Below, in pieces: positions 1 through 64,000 of a stretch of DNA of 64,000 nt (positions within the stretch are counted from its first letter, which is position 1; the number at the start of each line of letters is the position of its first letter). The translations under genes were made by a program, and so were the position numbers. Origin of the DNA: Spirochaetota bacterium (GTDB taxonomy: Bacteria; Spirochaetota; Spirochaetia; SZUA-6); contig JAADHF010000065.1 in NCBI GenBank assembly GCA_013151965.1, forward strand, positions 1-64,000, in the 5' to 3' direction. The notes beneath the pieces were generated by a model. The model did no database searches, was not told where the DNA came from, and was given only the letters and a program-made list of their open reading frames with translations.

Positions 1-209
1 TCATCGTTTCTCTGAAATACGGAAAAGGCCTTGTCGGCAAGAAGAATGGAGAACCGCTCTCTTCCCCCTCTGAAAGACGCCGATTCGAGCAGAGCATGAG
101 CGCCCAATTTCCTTGCCAGCGAGAAAGGAGTAAACCTTTCACCCGGTATTATTCTAAGAACAAATGATTTTCCTGCATGCTTTGCTGTTTCTTTTGTAAT
201 GGTCTTCAT
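1..209 (-). CDS. trpE: Anthranilate synthase component I, N-terminal part (runs off window)
   Basis: Reading leftwards from an ATG at 209, the frame is open to the window edge (69 codons). TrpE makes anthranilate from chorismate and glutamine, the first step of tryptophan synthesis in the cytoplasm. The visible part has the family's N-terminal signature: a TPFSLARKLGAHALLESASF stretch followed by GRERFSILL, the region where related enzymes bind feedback-inhibiting tryptophan. The start is supported by GGGAGG a few bases upstream. The assignment rests on this short N-terminus plus the tryptophan-specific attenuator directly upstream, which together make it firm. A TrpE/TrpG fusion cannot be excluded because the C-terminus is missing. 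Confidence 0.85.
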   Translation of the reverse strand, partial: MKTITKETAKHAGKSFVLRIIPGERFTPFSLARKLGAHALLESASFRGGRERFSILLADKAFSVFQRND

Positions 210-279
210 CTCTGCCTCCCTTTCGCTTAATGAAATTATTTTATATCCGATTCCGGCCGCAGTATAAAACTGCAGACAT

Positions 280-316
280 AAAAAAAACCGCAAAACCCGT
301 TAATTGGATTTTGCGG
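280..316 (-). terminator. trp operon attenuator terminator (segment 3:4)
   Basis: On the minus strand an 11-bp stem forms from CCGCAAAATCC (316-306) and GGGTTTTGCGG (298-288), with one G-U pair and a 7-nt loop. It is followed by eight T residues (287-280). It lies between the trp leader peptide and trpE, so it can stop transcription before the structural genes. Its 5' arm shares CCGCA with the antiterminator arm at 312-324. Confidence 0.9.
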
Positions 317-401
317 CCTGTTCTTACAGAACAAGCCGCAGACTCTGGATAGTTTTAGCCAGAACCTGCGGCCTGTACCGTTAAAGATGCATGGTTCTAG
401 C
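312..401 (-). promoter_or_regulatory. trp attenuator: competing antiterminator and anti-antiterminator helices
   Basis: Three mutually exclusive helices can be drawn in the leader RNA. The antiterminator pairs 340-328 with 324-312 (13 bp, one G-U, 3-nt loop) and takes up the terminator's 5' arm. An upstream helix pairs 376-359 with 348-331 (18 bp with three G-U pairs) and blocks the antiterminator. A third possible helix pairs GCTAGAACC (401-393), which overlaps the leader stop codon, with GGTTCTGGC (366-358). A ribosome stalled at the Trp codons would leave 401-393 free, while one at the stop codon would cover it. The pairings are seen in the sequence; the switching order is inferred. Confidence 0.75.
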
Positions 402-457
402 TAATGCCGGAGCCACCACCAAGTATTTGTTACTGTAACAAACTGTTTTTCGTTCAT
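401..457 (-). CDS. trpL: trp operon leader peptide
   Basis: An 18-residue open frame, MNEKQFVTVTNTWWWLRH then TAG, contains three consecutive TGG codons at 421-413. It precedes a strong terminator and trpE, the arrangement of ribosome-mediated trp attenuation: starvation for charged tRNA-Trp stalls translation here and lets transcription continue. There is no Shine-Dalgarno sequence. The -10 box ends 10 bases before the ATG, so the transcript should start only about 3-4 nt upstream of the start codon. The peptide is too short for routine gene callers. Recognition rests on the Trp run and the context, and is strong. Confidence 0.9.
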   Translation of the reverse strand: MNEKQFVTVTNTWWWLRH

Positions 458-467
458 GTTGCTGTGC

Positions 468-495
468 AGTATATCAATTATTCTTTTTCTGTCAA
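468..495 (-). promoter_or_regulatory. trp operon promoter
   Basis: TTGACA (495-490), a 16-bp spacer and TATACT (473-468) form a near-consensus sigma-70-type promoter reading towards trpL. The expected transcription start is near 461-460, almost at the trpL ATG. Confidence 0.8.
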
Positions 496-529
496 GTCTT
501 TCTTCAGCTTTTAATAAACTTAACAGTTT

Positions 530-673
530 TTATACCCTGCCTGTTATGTAGTGAGATTTATACAGAGGAAAAAAACTCGAATCGACAAAGGATTTCATGA
601 TAATGTTTCTTAGTTTAGAAAAAGAGGATAATCGGAGAGCCGTATCTTTATCAAAACCCGGTACTGTACCGAG
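530..673 (-). pseudogene. Decayed HEPN-domain remnant next to the MNT gene
   Basis: Directly after the MNT stop codon, in another frame, 47 codons stay open (LGTVPGFDKD at the start, ending YITGRV). The piece contains FSKLRNIIMKSFVD, which resembles the C-terminal helix of HEPN toxins, where the catalytic motif is R-x4-H (usually RN...H-Y). Here the R-N is present but lysine stands where the catalytic histidine should be. No start codon or upstream helices remain. HEPN and MNT genes normally sit side by side as a toxin-antitoxin pair, so this may be the inactivated partner. The similarity is short and could be chance. Confidence 0.35.
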
Positions 674-675
674 TC

Positions 676-1146
676 TTAATAATATTTCCCGGTAAGTCTA
701 TCTTTATCAATAGCAGACAAAGACAGGGACCTTGATTTTACAGCAATATAATCTTTTGTAAATTGTCTATACTCTTCTGCAAGGTCAGTTACAGTAAGGA
801 AGTGCTTCCAGTAGAGAGAATGATTACTGATTATAATAGGAATTCCCTCAAGATAAACAGCGGCGGCTATTGTTGCTGCAGATCTATTTAGAACGACCAA
901 GTCAACTTCTTCTCCGACAATCTGCTCAAGATTTCTCCATATTTCATCCTCCTCCCTGAACGAAACATCCTCTTCGATATCAAATCCTTCCTTATGCGGA
1001 TAAAAATAAACGGCGATATCAAGATCAGAATCCAGTCCTGCATTTCCTTTTACAACGGATCCAAAGAGAAATGCAAATGCAACCTCTTTCCTTATAGAAA
1101 AATAATATTTAAGCTTATCTATTATTTGATTCTTTACAATTCTCAT
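676..1146 (-). CDS. MNT-type nucleotidyltransferase (HEPN/MNT antitoxin family)
   Basis: A 156-residue protein with the minimal nucleotidyltransferase signature: FLFGSVVKG, then SDLDIAVYF around residues 27-48, giving the GS...DxD metal-binding motif. The later EEVDLVVLN supplies the usual third acidic strand. In characterised pairs such proteins AMPylate and silence a HEPN RNase partner. The usual partner is absent; only a remnant is seen just downstream. The start is the only in-frame Met before the GS motif, and no Shine-Dalgarno sequence is visible. The gene is tandem with the DNA methyltransferase upstream, 145 bases away. It probably belongs to a decaying defence or addiction island; an independent function is possible. 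Confidence 0.75.
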   Translation of the reverse strand: MRIVKNQIIDKLKYYFSIRKEVAFAFLFGSVVKGNAGLDSDLDIAVYFYPHKEGFDIEEDVSFREEDEIWRNLEQIVGEEVDLVVLNRSAATIAAAVYLEGIPIIISNHSLYWKHFLTVTDLAEEYRQFTKDYIAVKSRSLSLSAIDKDRLTGKYY

Positions 1147-1291
1147 ATATTACAAAAATATCACTAATATACAGAGTTGTCGACTTTATATCCGAATTTC
1201 AGGATTCAGGCACTTAAGCGGCTATTTTGCACTTATTCTACAGTCTCAACGGACATGTGATGAATATTTATTTCTGCAATCAATTTAATTT

Positions 1292-2893
1292 CTATGCAAG
1301 CAGCTTTAAAAAAATATCGTTTAAATCATTCAACAGAGAAAGCCCTGATTCTCCGCGAATTACACTTTCCCTGTAGCGGCTGTAGATATGATGAATAGTT
1401 TTTTCCATGTTTACATCTACAACATCCAGATTGATAATTTTCCCATTGTTAAGATCGTTCGGTTCGTACTTATTTAAACCGCTGCCGTATTCTCTTCCCC
1501 TATCGTAAAGAATTTCCCTTGCAATATCCGTCAGCAGATAGGCAAAGAGAGTATCGATTCTATCCAAACCGGAGAAATTTACATATATGCAGTGGAAGGC
1601 AGTCAAATTGAGGATTCCTGCTTCGTTCCTTATAAAGCGAAGGCCTGTTCTGTTAAAAGTACCGGCCAATACCGGTGCCGGCGGACGGTTTTCCACTTTA
1701 TACCACGGCTTTCTGTGACCGGTTAAATACCTCTTATTAACCTTAAGTTCTTCGCCCAGCCGGATATATTCCGCTACATGTTCTTCCTTCCCGTTCCCTG
1801 CATTAAAAAGAAGAATATTAGAATCCTTTCTTTGCAGTTCATCATAATCGGCCTTTGTAAAAATGGGCGACTTCACCTGATTCGATTTACAAACACAGGG
1901 AAGTAAGAATTTGTCCGGAATGTTAAATTCGGATTGTTTTCTCTTATTAAAAGTAAAATAATCATTTGCACCGGTTGCAATACCGCGTATAATTCTGGCA
2001 TATTTTTTAAAGGGGACAAGACATCCGGATTTTCTTATGGTGCCTGAATTATAATATATTCTCCATTTCTCTGCCGGGTTCAGCTCCTTAAAACTTACAC
2101 TTTTCGAATTATTACTTAAAAGCAGGTCCGGATATTTGTTTAGTCTGCTGTAAGGCGAGGTTAGTTCTTCCATGCCGCTTAAAGATATAAAATTGACAGT
2201 CCGTTCTTTTCTGTCCTTCGAAAACAGAAAAATACCGGAAGTTGTCAGAACATCCTTAAAAACACCCGAATCGTTCTTAAATACTATAATATATCGAAGC
2301 GCCCTGCTTTCCGTCAGTATTTCTTTTACTATTTTTCCGTAATCCGCATTAAGGAATTCCAACGGAACAATAAAGGCGGCCCGCCCTCCGGGTTTTAACT
2401 GATGCAGCGATTTTATAATAAACAATGTGTAGATATTACTGAAACCGCTTAAACTAACCCCCAGGCGGGATTTAAACTCTGCCAGTGCTTCTTCTTTTCT
2501 CTTGAAATTGCGGAATGAAATATAAGGAGGGTTGCAGAGTATTCCGTCATAAAGCAAATTCCATCCGTGAAACAGAAAATCAGCAGGCAGGATTTCTGCA
2601 TTTATACTGCATGCGGAAAAAAGATTCACCGTTTTTCTTAATATATTTTCATCTATCTCGTAACCGGTAAATTTAAGATCAGGATTAATCTGATACGCCG
2701 CACGTATAAATACTCCCATTCCCACTGCCGGATCCAGAATATCCGTTTCTCCTCTTCCCCGGACAACCCAGGAAGCCATAAACCGGGCTATACAATAGGG
2801 TGTAAAGTACTGGGCATACTTTTTTCTTACAATAGAATCAATCGATTCAGAGTATTCGTTTTCCGGCTTGTCGCTAAAAATACTGAAGTTCAT
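1292..2893 (-). CDS. N6-adenine DNA methyltransferase, TaqI/Eco57I type
   Basis: A 533-residue class I SAM-dependent methyltransferase. Residues 27-45 (AQYFTPYCIARFMASWV) are the usual N-terminal element. DPAVGMG at 54-60 is the SAM-binding motif I, and NPPY at 121-124 is the adenine-specific catalytic motif. The C-terminal half, from about residue 290, looks like a TaqI-type target recognition region. No restriction endonuclease lies on either side, so it is either a solitary methylase or a single-chain remnant of a restriction-modification system. The ATG has no Shine-Dalgarno sequence; a TATAAT directly precedes it. Target sequence unknown. Confidence 0.85.
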   Translation of the reverse strand: MNFSIFSDKPENEYSESIDSIVRKKYAQYFTPYCIARFMASWVVRGRGETDILDPAVGMGVFIRAAYQINPDLKFTGYEIDENILRKTVNLFSACSINAEILPADFLFHGWNLLYDGILCNPPYISFRNFKRKEEALAEFKSRLGVSLSGFSNIYTLFIIKSLHQLKPGGRAAFIVPLEFLNADYGKIVKEILTESRALRYIIVFKNDSGVFKDVLTTSGIFLFSKDRKERTVNFISLSGMEELTSPYSRLNKYPDLLLSNNSKSVSFKELNPAEKWRIYYNSGTIRKSGCLVPFKKYARIIRGIATGANDYFTFNKRKQSEFNIPDKFLLPCVCKSNQVKSPIFTKADYDELQRKDSNILLFNAGNGKEEHVAEYIRLGEELKVNKRYLTGHRKPWYKVENRPPAPVLAGTFNRTGLRFIRNEAGILNLTAFHCIYVNFSGLDRIDTLFAYLLTDIAREILYDRGREYGSGLNKYEPNDLNNGKIINLDVVDVNMEKTIHHIYSRYRESVIRGESGLSLLNDLNDIFLKLLA

Positions 2894-2959
2894 ATTATAC
2901 AGAATGGTATTCTATCAGACTAATGTCCGTATTGGTAGTGTGCGGGTTAAGGGTCTATC

Positions 2960-3817
2960 TTACTCTGTGTTTACATGGATACGGGTATAGAGCCGCCTGT
3001 ACTCTTTGGGGGTCATTCCCAGTTTTTTTCTGAAACATCTTCTGAAATAGCAGGGATCGTTAAACCCGCTTCGGAATGCAACCGAATCTATATTATCTTT
3101 GCTGTTTATCAAAAGTGTACAGGCATGGTTTAACCTCCGTGTTTTTATATATTCGGAAATGGTAGTTCCGAAACTTTTTTTAAACAGCCGGTTAAGATAA
3201 TCGGGATTACATTCTGTTTCACCGGCTATTTTACCGACACTTAAATTTTCCGCAAACCGGGTTTTAATAATAGTCGTAGCTATTTCCAGCAAATGACTCC
3301 AATGAGAGGATTCATGCAGCCCGCGGGGAAGATTGGTACTTATTTCAACTAAAAGATGATAGACAATAAGGTTAGCGGTAACAGGACGAAGAAGACCCTC
3401 TTCCTGATCATGAAGAAACCATCTGAAAAGCTGGATAATTCTGGTAGGACGGGCTGCCTCTCTGTATTTCGGTATCACAAGCAGATTATGCGGGGGATAC
3501 AGCATAAAAGTCTCCGTATCACCACTTTTAACCGGAAGAACATCAAAATGAATCCAGTAATATTTTAAATCCGGTTCGTAAGGTATAGTACCGGCGTGTT
3601 CTATTCCGGGTTCCAGTATAATACTGTGCCCGGCGCCGACTTTATAATCTGCTAAACCTTCACGTATTCCAAGGATACCCTTCTCGACAAATATTATTTC
3701 GGTTGAGGATATTACCCTTTTAGGATGTATTCCTTCACCCCTGCTTATGAAAAGTCCGGCATTTTGAGCCTTTAGACAGGTGTTGAATTCAACATAAATC
3801 TGTTTTTTTGCATACAT
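2960..3817 (-). CDS. AraC-family transcriptional regulator
   Basis: A 285-residue protein with an N-terminal cupin-like sensor (about residues 20-155; GHSIILEPGIEHAGTIPYE is the typical ligand-pocket strand) and a C-terminal double helix-turn-helix (about 175-280). The HTH part contains LSVGKIAGETECNPDYLNRL and ends FRKKLGMTPKEYRR, the family signature. It lies divergently from the sugar ABC/GH127 operon starting at 4234 and is most likely its sugar-responsive activator. This role is inferred from position only. It points in the same direction as the methyltransferase gene, 66 bases downstream. Confidence 0.88.
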   Translation of the reverse strand: MYAKKQIYVEFNTCLKAQNAGLFISRGEGIHPKRVISSTEIIFVEKGILGIREGLADYKVGAGHSIILEPGIEHAGTIPYEPDLKYYWIHFDVLPVKSGDTETFMLYPPHNLLVIPKYREAARPTRIIQLFRWFLHDQEEGLLRPVTANLIVYHLLVEISTNLPRGLHESSHWSHLLEIATTIIKTRFAENLSVGKIAGETECNPDYLNRLFKKSFGTTISEYIKTRRLNHACTLLINSKDNIDSVAFRSGFNDPCYFRRCFRKKLGMTPKEYRRLYTRIHVNTE

Positions 3818-4079
3818 AAGTTAAATCCGCCCTCTTATTTTATTTGATAGAGAAACAATCGTCAAGAATACTTATAATTTCATGAATTCTATCAAGATGA
3901 TATAAATCTGATAGGTGAATAATGTCTCATGAACCTGCCTGTTGTGTACCCGTAAAAACTTCCGATTAACCGGCATTAAGATTTCATCAGAATACCCGGT
4001 AGAATACCGCAACGCCGCCGAATATTATTTAAGTATTAAAAAAGTAGGATTTGTCCTCTTATTCTGTTTTTGAATCATC

Positions 4080-4148
4080 TTGTAAAAAGGAGAACCCGGT
4101 GTAAAATTAATGCATAATCGGCAGTGCAGGATAATTATAACACTGCCG
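4080..4148 (+). promoter_or_regulatory. Candidate promoter and dyad upstream of the GH127 sugar operon
   Basis: In the 416-base gap between the AraC gene and the binding-protein gene, TTGTAA (4080-4085), 16 bp and TAAAAT (4102-4107) form a plausible promoter. A perfect 8-bp inverted repeat, CGGCAGTG (4119-4126) and CACTGCCG (4141-4148), lies just downstream. It could be an operator or a 5'-UTR hairpin. Nothing else was recognised in 3818-4233, including a promoter for the AraC gene. Confidence 0.35.
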
Positions 4149-4233
4149 GCGCTGCGGTAAAGTTTTAAAAAAAGCATACCTGCAGTCAGTCTCTTTATTG
4201 CCGCGCAATTTTAACAATCCCAAGGAGGTTCTT

Positions 4234-5505
4234 ATGAAAAAGGTTTTAATTATTTGGCTGCTTATCTTAGTGATTGCAGCCCTAACTTTTGCAGCCGGAG
4301 AACAGGAAGGTAAAGGAACCAATAAAATGGTTGCTTTACGTGTCTGGGACAGAGACTCGGTTATGGGTGATGTTGTGGACCAGTTCAACAAAAAGATGCA
4401 GTCAGAGGGCAAAAATATAAAAGCTCAGTTCGAATTAATACCCTATGGGCAACAGGTACCTAAATTCATGGCTGCAATGGCGGCAGGCCGGGCACCTGAT
4501 ATTTACAGCCTCGATCTTGTTCAATATCCCTATTTCATTTCTATCGGTGCTTTTAAAGATATTACCGAAGAATTCGAGGCTCTCCCTTTTAAGGACGAAT
4601 TGCCCCAGGGAATCCTGCGATTGGGGAAACAGAACAATAAGGTTTATGCCCTTCCTTACGAAATAGACCTTTCTGTTTTGAACTGGAGTAAGAATATGTT
4701 CAGAGCGGCAGGACTCGATCCTGAAAAACCACCCCTGACCTGGGATGACCTGATTAAAGATTCCGTTTCTTTAACCAAAGACAAAAACGGAGACGGGAAT
4801 CCTGATCAGTGGGGTTTTGCAGAGGTGGGAAACAATGCCGGTTCCTACATGTTCTGGTTTATGCCTTTTATCTGGGGCAACAATGGCCGTATGTTCGACG
4901 ATAACGGAAAAGTTGTATTTGATTCAAGGGAATCGAAGGAAGCTTTACAGCTCTGGTATGATTTGATCTATAAATACAAGGCAGCTCCGGTATCATCCGC
5001 CCAGTGGTCATCGGGAGACCGGTATAATGCCTTTATTGCCGGGAAACTCGGGCTCTTCCTGAGCGGAAATTTCTATATCAAAACTATTATGAAAGATGCA
5101 CCTGATTTAGATTTCGGAGTTACACTGATTCCTCACGGGAAAGGAAAAGGCGCTACTTTCGGAGGAGGAAACCTGATAGGTATTACCAGTCAGAGCAAAC
5201 ATCCTGCCGAAGCGTGGGAATTTATAAAGTTCGCTTTTTCCAAAGATGTTCTTGTTAACAATTATGCTCCGAAATTAATGCTTATACCAAGAAGGGACCT
5301 GTATGAGAACAAATATTATGCTAAATATCCGCAGATGAAGAAATATCAGGAAATCCTGGGTCATGCAATTACACCGTATACATATAAGTATAATCAGATT
5401 TACGATCCGGTTCTTTATTATCTTCAGGGTTCTCTGCTCGGTAAAATAAAAATCGACAGTGCTATAAAAGACCTTGCCGTTGAACTTAAAAAGGTAACAA
5501 AATAA
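4234..5505 (+). CDS. Sugar ABC transporter substrate-binding protein (family 1)
   Basis: A 423-residue extracytoplasmic binding protein that captures a sugar for the two permeases encoded next. It starts at the ATG after AAGGAGG (4222-4228); an open frame 12 codons longer lacks a ribosome site. The signal peptide (residues 1 to about 20) ends TFAAGEQEG with no cysteine, so it is probably released by signal peptidase I rather than lipidated. Family features include the RVWDRDSVMGDVVDQFNKKM start of the mature fold, PDIYSLD and WDDLIKDSVSLTKDKNGDGN. No ATPase gene is nearby, as is usual when a shared MsmK-type ATPase serves several sugar systems. The sugar may be an arabinoside, given GH127. 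Confidence 0.88.
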   Translation: MKKVLIIWLLILVIAALTFAAGEQEGKGTNKMVALRVWDRDSVMGDVVDQFNKKMQSEGKNIKAQFELIPYGQQVPKFMAAMAAGRAPDIYSLDLVQYPYFISIGAFKDITEEFEALPFKDELPQGILRLGKQNNKVYALPYEIDLSVLNWSKNMFRAAGLDPEKPPLTWDDLIKDSVSLTKDKNGDGNPDQWGFAEVGNNAGSYMFWFMPFIWGNNGRMFDDNGKVVFDSRESKEALQLWYDLIYKYKAAPVSSAQWSSGDRYNAFIAGKLGLFLSGNFYIKTIMKDAPDLDFGVTLIPHGKGKGATFGGGNLIGITSQSKHPAEAWEFIKFAFSKDVLVNNYAPKLMLIPRRDLYENKYYAKYPQMKKYQEILGHAITPYTYKYNQIYDPVLYYLQGSLLGKIKIDSAIKDLAVELKKVTK

Positions 5506-5528
5506 AATCTTAAAAGAGAATTATGCGG

Positions 5529-5557
5529 AACCGGGGGCAATAACAGCCTCCGGTTTT
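5529..5557 (+). terminator. Intercistronic stem-loop after the binding-protein gene
   Basis: AACCGGGGGC (5529-5538) pairs with GCCTCCGGTT (5546-5555), 10 bp with one G-U and a 7-nt loop, followed by a short T run. Hairpins here usually protect the binding-protein mRNA or reduce read-through, so that more binding protein than permease is made. Confidence 0.6.
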
Positions 5558-5580
5558 ATCAAACATATAGAGAGTATTGT

Positions 5581-6462
5581 ATGACATTAGGACAGTTGGC
5601 TTCAAAAAACAGAATGGGTTTACTTTTTATGCTGCCTTCCCTGTCTTTGTTAGTGGTTTTCTTTTTATTTCCCCTGACACAGGTTCTGTATATGTCCTTT
5701 CAGGATTGGAATGTTATGGGCAGCAGTACATGGGAGGGAATTAATAATTACATTAAAGCCCTTGGTTCCGGTGAATTCTGGCTTTCTTTATGGAACACCT
5801 TCATATATACGGTAATTGTAACACCATTAATCTTTGTTCCTGCAATTCTTCTTGCGGTCATGCTTAAGAAAACTACTTTCCGCACCGAAGTCATGCGGGT
5901 TGTTATTTTTATTCCATTTACAATTTCTTTTGTTTCGGCAAGTTATATATGGTCCTGGATTTATAATGATACATACGGAATTCTCAATTTTCTTTTATCA
6001 AAGATAGATTTAATCAGCAGGCCTGTAAACTGGCTGGGAGAAACGTGGAGAGCCAGAGTGATGATTTCGATCATGGTTGCATGGAAAACGCTGGGTTTTT
6101 CCATGCTCATATTTATCTCCGGACTTCAGAGCATATCACAGGAGATCTATGAAGCAGCCGATATCGACGGCGCATCCCGGATACAAACATTGTTTTTAAT
6201 TACCATACCTATTCTAAGGCCGACTATTTTCCTGGCCCTGGTTATTTCGATTGCCGGGTCTTTTAAGGCCTTCGATCAATTTTTTATCATGACAAACGGC
6301 GGTCCTATGCGAACAACCCAGACAATAGTTATGTATATAAATAAAATCGCTTTTGAAAATTATGATATGGGAACAGGTTCTGCCGTATCCGTTTTATTCC
6401 TTATCCTGTTACTTTCCATTAGTTATCAGCAGATTCGTATGGGAGGATATACAGGTGAATAA
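5581..6462 (+). CDS. Sugar ABC transporter permease, MalF/UgpA type
   Basis: A 293-residue inner-membrane protein with six predicted membrane segments. The first (LLFMLPSLSLLVVFFLFPLT) begins near residue 14. The cytoplasmic EAA loop, EAADIDGASRIQTLFLITIP, near residue 200 is where the ATPase docks. It forms the channel with the next gene's product. The gene lies 75 bases after the binding-protein gene and overlaps the next permease by 8 bases. Length and topology are normal for the family. Confidence 0.9.
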   Translation: MTLGQLASKNRMGLLFMLPSLSLLVVFFLFPLTQVLYMSFQDWNVMGSSTWEGINNYIKALGSGEFWLSLWNTFIYTVIVTPLIFVPAILLAVMLKKTTFRTEVMRVVIFIPFTISFVSASYIWSWIYNDTYGILNFLLSKIDLISRPVNWLGETWRARVMISIMVAWKTLGFSMLIFISGLQSISQEIYEAADIDGASRIQTLFLITIPILRPTIFLALVISIAGSFKAFDQFFIMTNGGPMRTTQTIVMYINKIAFENYDMGTGSAVSVLFLILLLSISYQQIRMGGYTGE

Positions 6463-7297
6463 GAGGCATTCATTTTACAAGTTACTAATTGCACTTCCGG
6501 CTTTACTTCTTTCTCTTCTGTTCCTTGCCCCCATAGCCTGGAGCCTTATTTCTTCCATAAAACATACCGCCGATATCCTTAAATATCCGCCTATATTATT
6601 TCCGAAAAATATAACTTTGGAACAGTATATCAAGTTATTCCGGGCGGGAGACGGAGTTTTCCTTCTATTTATCCGCAATACAATCATCATGACCACTTTT
6701 ACTATTTCCCTGGTATTAATTATCAGCGTTTTAGCTTCTTATGCCTTTGTTTCGCTGCCTTTTAAGGGCAGTAATTTTATTTTTATTTTGATTCTGTCAA
6801 TCTTTATGGTGCCTTTTCAGGCATTACTTATTCCCTTGTATAGTATTTTAAATAAATTGAGGCTCCTGGATACAAAAGTCGGTATGGTTCTGGTATATTC
6901 CACCTTTTTTATGCCTTTTTGTATTTTCATGTTCAGGAACTACTTTTCGGGCATTCCTGTTTCCATACGGGAGAGTGCCCGTCTGGACGGAGCATCCGAA
7001 TTGACAATTCTGTTAAAATTTTATCTTCCCCTCTCATTACCCGCAGTCGCCACTATTGTGGTATATCTATTTCTGGAAACCTGGAACGACTTTGTCTTAT
7101 CCCTGATTTTTTCTTCATCGAACAATGTAAAAAATATTCAGGTTGGTATAATGAACTTCGGAAGACAGAGATTCCAGAGTGATTGGGGAATTATTAACAG
7201 CGGGTCTATATTCAGCCTTCTGCCGACTATAATAATATTCCTCATGCTGCAGAAATACTATATTCAGGGTATGACTGCAGGAGCATCAAAAGAATAA
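6455..7297 (+). CDS. Sugar ABC transporter permease, MalG/UgpE type
   Basis: A 280-residue permease with six predicted membrane segments and an EAA loop (ESARLDGASELTILLKFYLP). A longer open frame exists upstream, but the GTG at 6455 follows GGGAGG (6441-6446) at normal spacing and gives the usual MalG length, with mature sequence starting NKRHSFYKLLIALPALLL. It overlaps the preceding gene by 8 bases, so the two are translationally coupled. The product pairs with the MalF-type permease, and the GH127 enzyme follows after 15 bases. Confidence 0.9.
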   Translation: MNKRHSFYKLLIALPALLLSLLFLAPIAWSLISSIKHTADILKYPPILFPKNITLEQYIKLFRAGDGVFLLFIRNTIIMTTFTISLVLIISVLASYAFVSLPFKGSNFIFILILSIFMVPFQALLIPLYSILNKLRLLDTKVGMVLVYSTFFMPFCIFMFRNYFSGIPVSIRESARLDGASELTILLKFYLPLSLPAVATIVVYLFLETWNDFVLSLIFSSSNNVKNIQVGIMNFGRQRFQSDWGIINSGSIFSLLPTIIIFLMLQKYYIQGMTAGASKE

Positions 7298-7312
7298 TTT
7301 AGGGAATGGAAA

Positions 7313-9328
7313 ATGAGTAAAAACCAAAAGACTTACGTAAAAGCGAAACTACAGTATCTGCCTGCCGGCACTATAAAACCCCGCGGCTGGCTTCTGAATC
7401 AATTAAACATCCTGGCGCAGGGATTAACAGGGCACCTGGAGGAGATATGGCCTTCGGTGGGTCCGGACAGCGGCTGGCTGGGCGGAGACGGTGAAAATTG
7501 GGAGAGAGGACCATACTACCTGGACGGATTGTTCCCTCTGGCTGAAATCCTTGATAACGAAGATTTAAGAAAACGCGCCCGGAAATGGATTCGCCGGACA
7601 CTGGATAACCGCAGCAAGGAAGGGTTCTTCGGGCCTGAGAGTAATCCTGACTGGTGGCCCCGTACAGTCATGTTGAAAGTACTTATTCAGTACATCGAGG
7701 TTTCGGACGATAAACAGGCTTTAACTCTTATCGAAGATTTTTTCCGGTATATGGATTCGATGCTGGATGAAAGACCCTTACAAATGTGGGCATACGCCCG
7801 GGGATATGAAGGCCTTGTTTCTTTACTCTGGCTGACGGAAAAGAAACATTCGGAACTACTGTTAAAGATTGCAGAAAGGATTGCCTCCCTGTCGATGAAA
7901 TGGGAAATATTTTTCAAAGATTTCCCCTATACAAAACCTGCCGGTTATTATCTGAACTGGCAGTACTATCAGGAAAAAATAAATACCATTATCTCTGCCG
8001 ATAAAAACCAGCCCACAGCAATAAGTGAAGAAAAATATATTGAACTTTTAGGCGAAGAAAAATATCGTGAACTTTTTGCATTGTATCATCAGACTCATGG
8101 AGTCAACATAGCTATGGCATTAAAATATCCCGCTTATGCCTATCAGCTTACCGGTAATATGGAATACCTCGATGCGGTCAGGAAGGGTTATCATAATCTG
8201 CTCAAATATCACGGACAGGCCACAGGTGTTTACAGCTGCGATGAACATCTTAACGGAAAAGAGCCTTTTCAGGGGACCGAACTGTGTACGGTTGTCGAGA
8301 TGATGTTCAGTTTCGAAGAGATAATTCGTGTAACCGGGGATCTAAGCTGGGGAGATACCCTGGAAGAAATTGCCTATAACGCTCTTCCGGCTCCTGTTGC
8401 CGCCGACGGATGTTCACATCAATACAACCAGCAGGTTAATCAAATTATCTGTTCGGTTGCACCAAGGCAATGGTATAATAACGGTGACGACTCCAATATC
8501 TTCGGCCTGGAACCTAATTTCGGCTGCTGCACTGCAAATATGCATCAGGGATGGCCGAAACTGGTTCGCAGTTCCTGGATGGTGGAAAAAGGAAAGAATA
8601 AAGAACCTGATACCCTTGTGTTCGTCACTTATGCTGCACTTTCCGCCGAAATCCGGCTGTCCGGGACCGGGGTAAAAGTCACGATGGATACGGATTATCC
8701 CTTTAACGGCCGGATCATCCTTACCATGCAGGCGGACACAGATGTAAGATTTAATATTAAATTCAGGATTCCCCGCTGGGCGGAAGATTATGTTCTTGAA
8801 ATTAAAGACGAAGGGGCCGGCCGTATAACCCGTACTATTACAAACCGCGGAAAGGTGCTTATTCTAAAGGGCCTAAGCGGCTCGGAGAAAATAGAAATCC
8901 GCTTTCCCATGGAACCCAGGCTCGAAAGGACAGGTAAAGGTTGTGTAATAAAAAGGGGTCCTTTACTGTTTGCCCTGCCGCTTAAGTGCCAAAAAAAAGA
9001 ACTTACTGCCCGCGGCAGATTTTCCGATTGGGAGCTGTATCCGGAATCCGAATGGAGGTACGCACTCCTTCCGGATTCCATAGAGGACTGTGAAGTAAGC
9101 TACATACCCGTCCGCTGCGGCGGGTTTAAAAGCAGTCCTCCGCCTGTTGCCCTTAAAGTCCGGGGGATTAAAATCGGCAACTGGGATATAGAAAATAATT
9201 CGGCAGGTAAAATTCCTTCCGAACCGGTACCGGCAGATTCCCAAAAAAACGCCGGGCCGGTATTCTTGACCCTGATTCCTTACGGATGCACGGATCTGCG
9301 TATTGCATTGTTTCCTTTGCTGAAATAA
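7313..9328 (+). CDS. GH127-family glycoside hydrolase (beta-L-arabinofuranosidase-like, DUF1680)
   Basis: A 671-residue protein without a signal peptide, so it acts in the cytoplasm on imported sugar. It begins LPAGTIKPRGWLLNQL, the conserved start of the DUF1680 family. Residues Glu323 and Cys325 (GTELC) and Cys405-Cys406 (FGCCTAN) match the ExC and CC zinc site of HypBA1, in which a zinc-bound cysteine is the nucleophile. The fold is an (alpha/alpha)6 barrel followed by beta domains. Its place as last gene of a sugar ABC operon suggests that it cleaves the imported arabinoside, or an analogue, since GH127 and its relatives vary in specificity. RBS GGGAATGGAAA is weak. Confidence 0.85.
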   Translation: MSKNQKTYVKAKLQYLPAGTIKPRGWLLNQLNILAQGLTGHLEEIWPSVGPDSGWLGGDGENWERGPYYLDGLFPLAEILDNEDLRKRARKWIRRTLDNRSKEGFFGPESNPDWWPRTVMLKVLIQYIEVSDDKQALTLIEDFFRYMDSMLDERPLQMWAYARGYEGLVSLLWLTEKKHSELLLKIAERIASLSMKWEIFFKDFPYTKPAGYYLNWQYYQEKINTIISADKNQPTAISEEKYIELLGEEKYRELFALYHQTHGVNIAMALKYPAYAYQLTGNMEYLDAVRKGYHNLLKYHGQATGVYSCDEHLNGKEPFQGTELCTVVEMMFSFEEIIRVTGDLSWGDTLEEIAYNALPAPVAADGCSHQYNQQVNQIICSVAPRQWYNNGDDSNIFGLEPNFGCCTANMHQGWPKLVRSSWMVEKGKNKEPDTLVFVTYAALSAEIRLSGTGVKVTMDTDYPFNGRIILTMQADTDVRFNIKFRIPRWAEDYVLEIKDEGAGRITRTITNRGKVLILKGLSGSEKIEIRFPMEPRLERTGKGCVIKRGPLLFALPLKCQKKELTARGRFSDWELYPESEWRYALLPDSIEDCEVSYIPVRCGGFKSSPPPVALKVRGIKIGNWDIENNSAGKIPSEPVPADSQKNAGPVFLTLIPYGCTDLRIALFPLLK

Positions 9329-9400
9329 AGGCAGTTCCTGATCTTTAATTCAAGTTCCATAAAGAATAGTCTCATTTTCCCATTGCTATACGAAATTCTG

Positions 9401-9428
9401 TTGCATTCGAGCATCCGTTCCATATACT
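9401..9428 (+). promoter_or_regulatory. Candidate promoter of the MCP gene
   Basis: TTGCAT (9401-9406), a 16-bp spacer and TATACT (9423-9428) precede the chemoreceptor gene by 45 bases. This is a good sigma-70-type match. Confidence 0.5.
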
Positions 9429-9473
9429 TATACTTAATAATTAATAAAACATAACGCAGGGAGAAATAATAAA

Positions 9474-11501
9474 ATGAAGATCAGTATAAAAATGCGGATG
9501 AATCTTATTATTATCGGAACCGCTTTCTTTATTATGCTCCTTGTAGGGTTAACAATACTGATAATTTCCAGGTACAATCAGCTGACCTCTAATTTTATTT
9601 CACTTGACGAGTTTAATCTCTATTTTTCTCAAAATACATCGGGACTGAACAATTTTTATATTTCCAAAGACGAGGAACTGTTAAGAAAGGGCGTTCCGGA
9701 TAAGGATACGATGTATAAACTTCTCGATAAACTTGAAAAAAATGCAATAAACAAGGGCATTCGTAATAATTTTATATTGGTAAAGCAGAATTTTATCCGG
9801 CTGTTTCAGGCCATAGAGAGAGAGATTGTGTTAGAAAAACAGCGGGGTCTTACCGGGGATAAGGGAATCCGCAGGCAATTCAGAGACAAAGTACATGCCA
9901 TAGAGAAAGAACTGAATAAATTAAACAATAAATCTCTTATGATTAATCTTTTACTTATGCGTATGTATGAAAAAAACTATATAATCAGCAAAACTCAAAA
10001 GTACATAGATTTATATAAATCACAGCTTAAAGCATTTATCAAGGATATCAACAACAGCGGATATTCTCCCCGTGTAAAAACAGCACTCATAAAACTGCTG
10101 ACCGGTTATAAGAGTTCCTTTCTGAAACTAACCTCGATAGACTCGGAAATAGCTATCGTACGTGCAACCATAGAAAATAGAACAAAGCAGATAGACAGGT
10201 GGATGTTCGAGACAATGGAGCAAATAGTAATTTCTGTTAATCAGTACAAGAGGGCAATAAGGCTCATTGCAATAGGTGCCGGCCTATTTGCAATTTTAAT
10301 GACAATTCTGATCGTACTTACAAGTGCCAGGGCAATAACAAAACCCCTTTTTAAAATGGTAGACTTTGTAAAAATCATCTCTACCGGGGATTTAGGAAAA
10401 CAGATAGATATTAAGAGCAGAAACGAACTGGGTACGCTTGCGGATGCTCTTAATCATCATATCCAAAGCCTGCGAAATTTAATCGGGAATATTCTTAAAT
10501 CCATGAATAAACTCAGCACAACAGGTCAGAATCTCTCCGAAAATATAGAACAAACAGCAGGAGCGATAAACAGCATTACACATCATACCGAAGAAATACA
10601 GAAACAAACAGAAGATCAGTCCGTTAGTGTTGCGCAGACTTCCTCTGCAGTAGAAGAGATGACAAGAAATATAGAAAACCTCAGCATTGCAATCGAAACG
10701 CAGGTCTCCAATATCACCGAATCTTCCGCGTCCATAGAGGAGATGGTTGCAAATATCAAATCGGTTACCCGGAATATAGAAAATGTAAGCCATTCGGTTT
10801 CCACACTCGAAGGTGCTTCTAATTTGGGCAGAGAAAAACTGGATGATGTGCGGACAATAATAATAGATATTGCAAAGCAATCGGAGAACCTGCTCGAAGC
10901 AAACAAAATGATATCCGAAATAGCGGGGAAAACGAACCTCCTTGCAATGAACGCCGCAATAGAGGCAGCACATGCCGGAGATGCCGGAAGGGGATTTGCC
11001 GTTGTTGCCGATGAAATTAGAAAATTGGCAGAAGATGCGTCTGCGCAGTCCAAAGTTGTAGAGGCGAATTTAACCGGAACTAAAGAGGCAATAGACCATG
11101 TTGTGGACAGTTCCTTAAAAGCGGAAAATTCTTTTGCGGATATTGTTGAACTTGTAAAAACCGTAAGTGATGTGGTAGAGGAAATTAAACAGGCCCTTAT
11201 CGAGCAGAGTCAGGGGAGTAACCAGATTCTGGAAGCTCTTAAAAATATGAATGATATCACAGTATCGGTTAACCAGGGAGCGGATGAAATGAAAACAGGA
11301 AATAAACAGATACTGGAAGCAATAGCAAACCTGAACAATGTAAGCAATGCCACAAAGGAAAATATGGGGCGGATAACCATAAGAATCTCCGAGATCAACA
11401 GTGCTGTGACAAATGGTCAGGAATTAACACGCAATAACGAAGCATATATAGAAGAAGTGGTAAAAGCCGGTTCGCAGTTTAAAGTTAAAGATGAGGTGTA
11501 A
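9474..11501 (+). CDS. Methyl-accepting chemotaxis protein
   Basis: A 675-residue chemoreceptor. Membrane segment 1 is at about residues 9-31. A mostly helical periplasmic sensor (about 32-260) follows, then membrane segment 2 (about 263-284) and a HAMP domain (about 285-340). The coiled-coil signalling domain has its conserved hairpin tip around 483-522 ([20 protein letters not shown], then [13 protein letters not shown]), which contacts CheA and CheW. The helical sensor contains no recognised ligand domain, so the stimulus is unknown. There is no C-terminal CheR-binding pentapeptide. GGGAGAAATAATAAA precedes the ATG. The gene ends 3 bases from the convergent helicase gene. Confidence 0.93.
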
Positions 11502-11504
11502 CGG

Positions 11505-13184
11505 TTACAGACGGCTCTTTTTCTTTTTGGAATCCTTTTTAACACACAGTTTTTTACCGCGGTAATAGTAACCGTCTAATGCTTTAAAAACATCTTCCAT
11601 ACGATTATTTTCCACCTGAAATCGTGAATCATCCGCCCTGATTTCGATATTTCCTACTTTTATATTGCGGTTCCGTGTACTCTCATTGACAAGTCCGATA
11701 AGCTGGGGAGGAAGTACACTGTCATGTTTTCCTATATTTATTTTTAAATAAGAGAAACCGTAACGGCTGCTGTATTGTTTCTTCGACCCGGGCCTCTTTT
11801 TTCTCTGCCTGTTTTCCCTGTTGCCGTATTCTCTGCTTATTCTCTCTTTATAATTCCTATCCACAGGAATTAAATCCCTCGAATTCCGGTAATAACTTAA
11901 AAATCTGTTAAATTCCAATGAAACGAAACGTCCCAGGATTTCTTCCCTGCTCAAATCGGAAAGTTTCTCTTCTATCAGCGGCATAAAGGTGGTTATACTC
12001 TGTGTATCTACATCTACCTCTTTTACCCTGTCGATAAAATTGATAAGCTGCTGTTCACATATCTCTTTTCCCGACGGCATGGGTTTTTCTTCTATTTTCC
12101 GTTTAATAACCTTTTCTATACGTTTTAATTTGGATCTTTCCCTGAGATTTATAATCGAAAATGAAATTCCTGATTTTCCGGCTCTGCCTGTTCTTCCGCT
12201 CCTGTGTGTATATATCTCGATCTCATCGGGCAGATCGTAATGAATTATATGGGTAAGATCGGTAACGTCCAGCCCCCGTGCTGCTATATCCGTTGCAACG
12301 AGAAGCTGAAGGCTGTGTTCTCTGAATTTACGCATAACATTCTCACGTTGACTCTGCGTTAAGTCGCCATGGAGAGCTTCGGCATTATAACCGTCTTTTA
12401 TCATTTTATTTGCTATTTCCTGCGTGGATATTCTTGTCCTGCAGAAAATTATTCCATAGATATCGGGGTTGTAATCGACAATCCTTTTTAAAGCAAGATA
12501 TTTATCCTTGGAATGGACCATGAAATAACCGTGATCCACAGTCGATATTCCCGTGTTCCTTTCACCGGCAATTAACTCTAACGGCTCTTTCATAAACTGC
12601 ATGGCAATTTTTTCCACATCAGAGGGCATAGTGGCAGAAAAAAGCAGTGTGCGCCGTTCTTCCGGTACCGTTCGTAAAATAGCGTCGAGCTCATCTTTAA
12701 AACCCATATTGAGCATTAAATCCGCTTCATCGAGCACCAGATAATTTATTGAACTCATATCGGCAGCACCGCGGCGGATAAGATCCAGAAGTCTGCCGGG
12801 TGTTGCGACAACGATCTGGCTTCCCTTCTTTAGATCCCTTATCTGCGGAACAATTCCGGTGCCCCCGTAAACAGGCGTTATATGTACCCCGTTAATATAA
12901 CGGGAATAAGCACGCATATCACGTGTTATCTGAAGGCATAGTTCCCTTGTAGGACAGAGAATCAGAGATTGAATGGCTTTATTATTTACATCCGTTTTCT
13001 CGATAAGAGGAAGGCCGAAAGCTGCTGTTTTTCCGGTACCCGTCTGTGCAAGTCCCACAATATCTCTGTCATCATTTAACAGATGATATATAACTTTTTC
13101 CTGTATCGGTGTAGGTATCTTAAAATTCAGCTCATTTACAGCACGAATCGTGCCGTCACTTAATCCAAAATCATTAAATTCCAA
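11505..13184 (-). CDS. DEAD-box RNA helicase with DbpA-type RNA-binding domain
   Basis: A 559-residue ATP-dependent RNA helicase. It has a Q motif (FKIPTPIQ), motif I (AQTGTGKTAA), DEAD, SAT and HRSGRTGRAGKSG (motif VI). A basic linker (RQRKKRPGSKK) follows, then a C-terminal DbpA-like RRM fold at about residues 475-548 (GFSYLKINIGKHDSVLPPQL), which in the family targets structured RNA such as 23S rRNA. Likely roles are ribosome assembly or cold adaptation. The start is a TTG at 13184, preceded by AAGGAT at 7-nt spacing. A single gene with its own promoter. Confidence 0.92.
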   Translation of the reverse strand: MEFNDFGLSDGTIRAVNELNFKIPTPIQEKVIYHLLNDDRDIVGLAQTGTGKTAAFGLPLIEKTDVNNKAIQSLILCPTRELCLQITRDMRAYSRYINGVHITPVYGGTGIVPQIRDLKKGSQIVVATPGRLLDLIRRGAADMSSINYLVLDEADLMLNMGFKDELDAILRTVPEERRTLLFSATMPSDVEKIAMQFMKEPLELIAGERNTGISTVDHGYFMVHSKDKYLALKRIVDYNPDIYGIIFCRTRISTQEIANKMIKDGYNAEALHGDLTQSQRENVMRKFREHSLQLLVATDIAARGLDVTDLTHIIHYDLPDEIEIYTHRSGRTGRAGKSGISFSIINLRERSKLKRIEKVIKRKIEEKPMPSGKEICEQQLINFIDRVKEVDVDTQSITTFMPLIEEKLSDLSREEILGRFVSLEFNRFLSYYRNSRDLIPVDRNYKERISREYGNRENRQRKKRPGSKKQYSSRYGFSYLKINIGKHDSVLPPQLIGLVNESTRNRNIKVGNIEIRADDSRFQVENNRMEDVFKALDGYYYRGKKLCVKKDSKKKKSRL

Positions 13185-13275
13185 CTAAAAATCCTTATTC
13201 TTTATTCTGATAACTATTAGCAAGGGAGGTATTCAAGGAGGATTATCACTCTTTCTAAATTTACCAACTCGCCTT

Positions 13276-13304
13276 AAAATAAGCCTTTATTACTCTTTTG
13301 TCAA
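13276..13304 (-). promoter_or_regulatory. Promoter of the DEAD-box helicase gene
   Basis: TTGACA (13304-13299), a 17-bp spacer and TATTTT (13281-13276) point at the helicase gene. They predict a 5' leader of roughly 85 nt, long enough for post-transcriptional control as seen in cold-shock helicases. No specific structure was recognised in the leader. Confidence 0.6.
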
Positions 13305-13404
13305 TAAGAATATAATAGGCACCAGCAATCTGTTGCCTTTACCGCTTGTGCCGCCCGACTTACTGCCATAATGATAATATGCAAAGGCAGGTAAAACATG
13401 AGTA

Positions 13405-14118
13405 TTAAGCGCCCAGATAAGCTTTTTTTACATCGGGGCTGTTAAGTAAGTATTCCGATTTACCCTCGATAATGATGTTCCCGGTTTCGAGAACATATCC
13501 GCGCTGGGAGAATTGTAATGCCATACGTGCGTTTTGTTCCACTAACAAAATGGCAGTACCTTCTTTGTTAATTTGTTTCAGTGCGTCGAAAACGTTAAGC
13601 ATGAGCAGCGGCGCCAAACCCATCGATGGTTCATCCAGAAGCATTAACTTGCGGGCGCTGATAAATGCCCGTCCCACGGCTAACATCTGTTGCTCTCCGC
13701 CGCTGAGCGTACCCGCCTTTTGTGTTTTACGTTCTTCCAAACGCGGAAATATACTAAAAACACGCTCGATGTCATTTCTTACGGCTTTTTTGTCTTTACG
13801 TGCGAAAGCCGAGAGGATAATGTTTTCCATTACAGTCAGATTCCCGAACAGTCTCCTTCCTTCAGGGACATGAGAAATTCCCAATTTGCTTACAACCTTG
13901 TCGGCAGGGTAGTCCAGTAAATTCTTTCCCATAAAAGTCATTTTGCTGCCTGGTTCCACACTCTGCATACGTGAAATAGACATCAACGTTGTGCTTTTGC
14001 CTGCACCGTTGGCCCCGATAATGCAGACAACTTCCCCTTCGTCAATGTGGAAATTGATTCCGTGCAATGCTTTAATTTTCCCGTAAGAAGATTTTAAATT
14101 CTCAACTGATAACAACAT
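13405..14118 (-). CDS. livF: Branched-chain amino acid ABC transporter ATP-binding protein LivF
   Basis: A 237-residue ABC ATPase: Walker A GANGAGKST near residue 34, signature LSGGEQQML, Walker B KLMLLDEPSMGLAP, switch histidine replaced in the usual LivF way (LLVEQNA). LivF and LivG form the heterodimeric motor for import of leucine, isoleucine, valine or related amino acids or amides. The length is typical. It overlaps livG by one base and is the last gene of the livKHMGF operon. Confidence 0.93.
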   Translation of the reverse strand: MLLSVENLKSSYGKIKALHGINFHIDEGEVVCIIGANGAGKSTTLMSISRMQSVEPGSKMTFMGKNLLDYPADKVVSKLGISHVPEGRRLFGNLTVMENIILSAFARKDKKAVRNDIERVFSIFPRLEERKTQKAGTLSGGEQQMLAVGRAFISARKLMLLDEPSMGLAPLLMLNVFDALKQINKEGTAILLVEQNARMALQFSQRGYVLETGNIIIEGKSEYLLNSPDVKKAYLGA

Positions 14119-14888
14119 CAGATTTTAACCTCTTTCCCCAAATAAGCATCGATTACCCTGGGATTATTCTGGATCTCTTCAGGGGAGCCCTCGGCAATGA
14201 CCTCACCGAAATCTAAGGTCTGGATACGTTCGCAAAGATCCATTACAAACTTCATTCTGTGTTCAATAAGTAAAATGGCCACTCCCAGTTTGTCGTGGAT
14301 ATGACGGATAACATTAACCAAATCCTGAAGTTCTTCTGAGTTCATCCCTGCAGTAGGTTCATCCAACAGGAGAAGTTTGGGATTAATTGCCAGGGCCCGG
14401 GCAATTTCCACCCGCCGCTGTAAACCATAGGGCAAATTCGGCACCAACTGATCGGTCAATTTACCAATACCTACCAATTCCATTATTTTTATTGCCTTTT
14501 CCGTGTTTTCTTCTTCCTGTTGATTACGCTTTTTTGTATCAAAAAAAGCGCCGATTAAACCGTAAGTGATCTGTGAAAATTGTGCCATTTTGATATGATC
14601 CAAAACACTCATGTGACGCCAGAGCCGCAGGTTCTGAAAGGTTCTGCCCAGTCCGAGTGCAGCAATTTTATGCGAAGGATACTTAATAATATTCTTTCCG
14701 CGAAAGTGTATGCTGCCCTCTGTTGGTTTGTATACTCCTGTAATCAGGTTAAAAATGGTCGATTTTCCGGCACCATTAGGACCGATGAGACCATGAATTT
14801 CTCCTGGTTCAATCTTAAAATTGTAGTCGTGTACCGCCCGCAATCCTCCGAAAAAGCGTGTCATATGTTCAACATAAAGTAATGGCAT
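14118..14888 (-). CDS. livG: Branched-chain amino acid ABC transporter ATP-binding protein LivG
   Basis: A 256-residue ABC ATPase with Walker A GPNGAGKST, the Q-loop, a signature region LPYGLQRRVEIARAL (LSGGQ replaced, as is common in LivG), Walker B KLLLLDEPTAGMN, and LLIEHRM with the switch histidine. It begins YVEHMTRFFGGLRAV, the LivG N-terminus. It pairs with LivF, encoded immediately downstream, and follows livM by 1 base, so the operon is tightly coupled. Confidence 0.93.
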   Translation of the reverse strand: MPLLYVEHMTRFFGGLRAVHDYNFKIEPGEIHGLIGPNGAGKSTIFNLITGVYKPTEGSIHFRGKNIIKYPSHKIAALGLGRTFQNLRLWRHMSVLDHIKMAQFSQITYGLIGAFFDTKKRNQQEEENTEKAIKIMELVGIGKLTDQLVPNLPYGLQRRVEIARALAINPKLLLLDEPTAGMNSEELQDLVNVIRHIHDKLGVAILLIEHRMKFVMDLCERIQTLDFGEVIAEGSPEEIQNNPRVIDAYLGKEVKI

Positions 14889-14889
14889 A

Positions 14890-16203
14890 TTATTTATCTT
14901 CTTCCTTTTTGTTTTTCGCTCTTAATAATTTCTTCGGATCGAAATCCTTAAAAGCAATAAGCCCGGTCGGACGGAAAATCATCACCAGAATAAGTAATAA
15001 AGGAATGATGATCCACTTGAAAATTTCCAGAGGACGCAGCATTTCGCTGAGCAAGTTAAACCCAACAGCACCGACAATAGAGCCGATAACAGAATTCAGG
15101 CCACCAAAGTAAACCATGGCCAATACTTCGGCCAATTTCTTAATCCCAAAACTTCCGGGGTTTACATAGCGCATTACGTGTGCAAAGAGACCGCCTGCAA
15201 TGCCTGCCCAGAAAGCTGCAAACATAAAAGCCGTCATCTTGGTCTTTTTGGTGTCAACAGTCATGGCATTTGCTGCCGTTTCATTATCACGCACTGCATT
15301 TAGCGCTTTGCCTAAGGTCGAACGTACGAAGTTGTTAATAATCCAGACTGCAAGTACAGTCCATAAGAATACTACAGGCAATGTAGCCAAATTCGGCTGG
15401 TTCATGAAACCACGTGCACCGCCGAATATCTGTAAGTTTTCAAGGAGACTTTTTATTATAAATGTAAATGCAAGCGAAATGATAGCCAAATAGTCACCGC
15501 GGGTATTAAAAGCAGGAACAGCCACTAATAAAGAAAAAAGAGAGGCCATTAATCCGCCTAATATCAATGCTACCGGGAATAAGAATGGTGCTAAAACCGG
15601 CGGCAGCAATGCCGCACCTAAAACACTGTCATTAACAAAAAAAAGTACGGTTATAATAGAAGCGGTGTAAGCGCCCAGAGCTATAAAACCCGGATGAGAA
15701 CAGGAAAATTCCCCCATATAACCGTTTATAACATTCAGGCTTAAAGTAACAATAACGGCTATCATTATGAGTTTGGCTAAAAGAACCCGGTAATCGTTCA
15801 TGACTGCCCATGTATTTATAACAACATAAAGCAGAACAATATGGATAACCGCCGATATCCAGAATGGATATTGCTGTAATTTACCGGCAATATAGTTAGC
15901 TAAGGACTTTGTCAGCCGGGCACCAATGGCGATCGGCAGGACATAGATAATAAGCAGGTAAATAATTACGCCGGGAATAAGCACAGGCTGTTTAAGCACA
16001 ACAGTAAATCCGAAAAGGGCAGGCACATCGCTCATACCTAAAACCATGGCAAGGTAAGGACCTATAAAGGTTTCTAAAAGCGTTGATATCAGTAAACCTG
16101 CCAGCCATCCTAACACAGGCACCTGTATGTAAGGGGCCAAAAGTTTATCACGGTATATTTTAAATTTACTCCGCCCGGCAGGTAGAGAACCCGTTGCTTT
16201 CAT
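14890..16203 (-). CDS. livM: Branched-chain amino acid ABC transporter permease LivM
   Basis: A 437-residue inner-membrane permease with about ten hydrophobic segments. The core LivM motifs include LNVINGYMGEFSCSHPGFIALGAY, here with NGYMGEFS for the usual NG..GQ.S, and NAVRDNETAA in the cytoplasmic coupling loop. The extra N-terminal roughly 120 residues with additional membrane segments resemble E. coli LivM rather than the shorter forms. AAGGAACTATTC precedes the ATG. It forms the pore with LivH. Confidence 0.92.
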   Translation of the reverse strand: MKATGSLPAGRSKFKIYRDKLLAPYIQVPVLGWLAGLLISTLLETFIGPYLAMVLGMSDVPALFGFTVVLKQPVLIPGVIIYLLIIYVLPIAIGARLTKSLANYIAGKLQQYPFWISAVIHIVLLYVVINTWAVMNDYRVLLAKLIMIAVIVTLSLNVINGYMGEFSCSHPGFIALGAYTASIITVLFFVNDSVLGAALLPPVLAPFLFPVALILGGLMASLFSLLVAVPAFNTRGDYLAIISLAFTFIIKSLLENLQIFGGARGFMNQPNLATLPVVFLWTVLAVWIINNFVRSTLGKALNAVRDNETAANAMTVDTKKTKMTAFMFAAFWAGIAGGLFAHVMRYVNPGSFGIKKLAEVLAMVYFGGLNSVIGSIVGAVGFNLLSEMLRPLEIFKWIIIPLLLILVMIFRPTGLIAFKDFDPKKLLRAKNKKEEDK

Positions 16204-16243
16204 GAATAGTTCCTTTGTGTCACTATAAATATTATATCGCCCA

Positions 16244-17167
16244 TCACAGCCTCAACCTGGCACTATAAGGTTCGCCAAAGAAACCATTGGGAAGAAAAGT
16301 AAGAATCAGTAAAATTATAGAGTATGCAATGAAATCCCGCATTGTCGATGGAAAAATCATGACAACAAAGATCTCAATAAATCCCAGGAGAAATCCTGCA
16401 GCAGCAGAGCCTAGAATGGAACCGCGCCCTCCGAGGATAGCGGCAACAAACGCTTTCCACCCGATTATAATACCCATATAGGGACCGAGTACCGGATAAG
16501 CAATACCAAAGAGCACTCCGGCTGCTGCTGCCAGTGCCGAACCTATGGCAAATGTCAGTGCAATGATGGTATTCAGAGGAACACCCATAAGAGGAGTTAT
16601 AACAAAATCATAGGCCATGGCCCGCATGGCCATGCCCCATTTAGTGTGCCGGATAAACAGATGCAGCATAAAAGTCAGTGATAAAGCGACAACTATAATG
16701 AGGATTTTTTGATTTGTAATGAAAACACCGGAGATATTGTACGTTACAGGCTTAATCAGAGGAGGAAAAGCCCGGCGGCTGGCCCCTAACAGGGCAAGGT
16801 TGCCTGTTTCTAAAATTATACCGATCATAAGACCGGTAATAGCGGCCGAAGCCCGGGGAGCGTCCCGTAATGGCCGGTAACCTATACGTTCTACAGCCAT
16901 GCCGACGAAAGCGTTCAAGAACATGGCTATGAGCATGGTTAATGTGATAATAACCCAGCTGGGAAGTATTATATTGCCCACAGCCGCCAGTGCAACAAGC
17001 CCTGTCGCTGTAAAGAAGCCAATATAGGCTCCGACCATAAAAATATCGCCGTGAGCAAAGTTGAAAAGCATAAGTATGCCGTATACCATAGAATATCCTA
17101 TAGCAACAAGAGCGTAAAAACTGCCCCATTGCAGCCCGTTTACTAGGTTTTGTAAAAAATACTGCAT
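16244..17167 (-). CDS. livH: Branched-chain amino acid ABC transporter permease LivH
   Basis: A 307-residue permease with about eight membrane segments. It starts MQYFLQNLVNGLQWGSFYAL, the classic LivH N-terminus (NGL..G..YAL.A.GY), followed by VYGILMLFNFAHGD. It partners LivM. The gene follows livK after 135 bases that contain a stem-loop, and precedes livM by 40 bases. Confidence 0.93.
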   Translation of the reverse strand: MQYFLQNLVNGLQWGSFYALVAIGYSMVYGILMLFNFAHGDIFMVGAYIGFFTATGLVALAAVGNIILPSWVIITLTMLIAMFLNAFVGMAVERIGYRPLRDAPRASAAITGLMIGIILETGNLALLGASRRAFPPLIKPVTYNISGVFITNQKILIIVVALSLTFMLHLFIRHTKWGMAMRAMAYDFVITPLMGVPLNTIIALTFAIGSALAAAAGVLFGIAYPVLGPYMGIIIGWKAFVAAILGGRGSILGSAAAGFLLGFIEIFVVMIFPSTMRDFIAYSIILLILTFLPNGFFGEPYSARLRL

Positions 17168-17230
17168 TTAAATAGCACCTCGTTCCTATAAAGAAAGACG
17201 ATACAAAGACTCTTTATATCGCCCTTTATA

Positions 17231-17261
17231 ATTGATGCCCGCTTTATAGACGAGCATCAAT
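17231..17261. other. Stem-loop between livK and livH
   Basis: ATTGATGC (17231-17238) and GCATCAAT (17254-17261) form a perfect 8-bp inverted repeat with a 15-nt loop. In the livK-livH transcript it lies after the binding-protein stop codon, a place where hairpins stabilise the upstream message. On the minus strand it lacks a T run, so it is not a good terminator. Confidence 0.4.
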
Positions 17262-17302
17262 TTGTTTTTTATCAGTTACCTCGTGATGGTGTTGTCATTT
17301 AT

Positions 17303-18478
17303 TTACGGTTTTACCTGCTTAAAGAATGTAAATTGCCCCTTGTCATTGATTCTTACAATAACGGCGCTTTTAATCGGATCACCGTTTCCGGTAAATGTCA
17401 TTTCACCTGTAATGCCCTTGAAATTTTTGATCGTTGCCAGCGCATCACGCACATTCTTGCGGTCAGTGTCTATATTTCCTGTAAGCTTTCCTGCATTCTG
17501 AATTGCGGTTTTTGCCAGGTTCAAAGCATCCCAGGTCAGTGCTGCGACATCATCGGGCACATAACCATATTCGGCTTTGTAGCGGTCGATGAATACTTTT
17601 GTAGCACCCTTGGCACCGGCAGCAGCATAATGCGTGCTGAAAAAATCGCCGTAAACATCTTTCCCCGCCAGTTTTACAAGTTCGGCAGAGCCCCAGGAAT
17701 CGCTTCCCGTTATAACCTTGTTCCAGCCTAATTGGTGAGCCTGCTTAACAATAAGTGCTACTTCGTTGTAATACTGAGGAGTAAAGAGAAACTGTGCGTC
17801 CGAATGAATAATCGCGGTAAGTTGAGCGCTAAAATCTTTATCACCCGTAGTGAAGCTTTCATATGCTACAACAGAACCGGGACCATGAAGCTTTTCCCAT
17901 GCCTTTTTAAAATATTCCGCCAGCCCTTTGGGATAATCACTGGCAATGTCATAGAGAACGGCTGCTTTTGTGTAGTGGAATTGGTTTGTGACAAAATTAG
18001 CAATAACTCTGCCCTGAAACGGATCGAGAAAACAAGCACGGAAAACCCATGGACGGTTAAGCGTAGTCTTAGGATTCGTTGACCACGGGCTGATCATCGG
18101 GGTCTTATAATTGTTGGCTACTTCACCGGCAGGAACTGCCTGCTTGGACGACTGCGGGCCAATAATAATAAGAACCTTATCCTGGGTGATCATCTTTGTA
18201 TTGGCCTTAACAGCAGAAGCTGCCTTCGACTCATTATCTTCGATGACCAATTTAACTTTGTACTTTTTTCCGCCGACTTCCAGACCGCCTGCTTTGTCAA
18301 TATCGGACAGCCACATTTCGGCAGAGTCTTTTGTCCCCTCACCTACTTTCGGAATACTCCCGGTAAGCGGGGCATTAATCCCGATTTTAATTACTTTGAC
18401 CTCTGCTTTACCGGCTGCCGACAGGGCTGTAAGAGGAAGGATCAGAACCAGCGCTAGTAGTACAATACATTTTCGCAT
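17303..18478 (-). CDS. livK: Branched-chain amino acid ABC transporter substrate-binding protein
   Basis: A 391-residue periplasmic binding protein. The signal peptide (residues 1 to about 21) ends LSAAGKAE with no cysteine. The mature part begins KIGINAPLTGSIPKVGEGTKDSAEMW, the type-I (Leu/Ile/Val) binding-protein start, and contains IIGPQSSKQAVPAGEVAN. The ligand is probably a branched-chain amino acid; relatives bind urea or short amides. AGGAGGT precedes the ATG. First gene of the liv operon. Confidence 0.92.
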   Translation of the reverse strand: MRKCIVLLALVLILPLTALSAAGKAEVKVIKIGINAPLTGSIPKVGEGTKDSAEMWLSDIDKAGGLEVGGKKYKVKLVIEDNESKAASAVKANTKMITQDKVLIIIGPQSSKQAVPAGEVANNYKTPMISPWSTNPKTTLNRPWVFRACFLDPFQGRVIANFVTNQFHYTKAAVLYDIASDYPKGLAEYFKKAWEKLHGPGSVVAYESFTTGDKDFSAQLTAIIHSDAQFLFTPQYYNEVALIVKQAHQLGWNKVITGSDSWGSAELVKLAGKDVYGDFFSTHYAAAGAKGATKVFIDRYKAEYGYVPDDVAALTWDALNLAKTAIQNAGKLTGNIDTDRKNVRDALATIKNFKGITGEMTFTGNGDPIKSAVIVRINDKGQFTFFKQVKP

Positions 18479-18507
18479 ATCATTACCTCCTGAAAAAATA
18501 TTTTCAC

Positions 18508-18535
18508 CTTAAACCTAAATATTAATTCTTGTCAA
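18508..18535 (-). promoter_or_regulatory. Candidate liv operon promoter
   Basis: TTGACA (18535-18530), a 16-bp spacer and TTTAAG (18513-18508) lie 30 bases upstream of the livK start. The -35 box is perfect and the -10 box is weak. Confidence 0.5.
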
Positions 18536-18647
18536 GGAGAATATCAGTTCGGGGTGGTATTTAATCGATTTGCCTTAAAAAAACCTTTATGCAGAAATAT
18601 TTTCAGACTGATATCCACGTACATAATTATATTTATTAATCGTGCTA

Positions 18648-18676
18648 TTGTCTAAACCCTTATGTAATGTTTATAT
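18648..18676 (+). promoter_or_regulatory. Candidate promoter of the riboswitch-led unit
   Basis: TTGTCT (18648-18653), a 17-bp spacer and TTATAT (18671-18676) place the transcription start near 18683, about 16 nt before the aptamer-like RNA. Confidence 0.45.
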
Positions 18677-18698
18677 TCTCTATATTGATAAAAAGAAC

Positions 18699-18788
18699 GG
18701 GGTGATGAGGTTCACTCCCGGGATTAAACCTGTCAAATACGGAACCGGCAGTTGAACAACCGAATAAAGTCTACCGGCTGATGACCTC
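18699..18788 (+). ncRNA. Fluoride riboswitch-like (crcB RNA) aptamer
   Basis: Two conserved blocks of the crcB aptamer are present. The first is GGGGTGATGAGGTTCACTCC (18699-18718), in which GGGGTG pairs with CACTCC as the pseudoknot. The second is GGCTGATGACCTC (18776-18788). GAGGTT (18707-18712) pairs with GACCTC (18783-18788) as P1. An AAAC element (18726-18729) sits where expected after the first block. The hairpin between the blocks is longer and less regular than in characterised members and is the weak point. The 3' strand of P1 is also the 5' arm of the terminator, which predicts that ligand switches expression on. Confidence 0.65.
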
Positions 18789-18825
18789 TGGAAGGAATTA
18801 ACAAATTTCTCCCGGAGGTTTTTTT
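18784..18825 (+). terminator. Riboswitch-controlled intrinsic terminator
   Basis: ACCTCTGG (18784-18791) pairs with CCGGAGGT (18812-18819). After one mismatch the stem continues with AGGAATT and AATTTCT around an AACA loop, about 15 bp in all. Seven T residues follow (18819-18825). The first arm overlaps aptamer helix P1, so the two structures exclude each other. The terminator ends 13 bases before the downstream start codon. Confidence 0.85.
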
Positions 18826-18838
18826 AGAGAGGATTGTC

Positions 18839-19756
18839 ATGATCTATATGAACCTTAAATCCGCCTTTAAAAAAGGCGGGTGTCCTGTATGCAGATTGTT
18901 GCGTGAGCAGGAGGAGAGGTATTTTTTTAACCTGCTCTACGAGAATGTCAATGACGGGCCCACACGAGGTCTGATAATCAGCAGTATGGGTCTTTGTTCC
19001 TATCATGCCTGGGAACTCCAGGCGAGAGAGTTAAAGGAATGGAACGACGGGCTCGGTACCGGTATAATATACGAAGATCTTGCAGGCCGTGTCCTAAATG
19101 AACTTTCGCATTACTTAAGCCCTTTAAAACAGCATCTTTTTGAAAAATATAAAGATTCGAAAATAAAAATAGATGCCGGACATAAAACAGATACCGGACG
19201 AACCTGCAGATGGAAGAGCTCTCTGCCGGGAAAATATCTCTTAAAGATTATTAAGGCAGTAACTAAAAAGAAAAAACCTTCCGAAGCTCTTGCCGGCAGA
19301 TTATCACCGGAAAAAGAATGTCATATATGTAAATCCCTTAACCAATCGGAAGAAGCCTATCTTGAATGGCTTGTAAGCGGTTTATCCGCTCCTCTGTTCC
19401 GGGAGGCTTATCTTGCTTCCGGCGGACTCTGCCTGCCGCACCTGCGAAAAATACTTAAATTCGTCGAAGAAAAATGGGCCGCTTATCTTTTAATAGACAA
19501 GGCGGAAAGAGAGCTTAAGACCCTTGACAACAATCTTAAAGAATATGTGCGGAAACATGCATGGGATTTTAGATTCGAACCCAAATATCCCGAAGAGCAG
19601 GCCTCATGGATACGTGCAGTCGCATTTTTTGCAGGCGAATACAGAGGAAATGCGGCGGATACGGTTATTTCCACAAGAGAAAAAGCCCTGTTCGATTACA
19701 GCAGGCATTCACAGCATCATTCTAAAGATAATAAGGAAAATAAATCCTTAAGATAA
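18839..19756 (+). CDS. DUF6062 family protein with two CxxC...CxxH modules
   Basis: A 305-residue cytoplasmic protein of unknown function. It contains two similar modules about 145 residues apart: Cys15, Cys18, Cys53, His56 and Cys161, Cys164, Cys198, His201. Each begins C-P/H-x-C and ends GLC-x2-H about 35 residues later. This suggests two metal sites (probably zinc) arisen by internal duplication. The segments between are helical and charged. AGAGAGG (18826-18832) supports the ATG at 18839; a second ATG lies 3 codons in. The gene is led by the riboswitch-like RNA and followed after 37 bases by the Mth938-like gene. No enzyme activity can be assigned. Confidence 0.75.
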   Translation: MIYMNLKSAFKKGGCPVCRLLREQEERYFFNLLYENVNDGPTRGLIISSMGLCSYHAWELQARELKEWNDGLGTGIIYEDLAGRVLNELSHYLSPLKQHLFEKYKDSKIKIDAGHKTDTGRTCRWKSSLPGKYLLKIIKAVTKKKKPSEALAGRLSPEKECHICKSLNQSEEAYLEWLVSGLSAPLFREAYLASGGLCLPHLRKILKFVEEKWAAYLLIDKAERELKTLDNNLKEYVRKHAWDFRFEPKYPEEQASWIRAVAFFAGEYRGNAADTVISTREKALFDYSRHSQHHSKDNKENKSLR

Positions 19757-19793
19757 TCTTGATTAAAAGCCGGGAACATTAAGGAGATAAAAT

Positions 19794-20138
19794 ATGGAAG
19801 TACAGGAACTGTCCTTTGGGAAAATTGTAATCGACGGGAAAGTTTACGACAGAGATATCGTTATATCCAATGGTAAAACGGAATTCCGTGAAAAATCCGT
19901 CTCAAGAATGATGAAGGGGAAATACGGACATACGCCGTTAACAATACATGAAAATATTCCCTGGGACTGTGAGATACTTATCGTGGGTACGGGGATGTAC
20001 GGAAGCCTGCCCGTAACCGAAGATGTGTATAAAAAAGCAAAAGAGCTCGGCGTCGAGCTGATTTTAAAAAGGACAAAAGAGGCGGCAAAAAATCTAAATA
20101 CGCCTGATACGAACTTCGTCCTGCACATTACCTGCTGA
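19794..20138 (+). CDS. Mth938-like domain protein
   Basis: A 114-residue single-domain protein of the Mth938/NDUFAF3 fold family (DUF498). Motifs are SFGKIVIDGKVYDRDIVI at the start, ILIVGTGMYG near residue 63 and LILKRTKEAAKNLN near the end. Members occur singly in bacteria and archaea and as assembly factors in mitochondria; the bacterial role is not established. AAGGAG precedes the ATG. It follows the DUF6062 gene in one unit, so both would be under the same riboswitch-like control. Confidence 0.85.
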   Translation: MEVQELSFGKIVIDGKVYDRDIVISNGKTEFREKSVSRMMKGKYGHTPLTIHENIPWDCEILIVGTGMYGSLPVTEDVYKKAKELGVELILKRTKEAAKNLNTPDTNFVLHITC

Positions 20139-20175
20139 CTTTAAGAAAATGCTCTTTATAATCAATGCTTATACG

Positions 20176-20835
20176 TTAAAATCTCTCAAGTTTTCCAAGC
20201 ATGCTGTTAAATTCTATTTTATCCAGACCATTAAAAACAAGATCGGCGCTGTCTAATCTTTTACTGCTGCCTATGCCGACGGAAAGCATACCCGCCCTTT
20301 TCGCAGCCTCTATTCCTGCTGACGAATCTTCGAATACGACACAACACCCGGGAACAATGGACAGCATTTTCGAAGCCAGTAAAAATTGTTCAGGTTCGGG
20401 TTTCGTCTTTTTAACCGAATAGCCGTCAAGAATAACATCGAATTTACCTCTTATTCCGAGCATTGTCATTACTTCATCCGTATTCTTTGAAACAGAGGCG
20501 ACTGCAATTCGTCCGCCCTTCTCTCTGATACAATCCAGAATATTCAAAGCTCCCGGCAGAAGAGATTTCGGAGTAATCCTCTTGATATAATCCCGGTAAT
20601 ATGAGTTTTTTCGTGCAAGAAGTTCTTCGAATAAACTACTGTCCGGATTTCTTTCCCCTAAAAGAATACGTAAACATTCATGCCTTGAAACACCTTTTAA
20701 ATTCTCATTTATTTTTCTGTCAAATGGTATTTTAAGCTCTTCCGCAATCCTTTTCCACGCCAGATAGTGAAATTCCGATGTATTTGTAAGAACACCGTCA
20801 AGATCAAAAATATAACCTTCCACTTTTCTTCTCAT
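20176..20835 (-). CDS. pgmB: Beta-phosphoglucomutase, HAD family
   Basis: A 219-residue HAD-superfamily enzyme converting beta-D-glucose 1-phosphate to glucose 6-phosphate. Catalytic Asp11 and Asp13 lie in IFDLDGVLTNT. The cap has the beta-PGM features FHYLAWKRIAEELKIPFD and LKGVSRHECL, and the later motifs KPEPEQF and CVVFEDSSAG are intact. An in-frame TTG at 20841 is possible, but AGGAGG is correctly spaced from the ATG at 20835. Its substrate is the product of the GH65 phosphorylase encoded 13 kb away. Both are preceded by the same palindromic operator, so LacI-type control is likely. Confidence 0.92.
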   Translation of the reverse strand: MRRKVEGYIFDLDGVLTNTSEFHYLAWKRIAEELKIPFDRKINENLKGVSRHECLRILLGERNPDSSLFEELLARKNSYYRDYIKRITPKSLLPGALNILDCIREKGGRIAVASVSKNTDEVMTMLGIRGKFDVILDGYSVKKTKPEPEQFLLASKMLSIVPGCCVVFEDSSAGIEAAKRAGMLSVGIGSSKRLDSADLVFNGLDKIEFNSMLGKLERF

Positions 20836-20854
20836 AATCAACCCCTCCTATTAT

Positions 20855-20874
20855 TTTCCAAAGCGCTTTGGAAA
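20855..20874. promoter_or_regulatory. LacI-type operator of pgmB
   Basis: TTTCCAAAGCGCTTTGGAAA is a perfect 20-bp palindrome. Its core CAAAGCGCTTTG recurs twice upstream of the lacI-family gene at 40375. It sits just downstream of the predicted transcription start, where a repressor would block pgmB. Confidence 0.85.
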
Positions 20875-20885
20875 GTTTACCCGGT

Positions 20886-20914
20886 ATTATCAGCAAAAGA
20901 TAATGATATGTCAA
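20886..20914 (-). promoter_or_regulatory. pgmB promoter
   Basis: TTGACA (20914-20909), a 17-bp spacer and GATAAT (20891-20886) predict a start near 20879, directly before the operator palindrome. Confidence 0.7.
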
Positions 20915-20961
20915 TAACCCGGATTATCATAATTGAGGCTAATAATTGAAATTTATAGTTA

Positions 20962-20990
20962 TTGATGAAAAGTAACGGTAAGTGTATATT
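20962..20990 (+). promoter_or_regulatory. Candidate promoter of the hybrid kinase gene
   Basis: TTGATG (20962-20967), a 17-bp spacer and TATATT (20985-20990) precede the kinase start codon by 53 bases. Confidence 0.55.
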
Positions 20991-21043
20991 ACATAGATGT
21001 TAATATCTGAACAGAAACATGCTGTCAAAGCGTAAGGATAGTT

Positions 21044-24000
21044 ATGGGAAAACATTCAGACAGTGCCGGCAGCAGGGAAAAGGAGAACAGGCAGGATACA
21101 CCCTTAGGTATAGAACATCGAAATGGTATCAGCAGACAGCCTGATAAAAAATCCGAACTGCTGATACTGCAGAGAATTAATAATACTCTTGTTAATACCT
21201 TAAGTCTGCACGATGTTCTGCAGACAATCACGGATGGTATGATAGATACCTTCGGATTCGCAGGCAGTATTATCTTTACAAACGATGAAAAACATAACTG
21301 TCTTGTACTTAAAGCTCTGTCATACAACTCTAAAATTATTGCCAGGGTGGAGAAATTAACCGGCTACTCTCTTAAGGATCATAGATTCAGCATAGATAAA
21401 GACGAAATCTACCAGCGGCTCTATAACGAACGCCAGCCTATTATGACTACTGATATTGCCGGCATGCTTGCCAAATTAACAGGGCATGAAGCAACGAAAA
21501 AATTAGCTTCGGCCATAACAAAAATTATAAAACTAAAGTCAACATTATTAATTCCACTGACGAGAAACGACGGCCTGCTGGGTATATTGGTCGTAGCCTC
21601 CAGAAGATATATGGACGATGAAGATCTTGCCCATGTTCAGGCTTTTGCCGATCAATCGAGCATAGCAATCGAAAGGGCAAAATTAATCGAGGACGAGCGG
21701 CAGAGGATGATGGAATTGTCCGCTCTGCATACTACTCTGCTGGAAGTTACATCCCGTACGGATACGCCCCAACTTTTAAAAACAATTATCGAAAAGGCTG
21801 CCGAACTTCTAAAAGCCGATGCAGGCTGCATTTATCTGTATAATGAAACAAAAGACAAATTAATCCTCCACATGGCAAGCGGTTATCTGGAAAAATATAT
21901 CAACGCCGAACTCGAACCCGGCGAAGGCATGGCGGGTAAGGTTTTTAATAGCGGTGAACCGATGATTATTGACGACTACCGGCTCTGGGAAGGCCGGCCA
22001 TCTGTTCATGAGACTTATCTCCCTTTTACGGCTGTAATGGAATTACCCTTAAAATGGCACGGAAAGGTTCCCGGAGTCCTCGTTATTACTGCCGATAACA
22101 AACAAAGAACTTTTACCAAAGATGATATATGGCTTGCAATGCTGTTTGCCGACCAGGCTGCCATTGCCGTTGCAAATGCACGCTTACTGGATAAGACACA
22201 AAAGAATACCGTCGATCTTAAGAACAAGGTCAGGGACATGCAGCTGGTTAATCAGCTTTCACAGATAGTCAGCTCTTCGCTGGATTTAAATCACATTTTA
22301 GATACCGCTGTAGAACAGATGGTAACCTTTTTCGGAGTGGATCACAGCGGTATTCTTCTGTTTAACCGGGCCCGGACATACGGCCGGGTCGCTGCGGAAT
22401 ATCCGCATTCAGGGTCTGCAGATATACAATATCCCGTTAAAGGAAACCTTGTCGCAGAACGTATCATCAGGGACCGGAAACCATTGATAATCGAGGACAC
22501 ATGGACTAATCCTCTGATGACCGCAGTACGCGACACTCTGAGCAGCCTGAATATCCGGTCCATGCTTATCGTTCCCCTGATTGTAAAGCACAGAGTAGTG
22601 GGAAGTATCGGGCTCGATTCCATCGGAAAAAAACGAAAGTTCAGCGCCGAAGAAATAACCCTTGCCCGGATAATCGCCAACCAGGTAGCCATCGCCATCG
22701 GCAATGCAAATCTGTACAAGAAATTAATGGATTCCGAAGAACGTTTCAAGGATGTAACTGACAACATCGGCGACTGGATATGGGAAATCGATACCGAAGG
22801 CTGTTATATATACTCAAATCCGCCTGTTAAAAAAATTCTGGGTTATGCACCCGGGGAAGTCCTGGGAAAATATTTTTATGATTTTTTCCATCCGGACGAC
22901 CGTGACATTCAAAAAGCCGTCGCCATGAAGGCTTTCCTTATAAAAGGAAAGGCCTTATCCGGCTTTATTAACAGAAACATACACAGAGACGGGCATACGG
23001 TTATTCTGGAAACCAGCGGTGTTCCCGTATTAGACTCAGACGGCAGGCTTGCCGGTTACAGAGGCGTTCATCGCGACATCACAGCCAGACTGAAAGCGGA
23101 AGAGGAACTGCGCAACAGCGAGGAGCGGTACCGCCTTCTTGTACAGTCGATAGATGATCTCATCTTTTCTGTGGACAGGGAAGGACGCTTTTACACTGCA
23201 GGCGGGCATGCGCTTAAGAAGTTTAACCTTTCCCCCGAAGACATAACCGGCAAAACGCTTTCCGATATATTTCCCGGTGAGGAGGGCGAGAAGTATAAAC
23301 TGTATTGCAATAGAGTATTTGACAGCGGAGTATCTTTTACATATGAGCATGAGCTTTTATTTGCCGGGAAACAAATCATTAACCAGACAACCGCTTATCC
23401 GATATGTAATGCAGACGGAGAAGTTGTTCTGGCAGGTGTAATTTCCCGTGATATCACTAAACAGCGCCGTCTGGAAGAACAGCTGCGTCAGGCACAGAAA
23501 ATGGAAACCATCGGCACATTGGCCGGAGGCATAGCCCATGACTTTAACAACATCTTAGGCGGCATCATGGGTTATGCATCATTTATCGAATCCCAGCTCT
23601 CTGCCGATAATCCGCTTTACCCGGATGTACAGACCATTATTCAATCCGTCCGCCGGGCCTCGGATCTTACCGCTCAGCTGCTTGCCTTTACACGCGGCGG
23701 ACATTATGCCATGTATCCGGTTAATCTTAACGATACGGTCGATGAAGTGGTAAAGTTACTCTCACGGACCATTGATAAATCCATCAGCATAAAAGCATAT
23801 CCCGGCGCCGAATTGTCAGCCATAGAAGGAAACACTTCTCAATTACAGCAAATGCTGCTTAATCTCTGTCTTAATGCCCGCGATGCCATGCCCGGCGGCG
23901 GAATACTTACCATAGAAACAGCCAATATCACTTTAAACGAAAAGTATACCAGTATGCACCTTAATGTAAGGCCCGGGAATTATGTGCTTTTAGAGGTGAG

Positions 24001-24643
24001 CGACACTGGAATAGGGATGAATTCCGAAACGCAGGAGCATATCTTCGAGCCTTTTTTTACAACCAAAGAGGAAAGGTCGAGTGAAAAACACAGCGGTCTG
24101 GGACTTGCCATGATCTACGGTATTGTGCACGGTCACCGCGGAACAATTAATGTGTACAGCGAACCGGGGAAAGGCACGGCATTTAAAATCTATCTTCCGG
24201 CAACGGAAAAAATACCGGTAAAAAAGAATATCAAAGAGTACGGCGCGGCAGGAGGCAAAGAAACGATTCTTGTTGCGGATGACGAGGATACAATCCGTTT
24301 CATGGTAAAACGTCTTTTAACCAAAGCCGGCTACACAATACTTCTGGCGGAAAACGGGGCCGAGGCGGTAAATCTATATCGTCAGCACAGAGATGAGATC
24401 AGCCTGATTATCCTTGATATGATAATGCCCGAGATGAACGGGGAAAAGGCCTATGAATTAATAAGGGAGATTAACCCGGACGTAAAAGTCCTTCTTTCCA
24501 GCGGTTACAGTCAGAACGGACAAGCCAATGCGATTCTCAAAAAAGGAATAAAAGGCTTTCTTCAGAAACCGTACGATCTTAATCAGATACTGCACCGGGT
24601 CCGCGATGTTTTGGATGAAAAATCCCGGGGAAAGGGTAACTAA
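21044..24643 (+). CDS. Hybrid sensor histidine kinase/response regulator with three GAF and two PAS domains
   Basis: A 1199-residue soluble sensor kinase with no membrane segment. Domain order, approximate residues: GAF 45-185, GAF 225-370, GAF 405-550, PAS 560-680, PAS 688-805, HisKA with phosphorylated His832 (GGIAHDFNN), HATPase 925-1045 (N box LNLCLNARDAMPGGG, then DTGIGM and GLGLAM), and a receiver domain 1078-1192 with phospho-accepting Asp1125 (ILDMIMPEMNG). The stimulus is unknown; GAF and PAS domains bind small ligands or sense redox. No output regulator is adjacent, so the phosphate may pass to a separate Hpt or response regulator. AAGGATAGTT precedes the ATG. Confidence 0.92.
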   Translation: MGKHSDSAGSREKENRQDTPLGIEHRNGISRQPDKKSELLILQRINNTLVNTLSLHDVLQTITDGMIDTFGFAGSIIFTNDEKHNCLVLKALSYNSKIIARVEKLTGYSLKDHRFSIDKDEIYQRLYNERQPIMTTDIAGMLAKLTGHEATKKLASAITKIIKLKSTLLIPLTRNDGLLGILVVASRRYMDDEDLAHVQAFADQSSIAIERAKLIEDERQRMMELSALHTTLLEVTSRTDTPQLLKTIIEKAAELLKADAGCIYLYNETKDKLILHMASGYLEKYINAELEPGEGMAGKVFNSGEPMIIDDYRLWEGRPSVHETYLPFTAVMELPLKWHGKVPGVLVITADNKQRTFTKDDIWLAMLFADQAAIAVANARLLDKTQKNTVDLKNKVRDMQLVNQLSQIVSSSLDLNHILDTAVEQMVTFFGVDHSGILLFNRARTYGRVAAEYPHSGSADIQYPVKGNLVAERIIRDRKPLIIEDTWTNPLMTAVRDTLSSLNIRSMLIVPLIVKHRVVGSIGLDSIGKKRKFSAEEITLARIIANQVAIAIGNANLYKKLMDSEERFKDVTDNIGDWIWEIDTEGCYIYSNPPVKKILGYAPGEVLGKYFYDFFHPDDRDIQKAVAMKAFLIKGKALSGFINRNIHRDGHTVILETSGVPVLDSDGRLAGYRGVHRDITARLKAEEELRNSEERYRLLVQSIDDLIFSVDREGRFYTAGGHALKKFNLSPEDITGKTLSDIFPGEEGEKYKLYCNRVFDSGVSFTYEHELLFAGKQIINQTTAYPICNADGEVVLAGVISRDITKQRRLEEQLRQAQKMETIGTLAGGIAHDFNNILGGIMGYASFIESQLSADNPLYPDVQTIIQSVRRASDLTAQLLAFTRGGHYAMYPVNLNDTVDEVVKLLSRTIDKSISIKAYPGAELSAIEGNTSQLQQMLLNLCLNARDAMPGGGILTIETANITLNEKYTSMHLNVRPGNYVLLEVSDTGIGMNSETQEHIFEPFFTTKEERSSEKHSGLGLAMIYGIVHGHRGTINVYSEPGKGTAFKIYLPATEKIPVKKNIKEYGAAGGKETILVADDEDTIRFMVKRLLTKAGYTILLAENGAEAVNLYRQHRDEISLIILDMIMPEMNGEKAYELIREINPDVKVLLSSGYSQNGQANAILKKGIKGFLQKPYDLNQILHRVRDVLDEKSRGKGN

Positions 24644-24767
24644 TTTCGCACAGGTCTATAACACACAGGCACTCCCGGATACAAAGACTGCTGTTTATAT
24701 AATATTATCCGGCAGCTCATTGTTCCAAGCGGAACTCTGTTGATGCACAACTGTTTTTCAGGTTCTG

Positions 24768-26042
24768 TTACATCAAAAAGGAAGATGCCTTATCCATAAC
24801 GGTTCTAAAGCTGTGTTCTACCGAATCCGAAATATTAAAGATAAGGGGAAATGGATTTTCATGTGAATAGGCATAGGGGAAATCGAGAACAAGATTTTCT
24901 CCCTGTAATATCTTTTTAATACTCCGCGGAGGCATGACTCTGTCCTTTTTTAATGTCAGGCTTGTTATTCTATCAGCAAGCTTTAAAAAAATACTTTTCC
25001 TGATTTTTAGATGCCGGTTGTACCGAAGCATTATTTTAAAAGATTCAAGCATTTTACCATTTTGTTTTTCGATTAAGTGTATTGTCTTATCTCCCTGATA
25101 GTGACCTTTTAAAAAATTATTGTAATACCTGTTTATCTCTTTAAAAGCTTCACTATCGAGAATGACCTTCGAAACAGGATAGGAGTTATCCAGAACAGCA
25201 CCGCCGCAGAAAGCAAAGAGCCTGGAATTGCTGAATAACCCATGGGGGTTAGTCATGAGCAGAATTTCAGCAAGAAAAACACCTATGGAATAACCGAATA
25301 TATTAATGTTTGTATTCTTATCTATAACCGGCACCAATCCCTTTCTGATTTCCTGAATGAGCTGAACAATATCCAGGAAGCTCTGAAGTCCGGAAAGCAG
25401 TAATCTCTGCGGAGCAAATTGCAGTCTGTGGCTTATAGCAGTATTTGCAAATGAGCATGTCGATAAACCCGGAAATAATTTTTTACGCTCTGCTGCTACA
25501 TGGATCATCAGTCTCGGATTGCTCCATTCTGCAGGTGCCCTGTTCATATGAAACGCAATCGGGAACAGGATAACAGCGCTGTTTGTTTTACGCGCAAGTG
25601 CCTCTGCCCATGGAAGGTATTTATACCATTCTTTTTCATTCAGGCCATGAAGGAGAAGAATAGTCTTGTGCACAGCAGGAAGGTGTGCTGGTTTAAACAC
25701 ACTGTATATAAAGTTATTATTCTCTTCCACATCCTTATCTGCTATTTGAAGCATCTTAAAGATAAACTTGTTTGTATAGCTGTTATTAACAAGATAATAT
25801 TTCATTAGTGCCGTAAAAGCGTGGTCTTTATCGCTGTATTCTTCTATTGAGGGGAGTTTTAAATGTGCACCGGAATGGAATGAATAATTGTAAATATCAA
25901 GGTTGTATTTTTCAATTTGAATGATCTGCTCATGCGGGGTGTACATCTTTTTGAGGTCTGCATGGACATCCGCATAGGAAGGTTCTTCCATGAATAATTT
26001 GTTAACCGGGTTATTCCGGATTAAGGTTGTATCACGCATCAC
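24768..26042 (-). CDS. DUF6051-like alpha/beta hydrolase
   Basis: A 424-residue protein with an alpha/beta hydrolase core. TILLLHGLNEKEW (about residue 128) gives the oxyanion-hole HG motif. INIFGYSIGVFLAEIL (about residue 250) is the nucleophile elbow G-x-S-x-G, with Ser as nucleophile. No signal peptide is seen, and the substrate is unknown. It overlaps the MerR-type regulator gene by 4 bases, so the pair is co-translated and the regulator probably controls this hydrolase. The N-terminal roughly 110 residues match no motif I recognise. Confidence 0.7.
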   Translation of the reverse strand: MMRDTTLIRNNPVNKLFMEEPSYADVHADLKKMYTPHEQIIQIEKYNLDIYNYSFHSGAHLKLPSIEEYSDKDHAFTALMKYYLVNNSYTNKFIFKMLQIADKDVEENNNFIYSVFKPAHLPAVHKTILLLHGLNEKEWYKYLPWAEALARKTNSAVILFPIAFHMNRAPAEWSNPRLMIHVAAERKKLFPGLSTCSFANTAISHRLQFAPQRLLLSGLQSFLDIVQLIQEIRKGLVPVIDKNTNINIFGYSIGVFLAEILLMTNPHGLFSNSRLFAFCGGAVLDNSYPVSKVILDSEAFKEINRYYNNFLKGHYQGDKTIHLIEKQNGKMLESFKIMLRYNRHLKIRKSIFLKLADRITSLTLKKDRVMPPRSIKKILQGENLVLDFPYAYSHENPFPLIFNISDSVEHSFRTVMDKASSFLM

Positions 26043-26758
26043 TCTTTCCCCTTTGTGTTCGTATGATCCTTTCGTTTTTCATTTTTGTTCTTAAGTGCGG
26101 AAAGTTCCTTTTTTTTCTTTCGTAAAAGGTCTTCCCATCTCGCTATTCCCTCTTTAAGCTGGTTAATTCTGTTAAAGAGAAGAAGAATTTCTTTTTCCAT
26201 GCCGGCAATTTTAACGGCGGCAGTTTCCGAAGGCAGAGAATCCATATTCTTCTGTATTGTTATAAAATCCCGGAAATAATCGGATATAGTTTTTATTTCA
26301 TCAAGAGTATAACCAAAGAGCTGAAGGTCCCTTATGAGTTTACCGAGGAATATATAATGTTTCTGATAGAGCCGGAATCCTCCCTGGCTGTGCATATCAG
26401 GTTCTATGATTCCCTTTTCTTCCCAGTGCTTGATTGTTCTGGGACTGACACCGGTCTTTTCCGCAAGGACCCCGACGGTAAGATACACATCGGTTATTTC
26501 TTCCTTTTTTCCTTTTCCCGATGCCGGCAGCCCCACCTTTCTTATTATTCTTCTTATGGCGTCATTGTCATAACCCAGCTCTTTAAGCTTTAATATCTGG
26601 TTTACTACCTGCAGAGCTTCGGATGAGTAGAGAGGTTTATTCCCTGTCGAGTAACCGATAGGTTTAAAAAGTTTTGTTTTTTCCCAGAAGTCAAAAAAAC
26701 CTTCCGATGTATTTGTAAGTTTAATAAGATCTTTTCTATCGAATACATTCGTCTCCAT
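26039..26758 (-). CDS. Transcriptional regulator with two MerR-type DNA-binding domains
   Basis: A 239-residue protein with an unusual layout. Residues about 7-75 form a first MerR-like winged helix (a FFDFWEKTKLFKP wing, LGYDNDAIRRI helix). Residues about 91-160 form a second, canonical one (LTVGVLAEKTGVSPRTIKHW, then EEKGIIEPDMHSQGGFRLY and LFGYTLDEIKTI). A coiled coil (about 190-232) and a lysine-rich tail follow. There is no cysteine-based metal site or drug-binding domain. AGAGGT precedes the ATG. A 48-bp palindrome lies just upstream of the gene, overlapping the predicted start of transcription, and is the likely autoregulatory site. Confidence 0.82.
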   Translation of the reverse strand: METNVFDRKDLIKLTNTSEGFFDFWEKTKLFKPIGYSTGNKPLYSSEALQVVNQILKLKELGYDNDAIRRIIRKVGLPASGKGKKEEITDVYLTVGVLAEKTGVSPRTIKHWEEKGIIEPDMHSQGGFRLYQKHYIFLGKLIRDLQLFGYTLDEIKTISDYFRDFITIQKNMDSLPSETAAVKIAGMEKEILLLFNRINQLKEGIARWEDLLRKKKKELSALKNKNEKRKDHTNTKGKE

Positions 26759-26764
26759 ACTATA

Positions 26765-26812
26765 CCTCTACGTATATGTTGTTTTATTTTATTCTAAACA
26801 TATACGTATAGG
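26765..26812. promoter_or_regulatory. Large palindromic operator upstream of the MerR-type gene
   Basis: TACGTATATGTT (26769-26780) and AACATATACGTA (26797-26808) are a perfect 12-bp inverted repeat with a 16-bp spacer. Allowing one mismatch, the arms extend to 16 bp (26765-26812). It starts at the -10 box and covers the predicted start of transcription. That suggests repression, unlike the usual MerR site between -35 and -10. As RNA it could also form a hairpin. Confidence 0.7.
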
Positions 26813-26840
26813 AGTATAATACATATATATAATATGTCAA
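26813..26840 (-). promoter_or_regulatory. Promoter of the MerR-DUF6051 unit
   Basis: TTGACA (26840-26835), a 16-bp spacer and TATACT (26818-26813) form a strong promoter. The spacer is not the 19-20 bp typical of MerR-activated promoters. Confidence 0.7.
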
Positions 26841-26852
26841 CACATTTTAAGA

Positions 26853-27983
26853 TTACTTTCGCTGCAGTCCTACATCGAGTATAAGTTTTCCTGACCGGGG
26901 ATCGTAATAGTTCATTTTAAACGGATCTATATATATCCACACTGTGTCGTTCATCCTGATGTCTGTAAAACCATTTACCTTTACTGACAGGTCGATTTCA
27001 TCCTTCTTTACACTTAAAATGGTTTCGGAACCCGCAGGCAGCACTGAATACACATCGGCTTTCGTCCAGCCTTCCCTTTCCCTTTGCGAAACATCTATAT
27101 CCTCAGGACGAATGGTAGCTATCAGGCTGTTAACTTTTAGATCCAAAATGATACTTTCTACTTTTTTATTTATCTTCCTCTTTATATCACCCTTCTTGAA
27201 AAAGTAATTACCGCTTTCAGAAACCAGTTTCCCCTCTATACTGTTAATTCTCGGGCTTCCGACAAATCGTGCTACAAAAAGATCAGCCGGTTTCTTGTAT
27301 ATCTCTTCCGGTGTTCCCACCTGTTTCAAGATACCCTTTTCCATTACCGCAATCCTGTCCGACAATGTGAGTGCCTCCACCTGGTCGTGGGTCACATATA
27401 CTGTGGTTGCTCCCAGTTCATGGTGTAATCTCTTTAGCTCCGTACGCATATCCACTCTCAACATAGCATCGAGATTAGAAAGCGGCTCATCCATTAGAAA
27501 GATAGATGGTTCTGCGGCGATCATTCTTGCTACCGCTACACGCTGCTGCTGTCCCCCTGATAGCTCGGATGGGTACCTGTCTATATATTCCGTCAGCTGA
27601 ACCTTCTCCAGCACCTCTTTTATTATCCCATCTATTTTTTCTCTGGCAAGATGCATCTCTTCAAGGGCAAGTGATATATTCTTCCGGACTGTCATGTGGG
27701 GCCAGAGTGCATAGCTCTGGAAAATAAGTCCCAGCTTTCTTTTTTCCGGGGGAACAAAGATACCCTTTTCGCGGGAAAACAGTATCTTTCCATCCACAAT
27801 GATTTCTCCGCTGTCCGGTTCTTCCAATCCGGCGATTACTCTTAACGTAGTAGTTTTCCCGCAGCCGGAAGGTCCGAGAAGAGTAACAAACTGCCTGTCC
27901 TCTATTTTAAGATTTAATTCCCGTACAGCGGGAGACCCGCTGTACGATTTTTTTATTTTTCTAAGTTCTATCCAGCTCAACAA
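26853..27983 (-). CDS. Iron/polyamine-type ABC transporter ATP-binding protein
   Basis: A 376-residue ABC ATPase of the FbpC/PotA class. It has Walker A GPSGCGKTT, signature LSGGQQQRVAVARM, Walker B SIFLMDEPLSNLD and switch TVYVTHDQ. A C-terminal TOBE-type regulatory domain follows (from about residue 240). It energises the permease and binding protein encoded upstream; 18 bases separate it from the binding-protein stop codon. The fused-permease layout of this operon favours ferric iron or a similar small anion or complex over polyamines, but the substrate is not proven by sequence. Confidence 0.9.
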   Translation of the reverse strand: MLSWIELRKIKKSYSGSPAVRELNLKIEDRQFVTLLGPSGCGKTTTLRVIAGLEEPDSGEIIVDGKILFSREKGIFVPPEKRKLGLIFQSYALWPHMTVRKNISLALEEMHLAREKIDGIIKEVLEKVQLTEYIDRYPSELSGGQQQRVAVARMIAAEPSIFLMDEPLSNLDAMLRVDMRTELKRLHHELGATTVYVTHDQVEALTLSDRIAVMEKGILKQVGTPEEIYKKPADLFVARFVGSPRINSIEGKLVSESGNYFFKKGDIKRKINKKVESIILDLKVNSLIATIRPEDIDVSQREREGWTKADVYSVLPAGSETILSVKKDEIDLSVKVNGFTDIRMNDTVWIYIDPFKMNYYDPRSGKLILDVGLQRK

Positions 27984-28001
27984 AGCATCCTTGATAATAA
28001 G

Positions 28002-29261
28002 CTATTTTGCTGCCTGTTGTGTCCAGAAATCCTGCAGCTTCGGTGCTTCATACCACATGAAATCAGGATCGACATCCCAGCCTTTCAGTTCATCCCAGAT
28101 CTCCCCGCCCCTGGGTTTAGGCACATCTGCGCGCGGACTCGCGGAACCGGGATCGTAATACGGAGCAAGGCCCTGCAGAAGTTCCGCTGATTTCCCCTTC
28201 GTGTAAGGCGGTTCTATCACAGTATCCTTCGTAATCTTCGGACTCCCCATTTCAAAGGCAGTAAAAAGCTTTGCAGCATTCGGGTGAGGAGCCTGGCGTG
28301 CAATGGCAGTATAGGTAGGATAAACAAGCTTTTCTACCGGATCCAGAGGTGTAATAACGCCATTTGCATACTTCTTGGAATCATTGTAACGAAGATACGT
28401 GAAATAAATTATAGAAATCGGAGGATTTTCCTGGCCCCGTTTTCCTGATGCCGCTGCCACCTTGCCGCCTGACTTTAGTATTATAAGGTCGTTATGAAGA
28501 AGCCTGTACACAAACTCGTAACCTGCATCAGGTACACCGTCATGGAGAACTATATTTTTGCCGGTCATGCGCTTGTACGCTTCCGCCATTTCTTTTGCAT
28601 GCTGAACGATAGTTGCAAAACCCATGAAAACAGAAAGCGATGCATTTATATCCTTTGTCACGACTTTCCCTTTCCATTTCGGTGTTGTCAGTTCCCAGAT
28701 ATTCTTTATCGGCGGTTCACTGTAGGCTTCCGTATTGTAATAGAAAACTATTGCCTCATTGATTCTTATCAGCAGCGGCTCTTTGTACTTTTTCGGTATT
28801 CTGTCTCCCACGGTATCGGGAACGAAGTTGACTATCATATGATTATCCAACAGCTTGTGAATCACCTGTCCGGAACCCCCGGTAGTTACTATGTCAGCAT
28901 TGTAAAGATCCGCTTTCTGTTCGGCTACGGTCTTTTCTACGCTCTTTACAGATCCCAAATCAAAGTACTTTACCTTGATTCCGGGATAGGTTTTCTCGAA
29001 GAGCCCTGCAACCTTTGCTATCCTCGAAGAAGATGAGTATACAACTACTTCACCCTCTTCCTTTGCCTTTGCCTCGATTTCTTTCCAGTTCTGAGGATGT
29101 TCCTGATACGGCCCGAGTTTGGCCTCCTTTAACCACTTCTCCATTCCCGGCGGATAAGCCGATTTACCGGCAGTAGATTCTTTTTTACCTGCTGCGAAAA
29201 CCAAGGCAATTCCCCCGGTGAAAGTTAAAAGTATAAGAATTGTAAATAGTCTTTTTATCAT
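28002..29261 (-). CDS. ABC transporter substrate-binding protein, iron(III)-type
   Basis: A 419-residue extracytoplasmic binding protein. The signal peptide (residues 1 to about 22) ends ALVFAAGKKES with no cysteine. The mature fold has VVYSSSSRIAKVAGLFEKTYPGIKVKYF split over the usual first strands of FbpA-like proteins, and WKGKVVTKDI. The ATG at 29261 follows GGGAGG; an in-frame extension of 31 codons upstream has no ribosome site and overlaps the permease gene. It lacks an obvious FbpA-type tyrosine pair, so another ligand is possible. Confidence 0.87.
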   Translation of the reverse strand: MIKRLFTILILLTFTGGIALVFAAGKKESTAGKSAYPPGMEKWLKEAKLGPYQEHPQNWKEIEAKAKEEGEVVVYSSSSRIAKVAGLFEKTYPGIKVKYFDLGSVKSVEKTVAEQKADLYNADIVTTGGSGQVIHKLLDNHMIVNFVPDTVGDRIPKKYKEPLLIRINEAIVFYYNTEAYSEPPIKNIWELTTPKWKGKVVTKDINASLSVFMGFATIVQHAKEMAEAYKRMTGKNIVLHDGVPDAGYEFVYRLLHNDLIILKSGGKVAAASGKRGQENPPISIIYFTYLRYNDSKKYANGVITPLDPVEKLVYPTYTAIARQAPHPNAAKLFTAFEMGSPKITKDTVIEPPYTKGKSAELLQGLAPYYDPGSASPRADVPKPRGGEIWDELKGWDVDPDFMWYEAPKLQDFWTQQAAK

Positions 29262-29285
29262 AAAGACCTCCCTTAATGATATTTT

Positions 29286-29307
29286 ACCTGATACCGCAAT
29301 ATCAGGT
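29286..29307. other. Stem-loop between permease and binding-protein genes
   Basis: ACCTGATA (29286-29293) and TATCAGGT (29300-29307) form a perfect 8-bp hairpin with a 6-nt loop. It overlaps the permease stop codon and lies just before the binding-protein ribosome site. It could protect the binding-protein message from 5' decay. Confidence 0.45.
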
Positions 29308-31131
29308 TTCTTTGAGCCCTGTAAGGCCCTTATTCCCGAAAAATTTACGAACAATGAAATTTGCCAGTACTATCAGTGTTATCAGAATAATTGTTACGCC
29401 GTTTGCATGCTGTATCTCTTCCTGATCCTCATAGGCAAATATCATCGTAGTTAAAACCCTGGTATTCGGGGTTACCAGAAGAATTATTAGTGACAATTCT
29501 CTCATCGCGGTAATGAAGGTCAGTATCATGCCGGAAAGAAAACCGCTTGCAGTAAGGGGAAATATTATTTTTCGAAACCGCTTAAACCATGGAATACCCT
29601 GTATGCCTGCACTCTCTTCCAGTGATTTATCGATCTGAAGCATCGCACTGATACCGGAACGGGACGAAAACGGCATGTTCTTTACTACAACGATCAGAAC
29701 GAGAAGCGTGAAAGTCCCGTACAGAGCAGGTATCGGGCCGAATGGTCTTGCAAACATGCCAAGGTAAATCGCGCCCATTGCTATGCTCGGAAAAACATAG
29801 GGGGCGAAAGAAACAGCTTCGAGAGATTTGGAGAGCCTTGTCCCCCTGTTTCTCACAACGGCGTAACCTATAAATAACCCCAGGAAACCATTTATCAATG
29901 CCGCCAGCACACCAAGTCGTACGCTGTTCCATACACCGTTCCATATGCCGGGATTCCTGAAAATGCCGGGTTCTCCGCTTGCAATCTTGAAGTTACTTTT
30001 TCCAACCCAGAAGTGGGTCGTCAGGTTAGATATTGAATAATCTCCCGGATACAGAAGGAATGTATCCCAGAGAAGAAGAAGAAGAGGTAAAAGAAACACA
30101 ATTATCAGGAAAAATATTATAAGAAATGCAAGGGGATAGCGCCACACTCCCAGAGCATTAGGGCGGTTCCTGAATCCCTTGCCTGCCATAGTGACAAAGC
30201 TTTTTCTTACCCCTACGATTCTACTGTTTATGTATATTGTTATTCCTGCAAGAACTACCAATACCAGGGCAAGCACGTAGGCATCACCTGTATTATTCGA
30301 ATTGATCGATGCATAAATACGTGTCGGCAGATTAAAAAAACGTACCGGCAGACCCAGCAGTGCAGGTGTTCCGAAGGTACCCATGCTGCGGGTAAATGTA
30401 AGAACAAAGGATGAACCCAGTGCGGGCAGAACGATGGGAAATGTTATTTTCCTCAGAACCGTTGATTTTTTTAAACCTGCAATAAAACCTGCTTCCTCCA
30501 ATTCCGAGTTCACCGTTTTTAATGCTCCTGATATAAGGAGATATGAGTAAGAGTAGTAGTGCAGTCCAAGGCAGACTATTATCGGGAACAAGCCGTAGGA
30601 AAACCAGTCAGGCGGGGTTATTCCGAAAAAATAAGAAAACATCCCTTTTTCACCGGCAATCCTGTCATTTTTAAAGATAATCAGCCATGCCAATGCAATA
30701 ACCCAGGACGGCATCATGTACGGAATTACTATCACTGAATCAAAAAACCGTTTCCATGGAATATCGGTTCTTACTATTACCCAGGCAAGGAGGGAACCCA
30801 GGATCATGGCGACAATGGTTACACCGAAACCGACAAGCAGGCTGTTGATGAAAGGTTTTATAAAAATTGAGTATGAAAGGCTGCTGGCAAAAACCCGTAT
30901 ATAATGATACCCTGTAAAGGCTCCCAACCGTGCATTTCTTACCAGCCTCAGATCATAATCCTGGTATGTTAAAGAGTTAACTATGATCTTGACTAACGGA
31001 AAAAGGACCAGGAATGAAAATATCACAATAAAGATCAGCGACAACAGTATATCGGTTCTGTACCTGATGCGGATAAGTTGATATTTTAATTTTGTAATAA
31101 TCGTACTTTTTGCCCGGACGGCTTCGTTCAT
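29302..31131 (-). CDS. ABC transporter permease, fused two-domain FbpB type
   Basis: A 609-residue inner-membrane protein with two homologous permease halves, about 12 membrane segments in all. The first half contains LEEAGFIAGLKKSTVLRKITFP as its EAA loop and the second contains LEESAGIQGIPWFKRFRKIIFP, so one chain makes the whole pore, as in FbpB/CysTW-like fusions. It is the first gene of the operon. There is no Shine-Dalgarno sequence: the -10 box TATAAT ends 6 bases before the ATG, so the transcript probably begins at the start codon itself. Confidence 0.9.
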   Translation of the reverse strand: MNEAVRAKSTIITKLKYQLIRIRYRTDILLSLIFIVIFSFLVLFPLVKIIVNSLTYQDYDLRLVRNARLGAFTGYHYIRVFASSLSYSIFIKPFINSLLVGFGVTIVAMILGSLLAWVIVRTDIPWKRFFDSVIVIPYMMPSWVIALAWLIIFKNDRIAGEKGMFSYFFGITPPDWFSYGLFPIIVCLGLHYYSYSYLLISGALKTVNSELEEAGFIAGLKKSTVLRKITFPIVLPALGSSFVLTFTRSMGTFGTPALLGLPVRFFNLPTRIYASINSNNTGDAYVLALVLVVLAGITIYINSRIVGVRKSFVTMAGKGFRNRPNALGVWRYPLAFLIIFFLIIVFLLPLLLLLWDTFLLYPGDYSISNLTTHFWVGKSNFKIASGEPGIFRNPGIWNGVWNSVRLGVLAALINGFLGLFIGYAVVRNRGTRLSKSLEAVSFAPYVFPSIAMGAIYLGMFARPFGPIPALYGTFTLLVLIVVVKNMPFSSRSGISAMLQIDKSLEESAGIQGIPWFKRFRKIIFPLTASGFLSGMILTFITAMRELSLIILLVTPNTRVLTTMIFAYEDQEEIQHANGVTIILITLIVLANFIVRKFFGNKGLTGLKET

Positions 31132-31137
31132 TAAGAT

Positions 31138-31175
31138 ATTATAACTTTAATATGCATTATTTGTCAATATTGACA
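31138..31175 (-). promoter_or_regulatory. Leaderless promoter with palindromic operator for the iron-type transporter
   Basis: TTGACA (31167-31162), an 18-bp spacer and a perfect TATAAT (31143-31138) direct transcription to about 31131, the A of the permease ATG. The -35 box is half of the 14-bp perfect palindrome TGTCAATATTGACA (31162-31175), a likely repressor site. Confidence 0.7.
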
Positions 31176-31329
31176 TTTTTATGACAATACAGTAGAAAAT
31201 ATAGATAGAAATACGCTAATGATGTTTTTAATATCATGATACGAATACATTTTTCGTAGATAGAATAGATATTTATCTGCATGTCCCGGTATCTCAAACG
31301 TCATTAGTTCGAGGATATTGTACAGCAGG

Positions 31330-32133
31330 CTATTTCTTTAGTATAACCCCGTAAGTGCCCTGTGCGTGCCATGTATCTTTCATTTTTTCAGTTACTTTTG
31401 TTTCTATATCGACCCAGTCTTCTAAAAGCATCATACCCGGATCGTCAACTTTCCACGGCTTAATAAGCTCAAGCATCCTCTTCTTCGATCTTGGATAGAT
31501 CGGTTGATTAAGTTTGTTATATATATCCGTGAGCTTTTTTGCATCTTCCGAAATAGATTGGCCTGCATCTCCATCACAGAGGAAAAGCCTGGCATTGTCT
31601 CCTGTCCAGCCGTATAAAGTTTTCATAAAATGGGCTATTCTGTCATCGGGCAGGAAATATGCGATACCGTTAAACCCGACTGCAACATTCCTGTCGCTTC
31701 CGAACAGCTTTTCAGGCATATCCGATTCAAGCAGTTCTTCCGGTGTTCCTGCGTTGCAATGTACATACTGTACATAAGGGTTATCTTTAATAATGTCATG
31801 AGCATAGGCCACAACAACGGGATCGATATCGGAGTAGATTACCTTTGTTCCCTCGGGTGTTACCTGGTGTATGTGGTCCATTGTCGGTAATCCGGAGGCG
31901 AAATCGATAAAATACTTATACCCCTGAGAACTCAACCGCACAGCCGCCTCTCCTAAAAACCACCTTATTAAACGGAAGAGCTGCGGTGCAAAGGGTGCAA
32001 GTTCCAAAACCTTCTGTGCTGCCATTCTATCTATCTCAAAATTATGGTTTCCGCCAAGTATATAATCGTAAATACGCCCGGCATTCGGTTTATCCGCATC
32101 GGAAATGCTGGGAAAGTTATCGCTTTCACCCAT
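31330..32133 (-). CDS. SAM-dependent methyltransferase, DUF574 (Methyltransf_19) family
   Basis: A 267-residue protein with the family's N-terminal signature PNAGRIYDYILGGNHNFEIDR. A Rossmann-type SAM site follows (FIDFASGLPTMDHIH at about residue 80, then VIYSDIDPVVVAYA). C-terminal motifs include VGFNGIAYFLPDD and DNARLFLCDGD. Most known members come from Actinobacteria, many with secondary-metabolite genes; the substrate is unknown. TTAAGGAG precedes the ATG. It stands alone between the transporter and carbohydrate operons, with about 140-200 bases on each side, and may have been acquired by transfer. Confidence 0.85.
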   Translation of the reverse strand: MGESDNFPSISDADKPNAGRIYDYILGGNHNFEIDRMAAQKVLELAPFAPQLFRLIRWFLGEAAVRLSSQGYKYFIDFASGLPTMDHIHQVTPEGTKVIYSDIDPVVVAYAHDIIKDNPYVQYVHCNAGTPEELLESDMPEKLFGSDRNVAVGFNGIAYFLPDDRIAHFMKTLYGWTGDNARLFLCDGDAGQSISEDAKKLTDIYNKLNQPIYPRSKKRMLELIKPWKVDDPGMMLLEDWVDIETKVTEKMKDTWHAQGTYGVILKK

Positions 32134-32276
32134 TTGGTTAACTCCTTAATATTGGATTTACAGAAATTAGTATTCTGTATATAAGGTTAGAATATCTTTT
32201 AATCGGTTATCAAAAGTATCGGTAACAATATGCAGATTATAAAATCTTTTCTATAGAGCTTTTGGCAATCTGCTGT

Positions 32277-33551
32277 TTAGATAATACTATCCAACAGCTC
32301 ATCAATTCCCGTTGTAAACATTTTAGAACTTGTATCGGAAACCGCATAGGGCACTATCAGTTTCCCATTAAACAGAACACTGCCGCATGAATAGATAACG
32401 TTCGGAACGTATCCGTTTCGTTCACTTTCTTCCGGACACAGGATGGGAAAAGGAAGTTTGCCTTTAACATGCAGCGGGTCCTTTAAATCCAGAAGCATTG
32501 CACTCATGCAGTAACGTCTCACCGGCCCCACCCCATGAGTAAGCAGAAGCCATCCCCTATCGGTTCTTATCGGTGAACCGCAGTTTCCTATCTGTATAAA
32601 CTCCCACGGATCTTCCGGGCCGGCAATAAATTCGGGATTTTCCCACGTATAAACATCATCAGAATACATGAGAAAAAGATTTTCATTGTCACCTCTGGAA
32701 ATCATTACATATTTTCCGTTAATTTTTTCCGGGAAGAGAGCCATTCCCTTATTCTGCGACCCTCTTCCTCTAAGGAGTGTAATCCGGAATTTATTAAAAT
32801 CCTCTGTCTCGATCAATTTCGGGAATATTCTTTCGCCGTCATAGGCTGTATAAGTGGCGTAATATGTGTATTTTCCGTTATCTGCTTTAAACCGCACAAA
32901 CCTTGCATCTTCTATGCCCATTCTTTCGTTTTCCGTAACAGGGAAAATAATCCTCGAGGAGAGCTCCGTATCTTTATCAAATGTTATTTCGTAGACAGAA
33001 TTACTTAATAAAGAGACAGCACCCTGTTCGAGCAGTTTATTTTCTCTCTCCAATACCAGCTCACCATTTTTTTTTATTACTCCCTCCGTAAACAGGATAG
33101 AAGATATATGTCCCTCTCCCACAGCTCTGAAGCTCTGAATAAATCTGAAATTATCTCCTCCGGTGCCGTCCTGATCAGGATGAGGGACTATCGACGGGTT
33201 AAAAAGAGCAGCGGAAACAGGGGAGTATTCCATGGTAAAATAGGAACCTATAAGGAGTTTTCTTGCAGTGGAAATTTCCCCGCGGTATTTAATACTCTTC
33301 CCTGCCTTTTTATAGTGTTTTGTAAACACTTGCTTAATATCCCTATGGCGGCTGCTGAAAAGATCGAGCGTCTCTTCAAGGACTTCATTAACTTTCTCTT
33401 CCGGCAGAGTTAATATTTTATTCCAGATATTTAATGCCCTTCCGTTACTCCCGCCCGGATAAAAATATCTGGTTATAACCCTTCTGTCATCCGGTCTGAA
33501 TACATAACAGGATTTCTCGATATTCCGTTGCGTAAGTGTGTAATTTTTCAT
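32277..33551 (-). CDS. GH130-family glycoside phosphorylase/hydrolase
   Basis: A 424-residue five-bladed beta-propeller enzyme of family GH130. Family motifs are ALFNPSIVPHPDQDG (with the catalytic Asp region), FRAVGEGHISSI, GIEDARFV and the late GNCGSPIRTDRGWLLLTHGVG. GH130 enzymes mostly phosphorolyse or hydrolyse beta-mannosides, releasing mannose 1-phosphate or mannose. It is the last gene of the lacI-ABC-GH65 operon, 40 bases after GH65, with AGGGTGAG before the ATG. No signal peptide is seen, so it acts on imported sugar. The exact linkage cannot be read from sequence. Confidence 0.85.
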   Translation of the reverse strand: MKNYTLTQRNIEKSCYVFRPDDRRVITRYFYPGGSNGRALNIWNKILTLPEEKVNEVLEETLDLFSSRHRDIKQVFTKHYKKAGKSIKYRGEISTARKLLIGSYFTMEYSPVSAALFNPSIVPHPDQDGTGGDNFRFIQSFRAVGEGHISSILFTEGVIKKNGELVLERENKLLEQGAVSLLSNSVYEITFDKDTELSSRIIFPVTENERMGIEDARFVRFKADNGKYTYYATYTAYDGERIFPKLIETEDFNKFRITLLRGRGSQNKGMALFPEKINGKYVMISRGDNENLFLMYSDDVYTWENPEFIAGPEDPWEFIQIGNCGSPIRTDRGWLLLTHGVGPVRRYCMSAMLLDLKDPLHVKGKLPFPILCPEESERNGYVPNVIYSCGSVLFNGKLIVPYAVSDTSSKMFTTGIDELLDSII

Positions 33552-33591
33552 TTTCTCACCCTGACAGATTCATCCGTTTTTTTAACCTGTC

Positions 33592-35937
33592 CTATTCGTA
33601 TCTTATCTGCAAGACTCCGGAATTTTCCATCATATATTCGCTTCCGAAAATTTCCGCCTTAAACGGCTTACCTGCCGATGATAATGATTTCAGGATAATC
33701 TCATCTTTTTTAATATGTATATTACATACATTCCCATGCCATGTAAAATTAAATTGTATGCTTTTCCATTTTTCCGGAAGATGTGGTTCTATTCTTATGC
33801 CTCCGTCAGTTTTTATACGTATCCCGCCGAATCCGTTTACCACAGCCTGCCAGTTACCGCCGTGCGATGCAGAGTGCAATCCCTCCGAAGAACTGTTATA
33901 ATTTTCTCCGAAATCGATACGCAGGGATTCACTGAAGTACCGGTAGGCCTTTTCCGGATCCCCCATATCTACAGCTACGATTGCATGAACGGCAGAGCTC
34001 AAGGAAGAATCATGAAGGGTTTTAGGCTCGTAAAAGTCCCAATTGATTTTTTTTTGCTTCCCGGTAAAATCATCTCCGGCAATATAAAGGAGCATAATGA
34101 CATCTGCCTGTTTTATCACCTGCATCTCCATTATATCTTCCCAGCTATGTTCTTCCAGGATTGCGCCCACTTTACCTCTGTATTTTGAGAGGTCGATAAC
34201 CTTTTTCTTCGTAAAACCTTCATACTGATGTATAAAACCTGTCGATTTATCAATATTGATGAAGATTTTACCGGCCTTTTCCTTCCAGTCTTCCAGTTCA
34301 CTGTCCTTAAACCGAATCTTTAAGGAAACTCCGGCCCATTTATCAGCTGCGTTTTCGCGGACCCACTCTGAAAATTTAATTGTTCTTTCAAGCTGCAGTT
34401 TTACCATGTAATTTGTAAAAGCATTATTATCGACACGTTCACTGTACTCATCCGGGCCCATGATATTGTTAATTTCATAACGGTCATATTCCCTGTTGTA
34501 TTCCAGTCTGCTGTCCCAGAATCTCGCTGTTTCCAGCATAATTTCCAGCCCGTAATCGCACATAAAATCATAATCACCTGTTGCCTGGAAATAATTCCAA
34601 ATACCGTAAACCACATCAGAGGTGATATGCTGTTCCAGTTCCCCGCTCCATATCCTTATGGATTCGCCTGTCTCTATATCCACTGCACCCCATTCGGGAG
34701 TTTCTTCCGTTCCCTTCTCCGCGCTTTCCCAGGAATACATAGCTCCCTTAAAACCGTTATCGGCTGCCTTTATCCTTGCTCCGCCGAGAGAGTTGTACCG
34801 GTACATAAGAAGGTTTCTTGCAATATCGGGGAATGTATAGACAAAAAAAGGAACAAGAAAAACTTCAGTATCCCAGAATACATGGCCTTTATACCCCTCT
34901 CCCGACAATCCTTTTGCAGCGATGCTCAGCCTGTTATCATGGGCAGGAGTCATCTGCAGAATATGAAAGATAGAAAAACGCACGGCAAGCTGATCAAAAT
35001 CCGGTCCTTCTATTACAATATCCGCTTTTTCCCAGGTTCTGTTCCATTTTTCTTTATGTTCCTTTAAAAGCGCAGCATATCCCGTATCTTTAATCGATTT
35101 CAGATTTTCAACGGCACGGTCTTCCACGGCCGCTTCCGACGGCTTCCGATCCTTGCTTAAATCCTTATCACGCGATGTATAAACCGAGATGAATTTTTCA
35201 CAACGAAAGGTTTCGTTCCGGCCGACAGTGCATACACCTTTTATCCCGATTCTTCTCCGGCCTGTCTGCACTTTTTCTTTAACTTTAATTTTCCTGTCAT
35301 TAATAAAGAACTCATGAGTTGCAGCCACAGCTATACGGATATTTGATTCCTGTGTTTTCTCACCGATTAAAATAATCCGTCCGGAAATAAGCCTGAGTTT
35401 GCTTTCTTTAAGATGCTGTACCCCGCTGTTGGTAACCTGTCCGTTAATTCCGGATATAAATTCCACTGTTCCGGAATAATTAAGGGGCGTTATGGAAACT
35501 CTCTGCAATGCCGAATGAATACCTGAAAAAGAAACAAACCTCTTAAAAGAAAGCCGTGTTTTTTTTCCCATAGGGCTTTCCCACTCGACATCCCTTAAAA
35601 GCAGTCCGTCTTTAATGTTAAGCTGCCGCAGGTAATATAGGATTTTTCCCCGCTTTAAATCAAATCTTTCTCCCGCAAGGCTGATCTCAAAATTTATCCA
35701 GTCCGGAAAATTTATAAGCTCCGTAACCTCACCGGGGAATTTATCAAAAACACCTGCAATATAGCAGCCTCTGTGCTCTTCTACGTAGCCTTCTTCGGTT
35801 GCCGCTCTAACACCCATGTAGCCATTCCCCAGGGAGAAAATAGTCTCCCATTTGCCGGAATGTTCCGGAATAAAATCCGTCTCCGCTGCGATCCAGTTTT
35901 TATATTTCCCTTTTCCAATATTATATGCAATACCCAT
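33592..35937 (-). CDS. GH65-family disaccharide phosphorylase (maltose/kojibiose/nigerose type)
   Basis: A 781-residue cytoplasmic enzyme. It has an N-terminal beta-sandwich (to about 270), an (alpha/alpha)6 catalytic barrel (about 320-690) and a C-terminal beta-sheet domain. The general acid is Glu497 in IMGPDEYSERVDN. HVFWDTEVF and KQADVIML line the substrate and phosphate site. GH65 phosphorylases invert configuration and give beta-D-glucose 1-phosphate, the substrate of PgmB; pgmB carries the same operator. Whether the disaccharide is maltose, kojibiose, nigerose or trehalose is not decided by sequence. It follows the permease genes directly, with AGGAAAACT before the ATG. Confidence 0.9.
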   Translation of the reverse strand: MGIAYNIGKGKYKNWIAAETDFIPEHSGKWETIFSLGNGYMGVRAATEEGYVEEHRGCYIAGVFDKFPGEVTELINFPDWINFEISLAGERFDLKRGKILYYLRQLNIKDGLLLRDVEWESPMGKKTRLSFKRFVSFSGIHSALQRVSITPLNYSGTVEFISGINGQVTNSGVQHLKESKLRLISGRIILIGEKTQESNIRIAVAATHEFFINDRKIKVKEKVQTGRRRIGIKGVCTVGRNETFRCEKFISVYTSRDKDLSKDRKPSEAAVEDRAVENLKSIKDTGYAALLKEHKEKWNRTWEKADIVIEGPDFDQLAVRFSIFHILQMTPAHDNRLSIAAKGLSGEGYKGHVFWDTEVFLVPFFVYTFPDIARNLLMYRYNSLGGARIKAADNGFKGAMYSWESAEKGTEETPEWGAVDIETGESIRIWSGELEQHITSDVVYGIWNYFQATGDYDFMCDYGLEIMLETARFWDSRLEYNREYDRYEINNIMGPDEYSERVDNNAFTNYMVKLQLERTIKFSEWVRENAADKWAGVSLKIRFKDSELEDWKEKAGKIFINIDKSTGFIHQYEGFTKKKVIDLSKYRGKVGAILEEHSWEDIMEMQVIKQADVIMLLYIAGDDFTGKQKKINWDFYEPKTLHDSSLSSAVHAIVAVDMGDPEKAYRYFSESLRIDFGENYNSSSEGLHSASHGGNWQAVVNGFGGIRIKTDGGIRIEPHLPEKWKSIQFNFTWHGNVCNIHIKKDEIILKSLSSAGKPFKAEIFGSEYMMENSGVLQIRYE

Positions 35938-36039
35938 AGTTTTCCTGTGTTTAAAATTATTTAATATACTTTAAAATTACTATCTATGCTATAGCTGCTC
36001 ACTGGAAAATCCGTGCAGCTCTTCCGGACTTTTTAAGAT

Positions 36040-36915
36040 TCAGCCTTTTAAGCCGCTGAACGAAACCCCCTCCATGTAGTATCTGCTGAACATAAAAAAC
36101 AGGATAAGTACCGGAAAAGCATTAAACATGGCCCCGACAAGTGTAAGGTTCCATTGAGCCTTATACTGCTGCTGAAAAGTCATAAGCGCAATATTTAATG
36201 TCCACATACTTACCCTGCTTAAGTAGAGCAGAGCGTCTAAAAAGTTATTCCACATTGCCTGAAATTTCAGGATAAAGAGCGTAAGCAGAGCAGGCGTCGA
36301 AAGCGGAATAATGACATTCTTAAAAATCTCAAAATACCCGGCCCCGTCGATTTTGCAGGCATCTTCCAGTTCGGAAGGTATGGATTTAAAATACTGCGTA
36401 AGGAGAAAAATCCCGAAGGCTTCCACCGAACCGGGTAAAATAAGAGCCCAATAGGTATTTATAAGATGGATTTTAGCCATCAGAACATACTTCGGGACAA
36501 GCGTAACAATTCCCGGCAGCATCATCGAAGACAGCAAAAATGTAAAAATTATATTCTTGCCCCTGAACTTAAGCCGTGCAAAGGCATATCCTCCCATGGA
36601 ACAGAAGAGTACCTGTAAGGAAGCAGTTACAACTGAAAGAAACGCCGTGTTAAAAAGCCACCTCGGAAAAGTTCCGCCTCTTCCCAGGTCAGTGTTCCAC
36701 GTATCCAGCCAGTTAGTCCAGAGCCAATGTTCCGGAAGTATCTTAGGCGGCCATGCTATTATTTCAGCATCGGTTTTAACTGTTCCCAGGAATGCAAGAA
36801 TAAAAGGAGTAAAGAGAAATGCCGCAATTATAAGAATAAACAGATATCTTAAAACGAACTTAATATATCTTCCGTAAGACCTTCTTTTATTGTTAATTAA
36901 AACTGCCGGTTCCAT
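36040..36915 (-). CDS. Sugar ABC transporter permease, MalG type
   Basis: A 291-residue inner-membrane protein with six predicted membrane segments and the EAA loop LEDACKIDGAGYFEIFKNVIIP. It begins with a cytoplasmic basic stretch (NNKRRSYGRYIKF) and ends YYMEGVSFSGLKG, the typical MalG C-terminus. It forms a pore with the MalF-type partner, whose gene ends 4 bases upstream. As in the first sugar operon, no ATPase gene accompanies it. Confidence 0.9.
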   Translation of the reverse strand: MEPAVLINNKRRSYGRYIKFVLRYLFILIIAAFLFTPFILAFLGTVKTDAEIIAWPPKILPEHWLWTNWLDTWNTDLGRGGTFPRWLFNTAFLSVVTASLQVLFCSMGGYAFARLKFRGKNIIFTFLLSSMMLPGIVTLVPKYVLMAKIHLINTYWALILPGSVEAFGIFLLTQYFKSIPSELEDACKIDGAGYFEIFKNVIIPLSTPALLTLFILKFQAMWNNFLDALLYLSRVSMWTLNIALMTFQQQYKAQWNLTLVGAMFNAFPVLILFFMFSRYYMEGVSFSGLKG

Positions 36916-36919
36916 TTTT

Positions 36920-37915
36920 TCAGTACTGCTCCGTTTTTTCTTCTATAGATTTCCTCTGTATATACGTTAATACAAATATCACTACAGCAAGTATAAAGGC
37001 CATAGCTGCACCGTAACCTGCCCTTATAGGACCGTTTATGCCAAGAGTTTCCGAATATATCTGATAAACGGGGACCAGGGTCGTACCGAGAGGTCCTCCC
37101 GCCGTTAATATCTTAACGAAGTCAAACATCTGAATAGCTCCCATTGTACCGAGCACAACCACCATCATTGTAACCGGCCTGAGCATCGGAAAAGTTATTT
37201 TCCAGAATTGTGTCCATGGTGAAGCACCGTCGATCGATGCCGATTCATAGAGAGAAGCAGGAATACCAACAAGACCTGCAAGAAACATAATCATAAAAGT
37301 GGGAGATGTCGTATAAATTGCCTGTGCCATAATTGCCATCCATGTAACACTCGGTCCGTTGAAATACCATTGATCGTAAGATATCTTTCCGCCGAAAATC
37401 CCTGCGATGAGCTGAAAAAGTCCGGTCGGATCATTAAGCCATTCGACATTCTGCCATGAACCGCCGAATAATCCTGCTATTTTTTCAATAGCCAGGTTAA
37501 TAAAACCTGTTTTAAGATAAAGCCACCAGAATATCATGGAAATAACAACCGTGGAAGTAACGCTCGGTGCATAAAATAAAGTCCTGAGTAACTGTTTCCC
37601 CGGTATAGGCTTAAAGAGTAGTACGGCCATAAAAACGGCAATAAATGTCTGGAAGGATACTACAATAATTGTGTACCAGAAAATATTTAAAAATCCGCGT
37701 TTAAAATCCTCGGACCGGAATGCTTTAAGATAATTCTTTAACCCGACAAATTCCGGGCGCTGAAATAGATTCCAGCTATGCAGACTTATATACAGAGCAA
37801 ATAATATCATGCCCAATGTAAAAACAAGTGTCGAAATGAGGTAAGGTGAGAGGAAGATATATGCTGCAATCTCTTCCTTCTTCTTCATTCTGTTTAAAGA
37901 TCCCCGTATCTTCAA
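36920..37915 (-). CDS. Sugar ABC transporter permease, MalF type
   Basis: A 331-residue permease with about seven hydrophobic segments (AAYIFLSPYLISTLVFTLGM first). Its EAA loop is YESASIDGASPWTQFWKITFP. It carries the roughly 60-residue periplasmic insertion (GSWQNVEWLNDPTG) common in this subfamily. Start choice: the TTG at 37915 follows AGGAGG at 4 nt, whereas the ATG at 37888 (MKKKEEIAAYIF) has only a distant GGGGA; either is possible. A longer frame to 37960 would run through the stem-loop that follows the binding-protein gene. Confidence 0.87.
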   Translation of the reverse strand: MKIRGSLNRMKKKEEIAAYIFLSPYLISTLVFTLGMILFALYISLHSWNLFQRPEFVGLKNYLKAFRSEDFKRGFLNIFWYTIIVVSFQTFIAVFMAVLLFKPIPGKQLLRTLFYAPSVTSTVVISMIFWWLYLKTGFINLAIEKIAGLFGGSWQNVEWLNDPTGLFQLIAGIFGGKISYDQWYFNGPSVTWMAIMAQAIYTTSPTFMIMFLAGLVGIPASLYESASIDGASPWTQFWKITFPMLRPVTMMVVVLGTMGAIQMFDFVKILTAGGPLGTTLVPVYQIYSETLGINGPIRAGYGAAMAFILAVVIFVLTYIQRKSIEEKTEQY

Positions 37916-37943
37916 AGTGCCTCCTAAAAAGGAATCAAAACAG

Positions 37944-37968
37944 GGCAGGGGATAAAACATCCCCTGCC
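37944..37968 (-). terminator. Intercistronic stem-loop after the binding-protein gene
   Basis: A perfect 10-bp hairpin, arms GGCAGGGGAT (37968-37959 read on the minus strand) and ATCCCCTGCC (37953-37944), loop GTTTT, lies between the binding-protein stop and the MalF-type start. A short T-rich stretch follows. It probably limits read-through to the permeases or protects the upstream mRNA. Confidence 0.65.
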
Positions 37969-37986
37969 TTAAATTACCTGTCCGGT

Positions 37987-39291
37987 TTACTCCCCTGCTA
38001 AAATTGCATTAACTTTTTTATCCGCCTGCGCAAAGGATTCATCGACACTCATAGTGCCGAGATATATCCTCTCCAGAGCTTTCGAAACCTGATCGTTTAT
38101 TTTCCCTGTATTGGGACCCCAGTATGCTACCTTTCCGTTAAGACCGCCTGCTGCGATTTCTTTGTCATTCGGATCTTTAACAAGATCAAGCTGATCGGGA
38201 TGAGTCGAATATGCGAATCCTGTTTTTGTGATTTCAGCCTGATTCTCCCTGCTTGTTAAAAATATGGTAAATGCTGCTGATGCTTTCGGATACTTTGTAT
38301 GTACATTTACACCGATGGCGTTGGTAAAAATAACATCGGATCTTTTCCCGTTTAGTGCTTTAGCAACCTGTACAGCCTTCCAGTTAACGTCGGGGAATTG
38401 ATTCCTCATATAGTTGACCATCCATCCGCCTTCGTATGTCATGGCTACCAGCTTTTTCCCGATAGCTTCACCACCCCAGCCGGCACCTACATCCGAGCTT
38501 GTTACAAGAAGTCCGTCTTTTTTCATTTTAAGCAGGTAAGAAGCAGCGTCTTTAACTTCTTTTGTATTCAAAGTACCTTTTGTGTTGGAAGAATTGGTAT
38601 AAGTTCCGCCAAGCTCGAATGCCCAGGGTGCGAATCTTGCCCAGTCCGCATTCTGAAGGAAACCTTTGTATTTTGTTTTTTCCGAAATGATCTTTGCAGC
38701 TTTTGAAAGATCGTCCCATGTCCAGTTATTATTCGGTTCGGCAATACCCGCTGCTTTAAAAGCTTCGGGAAGATATACCAGGCCAAGTGTCCCCCAGTCC
38801 TTGGGAAGGCCGAAGGTTTTACCGTTGTAGGTAAATATTTTAAGAAGTTCGGTTATAAAATCAGTTCTCGAAACCTTTGCCTCGCTCATGTAATCATCCA
38901 GAGGCAGGAGCTGACCTGTTCTCCCGAAGGCGGTCATAAGCTGGTCGTCGACATAGAACACATCGGGTGCAGTTCCGCCGGCCATCATAGCTTTAAGTTT
39001 CGTCTGGAAATCCGCGGGAATCGGCTGGTAATCTACAGATACATCCGGGTAAATTTTATTAAACCGGACTATTGAATCCTTGTAGATCTTCTGCTCCGTT
39101 TGATCTCCCCATCCGGAAAAAACAATCTTAGCTCCTTTCTCAACCGCGAACTTCTGAAAACTCGTAGGTTGTGCCCCGGCCGTAACCTTTTTCTCAGGCG
39201 CAGCTGCTTTTTCTTTCTGGCCTCCTGCAAACACGGACGTGCCCGCTAACACCAGCACAAAGGCCAGCATCGATAACAGTGCTTTTTTCAT
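37987..39291 (-). CDS. Sugar ABC transporter substrate-binding protein (family 1)
   Basis: A 434-residue extracytoplasmic binding protein. The signal peptide (residues 1 to about 22) ends TSVFAGGQKEK, again without a cysteine. The mature part shows IVFSGWGDQTEQKIYKDSI, TAPDVFYVDDQ and NWTWDDLSKAAKII, typical of group 1 oligosaccharide binders. It probably captures the oligosaccharide later split by the GH65 and GH130 enzymes. GGGAGG precedes the ATG. It lies 79 bases downstream of the lacI-type gene and is followed by a strong hairpin before the permease genes. Confidence 0.9.
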   Translation of the reverse strand: MKKALLSMLAFVLVLAGTSVFAGGQKEKAAAPEKKVTAGAQPTSFQKFAVEKGAKIVFSGWGDQTEQKIYKDSIVRFNKIYPDVSVDYQPIPADFQTKLKAMMAGGTAPDVFYVDDQLMTAFGRTGQLLPLDDYMSEAKVSRTDFITELLKIFTYNGKTFGLPKDWGTLGLVYLPEAFKAAGIAEPNNNWTWDDLSKAAKIISEKTKYKGFLQNADWARFAPWAFELGGTYTNSSNTKGTLNTKEVKDAASYLLKMKKDGLLVTSSDVGAGWGGEAIGKKLVAMTYEGGWMVNYMRNQFPDVNWKAVQVAKALNGKRSDVIFTNAIGVNVHTKYPKASAAFTIFLTSRENQAEITKTGFAYSTHPDQLDLVKDPNDKEIAAGGLNGKVAYWGPNTGKINDQVSKALERIYLGTMSVDESFAQADKKVNAILAGE

Positions 39292-39370
39292 AAAAAGCCT
39301 CCCTATTTTTTATATTTGCTCATAGAACCTTTAAATCAGCGTTCCACGGCATTCCGGATTAATATTGTGC

Positions 39371-40375
39371 CTATGCAGATTCCCTTATTATCAGCTCGAC
39401 ATCAATTTTCCTGCTCCGCAAAGGCTTTTCGGGATTTTCAATAATCTCATGCAGTTCCTTAGCTCCCATGTATCCAAGGTCGAACTTATGCTGTCTTATA
39501 GTCGTTAAACTCGGATGGGAATACTCGGCAAAAAAAACATCATCAAATCCGACTACGGCAACATCTTCCGGAACTTTAAGACCCTTTTCCTTGATTGCCT
39601 TAATGGCACCAACGGCCATAAGGTCGGAAGCCGCAAAAACAGCGGAAAAATCAGCTTTTTCTTTGAGTAATTGTCTTACCGCATCGTATCCGCTCTTTTC
39701 CGTATAATTTCCAACTTTGACTATGTCTTCGTCAAAGGAAATACCGTTTTCTTTAAGAGCGGTTTTATAACCATCCAGACGCAGCGGACTTACGGCAGCC
39801 AGATCATGTCCGTTTATAAAAGCTATCCTGCTGTGTCCCCTGGAAACCAGATAATCAACGGCTAATTTACAGCCCATCAGGTTATCCGACTGGATATACG
39901 TTACTTTTTTAGTAATCAGGGGATAATCCACGATAACGGCAGGAATAAAATCTTTTTTCAGCTCTTCGATATACGGATCGTTCGTGCGAATCCCCACGAC
40001 AAAGAGTCCTTCTATCCCTCTCGAATAGCAGATGTTTTTAAGAGGTTCTCTTGTTTCGCTTTTGAGGTTCCCGGGAACAATGATCAGATCATACGGAGTA
40101 CGCCCGAAATAATTCCGTACCCCTGCTATAACTTCGAAGGTAAAAGATTGATAGGAAATTGTTTCCTGATAATCATCATATAAGAGGCTGATAAGGTGGC
40201 TTTTCTTAAGGGCAAGATTTTGTGCAAACTTATTCGGGACATAGCCCATCTCTTTTGCCGTCTGTCTGACAAGTTCTTTCGTTTTCGAACTAACCTCTTC
40301 GTAATCGTTAAGTGCTCTTGATACCGTTGTAAGTGACAATCCGAGTTTTTTAGCAATGTCGATAAGTTTAACCAT
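39371..40375 (-). CDS. LacI-family transcriptional repressor
   Basis: A 334-residue regulator. The N-terminal helix-turn-helix (VKLIDIAKKLGLSLTTVSRALN, then YEEVSSKTKELV, about residues 2-35) and hinge helix (PNKFAQNLALKK) bind DNA. Residues about 60-330 form a periplasmic-binding-protein-like sugar sensor. Two copies of the palindrome CAAAGCGCTTTG lie in its own promoter region and a third lies upstream of pgmB, so it probably represses itself, the following ABC/GH65/GH130 genes and pgmB. The inducer is likely a sugar from that pathway. AGAAGGATT precedes the ATG. Confidence 0.92.
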   Translation of the reverse strand: MVKLIDIAKKLGLSLTTVSRALNDYEEVSSKTKELVRQTAKEMGYVPNKFAQNLALKKSHLISLLYDDYQETISYQSFTFEVIAGVRNYFGRTPYDLIIVPGNLKSETREPLKNICYSRGIEGLFVVGIRTNDPYIEELKKDFIPAVIVDYPLITKKVTYIQSDNLMGCKLAVDYLVSRGHSRIAFINGHDLAAVSPLRLDGYKTALKENGISFDEDIVKVGNYTEKSGYDAVRQLLKEKADFSAVFAASDLMAVGAIKAIKEKGLKVPEDVAVVGFDDVFFAEYSHPSLTTIRQHKFDLGYMGAKELHEIIENPEKPLRSRKIDVELIIRESA

Positions 40376-40401
40376 AATCCTTCTAATTCCTTCCCAAACT
40401 T

Positions 40402-40417
40402 TTCAAAGCGCTTTGGA
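40402..40417. promoter_or_regulatory. LacI-type operator 1
   Basis: CAAAGCGCTTTG (40404-40415), flanked by T-rich and A-poor sequence, lies in the 5' leader of the lacI gene, 62 bp from operator 2 centre to centre, about six helical turns. That spacing would allow looping by a tetramer. Confidence 0.8.
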
Positions 40418-40463
40418 TTTTACTTAAAAAAAAGCCGGACGAATAATATTCCGTATCCTACTT

Positions 40464-40479
40464 TCCAAAGCGCTTTGAA
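40464..40479. promoter_or_regulatory. LacI-type operator 2
   Basis: CAAAGCGCTTTG (40466-40477) starts directly after the -10 box of the predicted lacI promoter, so bound repressor would cover the transcription start. Confidence 0.8.
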
Positions 40480-40482
40480 AAG

Positions 40483-40511
40483 ATGCTACCACTAACCTAT
40501 TCTGCTGTCAA
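40483..40511 (-). promoter_or_regulatory. Promoter of the lacI-ABC-GH65-GH130 operon
   Basis: TTGACA (40511-40506), a 17-bp spacer and TAGCAT (40488-40483). The -35 box is perfect and the -10 box matches four of six. Operator 2 begins 4 bases downstream. Confidence 0.6.
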
Positions 40512-40589
40512 GCTTTTTTTAAAAAAAATAAGGATGCTCTTCTGCAAGGCCGGATGAACTGCAATTATAAATTATTTTCTTATTCCTTT

Positions 40590-41723
40590 TCAAAACCAAT
40601 AGACAGCTACAGTATCCATCATTCTTTGAATCATTTCATGATTAAGTTTTACGATTTTTTCTTTTCGCGGAACCGGTTTAAATGCCTGCTCAGGATCATG
40701 AAAATACTCCGGGATATCTTGTGATATTCTTTCGTTCCACCGTTTGCGAAAATCTTGCGGAATTTTATCCGGCACCTTATAACCGGATAGTATTAAATAA
40801 AGGATCACCCAAATTCTGGGAACAGCAGTTAACGAATAACCTCCGCCAAGCGTAAATAAAGCTCTTCCGTTACAAAACTGCTCTGCAAGCTCAAGTACAC
40901 GCCGGTAGATTCTTTCGAAGTCCTGCGTGGTTAACATTAAATCGGCCAGGGGGTCGGAGAAATGCGCATCCGCACCTGCCTGGACAACCATAGCATCCGG
41001 TTTAAACCATGCCAGAGCGGGGGCTGCTACCCCGTTTAAAACATCCAGGTAGGAATCTCCTTCCGTAAAAGGTTCCAAAGGCAGGTTAACCTTTAAAGAA
41101 CGTCCCGGTCCGCACCCAAGCTCATGCATCCAGCCTGTTCCGGGGAATAGATACTCACCGGATTCGTGAAGTGATATTGTCATAACTTTATCATCCGAAT
41201 AAAAAATTTCCTGGACTCCGTCACCATGATGAACATCCAGATCGAGGTATACAACGTGCCATCCGGCTTTTGTCATTTCTTTAATGGCTAATGCAATATC
41301 ATTATATAAACAAAAGCCTGCTGCAGAATTTCGATGAGCATGATGGAAGCCTCCGCCCAATTGAAGAACCTTTTTTGCTTTATTTTCCAACAGCAATCCG
41401 GCTGCAAACAAAGTTCCTCCTGCCTGATTACGCGCTCCTTCAGCCATCCCCTTTACTATGGGATTGTCCGGATTACCCAGGCCGTAATTTTCCGCTTCCT
41501 TTAAGATTTCACCACTGCTTACTTTCTCAACTACCTCTATATAAGAAGGATCATGAATTCCATACAATAATTCAGGAGTTATCGATACCGGTGTTAACGG
41601 CTTTACTGAATAACCCAGCTCATTAAGAAGATCCAGTGTCATCTCCACACGTATCGGATTAAACGGGTGAGTATAACCCAGATTATACTTCTTATAATCC
41701 GGATGATAAACTATTTGACACAT
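40590..41723 (-). CDS. acuC: Histone deacetylase-family protein (AcuC-type lysine deacetylase)
   Basis: A 377-residue zinc-dependent deacylase of the HDAC superfamily. It has the catalytic di-histidine GGGFHHAH, LDLDVHHGDGVQEIF with zinc ligands Asp and His, DAHFSDPL with the third ligand, and GGGYSL near residue 300 with the late catalytic glycine-rich loop. In Bacillus, AcuC removes acetyl groups from acetyl-CoA synthetase and reactivates it. Here it is the third gene after acetyl-CoA synthetase and a GNAT-containing protein, which supports that role. AAGGAAATAGA precedes the ATG. Confidence 0.85.
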   Translation of the reverse strand: MCQIVYHPDYKKYNLGYTHPFNPIRVEMTLDLLNELGYSVKPLTPVSITPELLYGIHDPSYIEVVEKVSSGEILKEAENYGLGNPDNPIVKGMAEGARNQAGGTLFAAGLLLENKAKKVLQLGGGFHHAHRNSAAGFCLYNDIALAIKEMTKAGWHVVYLDLDVHHGDGVQEIFYSDDKVMTISLHESGEYLFPGTGWMHELGCGPGRSLKVNLPLEPFTEGDSYLDVLNGVAAPALAWFKPDAMVVQAGADAHFSDPLADLMLTTQDFERIYRRVLELAEQFCNGRALFTLGGGYSLTAVPRIWVILYLILSGYKVPDKIPQDFRKRWNERISQDIPEYFHDPEQAFKPVPRKEKIVKLNHEMIQRMMDTVAVYWF

Positions 41724-41777
41724 TCTATTTCCTTATATTACTACAGCATTAACTAAATAACTCATCTTATACAATTA

Positions 41778-44195
41778 TCAGTATGTTGGTCTTTTTGCAC
41801 CGCCGGGTTTTATAGTTACTAAAAAATCGGCAATAACTAAAGGTTTATCGTCTAAAACAGCTCGAGCTTCGAAATCCCACAGCCAGGGAACCTCCTCTAT
41901 CATTTGTGAGAGTCTGCCTAAAATCTGGCTTATGCCGCAATTCCTTTCAAGATGCAATTCCTGCATCGTTTCATCGATATCTCTATCGGTTAAAGGAGTA
42001 ATACGCACAATACGCCGGGAAGCTTCATCGTTTATTTCGAGGACAGGACCAAACAGAAGATCGGGTTTAACCTTTATAATAAACTTTTTCGAATCTTTCG
42101 ACGCCTGCTTTACGGTAAATATTCCAAAATATTTTAAAAGATTTACTACACTCACCTTGTCCACTCTTATAATCTTTTGAGGTTCCGCAACTTCACGAAG
42201 AATTTTCTTAATAAGCTGACGTGCTTCATCGGCTTTAACGTCGTCATACCAGATCAGTTTGCCTAAGGGCCGTTTTTTAAATTCAACATAACGGGTAATT
42301 CTACCCAATGCATTGGCTGCTAATTCGGGAAAACGAAACGCCGGGAAATATCTTTTCTTATTTTTATCGCTGGAATTATCGACAAAAGAGATAGTGCCGA
42401 CGGCACCCATTAAACAAAGCAATACCGTTTTTTCGATTCCTGTAATTTCTTCGGCAGCACTAACCCCGTCTCTTATGGCTTTAGCAAAAGGTTCGGTATT
42501 ACAATTTCCGACGCAGGCGAAACCGACTAATAAGGAGTCTACATTTTCATCTATCAAAGCTTCTTTTATTTTTACTTCATAATTACCGGCTGTTGTAAAA
42601 GCACCAAGGTCAACAATACCGGAAGCATCTACATCCAGATAATTCATTTCACACGCATCGGCAAACAATGTAGCCAGGCCGCTGGAATTGGCAATAATTT
42701 TAACTTTGTTGCCCCTTGGTAAAGGCTGATTCGCAAGTACCGCAGCCACATCAAAAAGATCTTCCAGATTAGGAGCCAATATTATACCTGTCTGCTGAAA
42801 TAATGCTTCGACCTCCGGTTCGCCTCCTGTATTGGCGCCGCTTTTTGCTTCTGCAGCTCTTCTGCCGGCACTGCTATGCGCACTTTTAACACATAAAATC
42901 GGTTTTTTGTAAGTCATTCTGCGTGCAATCCGGACAAAACGCCTTGGATTTCCAAAAGTTTCCAGATAAAGGATAACAATTTTCGTATTTCGATCCTCCA
43001 TCCAGAATTGAAGCAAGTCGTTTCCGGAAACATCGGCCCTGTTTCCGGCAGAAACGAAAGTAGTAAATCCTAATCCTTTTTCCATTGCGTAATCCAGTAT
43101 TACCAATCCGAGTGCAGCAGAATGAGAAAAGAACCCTATTCCACCGGGGGGCATAATTTTAGGAGCCAGACTGGCATTGAGCTGTACTTCAGGGTCTGCA
43201 TTTATTAAGCCCAAACAACTGGGACCTAATAATCTGACTCCGTGGGTACGTATAAGCTCAACGAGTTTTTTCTGTCTGTTTAATCCTTCTTTACCGGCAT
43301 CTGCGAAACCGGCGGAAACAACTACTAATCCCTTGGCACCGGCTTTAATAGCATTTTCGGCCGTCTGCTGTACTTTTTCCGCCTTTACCGCTATAACGGC
43401 AAGATCTATTTTCTCCGGTAATTCCTTAATTGATGCATAAGCTTTTATGCCGTTAACGGATACAGCCTGTGGATTAATAGGATAAACAGTACCGCTGAAA
43501 TTAGCAGAAATTATGTTCTGGAAAATCATATTGCCTAAAGAAGACTTATCCCTGGAAGCACCGACCACAGCCACTATTTTAGGGCGAAGCAGGGGAAGAA
43601 GTGAATTAGCAACTGCAATTCTATCCCTTAAGTCGTCCAGTTCCCATAAAGTAGCTGCCCCGTTTACCGGTAATTCTATATGAACCGTATCCGAGCTCCA
43701 AACACGGTGTTTCTCCAGCCCGGAACTTTTAAATACACTGATCATAGATTGATTATCAGGAAGAACTTCCGCTTCCAATTCGACAAAACCATTAGCTGCA
43801 GCCAGCCCGGCAAGCCGTTCCAACAGAAGGGTACTGATTCCTTTTCCCTGATATGAATCATCGATCAGAAAGGCAACCTCGGCCGAATTTCCTCTCCCCA
43901 TCCCTATATAATTCCCCAACCCGACGACTTTAGGATTCTGCTCTTCCTTGGTAATAGCCAGCAAACAACCTGATTCCGTAAAATCCCCGCTGCACAGTTG
44001 ATTAATGATGTCCCGGGGTACTTTCGAAATAGAAGCCATAAACCGCATTCGTAAACTTTCTTTCGAAATGCTGTTTAAAAAGGATTCCACTAACGGAATA
44101 TCATCTTTAACAGCGGGTTTAAAGAAGATACCCTTCCCGTTTCTTAATAATACATGCTCTTTGTAAGCAAGTCCCTCTGGTATAATTCGAAACAT
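41778..44195 (-). CDS. GNAT acetyltransferase fused to an ADP-forming acyl-CoA synthetase-like protein (Pat/PatZ-like)
   Basis: An 805-residue fusion. Residues about 10-175 are a GNAT domain (IDDSYQGKGISTLLLERL is the acetyl-CoA loop). About 200-330 is a CoA-binding Rossmann domain (VAVVGASRDKSSLGNMIF, then GPSCLGLIN). About 345-650 are succinyl-CoA-ligase-like domains (GGIGFFSHSAALG). The remainder is a shortened ATP-grasp region: after FIIKVKPDLLFGPVLEI the central nucleotide-binding portion seen in full-length family members appears to be missing. The order is opposite to E. coli PatZ, whose GNAT domain is C-terminal. It probably acetylates the acetyl-CoA synthetase encoded just upstream, with the synthetase-like part serving as a sensor. 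Confidence 0.83.
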   Translation of the reverse strand: MFRIIPEGLAYKEHVLLRNGKGIFFKPAVKDDIPLVESFLNSISKESLRMRFMASISKVPRDIINQLCSGDFTESGCLLAITKEEQNPKVVGLGNYIGMGRGNSAEVAFLIDDSYQGKGISTLLLERLAGLAAANGFVELEAEVLPDNQSMISVFKSSGLEKHRVWSSDTVHIELPVNGAATLWELDDLRDRIAVANSLLPLLRPKIVAVVGASRDKSSLGNMIFQNIISANFSGTVYPINPQAVSVNGIKAYASIKELPEKIDLAVIAVKAEKVQQTAENAIKAGAKGLVVVSAGFADAGKEGLNRQKKLVELIRTHGVRLLGPSCLGLINADPEVQLNASLAPKIMPPGGIGFFSHSAALGLVILDYAMEKGLGFTTFVSAGNRADVSGNDLLQFWMEDRNTKIVILYLETFGNPRRFVRIARRMTYKKPILCVKSAHSSAGRRAAEAKSGANTGGEPEVEALFQQTGIILAPNLEDLFDVAAVLANQPLPRGNKVKIIANSSGLATLFADACEMNYLDVDASGIVDLGAFTTAGNYEVKIKEALIDENVDSLLVGFACVGNCNTEPFAKAIRDGVSAAEEITGIEKTVLLCLMGAVGTISFVDNSSDKNKKRYFPAFRFPELAANALGRITRYVEFKKRPLGKLIWYDDVKADEARQLIKKILREVAEPQKIIRVDKVSVVNLLKYFGIFTVKQASKDSKKFIIKVKPDLLFGPVLEINDEASRRIVRITPLTDRDIDETMQELHLERNCGISQILGRLSQMIEEVPWLWDFEARAVLDDKPLVIADFLVTIKPGGAKRPTY

Positions 44196-44232
44196 AAATC
44201 CCTAAACCCATTTAATAGCCGGCTGGACATAT

Positions 44233-44269
44233 AAAAAGGAGATCTTAAACAAGTGTCGAATATCTCCTT
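44233..44269 (-). terminator. Terminator-like hairpin after acsA
   Basis: AAGGAGAT (44269-44262 on the minus strand) pairs with ATCTCCTT (44243-44236) around an 18-nt loop and runs into five T residues. It lies between the acetyl-CoA synthetase stop and the GNAT-fusion start and would lower expression of the downstream regulators. Confidence 0.5.
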
Positions 44270-44281
44270 GTCCTGGAAAGA

Positions 44282-46312
44282 CTACGCCATTTTTTTTATT
44301 TCTTCAACAATATTCGGATTTGCCAGTGTCGATATATCCCCTACATCCTGTTTATTTGCAACAGCAGCCAATACTCTGCGCATTATTTTACCTGATCGCG
44401 TTTTAGGCATATCCGGTACTATCCAGACTTTCCCGGGTTTGGCAATCGGGCCGATTTCTGTTGCCAGAGTATCGATAACTTTTTTTTCGAGTTCCGCACT
44501 CGCCTTTATCCCGGGCTTAAGAGAAACAAAAATGTGAGGGACTTTCCCCTTAATCGGATCAGCAACGGGAACAACGGCAGCCTCACCGACTTCACTAACC
44601 ATTAATGCGGCCGACTCCAACTCCTTGGTACCCAACCGGTGCCCTGCAACATTAATGACATCGTCTATTCTTCCCAAAATACGAAAATATCCATCCGGCG
44701 CTTTTACAGCTCCGTCACCGGCAAAATACGGCCAGTCATGCCAATCTTTACTCTCAGGATTTTTATTGTACCGTTTATAATATTGGCTGACAAACCGTTC
44801 ATCATCACCCCAGATCGTCTGCATCAGGCCCGGCCAGGGATTTTGAATACAAATGTTGCCGGCTTTTCCCGAACCTGCAGGGAGCAGATTACCATCGTCA
44901 TCAAATATAACCGGATATATGCCGGGCACTCCGGGTCCTGTACTTCCCGGTTTCATATTGTGAATTGCCGGAACAGTCGAACATAAAAATCCTCCTGTCT
45001 CGGTCTGCCACCAGGTATCGACAATAACCGCTTCCTTTTTACCGATTACATTATAATACCATCTCCAGACCTCCGGTTCTATCGGTTCACCAACGGTAGT
45101 CATATGTTTAAAGGAATAATTATATTTTGCAGGTTCATCCGGTCCGACCCTTCTCAGTGCACGAATTGCTGTCGGAGATGTATGGAAAATGTTGACATCT
45201 AATTCTTCGGCAATCCTCCAGGGCCTTCCCGGATCAGGATAAGTGGGCACACCTTCATAAATTACCGATGAAGCTGCCAGAGCAAGCGGACCATACACAA
45301 TGTAGGAATGTCCTGTAATCCAGCCGATGTCCGCCATGCACCAGTAAACATCTTCGGGATGAATATCCTGGATGTATTTGGATGTACCTGTAACATAAGC
45401 CAGATAACCGCCGATTGAATGCTGTGCACCTTTTGGTTTACCGGTTGTGCCGGAAGTGTACATTAGAAATAAAGTGGCTTCGGAAGGGAGTTTTTCAGGT
45501 TCGACTTTAGCACTGTGATAATTTTTAAGTAAATCATTAATAATAAAATCACGCCCCTTAACCAGCGGAGTCTTTGCGGAATATTTGCCCGGATAACGCT
45601 GCCAGATAAGAACCTTTTCGATTTTCTGCCCTTTTTTTAAAGCTTCGTTATAAGCAATATCCGCTTTTTCTTTATGATCGAGAAGATTCCCGCTTCTATA
45701 ATATGAGTCTGCAGTGATTAAAACTTTACTTTTTGCATCCACAACTCTGTCGGCACAGGCTTTGCCGGAAAATCCGGAAAAAACCTGTGAATGAATCACA
45801 CCAATCCGTGCACAGGCAAGCATTACAACTGCAAGCTCCGGAATCATGGGCATGTGTAATGTTACCGTATCTCCTGCTTTGAGCCCGCAAAAATCTTTTA
45901 ATAAAGCGGCAAATTCATTAACTTTTACGTATAGTTCCTGATAGGTTATATGCCGGATAGGTTCATTCTCCGGCTCCGGGACAAAATGGATTGCGGTTTT
46001 ATTTTTGTACTTCGGTAAATGTCTGTCTATACAATTGTAGCTTGCATTTAATTTACCGCCGACAAACCATTTATAGAACGGAGGATTACTCGAATCCAGA
46101 ATATTATCATAAGGTTTATACCAATCCAGCATGTCTGCAAATTCTTTATAACAACCGGGAAAATTATCCATGCCAAATCTTTCTAAAATTTTCCGATCGG
46201 TAACATTTGCCTGTGCTATAAATTTTTCCGAAGGTTTATAGTAATTCTCTTCTTTCCAATGAACCGAAATCTGAGCTTCCGAAACTTCTTCTTCATTTTT
46301 CTTTTCATTCAT
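44282..46312 (-). CDS. acsA: Acetyl-CoA synthetase, AMP-forming
   Basis: A 676-residue ANL-superfamily enzyme making acetyl-CoA from acetate, ATP and CoA. Core motifs are YTSGTTGKPKGAQHS (ATP-binding P-loop), VDTWWQTETGG, and a C-terminal PKTRSGKIMRR with catalytic Lys642, the residue acetylated by Pat enzymes in other bacteria. The length is typical. GAGGAG precedes the ATG. The two downstream genes encode a candidate acetyltransferase and deacetylase, so the activity is likely switched by acetylation of Lys642. Confidence 0.93.
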   Translation of the reverse strand: MNEKKNEEEVSEAQISVHWKEENYYKPSEKFIAQANVTDRKILERFGMDNFPGCYKEFADMLDWYKPYDNILDSSNPPFYKWFVGGKLNASYNCIDRHLPKYKNKTAIHFVPEPENEPIRHITYQELYVKVNEFAALLKDFCGLKAGDTVTLHMPMIPELAVVMLACARIGVIHSQVFSGFSGKACADRVVDAKSKVLITADSYYRSGNLLDHKEKADIAYNEALKKGQKIEKVLIWQRYPGKYSAKTPLVKGRDFIINDLLKNYHSAKVEPEKLPSEATLFLMYTSGTTGKPKGAQHSIGGYLAYVTGTSKYIQDIHPEDVYWCMADIGWITGHSYIVYGPLALAASSVIYEGVPTYPDPGRPWRIAEELDVNIFHTSPTAIRALRRVGPDEPAKYNYSFKHMTTVGEPIEPEVWRWYYNVIGKKEAVIVDTWWQTETGGFLCSTVPAIHNMKPGSTGPGVPGIYPVIFDDDGNLLPAGSGKAGNICIQNPWPGLMQTIWGDDERFVSQYYKRYNKNPESKDWHDWPYFAGDGAVKAPDGYFRILGRIDDVINVAGHRLGTKELESAALMVSEVGEAAVVPVADPIKGKVPHIFVSLKPGIKASAELEKKVIDTLATEIGPIAKPGKVWIVPDMPKTRSGKIMRRVLAAVANKQDVGDISTLANPNIVEEIKKMA

Positions 46313-46457
46313 AGACTGACTCCTCTTAAAAACTATTGTTAATAAAAATTGAATTATCCGGGCGGAAGCACGGTTCTTACATAAGTTCCATTACTCACTA
46401 TTGCCTCATCCTGATTCTGACAATCCAAACAGTATCCATAAAGTTTAAGAAAACTAA

Positions 46458-46486
46458 TTAATATCTTGTTATGATAAAAGTATCAA
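46458..46486 (-). promoter_or_regulatory. Candidate acsA promoter
   Basis: TTGATA (46486-46481), a 17-bp spacer and TATTAA (46463-46458) lie 146 bases before the acsA start. The leader of about 135 nt shows no recognised structure. Confidence 0.5.
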
Positions 46487-46585
46487 ATATACCTGTCTTT
46501 GTAAAGTTATGCTTTTAAATTGTAATTGACGGCTGTATTTTTCTTATTACCGGGTTTGGGAAAGCATCATCGTCAATCTAAAGCA

Positions 46586-46780
46586 TCATCTGCATATCTC
46601 TTTGACCCGTCCCACATCTCCGCTGTCTAATCTTACTTTTATGCCATGGGGATGCGTAGGGGAATTTGTCAGGATATCTTTGACAATTCCTTCGGTTAAT
46701 TTACCGTTTTTCTGGTCTTGCTTTAATACTATCCTTACTTTAAGGCCCTGTGTTATATCTAATCTTTTTTTTCCATCCAT
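46586..46780 (-). CDS. ywbE: YwbE family protein
   Basis: A 64-residue basic protein matching the full length of the YwbE (DUF2196) family: MDGKKRLDITQGLKVRIVL, KQDQKNGKLTEGIVKDILTN and PTHPHGIKVRLDSGDVGRV. It is likely a small beta-rich, nucleic-acid-binding-type fold; the function is unknown. The ATG at 46780 fits the family N-terminus, with GGAGGAG 12-14 bases upstream. An in-frame ATG at 46870 overlaps the preceding stop as ATGA and would add 30 residues not typical of the family. It is the last gene behind the molybdenum hydroxylase cluster. Confidence 0.8.
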   Translation of the reverse strand: MDGKKRLDITQGLKVRIVLKQDQKNGKLTEGIVKDILTNSPTHPHGIKVRLDSGDVGRVKEICR

Positions 46781-46866
46781 AAATAATATTATCTCCTCCG
46801 GGCCGCTATCATAAACAGCCATTGATTTTTTTACAATGGGTTCGTCACCCATTCGAAATGTTTTTG

Positions 46867-49077
46867 TCATAGGCTCATTAAATAGTCCGGGGTTATGGGA
46901 ATTCTGTTTACAGGCCTGCCCAATGCATTCTGCACGGCAGCTGCATAAGCAGGGGCAGCTCCGACAAGGGGAAGTTCTCCCGCTCCTTTTGCACCGTAAG
47001 GCCCGTACGGCGAAGGGTTGTTTACAAATACAACTTTTATTTCGGGCAGATCCCGTGCCGTTGGAATAATATAATCGGTTACCGAAGCCTGTCTTATTCT
47101 GCCGTTTTCTTCCGTCATAACCTCTATTCCCGCCCATCCGATTCCCTGCGCAATACCTCCGCACATCTGCCCTTCCGCTATCTTCTCATCCAGAGGCATT
47201 CCTATATCATACACTCCCCAGATTCCTGTCGGCACAACTTCCAGAGTAAGCGGATCCACTTCCACTTCCACTACATTAATGCCCCATGCATAATCCGGAT
47301 ACGCATTGCCGTGGAAACTGTCCTGGTCCCATTCGATTTCTTCCGGATGCCGGTACTGCTCTTCCACAGTAATTTCCTCATGGGTATCTTTTTCCGTTTC
47401 CCCTAAGACAGACATCTTCTCCGCCATTTTTTCTTTTAATTCTTCAGCTGCCCGCAGTACAATTCTTCCTACAATCATCGCAGTACGCGATGCCACAGTC
47501 GGTCCCGAATCCGGCACTCTGTCCGTATCCGGATTACAATAGATGATTTTTTCCGGAGGAATGTTCAGAGTATCCGATACTATTTTCCGCAAAGTTGTCT
47601 GAGCACCCTGTCCCATCTCCGTACTCGATACAAGCAGCTCCGCCCTGCCGTCTGCAAGAAGCTTAAGTTTAACCCTGCCCTTAATCTTATCTCTTTCTCC
47701 GCTTCCCGTAAAACCGCACCCGTGGTTAAAAACAGAAATGCCGATTCCCTTACGTTTTTCGAACACACCTTTCGAATCTCCGCTTCTTCCGTTTTCACCG
47801 CAGGCACTGCCTTCTCCGTTAAAGGATAAATATTTCCTGTACTTCTCCGGGTAACCGGAAAGAGAAAATGCTTTTTTAAGCATTTCCGGCAGTTTTATCT
47901 CCCCCCTGATCTTTCCACCCGTAACCGTTAAATCTCCCTCTTTAAGTAAATACTTACTCTTAAACAGGGCAGGATCCTCTCCTGCTTCAACAGCTATACG
48001 ATTCATATGCATCTCTATCGCAAAAACGGCCTGGGGTCCGCCGAACCCGCGGAAAGCGCCTTTCGGGACATTATTCGTGCGAAAAGCCCTTCCGCGCACC
48101 CGGACATTCGGAATATTATATGCACCGGTCGCGGCAAATATCGACCTCTGAAGCACTACGGAGGACAGTCCTTCATAAGCCCCGCCGTCGAGCTTTATAT
48201 CTATGTCCATCCCGGTTATTCCGCCGGAACTGTCCAAAAATGTTTTTATACGAGTTTTCGACGGGTGCCGCTTTGTCGTTGTTACTATATCTTCCAGTCT
48301 GTTAAAAACCATTTTTACAGGTTTCCCTGTTCTGTATGATGCAAGGGCAGCATAGAACGATATAAGAGACGGATAATCTTCCTTGCCTCCGAAAGCCCCT
48401 CCCGTCGTTGTCTGGATGATCCGTATTCTATCCTCACTGAACTTAAAAGCCTCAACCAGGGCACCCTTAACATAATAAGGGCACTGCATGGAACCGTACA
48501 CGGTAATTTTACCGTCACGGTATTCGGCTATCACTCCCTGAGGCTCTAAGTATATATGCTCCTGAATTCCTGTTGAATACGTATCCTCTATTACACGTGA
48601 TGCCTCTGACTCGGCCGCATCCGGCTCGCCCTTTTTTAAGCTGTAGTCAACAAAAGTGCTGTTCTTTGCCTCGGCATCTTCCATGGCAAAAACCGCATCC
48701 GAAGGAATATATTCGACTTTTATTTCACTTAAAATCTTATCTATCTCCGCTCTGTCCGGACCTGCAACTATAAGTACCGGTTCTCCGATATGGTTTACAG
48801 TATCCTCCGCAAGAAAGGGCCAGTCATCCGCAATCATTTTAACTCTGTTTCTTCCGGGAATGTCATTTTTGTCTATAACGGTATAACCGTCGGGGAGTTC
48901 CGGTATCCTGACAGACCTGATCTTCCCCTTAGCAATTGCCGAAACAAAAATTTTTGCATATATCATGCCCGGGATAGTTCTATCATCGATATACTCAGCC
49001 TCGCCCCGTATCTTGGGCCTTGCATCTATCCGTTCAACCGGGGTACTTATAGACCTGTTTTTATATTCATTATTCAT
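46867..49077 (-). CDS. Xanthine dehydrogenase-family molybdopterin-binding subunit (second copy)
   Basis: A 736-residue large subunit of a molybdenum hydroxylase. It has the N-terminal RPKIRGEAEYIDD fold start, IIQTTTGGAFGGKEDYPS, the Mo-cofactor loop GAFRGFGGPQAVFA, STEMGQGAQTTL, and a C-terminal GAGELPLVGAAPAYAAAVQNA with the catalytic Glu. It is shorter than xanthine dehydrogenase chains because the FeS and FAD parts are separate. Those electron-transfer subunits probably come from the genes at 58722-60067. In related clusters such subunits hydroxylate purines and can carry labile selenium. It differs clearly in sequence from the copy at 56402, so the two probably have different substrates. 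Confidence 0.87.
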   Translation of the reverse strand: MNNEYKNRSISTPVERIDARPKIRGEAEYIDDRTIPGMIYAKIFVSAIAKGKIRSVRIPELPDGYTVIDKNDIPGRNRVKMIADDWPFLAEDTVNHIGEPVLIVAGPDRAEIDKILSEIKVEYIPSDAVFAMEDAEAKNSTFVDYSLKKGEPDAAESEASRVIEDTYSTGIQEHIYLEPQGVIAEYRDGKITVYGSMQCPYYVKGALVEAFKFSEDRIRIIQTTTGGAFGGKEDYPSLISFYAALASYRTGKPVKMVFNRLEDIVTTTKRHPSKTRIKTFLDSSGGITGMDIDIKLDGGAYEGLSSVVLQRSIFAATGAYNIPNVRVRGRAFRTNNVPKGAFRGFGGPQAVFAIEMHMNRIAVEAGEDPALFKSKYLLKEGDLTVTGGKIRGEIKLPEMLKKAFSLSGYPEKYRKYLSFNGEGSACGENGRSGDSKGVFEKRKGIGISVFNHGCGFTGSGERDKIKGRVKLKLLADGRAELLVSSTEMGQGAQTTLRKIVSDTLNIPPEKIIYCNPDTDRVPDSGPTVASRTAMIVGRIVLRAAEELKEKMAEKMSVLGETEKDTHEEITVEEQYRHPEEIEWDQDSFHGNAYPDYAWGINVVEVEVDPLTLEVVPTGIWGVYDIGMPLDEKIAEGQMCGGIAQGIGWAGIEVMTEENGRIRQASVTDYIIPTARDLPEIKVVFVNNPSPYGPYGAKGAGELPLVGAAPAYAAAVQNALGRPVNRIPITPDYLMSL

Positions 49078-49146
49078 ATTCCGCCCTAATCCTTTCCGGA
49101 GCTGATGCAGTAAATATATTTAAAGTATAACAATTATTTGCCAATA

Positions 49147-50331
49147 TTAATGCTGCGGTATATCTATACCCTTCATAGCGGCATCAATATCCTTTAACCC
49201 GCTTCCTGTAATCAACAGAACAACAACACTTTCTTCCGAAAGACCGGCCTTTACCTTTTTAAAACCTGCAAATGCAGCGGACGATGAAGGTTCTGCAAAA
49301 AGACCGGATTCGGATGCAAGTTCGTGCTGGGCTTTTAAAATCTCATCATCCGAAACCGTTACACATCTGCCTGAATATTTTTTAAGCGATGAAAGAGCAT
49401 AGTACCCGCCTCTGGGAACCTCGACAGCAATCGAATCGGCTATGGTAGATGATCTTTCAGGCTCACCGAAATCTCCATCCCTTAAAGCCCTGCAGATAGC
49501 CTGGCTGCCCTCTGCCTGAACTGCATATATGACAGGCATCTCTTCCGCCGGGCCTGAACCTATAATATCCTTAAAACCCTTATATACACCGCTTAAGATA
49601 ACTCCGTCCCCTGCGGGCACAAAAACATAGTCCGGCATTCTGTTAAGCTGCGCAAAAATCTCAAGCGCCGCCGTTTTTTTTCCCTCTATTGTCATGGGAT
49701 TAAAGGCCGTATTTCTGTTTAACCCTCCGTGCCTGTCCGTAAATTCTATCGACATATCAAAGGCCGTATCGTAAGTTCCGTCAACCAGCGTTACATCCGC
49801 ACCGTACTGGAGAGCCTGTACCATTTTCGCTTTCGGAGCGGATGACGGAATAAATATTCGTATATTAAGTCCTGCCGCAGCACCGATACCTGCCATCGAA
49901 GAAGCTGCATTTCCCGTGGAAGCAACAACAACATCCTGAATGTGGAATTTACGTGCAAATGCGGAAACAAGAAACGAGGCTCTGTCTTTAAGAGAACCTG
50001 TCGGGTTTAATGTATCGTCCTTAAGGTATAAATTTTCGAACCCTGTTTTTTTTCGAAGCCGCATGGGTCTCCATATAGGTGTATTGCCCACGGGTACGGA
50101 TGGGAAATATTCTCTTTCTACCGGGAGAAACCGGTGGACGAAATCTACCGTATCCGGGCCTGCTGATAAGTCTCTGCCGGCGGATAATTCACCGGTTTTG
50201 CCGACAACCTCGAGTATACCTCTTAAGGGTTTTTTCGGATCATATTTTTTTTTGCAACCGGGACAGAGCATGATATCAGGTGAAATTTCATAAGATTTTC
50301 CGCACTCGATACATCTGTATTTCCACTCCAT
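49147..50331 (-). CDS. PLP-dependent enzyme of the threonine synthase/ammonia-lyase group with N-terminal zinc ribbon
   Basis: A 394-residue fold-type II PLP enzyme. Residues 8-27 carry a zinc ribbon (CIECGKSYEISPDIMLCPGC) seen in bacterial and archaeal threonine synthases. The PLP lysine lies in NPTGSLKDRAS, the phosphate loop is STGNAASSMA, and the C-terminal motif LLITGSGLKD is intact. No other threonine genes are adjacent. In equivalent purine/selenium clusters this slot is held by YgeX, a diaminopropionate ammonia-lyase of the same fold, so a role in releasing ammonia from a purine-derived amino acid is more likely than threonine synthesis. That is inference from context. Confidence 0.75.
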   Translation of the reverse strand: MEWKYRCIECGKSYEISPDIMLCPGCKKKYDPKKPLRGILEVVGKTGELSAGRDLSAGPDTVDFVHRFLPVEREYFPSVPVGNTPIWRPMRLRKKTGFENLYLKDDTLNPTGSLKDRASFLVSAFARKFHIQDVVVASTGNAASSMAGIGAAAGLNIRIFIPSSAPKAKMVQALQYGADVTLVDGTYDTAFDMSIEFTDRHGGLNRNTAFNPMTIEGKKTAALEIFAQLNRMPDYVFVPAGDGVILSGVYKGFKDIIGSGPAEEMPVIYAVQAEGSQAICRALRDGDFGEPERSSTIADSIAVEVPRGGYYALSSLKKYSGRCVTVSDDEILKAQHELASESGLFAEPSSSAAFAGFKKVKAGLSEESVVVLLITGSGLKDIDAAMKGIDIPQH

Positions 50332-50352
50332 TTCATTCTCCGTATAAAATGA

Positions 50353-51555
50353 CTATTCCAATACATAGGGAAGCATAGCGTAAAAAGCGGAACATACCTT
50401 TAAGTCACTGATCTGCGTAATTTCGTTCGGTGCATGCGCTTTTGATTCGTCTCCGGGCCCGAAACCGATGGACGGCACTTTGTGCCTGCCGCATACCGCC
50501 ACACCGTTTGTCGAAAAGGTCCACCTGCCTACAACAGGTTTTTCACCGTAAAGCATGTCGTATGCCTTTATACCTGACTGTACAAGGGGATGACCTTCTT
50601 CTATCTTCCACGTGGGGAAGTATAATTCCTGCCCGTACTTTGTTCCCTTCCAGCTTATTCTGTCGTAATAGGGAACTTCGACGGAAACAAAATCCTTTAC
50701 AACGGATTCCACCTCTTTAACCGAAGATTCCATGGTTTCGCCCCATGTAAGCCTCCTGTCTAAGTAAAAATCCGCAGTATCGGGAACAGCGCACTGAGAA
50801 GGCCCGCCGGCATTCAGCCGTGTTACGGCTACGGTACCTTTTCCAAGAAAATTATCTTTATCAGGTTTAAGAACTTCGTTCAGTTTCTCTATCTCCAGTG
50901 CTCCGCGGGCTGCCCTGTATGCGGCATTTTTGCCCCTTTCCGGTGCGGAAGCGTGGCAGGAAACACCTGTAAAAGTAACATTCATCTCCATCCTGCCCCT
51001 ATGACCCCTGTAAAGCCTTAAGCGTGTCGGTTCAGTACTTACAAAATAATCGGGAACAAATTTTTCTTCCTCTATAAGGTATTTCCAGCACATCCCGTCG
51101 CAGTCTTCCTCCATGACCGTAAAGGTAAAATATACACTGTAATTACCACCATACGAAAGTTCCTTTAGAATTCTTGCTGCGGTTATCATCGAGGCTGCAC
51201 CGCCTTTCTGGTCGGCACTCCCTCTGCCGTAAACCAGGCCGTCTCTGATGAGTCCGGAAAAAGGATCCGATTCCCACTGAGATCTGTCCCCCACACCTAC
51301 GACATCGATATGTGCATCGAAAGCAATAATTTTATCTCCGCTTCCGACCCTGCCGATCAGATTTCCAAGTCCGTCTATTCTTACTTCGTCGCAGCCTGCC
51401 TTTAAACAGAGTTCTTTTAACTTCTTTATAACAGCCTCTTCCTCTCCGCTGTAGGAAGGTATTTTTACTATCTCAGAAAGATTACGAGCCGTATAATTTT
51501 CATATTTCTCTGCAAGTTCCCTGATTCTTTTTTTTGTATCTTCAATGTCGCTCAT
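50353..51555 (-). CDS. ygeY: YgeY-family, selenium-metabolism-linked M20 peptidase/hydrolase
   Basis: A 400-residue dinuclear-zinc amidohydrolase of the M20 family. It has FDAHIDVVGVGD with the first metal ligands, GRGSADQKGGAASMI with the bridging Asp, MEEDCDGMCW with the catalytic Glu pair, and a C-terminal GFGPGDESKAHAPNE with the last His. The dimerisation insert (about 185-305) begins VTFTGVSCHASAPERG. YgeY-type members sit next to ssnA and ygfK in molybdenum hydroxylase clusters. They are thought to cleave an amide in purine breakdown; the substrate is not fixed here. The start overlaps the ssnA stop by 4 bases. Confidence 0.85.
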   Translation of the reverse strand: MSDIEDTKKRIRELAEKYENYTARNLSEIVKIPSYSGEEEAVIKKLKELCLKAGCDEVRIDGLGNLIGRVGSGDKIIAFDAHIDVVGVGDRSQWESDPFSGLIRDGLVYGRGSADQKGGAASMITAARILKELSYGGNYSVYFTFTVMEEDCDGMCWKYLIEEEKFVPDYFVSTEPTRLRLYRGHRGRMEMNVTFTGVSCHASAPERGKNAAYRAARGALEIEKLNEVLKPDKDNFLGKGTVAVTRLNAGGPSQCAVPDTADFYLDRRLTWGETMESSVKEVESVVKDFVSVEVPYYDRISWKGTKYGQELYFPTWKIEEGHPLVQSGIKAYDMLYGEKPVVGRWTFSTNGVAVCGRHKVPSIGFGPGDESKAHAPNEITQISDLKVCSAFYAMLPYVLE

Positions 51556-52862
51556 TTAAGTTCATCCATCCTTTGCCATAATTTTTTTGAAATTTCGCGG
51601 GCCTTTTCGTATATTCCGGAAACATCGAAGGGGAATCTTCTATCCCTGTAAACAATTCTTCCTCCTATAATCACCGTTTCCACGCACCGGGAAGACAAAC
51701 CGAATATAAAATGACCGGCAATATTATCACCGTTAAACGGCGTCGGAGGTTCGTAATCCATCACAGTTATATCCGCAGAAAAACCCTTTTCGATGGAACC
51801 GTATTTTCCGCCGAAGTACCGTTTAAGAATTTCATTCCCATTTTGCAGAAAGTCAAGAAAATCAAGAGGCCACAAACTGCCTCCTGCATCCTTATGTTTA
51901 AAATATGCTATCTTCATCTCCTCTATCATATCACTTCCGATGCCATCGGTACCGAGCGCCACATTTTTATACTCTGGAAGCATCGTATTATAACCGACAG
52001 CATTATTCATGTTCGACCTGGCATTGTGCACTAGAAACGCATCGTGATTATTAATCCTGTCTCTGTCGGATTCGCCTAAATACACACCGTGAACAAGTAT
52101 TGTTCTATCGCTTAAGAGTTTGAATTTCTCGAGCCTCTCTGTTACATCCATTCCATAGAGAAGATGTGAATTCGATGAATCGTACCTGTCCTCGGATACA
52201 TGTATGTGAAGACCCGCACCTGTATCTTTTACAGCTTCGTGAATTCTTAAAAGTGCTTTATCACCGAGTGTAAAGGGGGCATGAGCCCCGATAGATGCTT
52301 TAATAAGCGGGTTATTCCTAACCTTTAAAGCAAACTCCGCATTCTCCTCCGCACCTTTAAGCATTCCATCTTCCCCGTTCCTGTCCGTTACTTCGTAGGC
52401 AAGTACACCGCGCAAACCTGTTTTATCAAAGCCTGCTTTAATAAGTTCCAGAGAACCTTTTATAAAAGAAGGAGATGCATGATGATCGATTACGGATGTT
52501 GTTCCGGATTTAACGGCATCGAGGGCTCCTGCAAGCCCGCTAAAGTATATCGATTCTTCATCGAGCGCCCTGTCCAGCCGCCACCAGAGATTTTTAAGGA
52601 CGGATACGAAATCTGCAGAAGGCTTTATATTTGCAGTTATACCCCGTGCAAGGGCAGAGTAGAAATGATTATGACTGCAGACAAGCCCGGGCATTGCGAC
52701 TTTGCCTTTTAAGTCTATAATTTCACATTTACTCTCTGCATACCTTTTCCCTGCATCCTTCCCGGAATCCAGTATAAGAGGACCGTCGATAACAATATCG
52801 ATTCCCTCTTCCACAGATGAAGGGTTAAATTGAACAACCGTTGCATTCTTTAATATCAGCAT
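51552..52862 (-). CDS. ssnA: SsnA-type aminohydrolase
   Basis: A 436-residue metal-dependent amidohydrolase (guanine deaminase/TRZ-like branch). SHNHFYSALARG gives the HxH metal motif near residue 65. GAHAPFTLGD, LHIHVSEDRYDS and LGTDGIGSDMIEEM supply the remaining His and Asp ligands. SsnA is the conserved deaminase-like partner of YgfK in selenium-dependent molybdenum hydroxylase clusters and probably deaminates or opens a purine-derived ring. AGGAGG precedes the ATG. Confidence 0.88.
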   Translation of the reverse strand: MLILKNATVVQFNPSSVEEGIDIVIDGPLILDSGKDAGKRYAESKCEIIDLKGKVAMPGLVCSHNHFYSALARGITANIKPSADFVSVLKNLWWRLDRALDEESIYFSGLAGALDAVKSGTTSVIDHHASPSFIKGSLELIKAGFDKTGLRGVLAYEVTDRNGEDGMLKGAEENAEFALKVRNNPLIKASIGAHAPFTLGDKALLRIHEAVKDTGAGLHIHVSEDRYDSSNSHLLYGMDVTERLEKFKLLSDRTILVHGVYLGESDRDRINNHDAFLVHNARSNMNNAVGYNTMLPEYKNVALGTDGIGSDMIEEMKIAYFKHKDAGGSLWPLDFLDFLQNGNEILKRYFGGKYGSIEKGFSADITVMDYEPPTPFNGDNIAGHFIFGLSSRCVETVIIGGRIVYRDRRFPFDVSGIYEKAREISKKLWQRMDELK

Positions 52863-52887
52863 GCGGACATCCTCCTGATAATCCCGA

Positions 52888-52921
52888 AAAGCCGGAGTCC
52901 GGCAACAGGTTCTCCGGCTTT
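52888..52921. other. Stem-loop between ygfK and ssnA
   Basis: AAAGCCGGAG (52888-52897) and CTCCGGCTTT (52912-52921) form a perfect 10-bp hairpin with a 14-nt loop. A partial direct repeat of the arm (GCCGGATG..AATAAAGCCGGA on the minus strand) lies beside it. There is no T run, so it is more likely an mRNA-processing or stabilising element than a terminator. Confidence 0.5.
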
Positions 52922-52972
52922 ATTCCATCCGGCTTTATTCAGCCCGGAACATACCTTTTAAAAAGTATCCGG

Positions 52973-55900
52973 CTACAGTTTAAAAAGATAGCTGTAATCC
53001 TTCAGTACCGTCTCCATAAAAAGCACTGCTTTACCGGCATCGTTTTCCGAAAGACCGGCTGCCGAATCACTGCTATCACCGCTGCTATTATCACCATCGC
53101 TATTATCACCGCTCCGGAAAGCGGCATACATTTTTTTATTTTCAATAGTATTGTCATCCCTCAGAGTTACTTTAACAGTTTTTCCGCCGATCCTTACAAT
53201 AAGTCCGGCCGGATTTTCCGGATCTATCATAAAGCCGCTGTTTGTGCTTTCCCTAAAATCTTTAATGCCGTGAAACAGAGTAAACTTATCCTTATACGGG
53301 GCTCCTTCCCACGGGCAGAAAGCCGCGCAATTACCGCACTCATTACACAATGAATCAATATGCAGAATCTGAAAATAATCTTTAAACACAGACCTGTCCC
53401 GGGATTTAACGGGAACAGCAATATTCGCTCTGTTCGGACAAACATCCACACATTTATTGCAGAGAAAATCACACTGAAGACACCGTTCGCCTTCCATATC
53501 CGCTATATCATCCGAATCCGGTTCTTCATCCGGGGAAGTGCCGATATTGTACACTCTCCCCTTACGTTTATAGATAGATTCTATCCTTGCCTCCGTATCT
53601 TCCCTTCGGGCATATTGAATAAGTTCAAGACGCTCCCCCTCCATATTAACGCCTGTACTGCCGAGAACCGGATTCCCGGATATATCCGCACTTAAACCTG
53701 TTTCCACCTTTTTCAGAATCGACACGGCCGCTAACTTCCCATCCGCTATGGATTCGACAACAGAGGAGGGGCCCCGCAGAGCATCTCCGCCTATATATAC
53801 ACCGGGAATCGTTGTTTCCAGTGTGTCCTTGTTTACATCCAGTTTTCCCTCTCTGTTAAACTTAAGCCCCCATTTTTTAAGCATTTCATAATCTACAGTC
53901 TCTCCGATTGCTGAGATTATTGTATCCGCTTTAACATTCTCATATTCATCGAGCGGGACAGGGCGTCTTCTGCCGGAAGCGTCTTTTTCGCCGGGCTTCA
54001 TCTTCCTTAGGGTAAGTATCGATCCGGTATCCCCTGAAGAGACCGATTCCGGAGCTAACAAAAATCCGAACCTGCCTCCCTCTTTTACAACATTCCGGTA
54101 CTCTTCCCTGTCCGCAGGCATTTCCTTTTCGGTTCTCCTGTAATAAACGGTAACTTCCTCTACTCCGGGAATACGGAGGGCGGAACGGGCACTGTCCATG
54201 GCGGTATTTCCGCCTCCGATTACGGCAACTTTTTTGCCGGGTTTAACAGAATCCGGATCCTTGTTGAATTTCCTTAAAAAATCGAGAGCATCCACAAGGA
54301 CGCCTTCCGAATCGTACCCTTTCCCCGATTTCAGTTTAAGTTTTCTGGAATTCTGCGCTCCGACTCCAATAAAAACATAATCGAAACCCTCTTTTTTTAA
54401 TTTCGCAGGAGTAATGCCCGATACTCCGAAATGAAACTTGACTCCGAGTGACTCTATAAGAGAAATATCCCTTCTTAAGGCATCCTCCGACAGCCTGTAC
54501 TCAGGCAGTATGTTGCGCATTATGCCGCCTGCGGATTCCCTTTCCTCATAGACAGAGACTCTTAACCCTGCTTTTGCCAGAAAGTACGAAACGGCCAGCC
54601 CGGAAGGACCTGCACCTAGAACGGCAATATTTCCGCGGGCTCCTCTCGGGATATTACGCGCGGCTTTTACCTGTTTTGCAACATTCTTATAACCGGAGAG
54701 TCCGCGGCCTGCTGCAATCTTTTTTACATCCCTTATCCGCACAGGGCCTTCATAATCGAGCCTTGTACACCTTGCCGCACAGGGCTGTTCACAGATGTAT
54801 CCGGTAATATTGGGAAGGGCATTCCGTGAATAGATTAATTCCAGAGATTTCGAATATTCGGCTTCGGCTGTAAGGCTGATATACTGCGGTATATCCTGAT
54901 GTATGGGACATGCCTCTCTGCACGGAGCAATATAACAATCCAACATCGGAAGGCTGCCGGAAACGGATACCCTGTCTTCCCCGCGCCACTTTTTTTTATA
55001 GAGTATACTATCCTCTGCATTCTCTGCCAGTTTTTCCAATATCCCAAGTTTTATTAAATGGCCGGATCCCGTATCAGAAGCTCCGGCACCCTTAGATTCT
55101 ACAGTCAGTTCCTCCTCTATCAGGTCAGCAGCTTCCTTTAATCTTAAGTACCCTCCCGGCTTTAACAGTTCGGTTGCAAATGTTACGGGCTTAATTCCGC
55201 TCCGGTAAAGCTCTTTAACATTGAGCTGAGAAGCTCCCCCCGAATATGAAACCGGAAGATTACCTGCAAATTTCTTACTGAGTTCATATGCAAGCCTTAC
55301 CGTTAAGGGGAAAAGAGCTCTCCCCGACATATACATCTCGTTCCCCGGGAGGTATTCTCCGGAATTTACCGTCCCGAGAGTGTTGGACAGTTTAACACCG
55401 AAACCAAGGTGATTTCCCTCTGCCTTCTCCTTAAGACGGGTAATTATACTCACGGCATCATCGTACTGAAGGTCATTGGCAAAGGATGCCCCGTTTAACT
55501 TTATATAATCATAGCCGTTTTTATCCAGTATTCCCCGGACCTTTTTAAATCCCAGTAATGTCGGATTGAGTTTAACAAAGGTATGCAGTTTTTTCTGTTC
55601 CAAAAGGTAGCTGCAGATCGATTCTATTTCATCGGGAGGACAACCGTGCATGGTGGAAAGGGTAACGGAATCGGCAATCCCGGATGAAATCGATGACGGC
55701 AGATCCTTTAATTTTTCACGGACATTATCAAGGCCGGCACGGCTGAAAAAACCGGAATTCTTTATAAAACTATCAAGCTGTTCAAGATAGGATGTAAATT
55801 TACCGGAGCCGGATGAATCGATTAAAAGATTAATGAACCTGTCCATAGGCTCTGTCCGGATTCCTTCGAGATCGTATCCTATGCTCATATTAAAGATAAA

Positions 55901-56380
55901 AGAGGGCTTCTTTTTCTTTTCGGAACCTGCGCCTGCAGTTTTATTATCCGCAGGTTCCCCGCGCGAAAGGCCGAAGAGTTTCTCCAGAAAATGCAGCACA
56001 ACCCAGCCCTTTAAATATTCATCATACGCCTGCTCAAGGGAGAGCTCGGTCGACCATTCCGTATTATAACCTTCATCCCGGGCATCGATACACGGTTTAT
56101 CGATTTCCAGGCTGTCGAGCTTCTGTACGGTCTTAAGCTCGATAAACCTTCCTCCTGCAAGATATGCCGTAACTATATTCTGCGCAAGCTGGGTATGCGG
56201 TCCTGCCGCCGGACCTAAAGCCGTATCTATTTCGCGGTTGAATATTTTTACACTCTTCCTGTTTCGTTTCCTGAAAAAAACATACTCTGGTATCTGGAAA
56301 ACAGACCTTCTTGCAAGGTATTCTCCGGTGATCCAGTTCAGAAGATTTACAAAAGAAATCGGATGCATCCTGTCACTCAT
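52973..56380 (-). CDS. ygfK: YgfK-type flavin/iron-sulfur oxidoreductase (putative selenate reductase subunit)
   Basis: A 1135-residue multidomain protein. An N-terminal dihydroorotate-dehydrogenase-like barrel spans about residues 20-430. A glutamate-synthase-small-subunit-like part follows: Cys-rich CREACPIHQDIPQYI and CEQPCAARCTR, FAD motif VLGAGPSGLAVSYFLAKAG, and NAD(P) motif VAVIGGGNTAMDSARSAL. C-terminal ferredoxin domains carry CDFLCNKCVDVCPN and CNECGNCAAFCPW (two 4Fe-4S clusters). It probably moves electrons between NAD(P)H and the hydroxylase system. Close to the C-terminus a Ser/Gly/Asp/Asn low-complexity stretch interrupts the fold. It lies 21 bases downstream of the molybdopterin subunit gene. 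Confidence 0.9.
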   Translation of the reverse strand: MSDRMHPISFVNLLNWITGEYLARRSVFQIPEYVFFRKRNRKSVKIFNREIDTALGPAAGPHTQLAQNIVTAYLAGGRFIELKTVQKLDSLEIDKPCIDARDEGYNTEWSTELSLEQAYDEYLKGWVVLHFLEKLFGLSRGEPADNKTAGAGSEKKKKPSFIFNMSIGYDLEGIRTEPMDRFINLLIDSSGSGKFTSYLEQLDSFIKNSGFFSRAGLDNVREKLKDLPSSISSGIADSVTLSTMHGCPPDEIESICSYLLEQKKLHTFVKLNPTLLGFKKVRGILDKNGYDYIKLNGASFANDLQYDDAVSIITRLKEKAEGNHLGFGVKLSNTLGTVNSGEYLPGNEMYMSGRALFPLTVRLAYELSKKFAGNLPVSYSGGASQLNVKELYRSGIKPVTFATELLKPGGYLRLKEAADLIEEELTVESKGAGASDTGSGHLIKLGILEKLAENAEDSILYKKKWRGEDRVSVSGSLPMLDCYIAPCREACPIHQDIPQYISLTAEAEYSKSLELIYSRNALPNITGYICEQPCAARCTRLDYEGPVRIRDVKKIAAGRGLSGYKNVAKQVKAARNIPRGARGNIAVLGAGPSGLAVSYFLAKAGLRVSVYEERESAGGIMRNILPEYRLSEDALRRDISLIESLGVKFHFGVSGITPAKLKKEGFDYVFIGVGAQNSRKLKLKSGKGYDSEGVLVDALDFLRKFNKDPDSVKPGKKVAVIGGGNTAMDSARSALRIPGVEEVTVYYRRTEKEMPADREEYRNVVKEGGRFGFLLAPESVSSGDTGSILTLRKMKPGEKDASGRRRPVPLDEYENVKADTIISAIGETVDYEMLKKWGLKFNREGKLDVNKDTLETTIPGVYIGGDALRGPSSVVESIADGKLAAVSILKKVETGLSADISGNPVLGSTGVNMEGERLELIQYARREDTEARIESIYKRKGRVYNIGTSPDEEPDSDDIADMEGERCLQCDFLCNKCVDVCPNRANIAVPVKSRDRSVFKDYFQILHIDSLCNECGNCAAFCPWEGAPYKDKFTLFHGIKDFRESTNSGFMIDPENPAGLIVRIGGKTVKVTLRDDNTIENKKMYAAFRSGDNSDGDNSSGDSSDSAAGLSENDAGKAVLFMETVLKDYSYLFKL

Positions 56381-56401
56381 TTTTTTCTTCCTTTCCCGGA
56401 T

Positions 56402-58729
56402 TTATACTATCCCCTGTTTAATTAGCTCCCTCCAGACCTTCTCCGGTGTAAAAGGAGTTTCGTACAGCCGGATCCCGGCAGCATCGAATACTGCGTTAGC
56501 TATAGCAGGTGCGGGCCCATTAATCGCGATTTCACCTACGGATTTCGCACCAAAAGGACCTGTAGGTTCGTATGATTCCGCAATTATCGTTTTAATCTCC
56601 GGTATATCCGCAGCAGTGTAAACCTTGTAATTCCCAAAATTCGGATTAACCATTTTACCTCTTTTGTTAAATATGTATTCTTCGGTAAGCGCATAGGATA
56701 TTCCGTTTACAACAGCACCCTCTACCTGCCCTTCCGCCAGTACGGTATTGATGGGCTGACCGCAGTCCACTGCGGAAACAAATTTAAGCGGCTTAATTCT
56801 GCCGGTCTCGATATCCACTGCAACTTCCGCAAACTGGGCAATAAACGGCGGAGGCGATTCGGGCAGCACACTCGAAGCAGATGCCTGGATCTGAAATTGA
56901 TTAGCCTGGTAGAGGCTGTATATGGATATTTCACTGTAAGAAACATTTTTCCCGTTCTTTGCGGATACGATTTTTTCCGGTTCCGTCTTAAGATCATCCT
57001 TATCCGTTTCCAGCATCTCCGAAGCGACATCAAGAATCTGCGAAAGAACTTTTTCCGCACATTTTTTTACGGCCGTGCCGGAAACATATGTGGTCGAGGA
57101 TGCATATGCACCGACATCGAAAGGTGTAAGATCCGTATCGGAGGAAAGCACTAAAACCTTCTCCAGCGGTATCTTCAGCACTTCGGATACAATCTGCCCC
57201 AGTACCGTATCCGAACCGGTGCCTATATCCGTTGCTCCGGCAAACAGGTTAAAGGAGCCGTCTTCGTTCATCTTCATAGAGGCCGACCCCATATCTATAA
57301 GAGGAATTCCGGAACCCTGCATCCCGATAGACAGGCCCACACCCGTAATCCATCCATCTTCGGTTTTAATTCTTTTCCCCCGTTTCTTATACCATTCTAT
57401 TTCCGCCGCTCCCATATCGATACAGCTATCCAGTTTGCACGATTTAACCGTCTGGCTTACCCCTTCTTTGCCTTCTCCGAGAGCTTCAAAAACAGCCGAG
57501 GTTTCTCCCTCTTTTATATGCCATTTCTTGCAGTATTCAAGTATATCCTGTCCGGTTTTTCTTGCAATAATATCTATCTGCTGATTCAGTGCAAAATATC
57601 CCTGTGTAGCACCATACCCCCTGTATGCACCGCCGACCGGAAGGTTCGTATATACTGTTTTCCCTGCAAAGCTTAAGTTTTCTATCTTATTAAAGAGGGG
57701 AAGCACCTTGCTCCCCGTATTGGACAGAACCGTTAAGGAGTGCGACCCGTATGCACCGTTATTCATCAGCGCATCCATGGAAAGCGCCGTTATCCGCCCG
57801 TCTTTTTTAAATCCGGTTTTAAGTTTTATTCTCATGGGATGACGTGTTCTCGTACTCTGAAACACCTCTTCCCGGGAAAGAACGATCTTAACATTCCTGC
57901 CTGTATCCCATGCAATAAGGGCGCCATAAGGTTCCAGGATTATCTCCTGCTTGCCTCCGAATCCGCCTCCGATCCGCGGTTTTATAACGCGTATCATCCG
58001 CAGCGGTATGTCGAGAACAGAGCTTATAATCCTTCTGACATGAAACGGAACCTGAGTGGTAGTGATTATTACAAGCCTTCCCCTTTCATCGAAATAAACG
58101 GAAACAGCATGGGGTTCCGTTGCAGCATGTGATGCATAGTGAACCTTATAGGTATTCTCCTCTATAAAATCCGCCTCTTTAAATCCTTTTTCCGTATCTC
58201 CGAAACCAATTTCTATAATCGCCGCAATATTTTTCTCAGGAAGATAGGGTACCGGTATCTTTGCATATTCATTACCGGCATGAATCTTCGGTGATTCCGG
58301 ATCCGCCGCTTTTTCAGGGTCGAACAGTGCCCGGAGTTCCTTATACTCAACCTTTATTTTTTTTACAGCCTCTTGTGCCGCATCTTCCGTTTCCGCCGCA
58401 ACCATGGCAACCCTGTCGCCTGCAAAGCGCACCCTGCTGTCGAACAATCTTGTATCGTAGGGCGAAGGTTCGGGGAAACCCTGGCCTGCCGTTGTAAAAA
58501 GCCTATCGGGAGTATTCTCATAATGGTAAATCTTTACAACACCCTCTACCGCCATTGCCTCCTTAAGCTCGATGCCGGTAATTTCGCCGTGAGGTACCGG
58601 CGAGTACAGGAACGCTCCGTAAAGCGGATTCTCTATATAAAAATCATTGGTAAATTTTTCTCTCCCTGTCGCAAGGCTTATCCCGTCTATTTTGCCGCAG
58701 GGCTTTCCTATATGAACAAAATCAGTCAT
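56402..58729 (-). CDS. Xanthine dehydrogenase-family molybdopterin-binding subunit
   Basis: A 775-residue molybdenum hydroxylase large subunit. It has IGKPCGKIDGISLATGREKF at the start, RPIGGGFGGKQEII-like KPRIGGGFGGKQEI near residue 255, the loop GGAYRGYGATQGYFA, GATDIGTGSDTVLGQ, and the C-terminal FGAKSVGEIAINGPAPAIANA with the catalytic Glu. The ATG at 58729 follows GGAGG and overlaps the FeS gene stop by 8 bases; a frame 10 codons longer lacks a ribosome site. With the adjacent FeS and FAD subunits it forms a complete three-subunit hydroxylase, likely acting on xanthine or another purine. Selenium use cannot be read from sequence. Confidence 0.9.
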   Translation of the reverse strand: MTDFVHIGKPCGKIDGISLATGREKFTNDFYIENPLYGAFLYSPVPHGEITGIELKEAMAVEGVVKIYHYENTPDRLFTTAGQGFPEPSPYDTRLFDSRVRFAGDRVAMVAAETEDAAQEAVKKIKVEYKELRALFDPEKAADPESPKIHAGNEYAKIPVPYLPEKNIAAIIEIGFGDTEKGFKEADFIEENTYKVHYASHAATEPHAVSVYFDERGRLVIITTTQVPFHVRRIISSVLDIPLRMIRVIKPRIGGGFGGKQEIILEPYGALIAWDTGRNVKIVLSREEVFQSTRTRHPMRIKLKTGFKKDGRITALSMDALMNNGAYGSHSLTVLSNTGSKVLPLFNKIENLSFAGKTVYTNLPVGGAYRGYGATQGYFALNQQIDIIARKTGQDILEYCKKWHIKEGETSAVFEALGEGKEGVSQTVKSCKLDSCIDMGAAEIEWYKKRGKRIKTEDGWITGVGLSIGMQGSGIPLIDMGSASMKMNEDGSFNLFAGATDIGTGSDTVLGQIVSEVLKIPLEKVLVLSSDTDLTPFDVGAYASSTTYVSGTAVKKCAEKVLSQILDVASEMLETDKDDLKTEPEKIVSAKNGKNVSYSEISIYSLYQANQFQIQASASSVLPESPPPFIAQFAEVAVDIETGRIKPLKFVSAVDCGQPINTVLAEGQVEGAVVNGISYALTEEYIFNKRGKMVNPNFGNYKVYTAADIPEIKTIIAESYEPTGPFGAKSVGEIAINGPAPAIANAVFDAAGIRLYETPFTPEKVWRELIKQGIV

Positions 58730-59195
58730 CCGTTCCTCCGGATAACTTTTTAGCGGCAAGTTTTACCGAATCAAGTATTTTAACGTAGCCTGTGCACCTG
58801 CAGATATTCCCGTCGAGGGCGTTTCTTACATCGGCATCGGAAGGATCCGGATTTTCCCGGAGCAGCGAATATGTAACTACCACCTTTGCCGGTGTACAGT
58901 ATCCGCATTGAACCCCGCCTGCTTCTACAAAGGCTTCCTGAATGGGATTTAAATTTCTGAAGTTTCCGATACCCATTACTGTAGTTATTTCCCTGCCTAT
59001 TACAGATGCAGCCAGCACCTGACACGAGTTTACCGGTTTCCCGTCCAGAAGCACGATACAGATCCCGCATTCTCCCTTTCCGCAGCCCGATTTAACCTCC
59101 GCATGTCCGTTTTTTCGTAACACCGAAAGCATTGTATCCGCCGGGCCGAATGTATAAGTTTCTGCCGTGCCGTTAATTATAAACGCACCTTTCAC
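58722..59195 (-). CDS. 2Fe-2S subunit of the molybdenum hydroxylase
   Basis: A 157-residue electron-transfer subunit with two clusters. The plant-type ferredoxin motif is CGKGECGICIVLLDGKPVNSC (residues about 38-58, written here across the four Cys). The helical C-terminal domain holds CGYCTPAKVV and DGNICRCTGY. It carries electrons from the molybdenum centre to FAD. The start overlaps the FAD-subunit stop as ATGA, and the stop overlaps the large-subunit start, so all three are translationally coupled. Confidence 0.93.
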   Translation of the reverse strand: MKGAFIINGTAETYTFGPADTMLSVLRKNGHAEVKSGCGKGECGICIVLLDGKPVNSCQVLAASVIGREITTVMGIGNFRNLNPIQEAFVEAGGVQCGYCTPAKVVVTYSLLRENPDPSDADVRNALDGNICRCTGYVKILDSVKLAAKKLSGGTDD

Positions 59196-60067
59196 ATTTT
59201 GCTCCTCATCACCTCTTCGAGACCCCTCCGCAGTTCCACGGATACAGCATGCTGCAAATACTCACCGCTTGTTTCCATTTTCCGCTGAAACCGGGCGGTA
59301 AGTTTTGTATCGATTAAACCTTTAAGCAGGGAACCGGAGAAAAGCTTTTCCCCGTTATTCTTTTTCCTTCGAAGAATTTCAACTATCGACTCTTCAATTG
59401 CCGATTCACGTAAGTATTTCCCCTTTGTACCTGTTATGACAATTCTCACAACAGGTTCGAAGCTTCCGCCTACGCCGGAAACTGTAATCGAGATTGTAAA
59501 CTTCGGATAATCGAACCTTGTCCTGACATCCCTGTAATACCACGATCTGTATGGAATACTCTTAAAAGCCACCTTTGTTATAAATACCCTTTTTTGATCC
59601 GCAGGCATTCTTAAAAAGCCCTCTGTTGAAATCATTTCTATAGCTGCGGAATCCTTCGTAATAAAATAAACATCGGCATCGAGTGCAACAAGAGGACCTG
59701 CAAGATCGGACCACGGGGGAAACGATGCAATACTGCCCCCGAGTGTAATCCTGTTCCGCAATGCATTGGAAGCCGCACCTGAAAGCGCCTTAACAATGAT
59801 GCTTCCCGGCAGTAATCTGCCGACATGCACGATTGTTTCCCCGTATGTAAGCCCTGCCCCAAGTTCTATTCTTCCGTTAATTTCTTTAAAATCCTTAAGT
59901 TCTTTAATTCCGGATATATCGATAATACCCCTTACGGATTTTGCCTCTCTGCGAAGCAGCCCGCTTTTAAGAAGATACGTGCCTCCCCCGTGAGGAATAC
60001 AGCCCTCTTTAAGAAAGTCCGGTACCTCCTGTATCTTTTCGGGATAATACCAGTTAAGCTCATCCAT
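59192..60067 (-). CDS. ygfM: FAD-binding subunit of the molybdenum hydroxylase (YgfM-like)
   Basis: A 291-residue subunit of the CoxM/XdhB family. It has PHGGGTYLLKSG (FAD pyrophosphate loop) near residue 27, GASNALRNRITLGGSIASFPPWSDLAGPL-type motif near 97 (given here in two parts: RNRITLGGSIA and SDLAGPLVALDA), and a C-terminal CO dehydrogenase flavoprotein domain. It passes electrons to the final acceptor, possibly YgfK or NAD. First gene of the minus-strand cluster; AAGGGGTG precedes the ATG. Confidence 0.9.
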   Translation of the reverse strand: MDELNWYYPEKIQEVPDFLKEGCIPHGGGTYLLKSGLLRREAKSVRGIIDISGIKELKDFKEINGRIELGAGLTYGETIVHVGRLLPGSIIVKALSGAASNALRNRITLGGSIASFPPWSDLAGPLVALDADVYFITKDSAAIEMISTEGFLRMPADQKRVFITKVAFKSIPYRSWYYRDVRTRFDYPKFTISITVSGVGGSFEPVVRIVITGTKGKYLRESAIEESIVEILRRKKNNGEKLFSGSLLKGLIDTKLTARFQRKMETSGEYLQHAVSVELRRGLEEVMRSKM

Positions 60068-60098
60068 TAAACACCCCTTGCTGTAGAATGTATATACT

Positions 60099-60128
60099 AT
60101 TTTATTCCCTTATAAAACCTTTAGGCAA
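60099..60128 (-). promoter_or_regulatory. Candidate promoter of the molybdenum hydroxylase cluster
   Basis: TTGCCT (60128-60123), an 18-bp spacer and TAAAAT (60104-60099) lie 32 bases before the FAD-subunit gene, in the only gap between it and the phoH-type gene. The match is moderate. Confidence 0.4.
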
Positions 60129-60166
60129 GAGGTTATCCGGTGAATTTGTAAGTATAAGCCTAAAAC

Positions 60167-61510
60167 CTACAATAGATTACTCGCAATCTCGGCCAGCCTG
60201 CTGCGTTCACCTTTAATAAGATTTACAGTTGCAAAGAGTTCCTGACCCTGCATTTTATCTACTAAATAGGTAAGACCATTGGAATGAGCATCCAGATACG
60301 GGGTATCTATCTGATAAATATCACCTGTAAAGACTACCTTTGTATTGTCCCCTGCACGTGTAATAATTGTTTTTACCTCGTGAGGCGTCAGGTTTTGTGC
60401 CTCATCCACGATAAAGAATATTTTAGAAAGACTTCTGCCCCTTATATATGCAAGAGGAGCGATAAATAATTTCTCACTGGCCAGCATTTCACCAATCTGT
60501 TCATACTCCTTCGAACCCTGCTCGAATTGGTGTTTTATTACATTGAGGTTATCATAAAGAGGCTGCATATAAGGATCGAGTTTTGATTCTATATTCCCCG
60601 GCAGATACCCTAAGTCTCTGTTTCCCAGAGGAACAACAGGCCTTGCGAGGTAGATCTGCCGGAACTTTCTTCTCTGTTCAAGGGCGGCCGCAAGGGCTAA
60701 AAGGGTTTTTCCCGTTCCCGCTTTGCCGGTAAGTGCTACGAGAGAAATATCGTCCCTCGACATGGCATCCAGAGAGAAGGTCTGTTCCGCATTCCTCGGA
60801 CGAATACCGTAATAGCTTTTTTTCTCCACCCGTTCTAATTCTTTAGTCTCCATATTATAATAGGCAAGCGCACTCTTATTCTCATTCTTAAGAATAAAAT
60901 ACTCATTGGCAACCGGAGAAACGCTTCCGTCCAGCCCCTCTCCGCTTACATGCCCTTCTTTATACAGAGCATCTATAAGTTTTCCCGGCACACCGTTAAC
61001 CGTGTTTCTCCCCGAGTAGAGTTTATCCACATCGACTACCTTGCCGGTCTGATAATCCTCCGCATCGATATTAAAGGCCAGGGCCTTCATCCTCAGGTTT
61101 ATGTCCTTGCTTACAAGCACAATACTGCGTTCGGGAAACTTCTCCTTGAGGTAAATTGCAAGCTCTATTATCTGATTATCAGCTTTTTTCAGGGTAAGAA
61201 TCGAATCGATCTTAGAGGAACTCTTCTGCTCATAGAAGATATAGAGCCTCCCTCTGCCGTCTCCCAGCTCTACCCCTTCATGGAAAAGCCTGTTCGATCT
61301 TGCTGTAAGCTCATCCAGTTCCCTAACAAACTGCCGTGCCTCATAGTTTATATGATCGTTGCCCCTTTTAAACTTGTCCAGTTCCTCAAGAGCAACCATA
61401 GGTATTACAACATCGTGATTCTCAAAACTATAGATCGATGTATGATCGAATAACAGAACATTGGTATCCAGAATAAAAAGCTTTTTCGAACCGGATTTTT
61501 TCAAATTCAT
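60167..61510 (-). CDS. PhoH-family protein with N-terminal PIN domain
   Basis: A 447-residue PhoH2-type protein. The PIN-like RNase domain (about residues 8-145) has LFILDTNVLLFD with the first catalytic Asp, and later VSKDINLRMKA. The PhoH ATPase (about 225-445) has Walker A LTGKAGTGKTLLA and Walker B IFFIVDEAQNLTPHE. In characterised PhoH2 proteins this couples RNA unwinding to cleavage. An in-frame GTG lies two codons upstream, but GGAAGG is better spaced for the ATG at 61510. No toxin or antitoxin partner gene is adjacent. Confidence 0.9.
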   Translation of the reverse strand: MNLKKSGSKKLFILDTNVLLFDHTSIYSFENHDVVIPMVALEELDKFKRGNDHINYEARQFVRELDELTARSNRLFHEGVELGDGRGRLYIFYEQKSSSKIDSILTLKKADNQIIELAIYLKEKFPERSIVLVSKDINLRMKALAFNIDAEDYQTGKVVDVDKLYSGRNTVNGVPGKLIDALYKEGHVSGEGLDGSVSPVANEYFILKNENKSALAYYNMETKELERVEKKSYYGIRPRNAEQTFSLDAMSRDDISLVALTGKAGTGKTLLALAAALEQRRKFRQIYLARPVVPLGNRDLGYLPGNIESKLDPYMQPLYDNLNVIKHQFEQGSKEYEQIGEMLASEKLFIAPLAYIRGRSLSKIFFIVDEAQNLTPHEVKTIITRAGDNTKVVFTGDIYQIDTPYLDAHSNGLTYLVDKMQGQELFATVNLIKGERSRLAEIASNLL

Positions 61511-61532
61511 ATACACCTTCCCGTGAAAAGAC

Positions 61533-64000
61533 TTATTTTACTTTTTTATCGAGAATCTCCCTTACTTTCCGTGCAAGCATCCGGGGCGTAAAGGGTTTCT
61601 CTATAAAGTTTACCCCTTTGTCAAGAATATTGTGATGGGCTATTACATTGCTTGTATATCCGGACATATAGAGAACCCCGGCATCCGGGCAGTATTCCAG
61701 TAAAACGGCAACAACCTGTCTGCCGTCCATTCCGGGCATAACAACATCGCTTATAATGAGGTCTATATCCTTATTTTTCCCCGCTATCTTTGCGGCTTCT
61801 TCCCCGCCGGAAGCGGAAAGAACGGTATATCCATAATCTTTAAGCCCCTCGGTTGTAATCTCACGCACAAATGCATCATCCTCGACAACGAGTATTTTTT
61901 CGGTTCCCTTTAAGAGTTTATTATCATCAGCAATTTCCAAGCCGTCAGAGTCCTCTTTAACATCCATCTGCGGCAGATAAACTTTAAAGGTGGTTCCTTT
62001 ACCCGGTTCACTGTACGCCCATATATTACCGCCGCTCTGTTTTACAATACCGTATACGGTAGATAATCCCAGACCCGTGCCGACTCCTATCGGCTTTGTG
62101 GTAAAAAAGGGTTCGAAAATCTTGCCCAGGGTTTCTCTGTCCATCCCTATACCGGTATCGGTTACAGCAAGCATCACATACTTTCCCGGTTTTGCTCCGT
62201 GATGCATCTTAATATACTCATCATCGAGATAAACATTTTTTGTTTCCAGGGTAAGCGTTCCGCCTGCCGGCATGGCGTCACGTGCATTTATACAGAGATT
62301 CATAAGCACCTGCTCGAGCTGACCGACATCCACCTTTACAAACCCGGCATTATCATCCGGATTCACTATCAGTTTGATATCCTCGCCTAAAAGCTTAAAA
62401 AGTATCTTCTGCAGGCCGGCTATAACCTCATTGATATTCAGAACCCTGGGGTTCAGTATCTGCTTCCTGCTGAACGCAAGAAGCTGGCGTGCAATGTTTT
62501 CCGATCTCCTGCCTGCGTCCTGAATCTGTCTAAAATAGTTGTAATACTTATCCCCGGGCTTTAAATCCGCTAAAGCGACTTCCGCATACCCGTTAATGAC
62601 GGTAAGCATATTATTAAAGTCATGTGCAACACCTCCTGCAAGCCTCCCCACGGTTTCCAGTTTCTGGGCCTGCATAAACTGCTCTTCCAATTCTTTCCTC
62701 TCGGTTATATCGAATTCGTATTCGATATAACCCGTAACCTCATTATCGCCGTTCTTTAAAGGCAGGGTAGTAACAGCCACCCAGTACAGTTCCCCGTTTT
62801 TTCTTTTATTCCTGATTTCACCGCGCCATACCTGTCCCTGTGCAACGGTTTCCCAGTAAGTCTTAAAGAATTCAGGAGAGTGGTACCCCGAACTTAAGAA
62901 TGCCAATCCCTTTCCTGTTATTTCTTCTCTGCGGTACCCGGAGAGCTTCTCGAACCACGGATTTACATAAACAACCCTGAATTCCGAATCCAGCATAAGA
63001 ACACCGACCGGACTCTGCTCCACTGCATGGTACAGTCTGTCGTACTGTTCCTGAATCTTCCTCTTCTCTGTTATATCTCTCAATACCGATAAAAACCGCT
63101 GAATATTCCCATTCTTATCATACACGGGTGTAATAATAACATTCCACCACTTAACCGTACCCTTCTCCGTTGCACGGCATCCTGAAAATTCTCCCGCTTC
63201 TCCCTGCGATGCTCTACTTAAAGCTTCCAGAGCATATTGATAATCTCTGCCCTTCCACAATGTACGCCAGTCGGTTCCTATATACCGGTGTACATCCTCT
63301 ATCTCCATGAGCTTACACCCGTTTTCACTTATAAACTGAATTCTGCCTTCCGTATCGAAAAGCTCGATACAATCCTGACTGCTCTCGACGATCGACCTGT
63401 TGAATGCCTCACTTTCCTTAAGGTTTTTCTCCGCATCCTCTCTCTTTCTCTCCTGTTCTATGCCGTGGAGAATAAATGCCGTATCATTTGCAACACCCTC
63501 AAAGAGATGTATTTCCTCCTCATAGCTTAAATACTCAGGAGGCATGGAAACAGTAAGAATACCATAAGTTTTACCTCCCATAGCCAGCTTTGCAGTAAGA
63601 CCTGCGTTTTTCTGGTGCTTATGCACCAGCGGACATATCGAACAGTTTTTTTCAGGTTCGGTAACAACCACAACACCGTTACCGCGCAGAGCCTTTTTAA
63701 GGCAGGGAACCTGAGTTTTCGATTTGATCTTTCCGATAAGTTCATCAAAAACATCATCGAGCCCGCTCTCTGCATAAAGCCTTACCTTTCCCGATTCGTC
63801 AAACAGCACAATCCATGCACTGTCATACGACCGCGCAGCGGTTAAGTGGCTGCAGATCACCTTTATAAGTGTCTGCTCATCCTTTTCCCGAATCAGATAG
63901 CGGTTTATTACACTTATCGCTCTAAGTATCGTATTAAGCCGTTTAATTTTTTTAAGACCCAGTTTCTGTTCCGTAATATCAGAGAAAACACAGTATATAC
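61533..64000 (-). CDS. Hybrid sensor histidine kinase/response regulator, N-terminus beyond the window
   Basis: The frame is open to the window edge. The in-frame GTG at 63860 is not the true start, because the upstream codons continue a PAS-type ending (VFSDITEQKLGLKKIKRLN) and an alpha-helical linker. Visible order: end of a PAS domain, a GAF domain with a Cys-rich patch (CSICPLVHKHQ), two PAS domains, HisKA (GGVAHDFNN), HATPase (LCINARDAMPAGG, DTGIGM, GLGLSTV), and a receiver domain (LIISDVVMPGMDG). It is a cytosolic-type phosphorelay sensor similar in layout to the kinase at 21044. Signal unknown. Confidence 0.9.
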   Translation of the reverse strand, partial: IYCVFSDITEQKLGLKKIKRLNTILRAISVINRYLIREKDEQTLIKVICSHLTAARSYDSAWIVLFDESGKVRLYAESGLDDVFDELIGKIKSKTQVPCLKKALRGNGVVVVTEPEKNCSICPLVHKHQKNAGLTAKLAMGGKTYGILTVSMPPEYLSYEEEIHLFEGVANDTAFILHGIEQERKREDAEKNLKESEAFNRSIVESSQDCIELFDTEGRIQFISENGCKLMEIEDVHRYIGTDWRTLWKGRDYQYALEALSRASQGEAGEFSGCRATEKGTVKWWNVIITPVYDKNGNIQRFLSVLRDITEKRKIQEQYDRLYHAVEQSPVGVLMLDSEFRVVYVNPWFEKLSGYRREEITGKGLAFLSSGYHSPEFFKTYWETVAQGQVWRGEIRNKRKNGELYWVAVTTLPLKNGDNEVTGYIEYEFDITERKELEEQFMQAQKLETVGRLAGGVAHDFNNMLTVINGYAEVALADLKPGDKYYNYFRQIQDAGRRSENIARQLLAFSRKQILNPRVLNINEVIAGLQKILFKLLGEDIKLIVNPDDNAGFVKVDVGQLEQVLMNLCINARDAMPAGGTLTLETKNVYLDDEYIKMHHGAKPGKYVMLAVTDTGIGMDRETLGKIFEPFFTTKPIGVGTGLGLSTVYGIVKQSGGNIWAYSEPGKGTTFKVYLPQMDVKEDSDGLEIADDNKLLKGTEKILVVEDDAFVREITTEGLKDYGYTVLSASGGEEAAKIAGKNKDIDLIISDVVMPGMDGRQVVAVLLEYCPDAGVLYMSGYTSNVIAHHNILDKGVNFIEKPFTPRMLARKVREILDKKVK

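Follow-up and report, generated by a model that had tools for sequence, protein, structure and literature searches.

Does the RNA leader that precedes an operon with no known fluoride gene in a Spirochaetota bacterium belong to the crcB fluoride riboswitches, and if so, do the genes behind it serve in the response to fluoride? Fluoride was reportedly named as the ligand of these RNAs by Baker et al. in 2012. The locus lies in what we call the window, the 64,000 nt of contig JAADHF010000065.1 (assembly GCA_013151965.1) that were analyzed. A first-pass annotation had assigned the downstream genes to the DUF6062 and Mth938-like families, neither of them a known fluoride exporter, and Pfam agrees, with DUF6062 and DUF498 as its only matches there. 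The Mth938-like gene starts 37 nt downstream of the DUF6062 gene, and the two probably form one operon.

The DUF6062 leader and its proposed switching

The features of the locus are as follows.

18648-18677, plus strand: promoter-like site TTGTCT-18-TATATT (consensus scan, 9/12 matches; pattern match only)
18684-18838, plus strand: leader, between the promoter-like site and the DUF6062 start codon (18839)
18699-18718, plus strand: hairpin 1, GGGGUG / CACUCC, with the 8-nt loop AUGAGGUU (18705-18712)
about 18719-18754, plus strand: insert of 36 nt, absent from most canonical aptamers
18730-18734 with 18747-18751, plus strand: hairpin inside the insert, CUGUC / GGCAG, exact fold uncertain
18760-18777, plus strand: weak second stem, CCG (18760-18762) with CGG (18775-18777), 12-nt loop
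18779-18789, plus strand: second conserved block UGAUGACCUCU, including the pseudoknot strand 18784-18788
18784-18825, plus strand: intrinsic terminator, ACCUCUGG (18784-18791) / CCGGAGGU (18812-18819) plus an inner stem
18839-19756, plus strand: DUF6062 gene, 305 aa, two CxxC...CxxH modules (Pfam PF19538, 53.4 bits, cut-off 27)
19794-20138, plus strand: Mth938-like gene (DUF498), 114 aa (Pfam PF04430, 42.3 bits, cut-off 33)

The promoter-like site is also kept in G002, a genome of the same genus, and would place the start of transcription at about 18684, so that the aptamer would be made first. A near-consensus divergent promoter (11/12; 18626-18654, minus strand) overlaps this region and faces a branched-chain amino-acid-type ABC transporter operon (13405-18478, minus strand).

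Within the segment 18698-18791, both conserved blocks recognized in the first-pass annotation are present, as is the pseudoknot, in which GAGGU of the hairpin-1 loop (18707-18711) pairs with ACCUC (18784-18788) and U712-G783 is a possible extension. Helix P1, which had also been drawn, was not recovered: no helix abuts the aptamer, and the best flank pairing is a 5-bp, A/U-rich one lying away from it. P1 is outside the Rfam consensus structure applied here. The AAC-containing joint lies between the insert and the second stem. This stem has only 3 bp, with a one-base offset and an A-C mismatch adjoining UGAUG, and is identical in G002. We rejected a second stem made of CCGG 18745-18748 and CCGG 18774-18777, as in G002 the 5' strand becomes UCGA and the 3' strand is unchanged.

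The terminator has an energy of -17.8 kcal/mol and is followed by seven U's (18819-18825). Its 5' arm includes the 3' strand of the pseudoknot, and because strand 18784-18788 is common to both, pseudoknot and terminator are mutually exclusive. The strand that the aptamer shares with the terminator, earlier drawn as that of P1, is thus the pseudoknot strand. The single-strand minimum free energy structure of the whole leader is, as expected, the terminator form; this method cannot show the pseudoknot. Terminators often overlap the motif in crcB RNAs, where the ligand should raise expression (PMC2864571), and the window leader resembles these RNAs in the overlap of its terminator arm with the pseudoknot strand.

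Under this design, binding of fluoride with Mg2+ would fix the pseudoknot in place (18707-18711 with 18784-18788) and withhold the 5' arm of the terminator, allowing read-through into the DUF6062 and Mth938-like genes. Without fluoride, 18784-18791 would pair with 18812-18819 and transcription would end at the run of U's. Fluoride stress would thus turn on synthesis of DUF6062, for which we propose a protective role rather than export. The leader is, on its sequence elements, very probably a crcB-type fluoride ON riboswitch, enlarged by a segment that separates hairpin 1 from the AAC joint; we infer that fluoride is its ligand, that it switches, and what the protein may do.

Match to the fluoride riboswitch family

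Against the Rfam model RF01734, the window leader scored 18.4 bits (E = 0.016 in 701 bases) and the leader kept before the same gene in G002 scored 21.3 bits, both below the gathering score of 34 bits. Our own fluoride model was built from 38 aptamers from spirochaetes and DUF6062 loci, with the window and its relative left out. Across these references, 98% of the cells in hairpin 1, pseudoknot, and second stem are paired, both partners vary in 8 of the 11 pairs, and the pseudoknot covaries. With this model, the window leader reached 24.5 bits (E = 1.5e-4 in 96 kb, and a modest 0.0055 genome-wide) and the G002 leader 29.3 bits (E = 2.8e-4 genome-wide), and in each genome the leader ranked under the canonical switches and over everything else. 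Every column invariant in the 38 aptamers is kept in both leaders, as compared by eye. A descriptor scan found no other site in the window with an equally long stem and pseudoknot and with spacing that fits the second stem.

The window leader shares with RF01734 a hairpin 1 with the AUGNNGNN loop, the pseudoknot, the UGAUG block followed by CU, and a terminator on the pseudoknot strand. It differs in its 36-nt insert after hairpin 1, its 3-bp second stem, its score (18.4 versus 34 bits), and a target gene that is not among the targets named in PMC2864571 and PMC11139923. The low score is explained by the insert and the weak second stem rather than by a missing core. Other insert-bearing fluoride switches, many of them at 20-32 bits, also fall short of the Rfam cut-off, so that 34 bits discriminates poorly for the insert form. 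The 8-nt loop starting AUG on hairpin 1, the core residues, the pseudoknot, and the terminator platform all fit membership in RF01734, and the Rfam score does not. The leader is thus best described, by its sequence, as an insert-bearing fluoride riboswitch variant that by strict Rfam score is not an RF01734 member. The first-pass annotation had staked its reading on this score and on homologous leaders taken together; the score is low, yet the G002 leader backs the structure.

Two leaders of exactly the window's type are known, those of the window and G002. Their cores agree at 58 of 60 positions, compared with 121 of 148 (82%) four-fold degenerate sites in the two downstream genes, and from these sequences we judge the core to be under purifying selection. 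One of the two core changes, U716 to C in G002, turns a G-U pair of hairpin 1 into G-C and leaves the stem as it was; the terminator pairs are all kept through changes of the G-U/A-U type, and the insert hairpin reads CUGUC/GACAG. The second stem, whose sequence is the same in both leaders, for that reason shows no covariation. From hairpin 1 to UGAUG, the linker measures 60 nt in the window and 85 nt in G002, compared to about 20 in most canonical aptamers (alignment A4), which confirms the earlier remark that the central part departs from the consensus. In G003 the gene is present and no switch was detected for it.

Inserts of this kind are found in other fluoride switches. One or more extra hairpins follow hairpin 1, ahead of the AAC joint, in the spirochaete switches L098, L099, and L101-L107 (the last seven from genus g76), which precede Na+/H+ antiporter-type genes (Pfam basis: L098) and score 22-36 bits, most of them below the Rfam cut-off. 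Inserts at the same site also occur in Chloroflexota switches before DUF6062 (L133, L150, L161, L200, L202, L207, L210, and L216). Compared with L098, L099, L101-L107, L133, L150, L161, L202, and L210, the window has its insert at the same site, but the inserts are unrelated in sequence and most of those switches have a stronger second stem. By this comparison, the central departure is mainly an insert plus a weak second stem, common elsewhere, rather than the sign of a new ligand.

Two of these loci yielded separate observations. The L133 insert (2728-2764) resembles a CRISPR repeat (CRISPR-DR9, 43 bits versus a cut-off of 45), an identity that we rejected, there being no array with that repeat in its genome. 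At L210, a T-box leader-like match (2220-2560, minus strand; 86 bits versus a cut-off of 93) lies near the fluoride switch and runs in the opposite direction.

Fluoride switches upstream of DUF6062

The window's own genome holds three above-threshold fluoride switches and thus uses this switch class. Two of them (L022 on G000:C119 and L023 on G000:C4) each precede a MutS-like ATPase gene pair and the third a hydrogenlyase-type membrane subunit, gene names here being given by sequence resemblance. MutS-like and hydrogenlyase-type genes are both among the targets named for the crcB motif (PMC2864571).

The first-pass annotation had proposed a search for the same RNA upstream of DUF6062 in other genomes, and such RNAs do recur. 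When all RF01734 matches were compared with all PF19538 matches in 247 Spirochaetota genomes, DUF6062 was immediately preceded, on its own strand, by an above-threshold switch in G105, G145, and G159, an arrangement for which we estimate a chance expectation of roughly 1e-4 from switch density; G037, on the same contig as L116, is a fourth such locus. We also searched named genomes for one DUF6062 subfamily without reference to the RNA, which gave 69 loci. A switch lies directly upstream at 12 of them (L116, L132, L133, L136, L138, L140, L150, L161, L162, L163, L167, and L180), five of these switches being above the Rfam cut-off. Since several of the 12 had fed our own model, we took an independent sample of 101 Chloroflexota genomes, 25 of which have DUF6062. 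Here the model matched directly upstream and on the same strand at L200, L202, L207 (above the Rfam cut-off), L210, and L216, with a weak sixth match at L214. In total, about 22 loci carry the arrangement, nine of them above the Rfam cut-off, in Spirochaetota, Chloroflexota, Rokuibacteriota, and an Archaeoglobi archaeon. The DUF6062 switch is the sole model match in four of the genomes, those of L133, L136, L163, and L180, although these are drafts and such counts depend on completeness. As most DUF6062 genes have no detected switch, the link is recurrent and not universal.

These loci bear on what the window leader may be if it is not a working fluoride switch. A variant aptamer on the fluoride scaffold with another ligand, which would explain a DUF6062 target in place of a known fluoride gene, would suit the insert, the weak second stem, the sub-threshold score, and the unusual target. 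We consider it unlikely, given that all invariant core positions are kept, that DUF6062 genes elsewhere are under canonical fluoride switches that pass the threshold, and that switches preceding antiporter-type genes have inserts as well. Marginally less likely still is a decayed fluoride switch, in which the aptamer has ceased to work, leaving the terminator as a fixed attenuator. The weak second stem would fit decay, as would linkers that are long and unequal (60 nt in the window, 85 nt in G002), but long linkers are found elsewhere, such as the 70 nt of L210, the core is better conserved than the four-fold sites, and the changes in the terminator and hairpin 1 preserve pairing. Least credible is an ordinary terminator behind a leader that is aptamer-like by chance, for although the window match taken alone has a genome-wide E of only 0.0055, the leader is conserved in a second genome, lies where expected before a gene family tied to fluoride switches elsewhere, and is the one site in the window to fit the descriptor with such a long stem and pseudoknot. 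We therefore retain the insert-bearing fluoride switch as our reading.

DUF6062 as a candidate fluoride-response family

In an alignment of DUF6062 with 60 relatives, the only invariant residues are the eight Cys/His ligands of the two CxxC/CxxH modules. An AlphaFold2 model is all-helical (pLDDT 85.7); we found no credible sequence match among solved structures and no fold match in the PDB at E <= 0.001. The protein is predicted to carry two metal sites, probably for zinc. In the tree, the window protein groups with Chloroflexota DUF6062 proteins (support 96/92), including the second DUF6062 copy of each fluoride operon at L133 and L150. It shares the CxxC/CxxH pairs of PF19538, at 53.4 bits, whereas the best-scoring, ETIPVWDA-type members of that Pfam family form a separate clade (nine tree rows), for which no fluoride switch was found in our sample.

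Several genes are commoner at DUF6062 loci with a switch than at those without: enolase, Na+/H+ exchanger, histidine-phosphatase (PGM-like), and MFS genes, as well as MutS-like, zinc-ribbon/HEAT, and hydrogenlyase-type genes. Genes listed as frequently under fluoride switches include those for enolase, antiporters, and formate hydrogenlyase (PMC11139923). The neighbours of DUF6062 point to metabolic protection under fluoride. At L150 (Anaerolineales), fluoride genes are densely packed in an island at positions 964-11020, where three switches accompany genes for a P-type ATPase, two DUF6062 proteins, a PGM-like phosphatase, a zinc-ribbon/HEAT protein, an enolase, and a MutS-like protein. Two small families without a Pfam match (clusters 3 and 5) also recur beside DUF6062 at switch loci (members at L162:9412-9825 and L162:10493-11041, relatives in L133, L140, L154, and L180) and are possible further fluoride-response genes.

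The proposal in the first-pass annotation that both genes of the operon may be new fluoride-response functions fared differently for each. For DUF6062 it is well supported, by the switches immediately upstream of the gene in several bacterial phyla and an archaeon and by the subclade to which the window protein belongs. For the Mth938-like gene the only support is its operon position, seen in a single genus, and we rejected it as a conserved fluoride partner; among the loci examined, it adjoins DUF6062 only in the window's genus.

Like DUF6062, the exporters CrcB/Fluc and CLC-F are targets of fluoride switches, but DUF6062 differs from them in fold and has no predicted membrane-channel character. 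Fluoride switches are present in G000-G003, which represent the genus and family of the window, yet neither CrcB/Fluc (PF02537) nor CLC-F (within PF00654) was found there. Taken alone, this absence is unremarkable, given that 76 of 120 good Spirochaetota genomes lack CrcB, and we do not press the idea of DUF6062 as a stand-in for missing exporters.

From these sequence data, a role of DUF6062 in fluoride tolerance is likely; any particular way of acting, be it by shielding or reactivating enolase or by dealing with displaced metal, is speculation. We think it reasonably probable that DUF6062, leaving aside the ETIPVWDA-type clade, forms a hitherto undescribed family for fluoride response in bacteria and archaea, helical and with two metal sites, that works unlike exporters, antiporters, or enolase overproduction and possibly protects enzymes hit by fluoride. 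In our search, which covered literature outside subscription, we found no mention of DUF6062. What appears to be new is a widespread, fluoride-linked gene family for which we found no earlier description.

Fluoride riboswitches have so far been a main guide to the genes with which microbes cope with fluoride. Insert-bearing switches tend to fall below the Rfam cut-off, and part of the fluoride regulon of Spirochaetota and Chloroflexota therefore goes unannotated. To the genes found by this guide, DUF6062 adds a candidate family of undescribed function, the sole detected switch target in some genomes, whose link to fluoride is now directly testable and which is probably an overlooked part of microbial fluoride survival.
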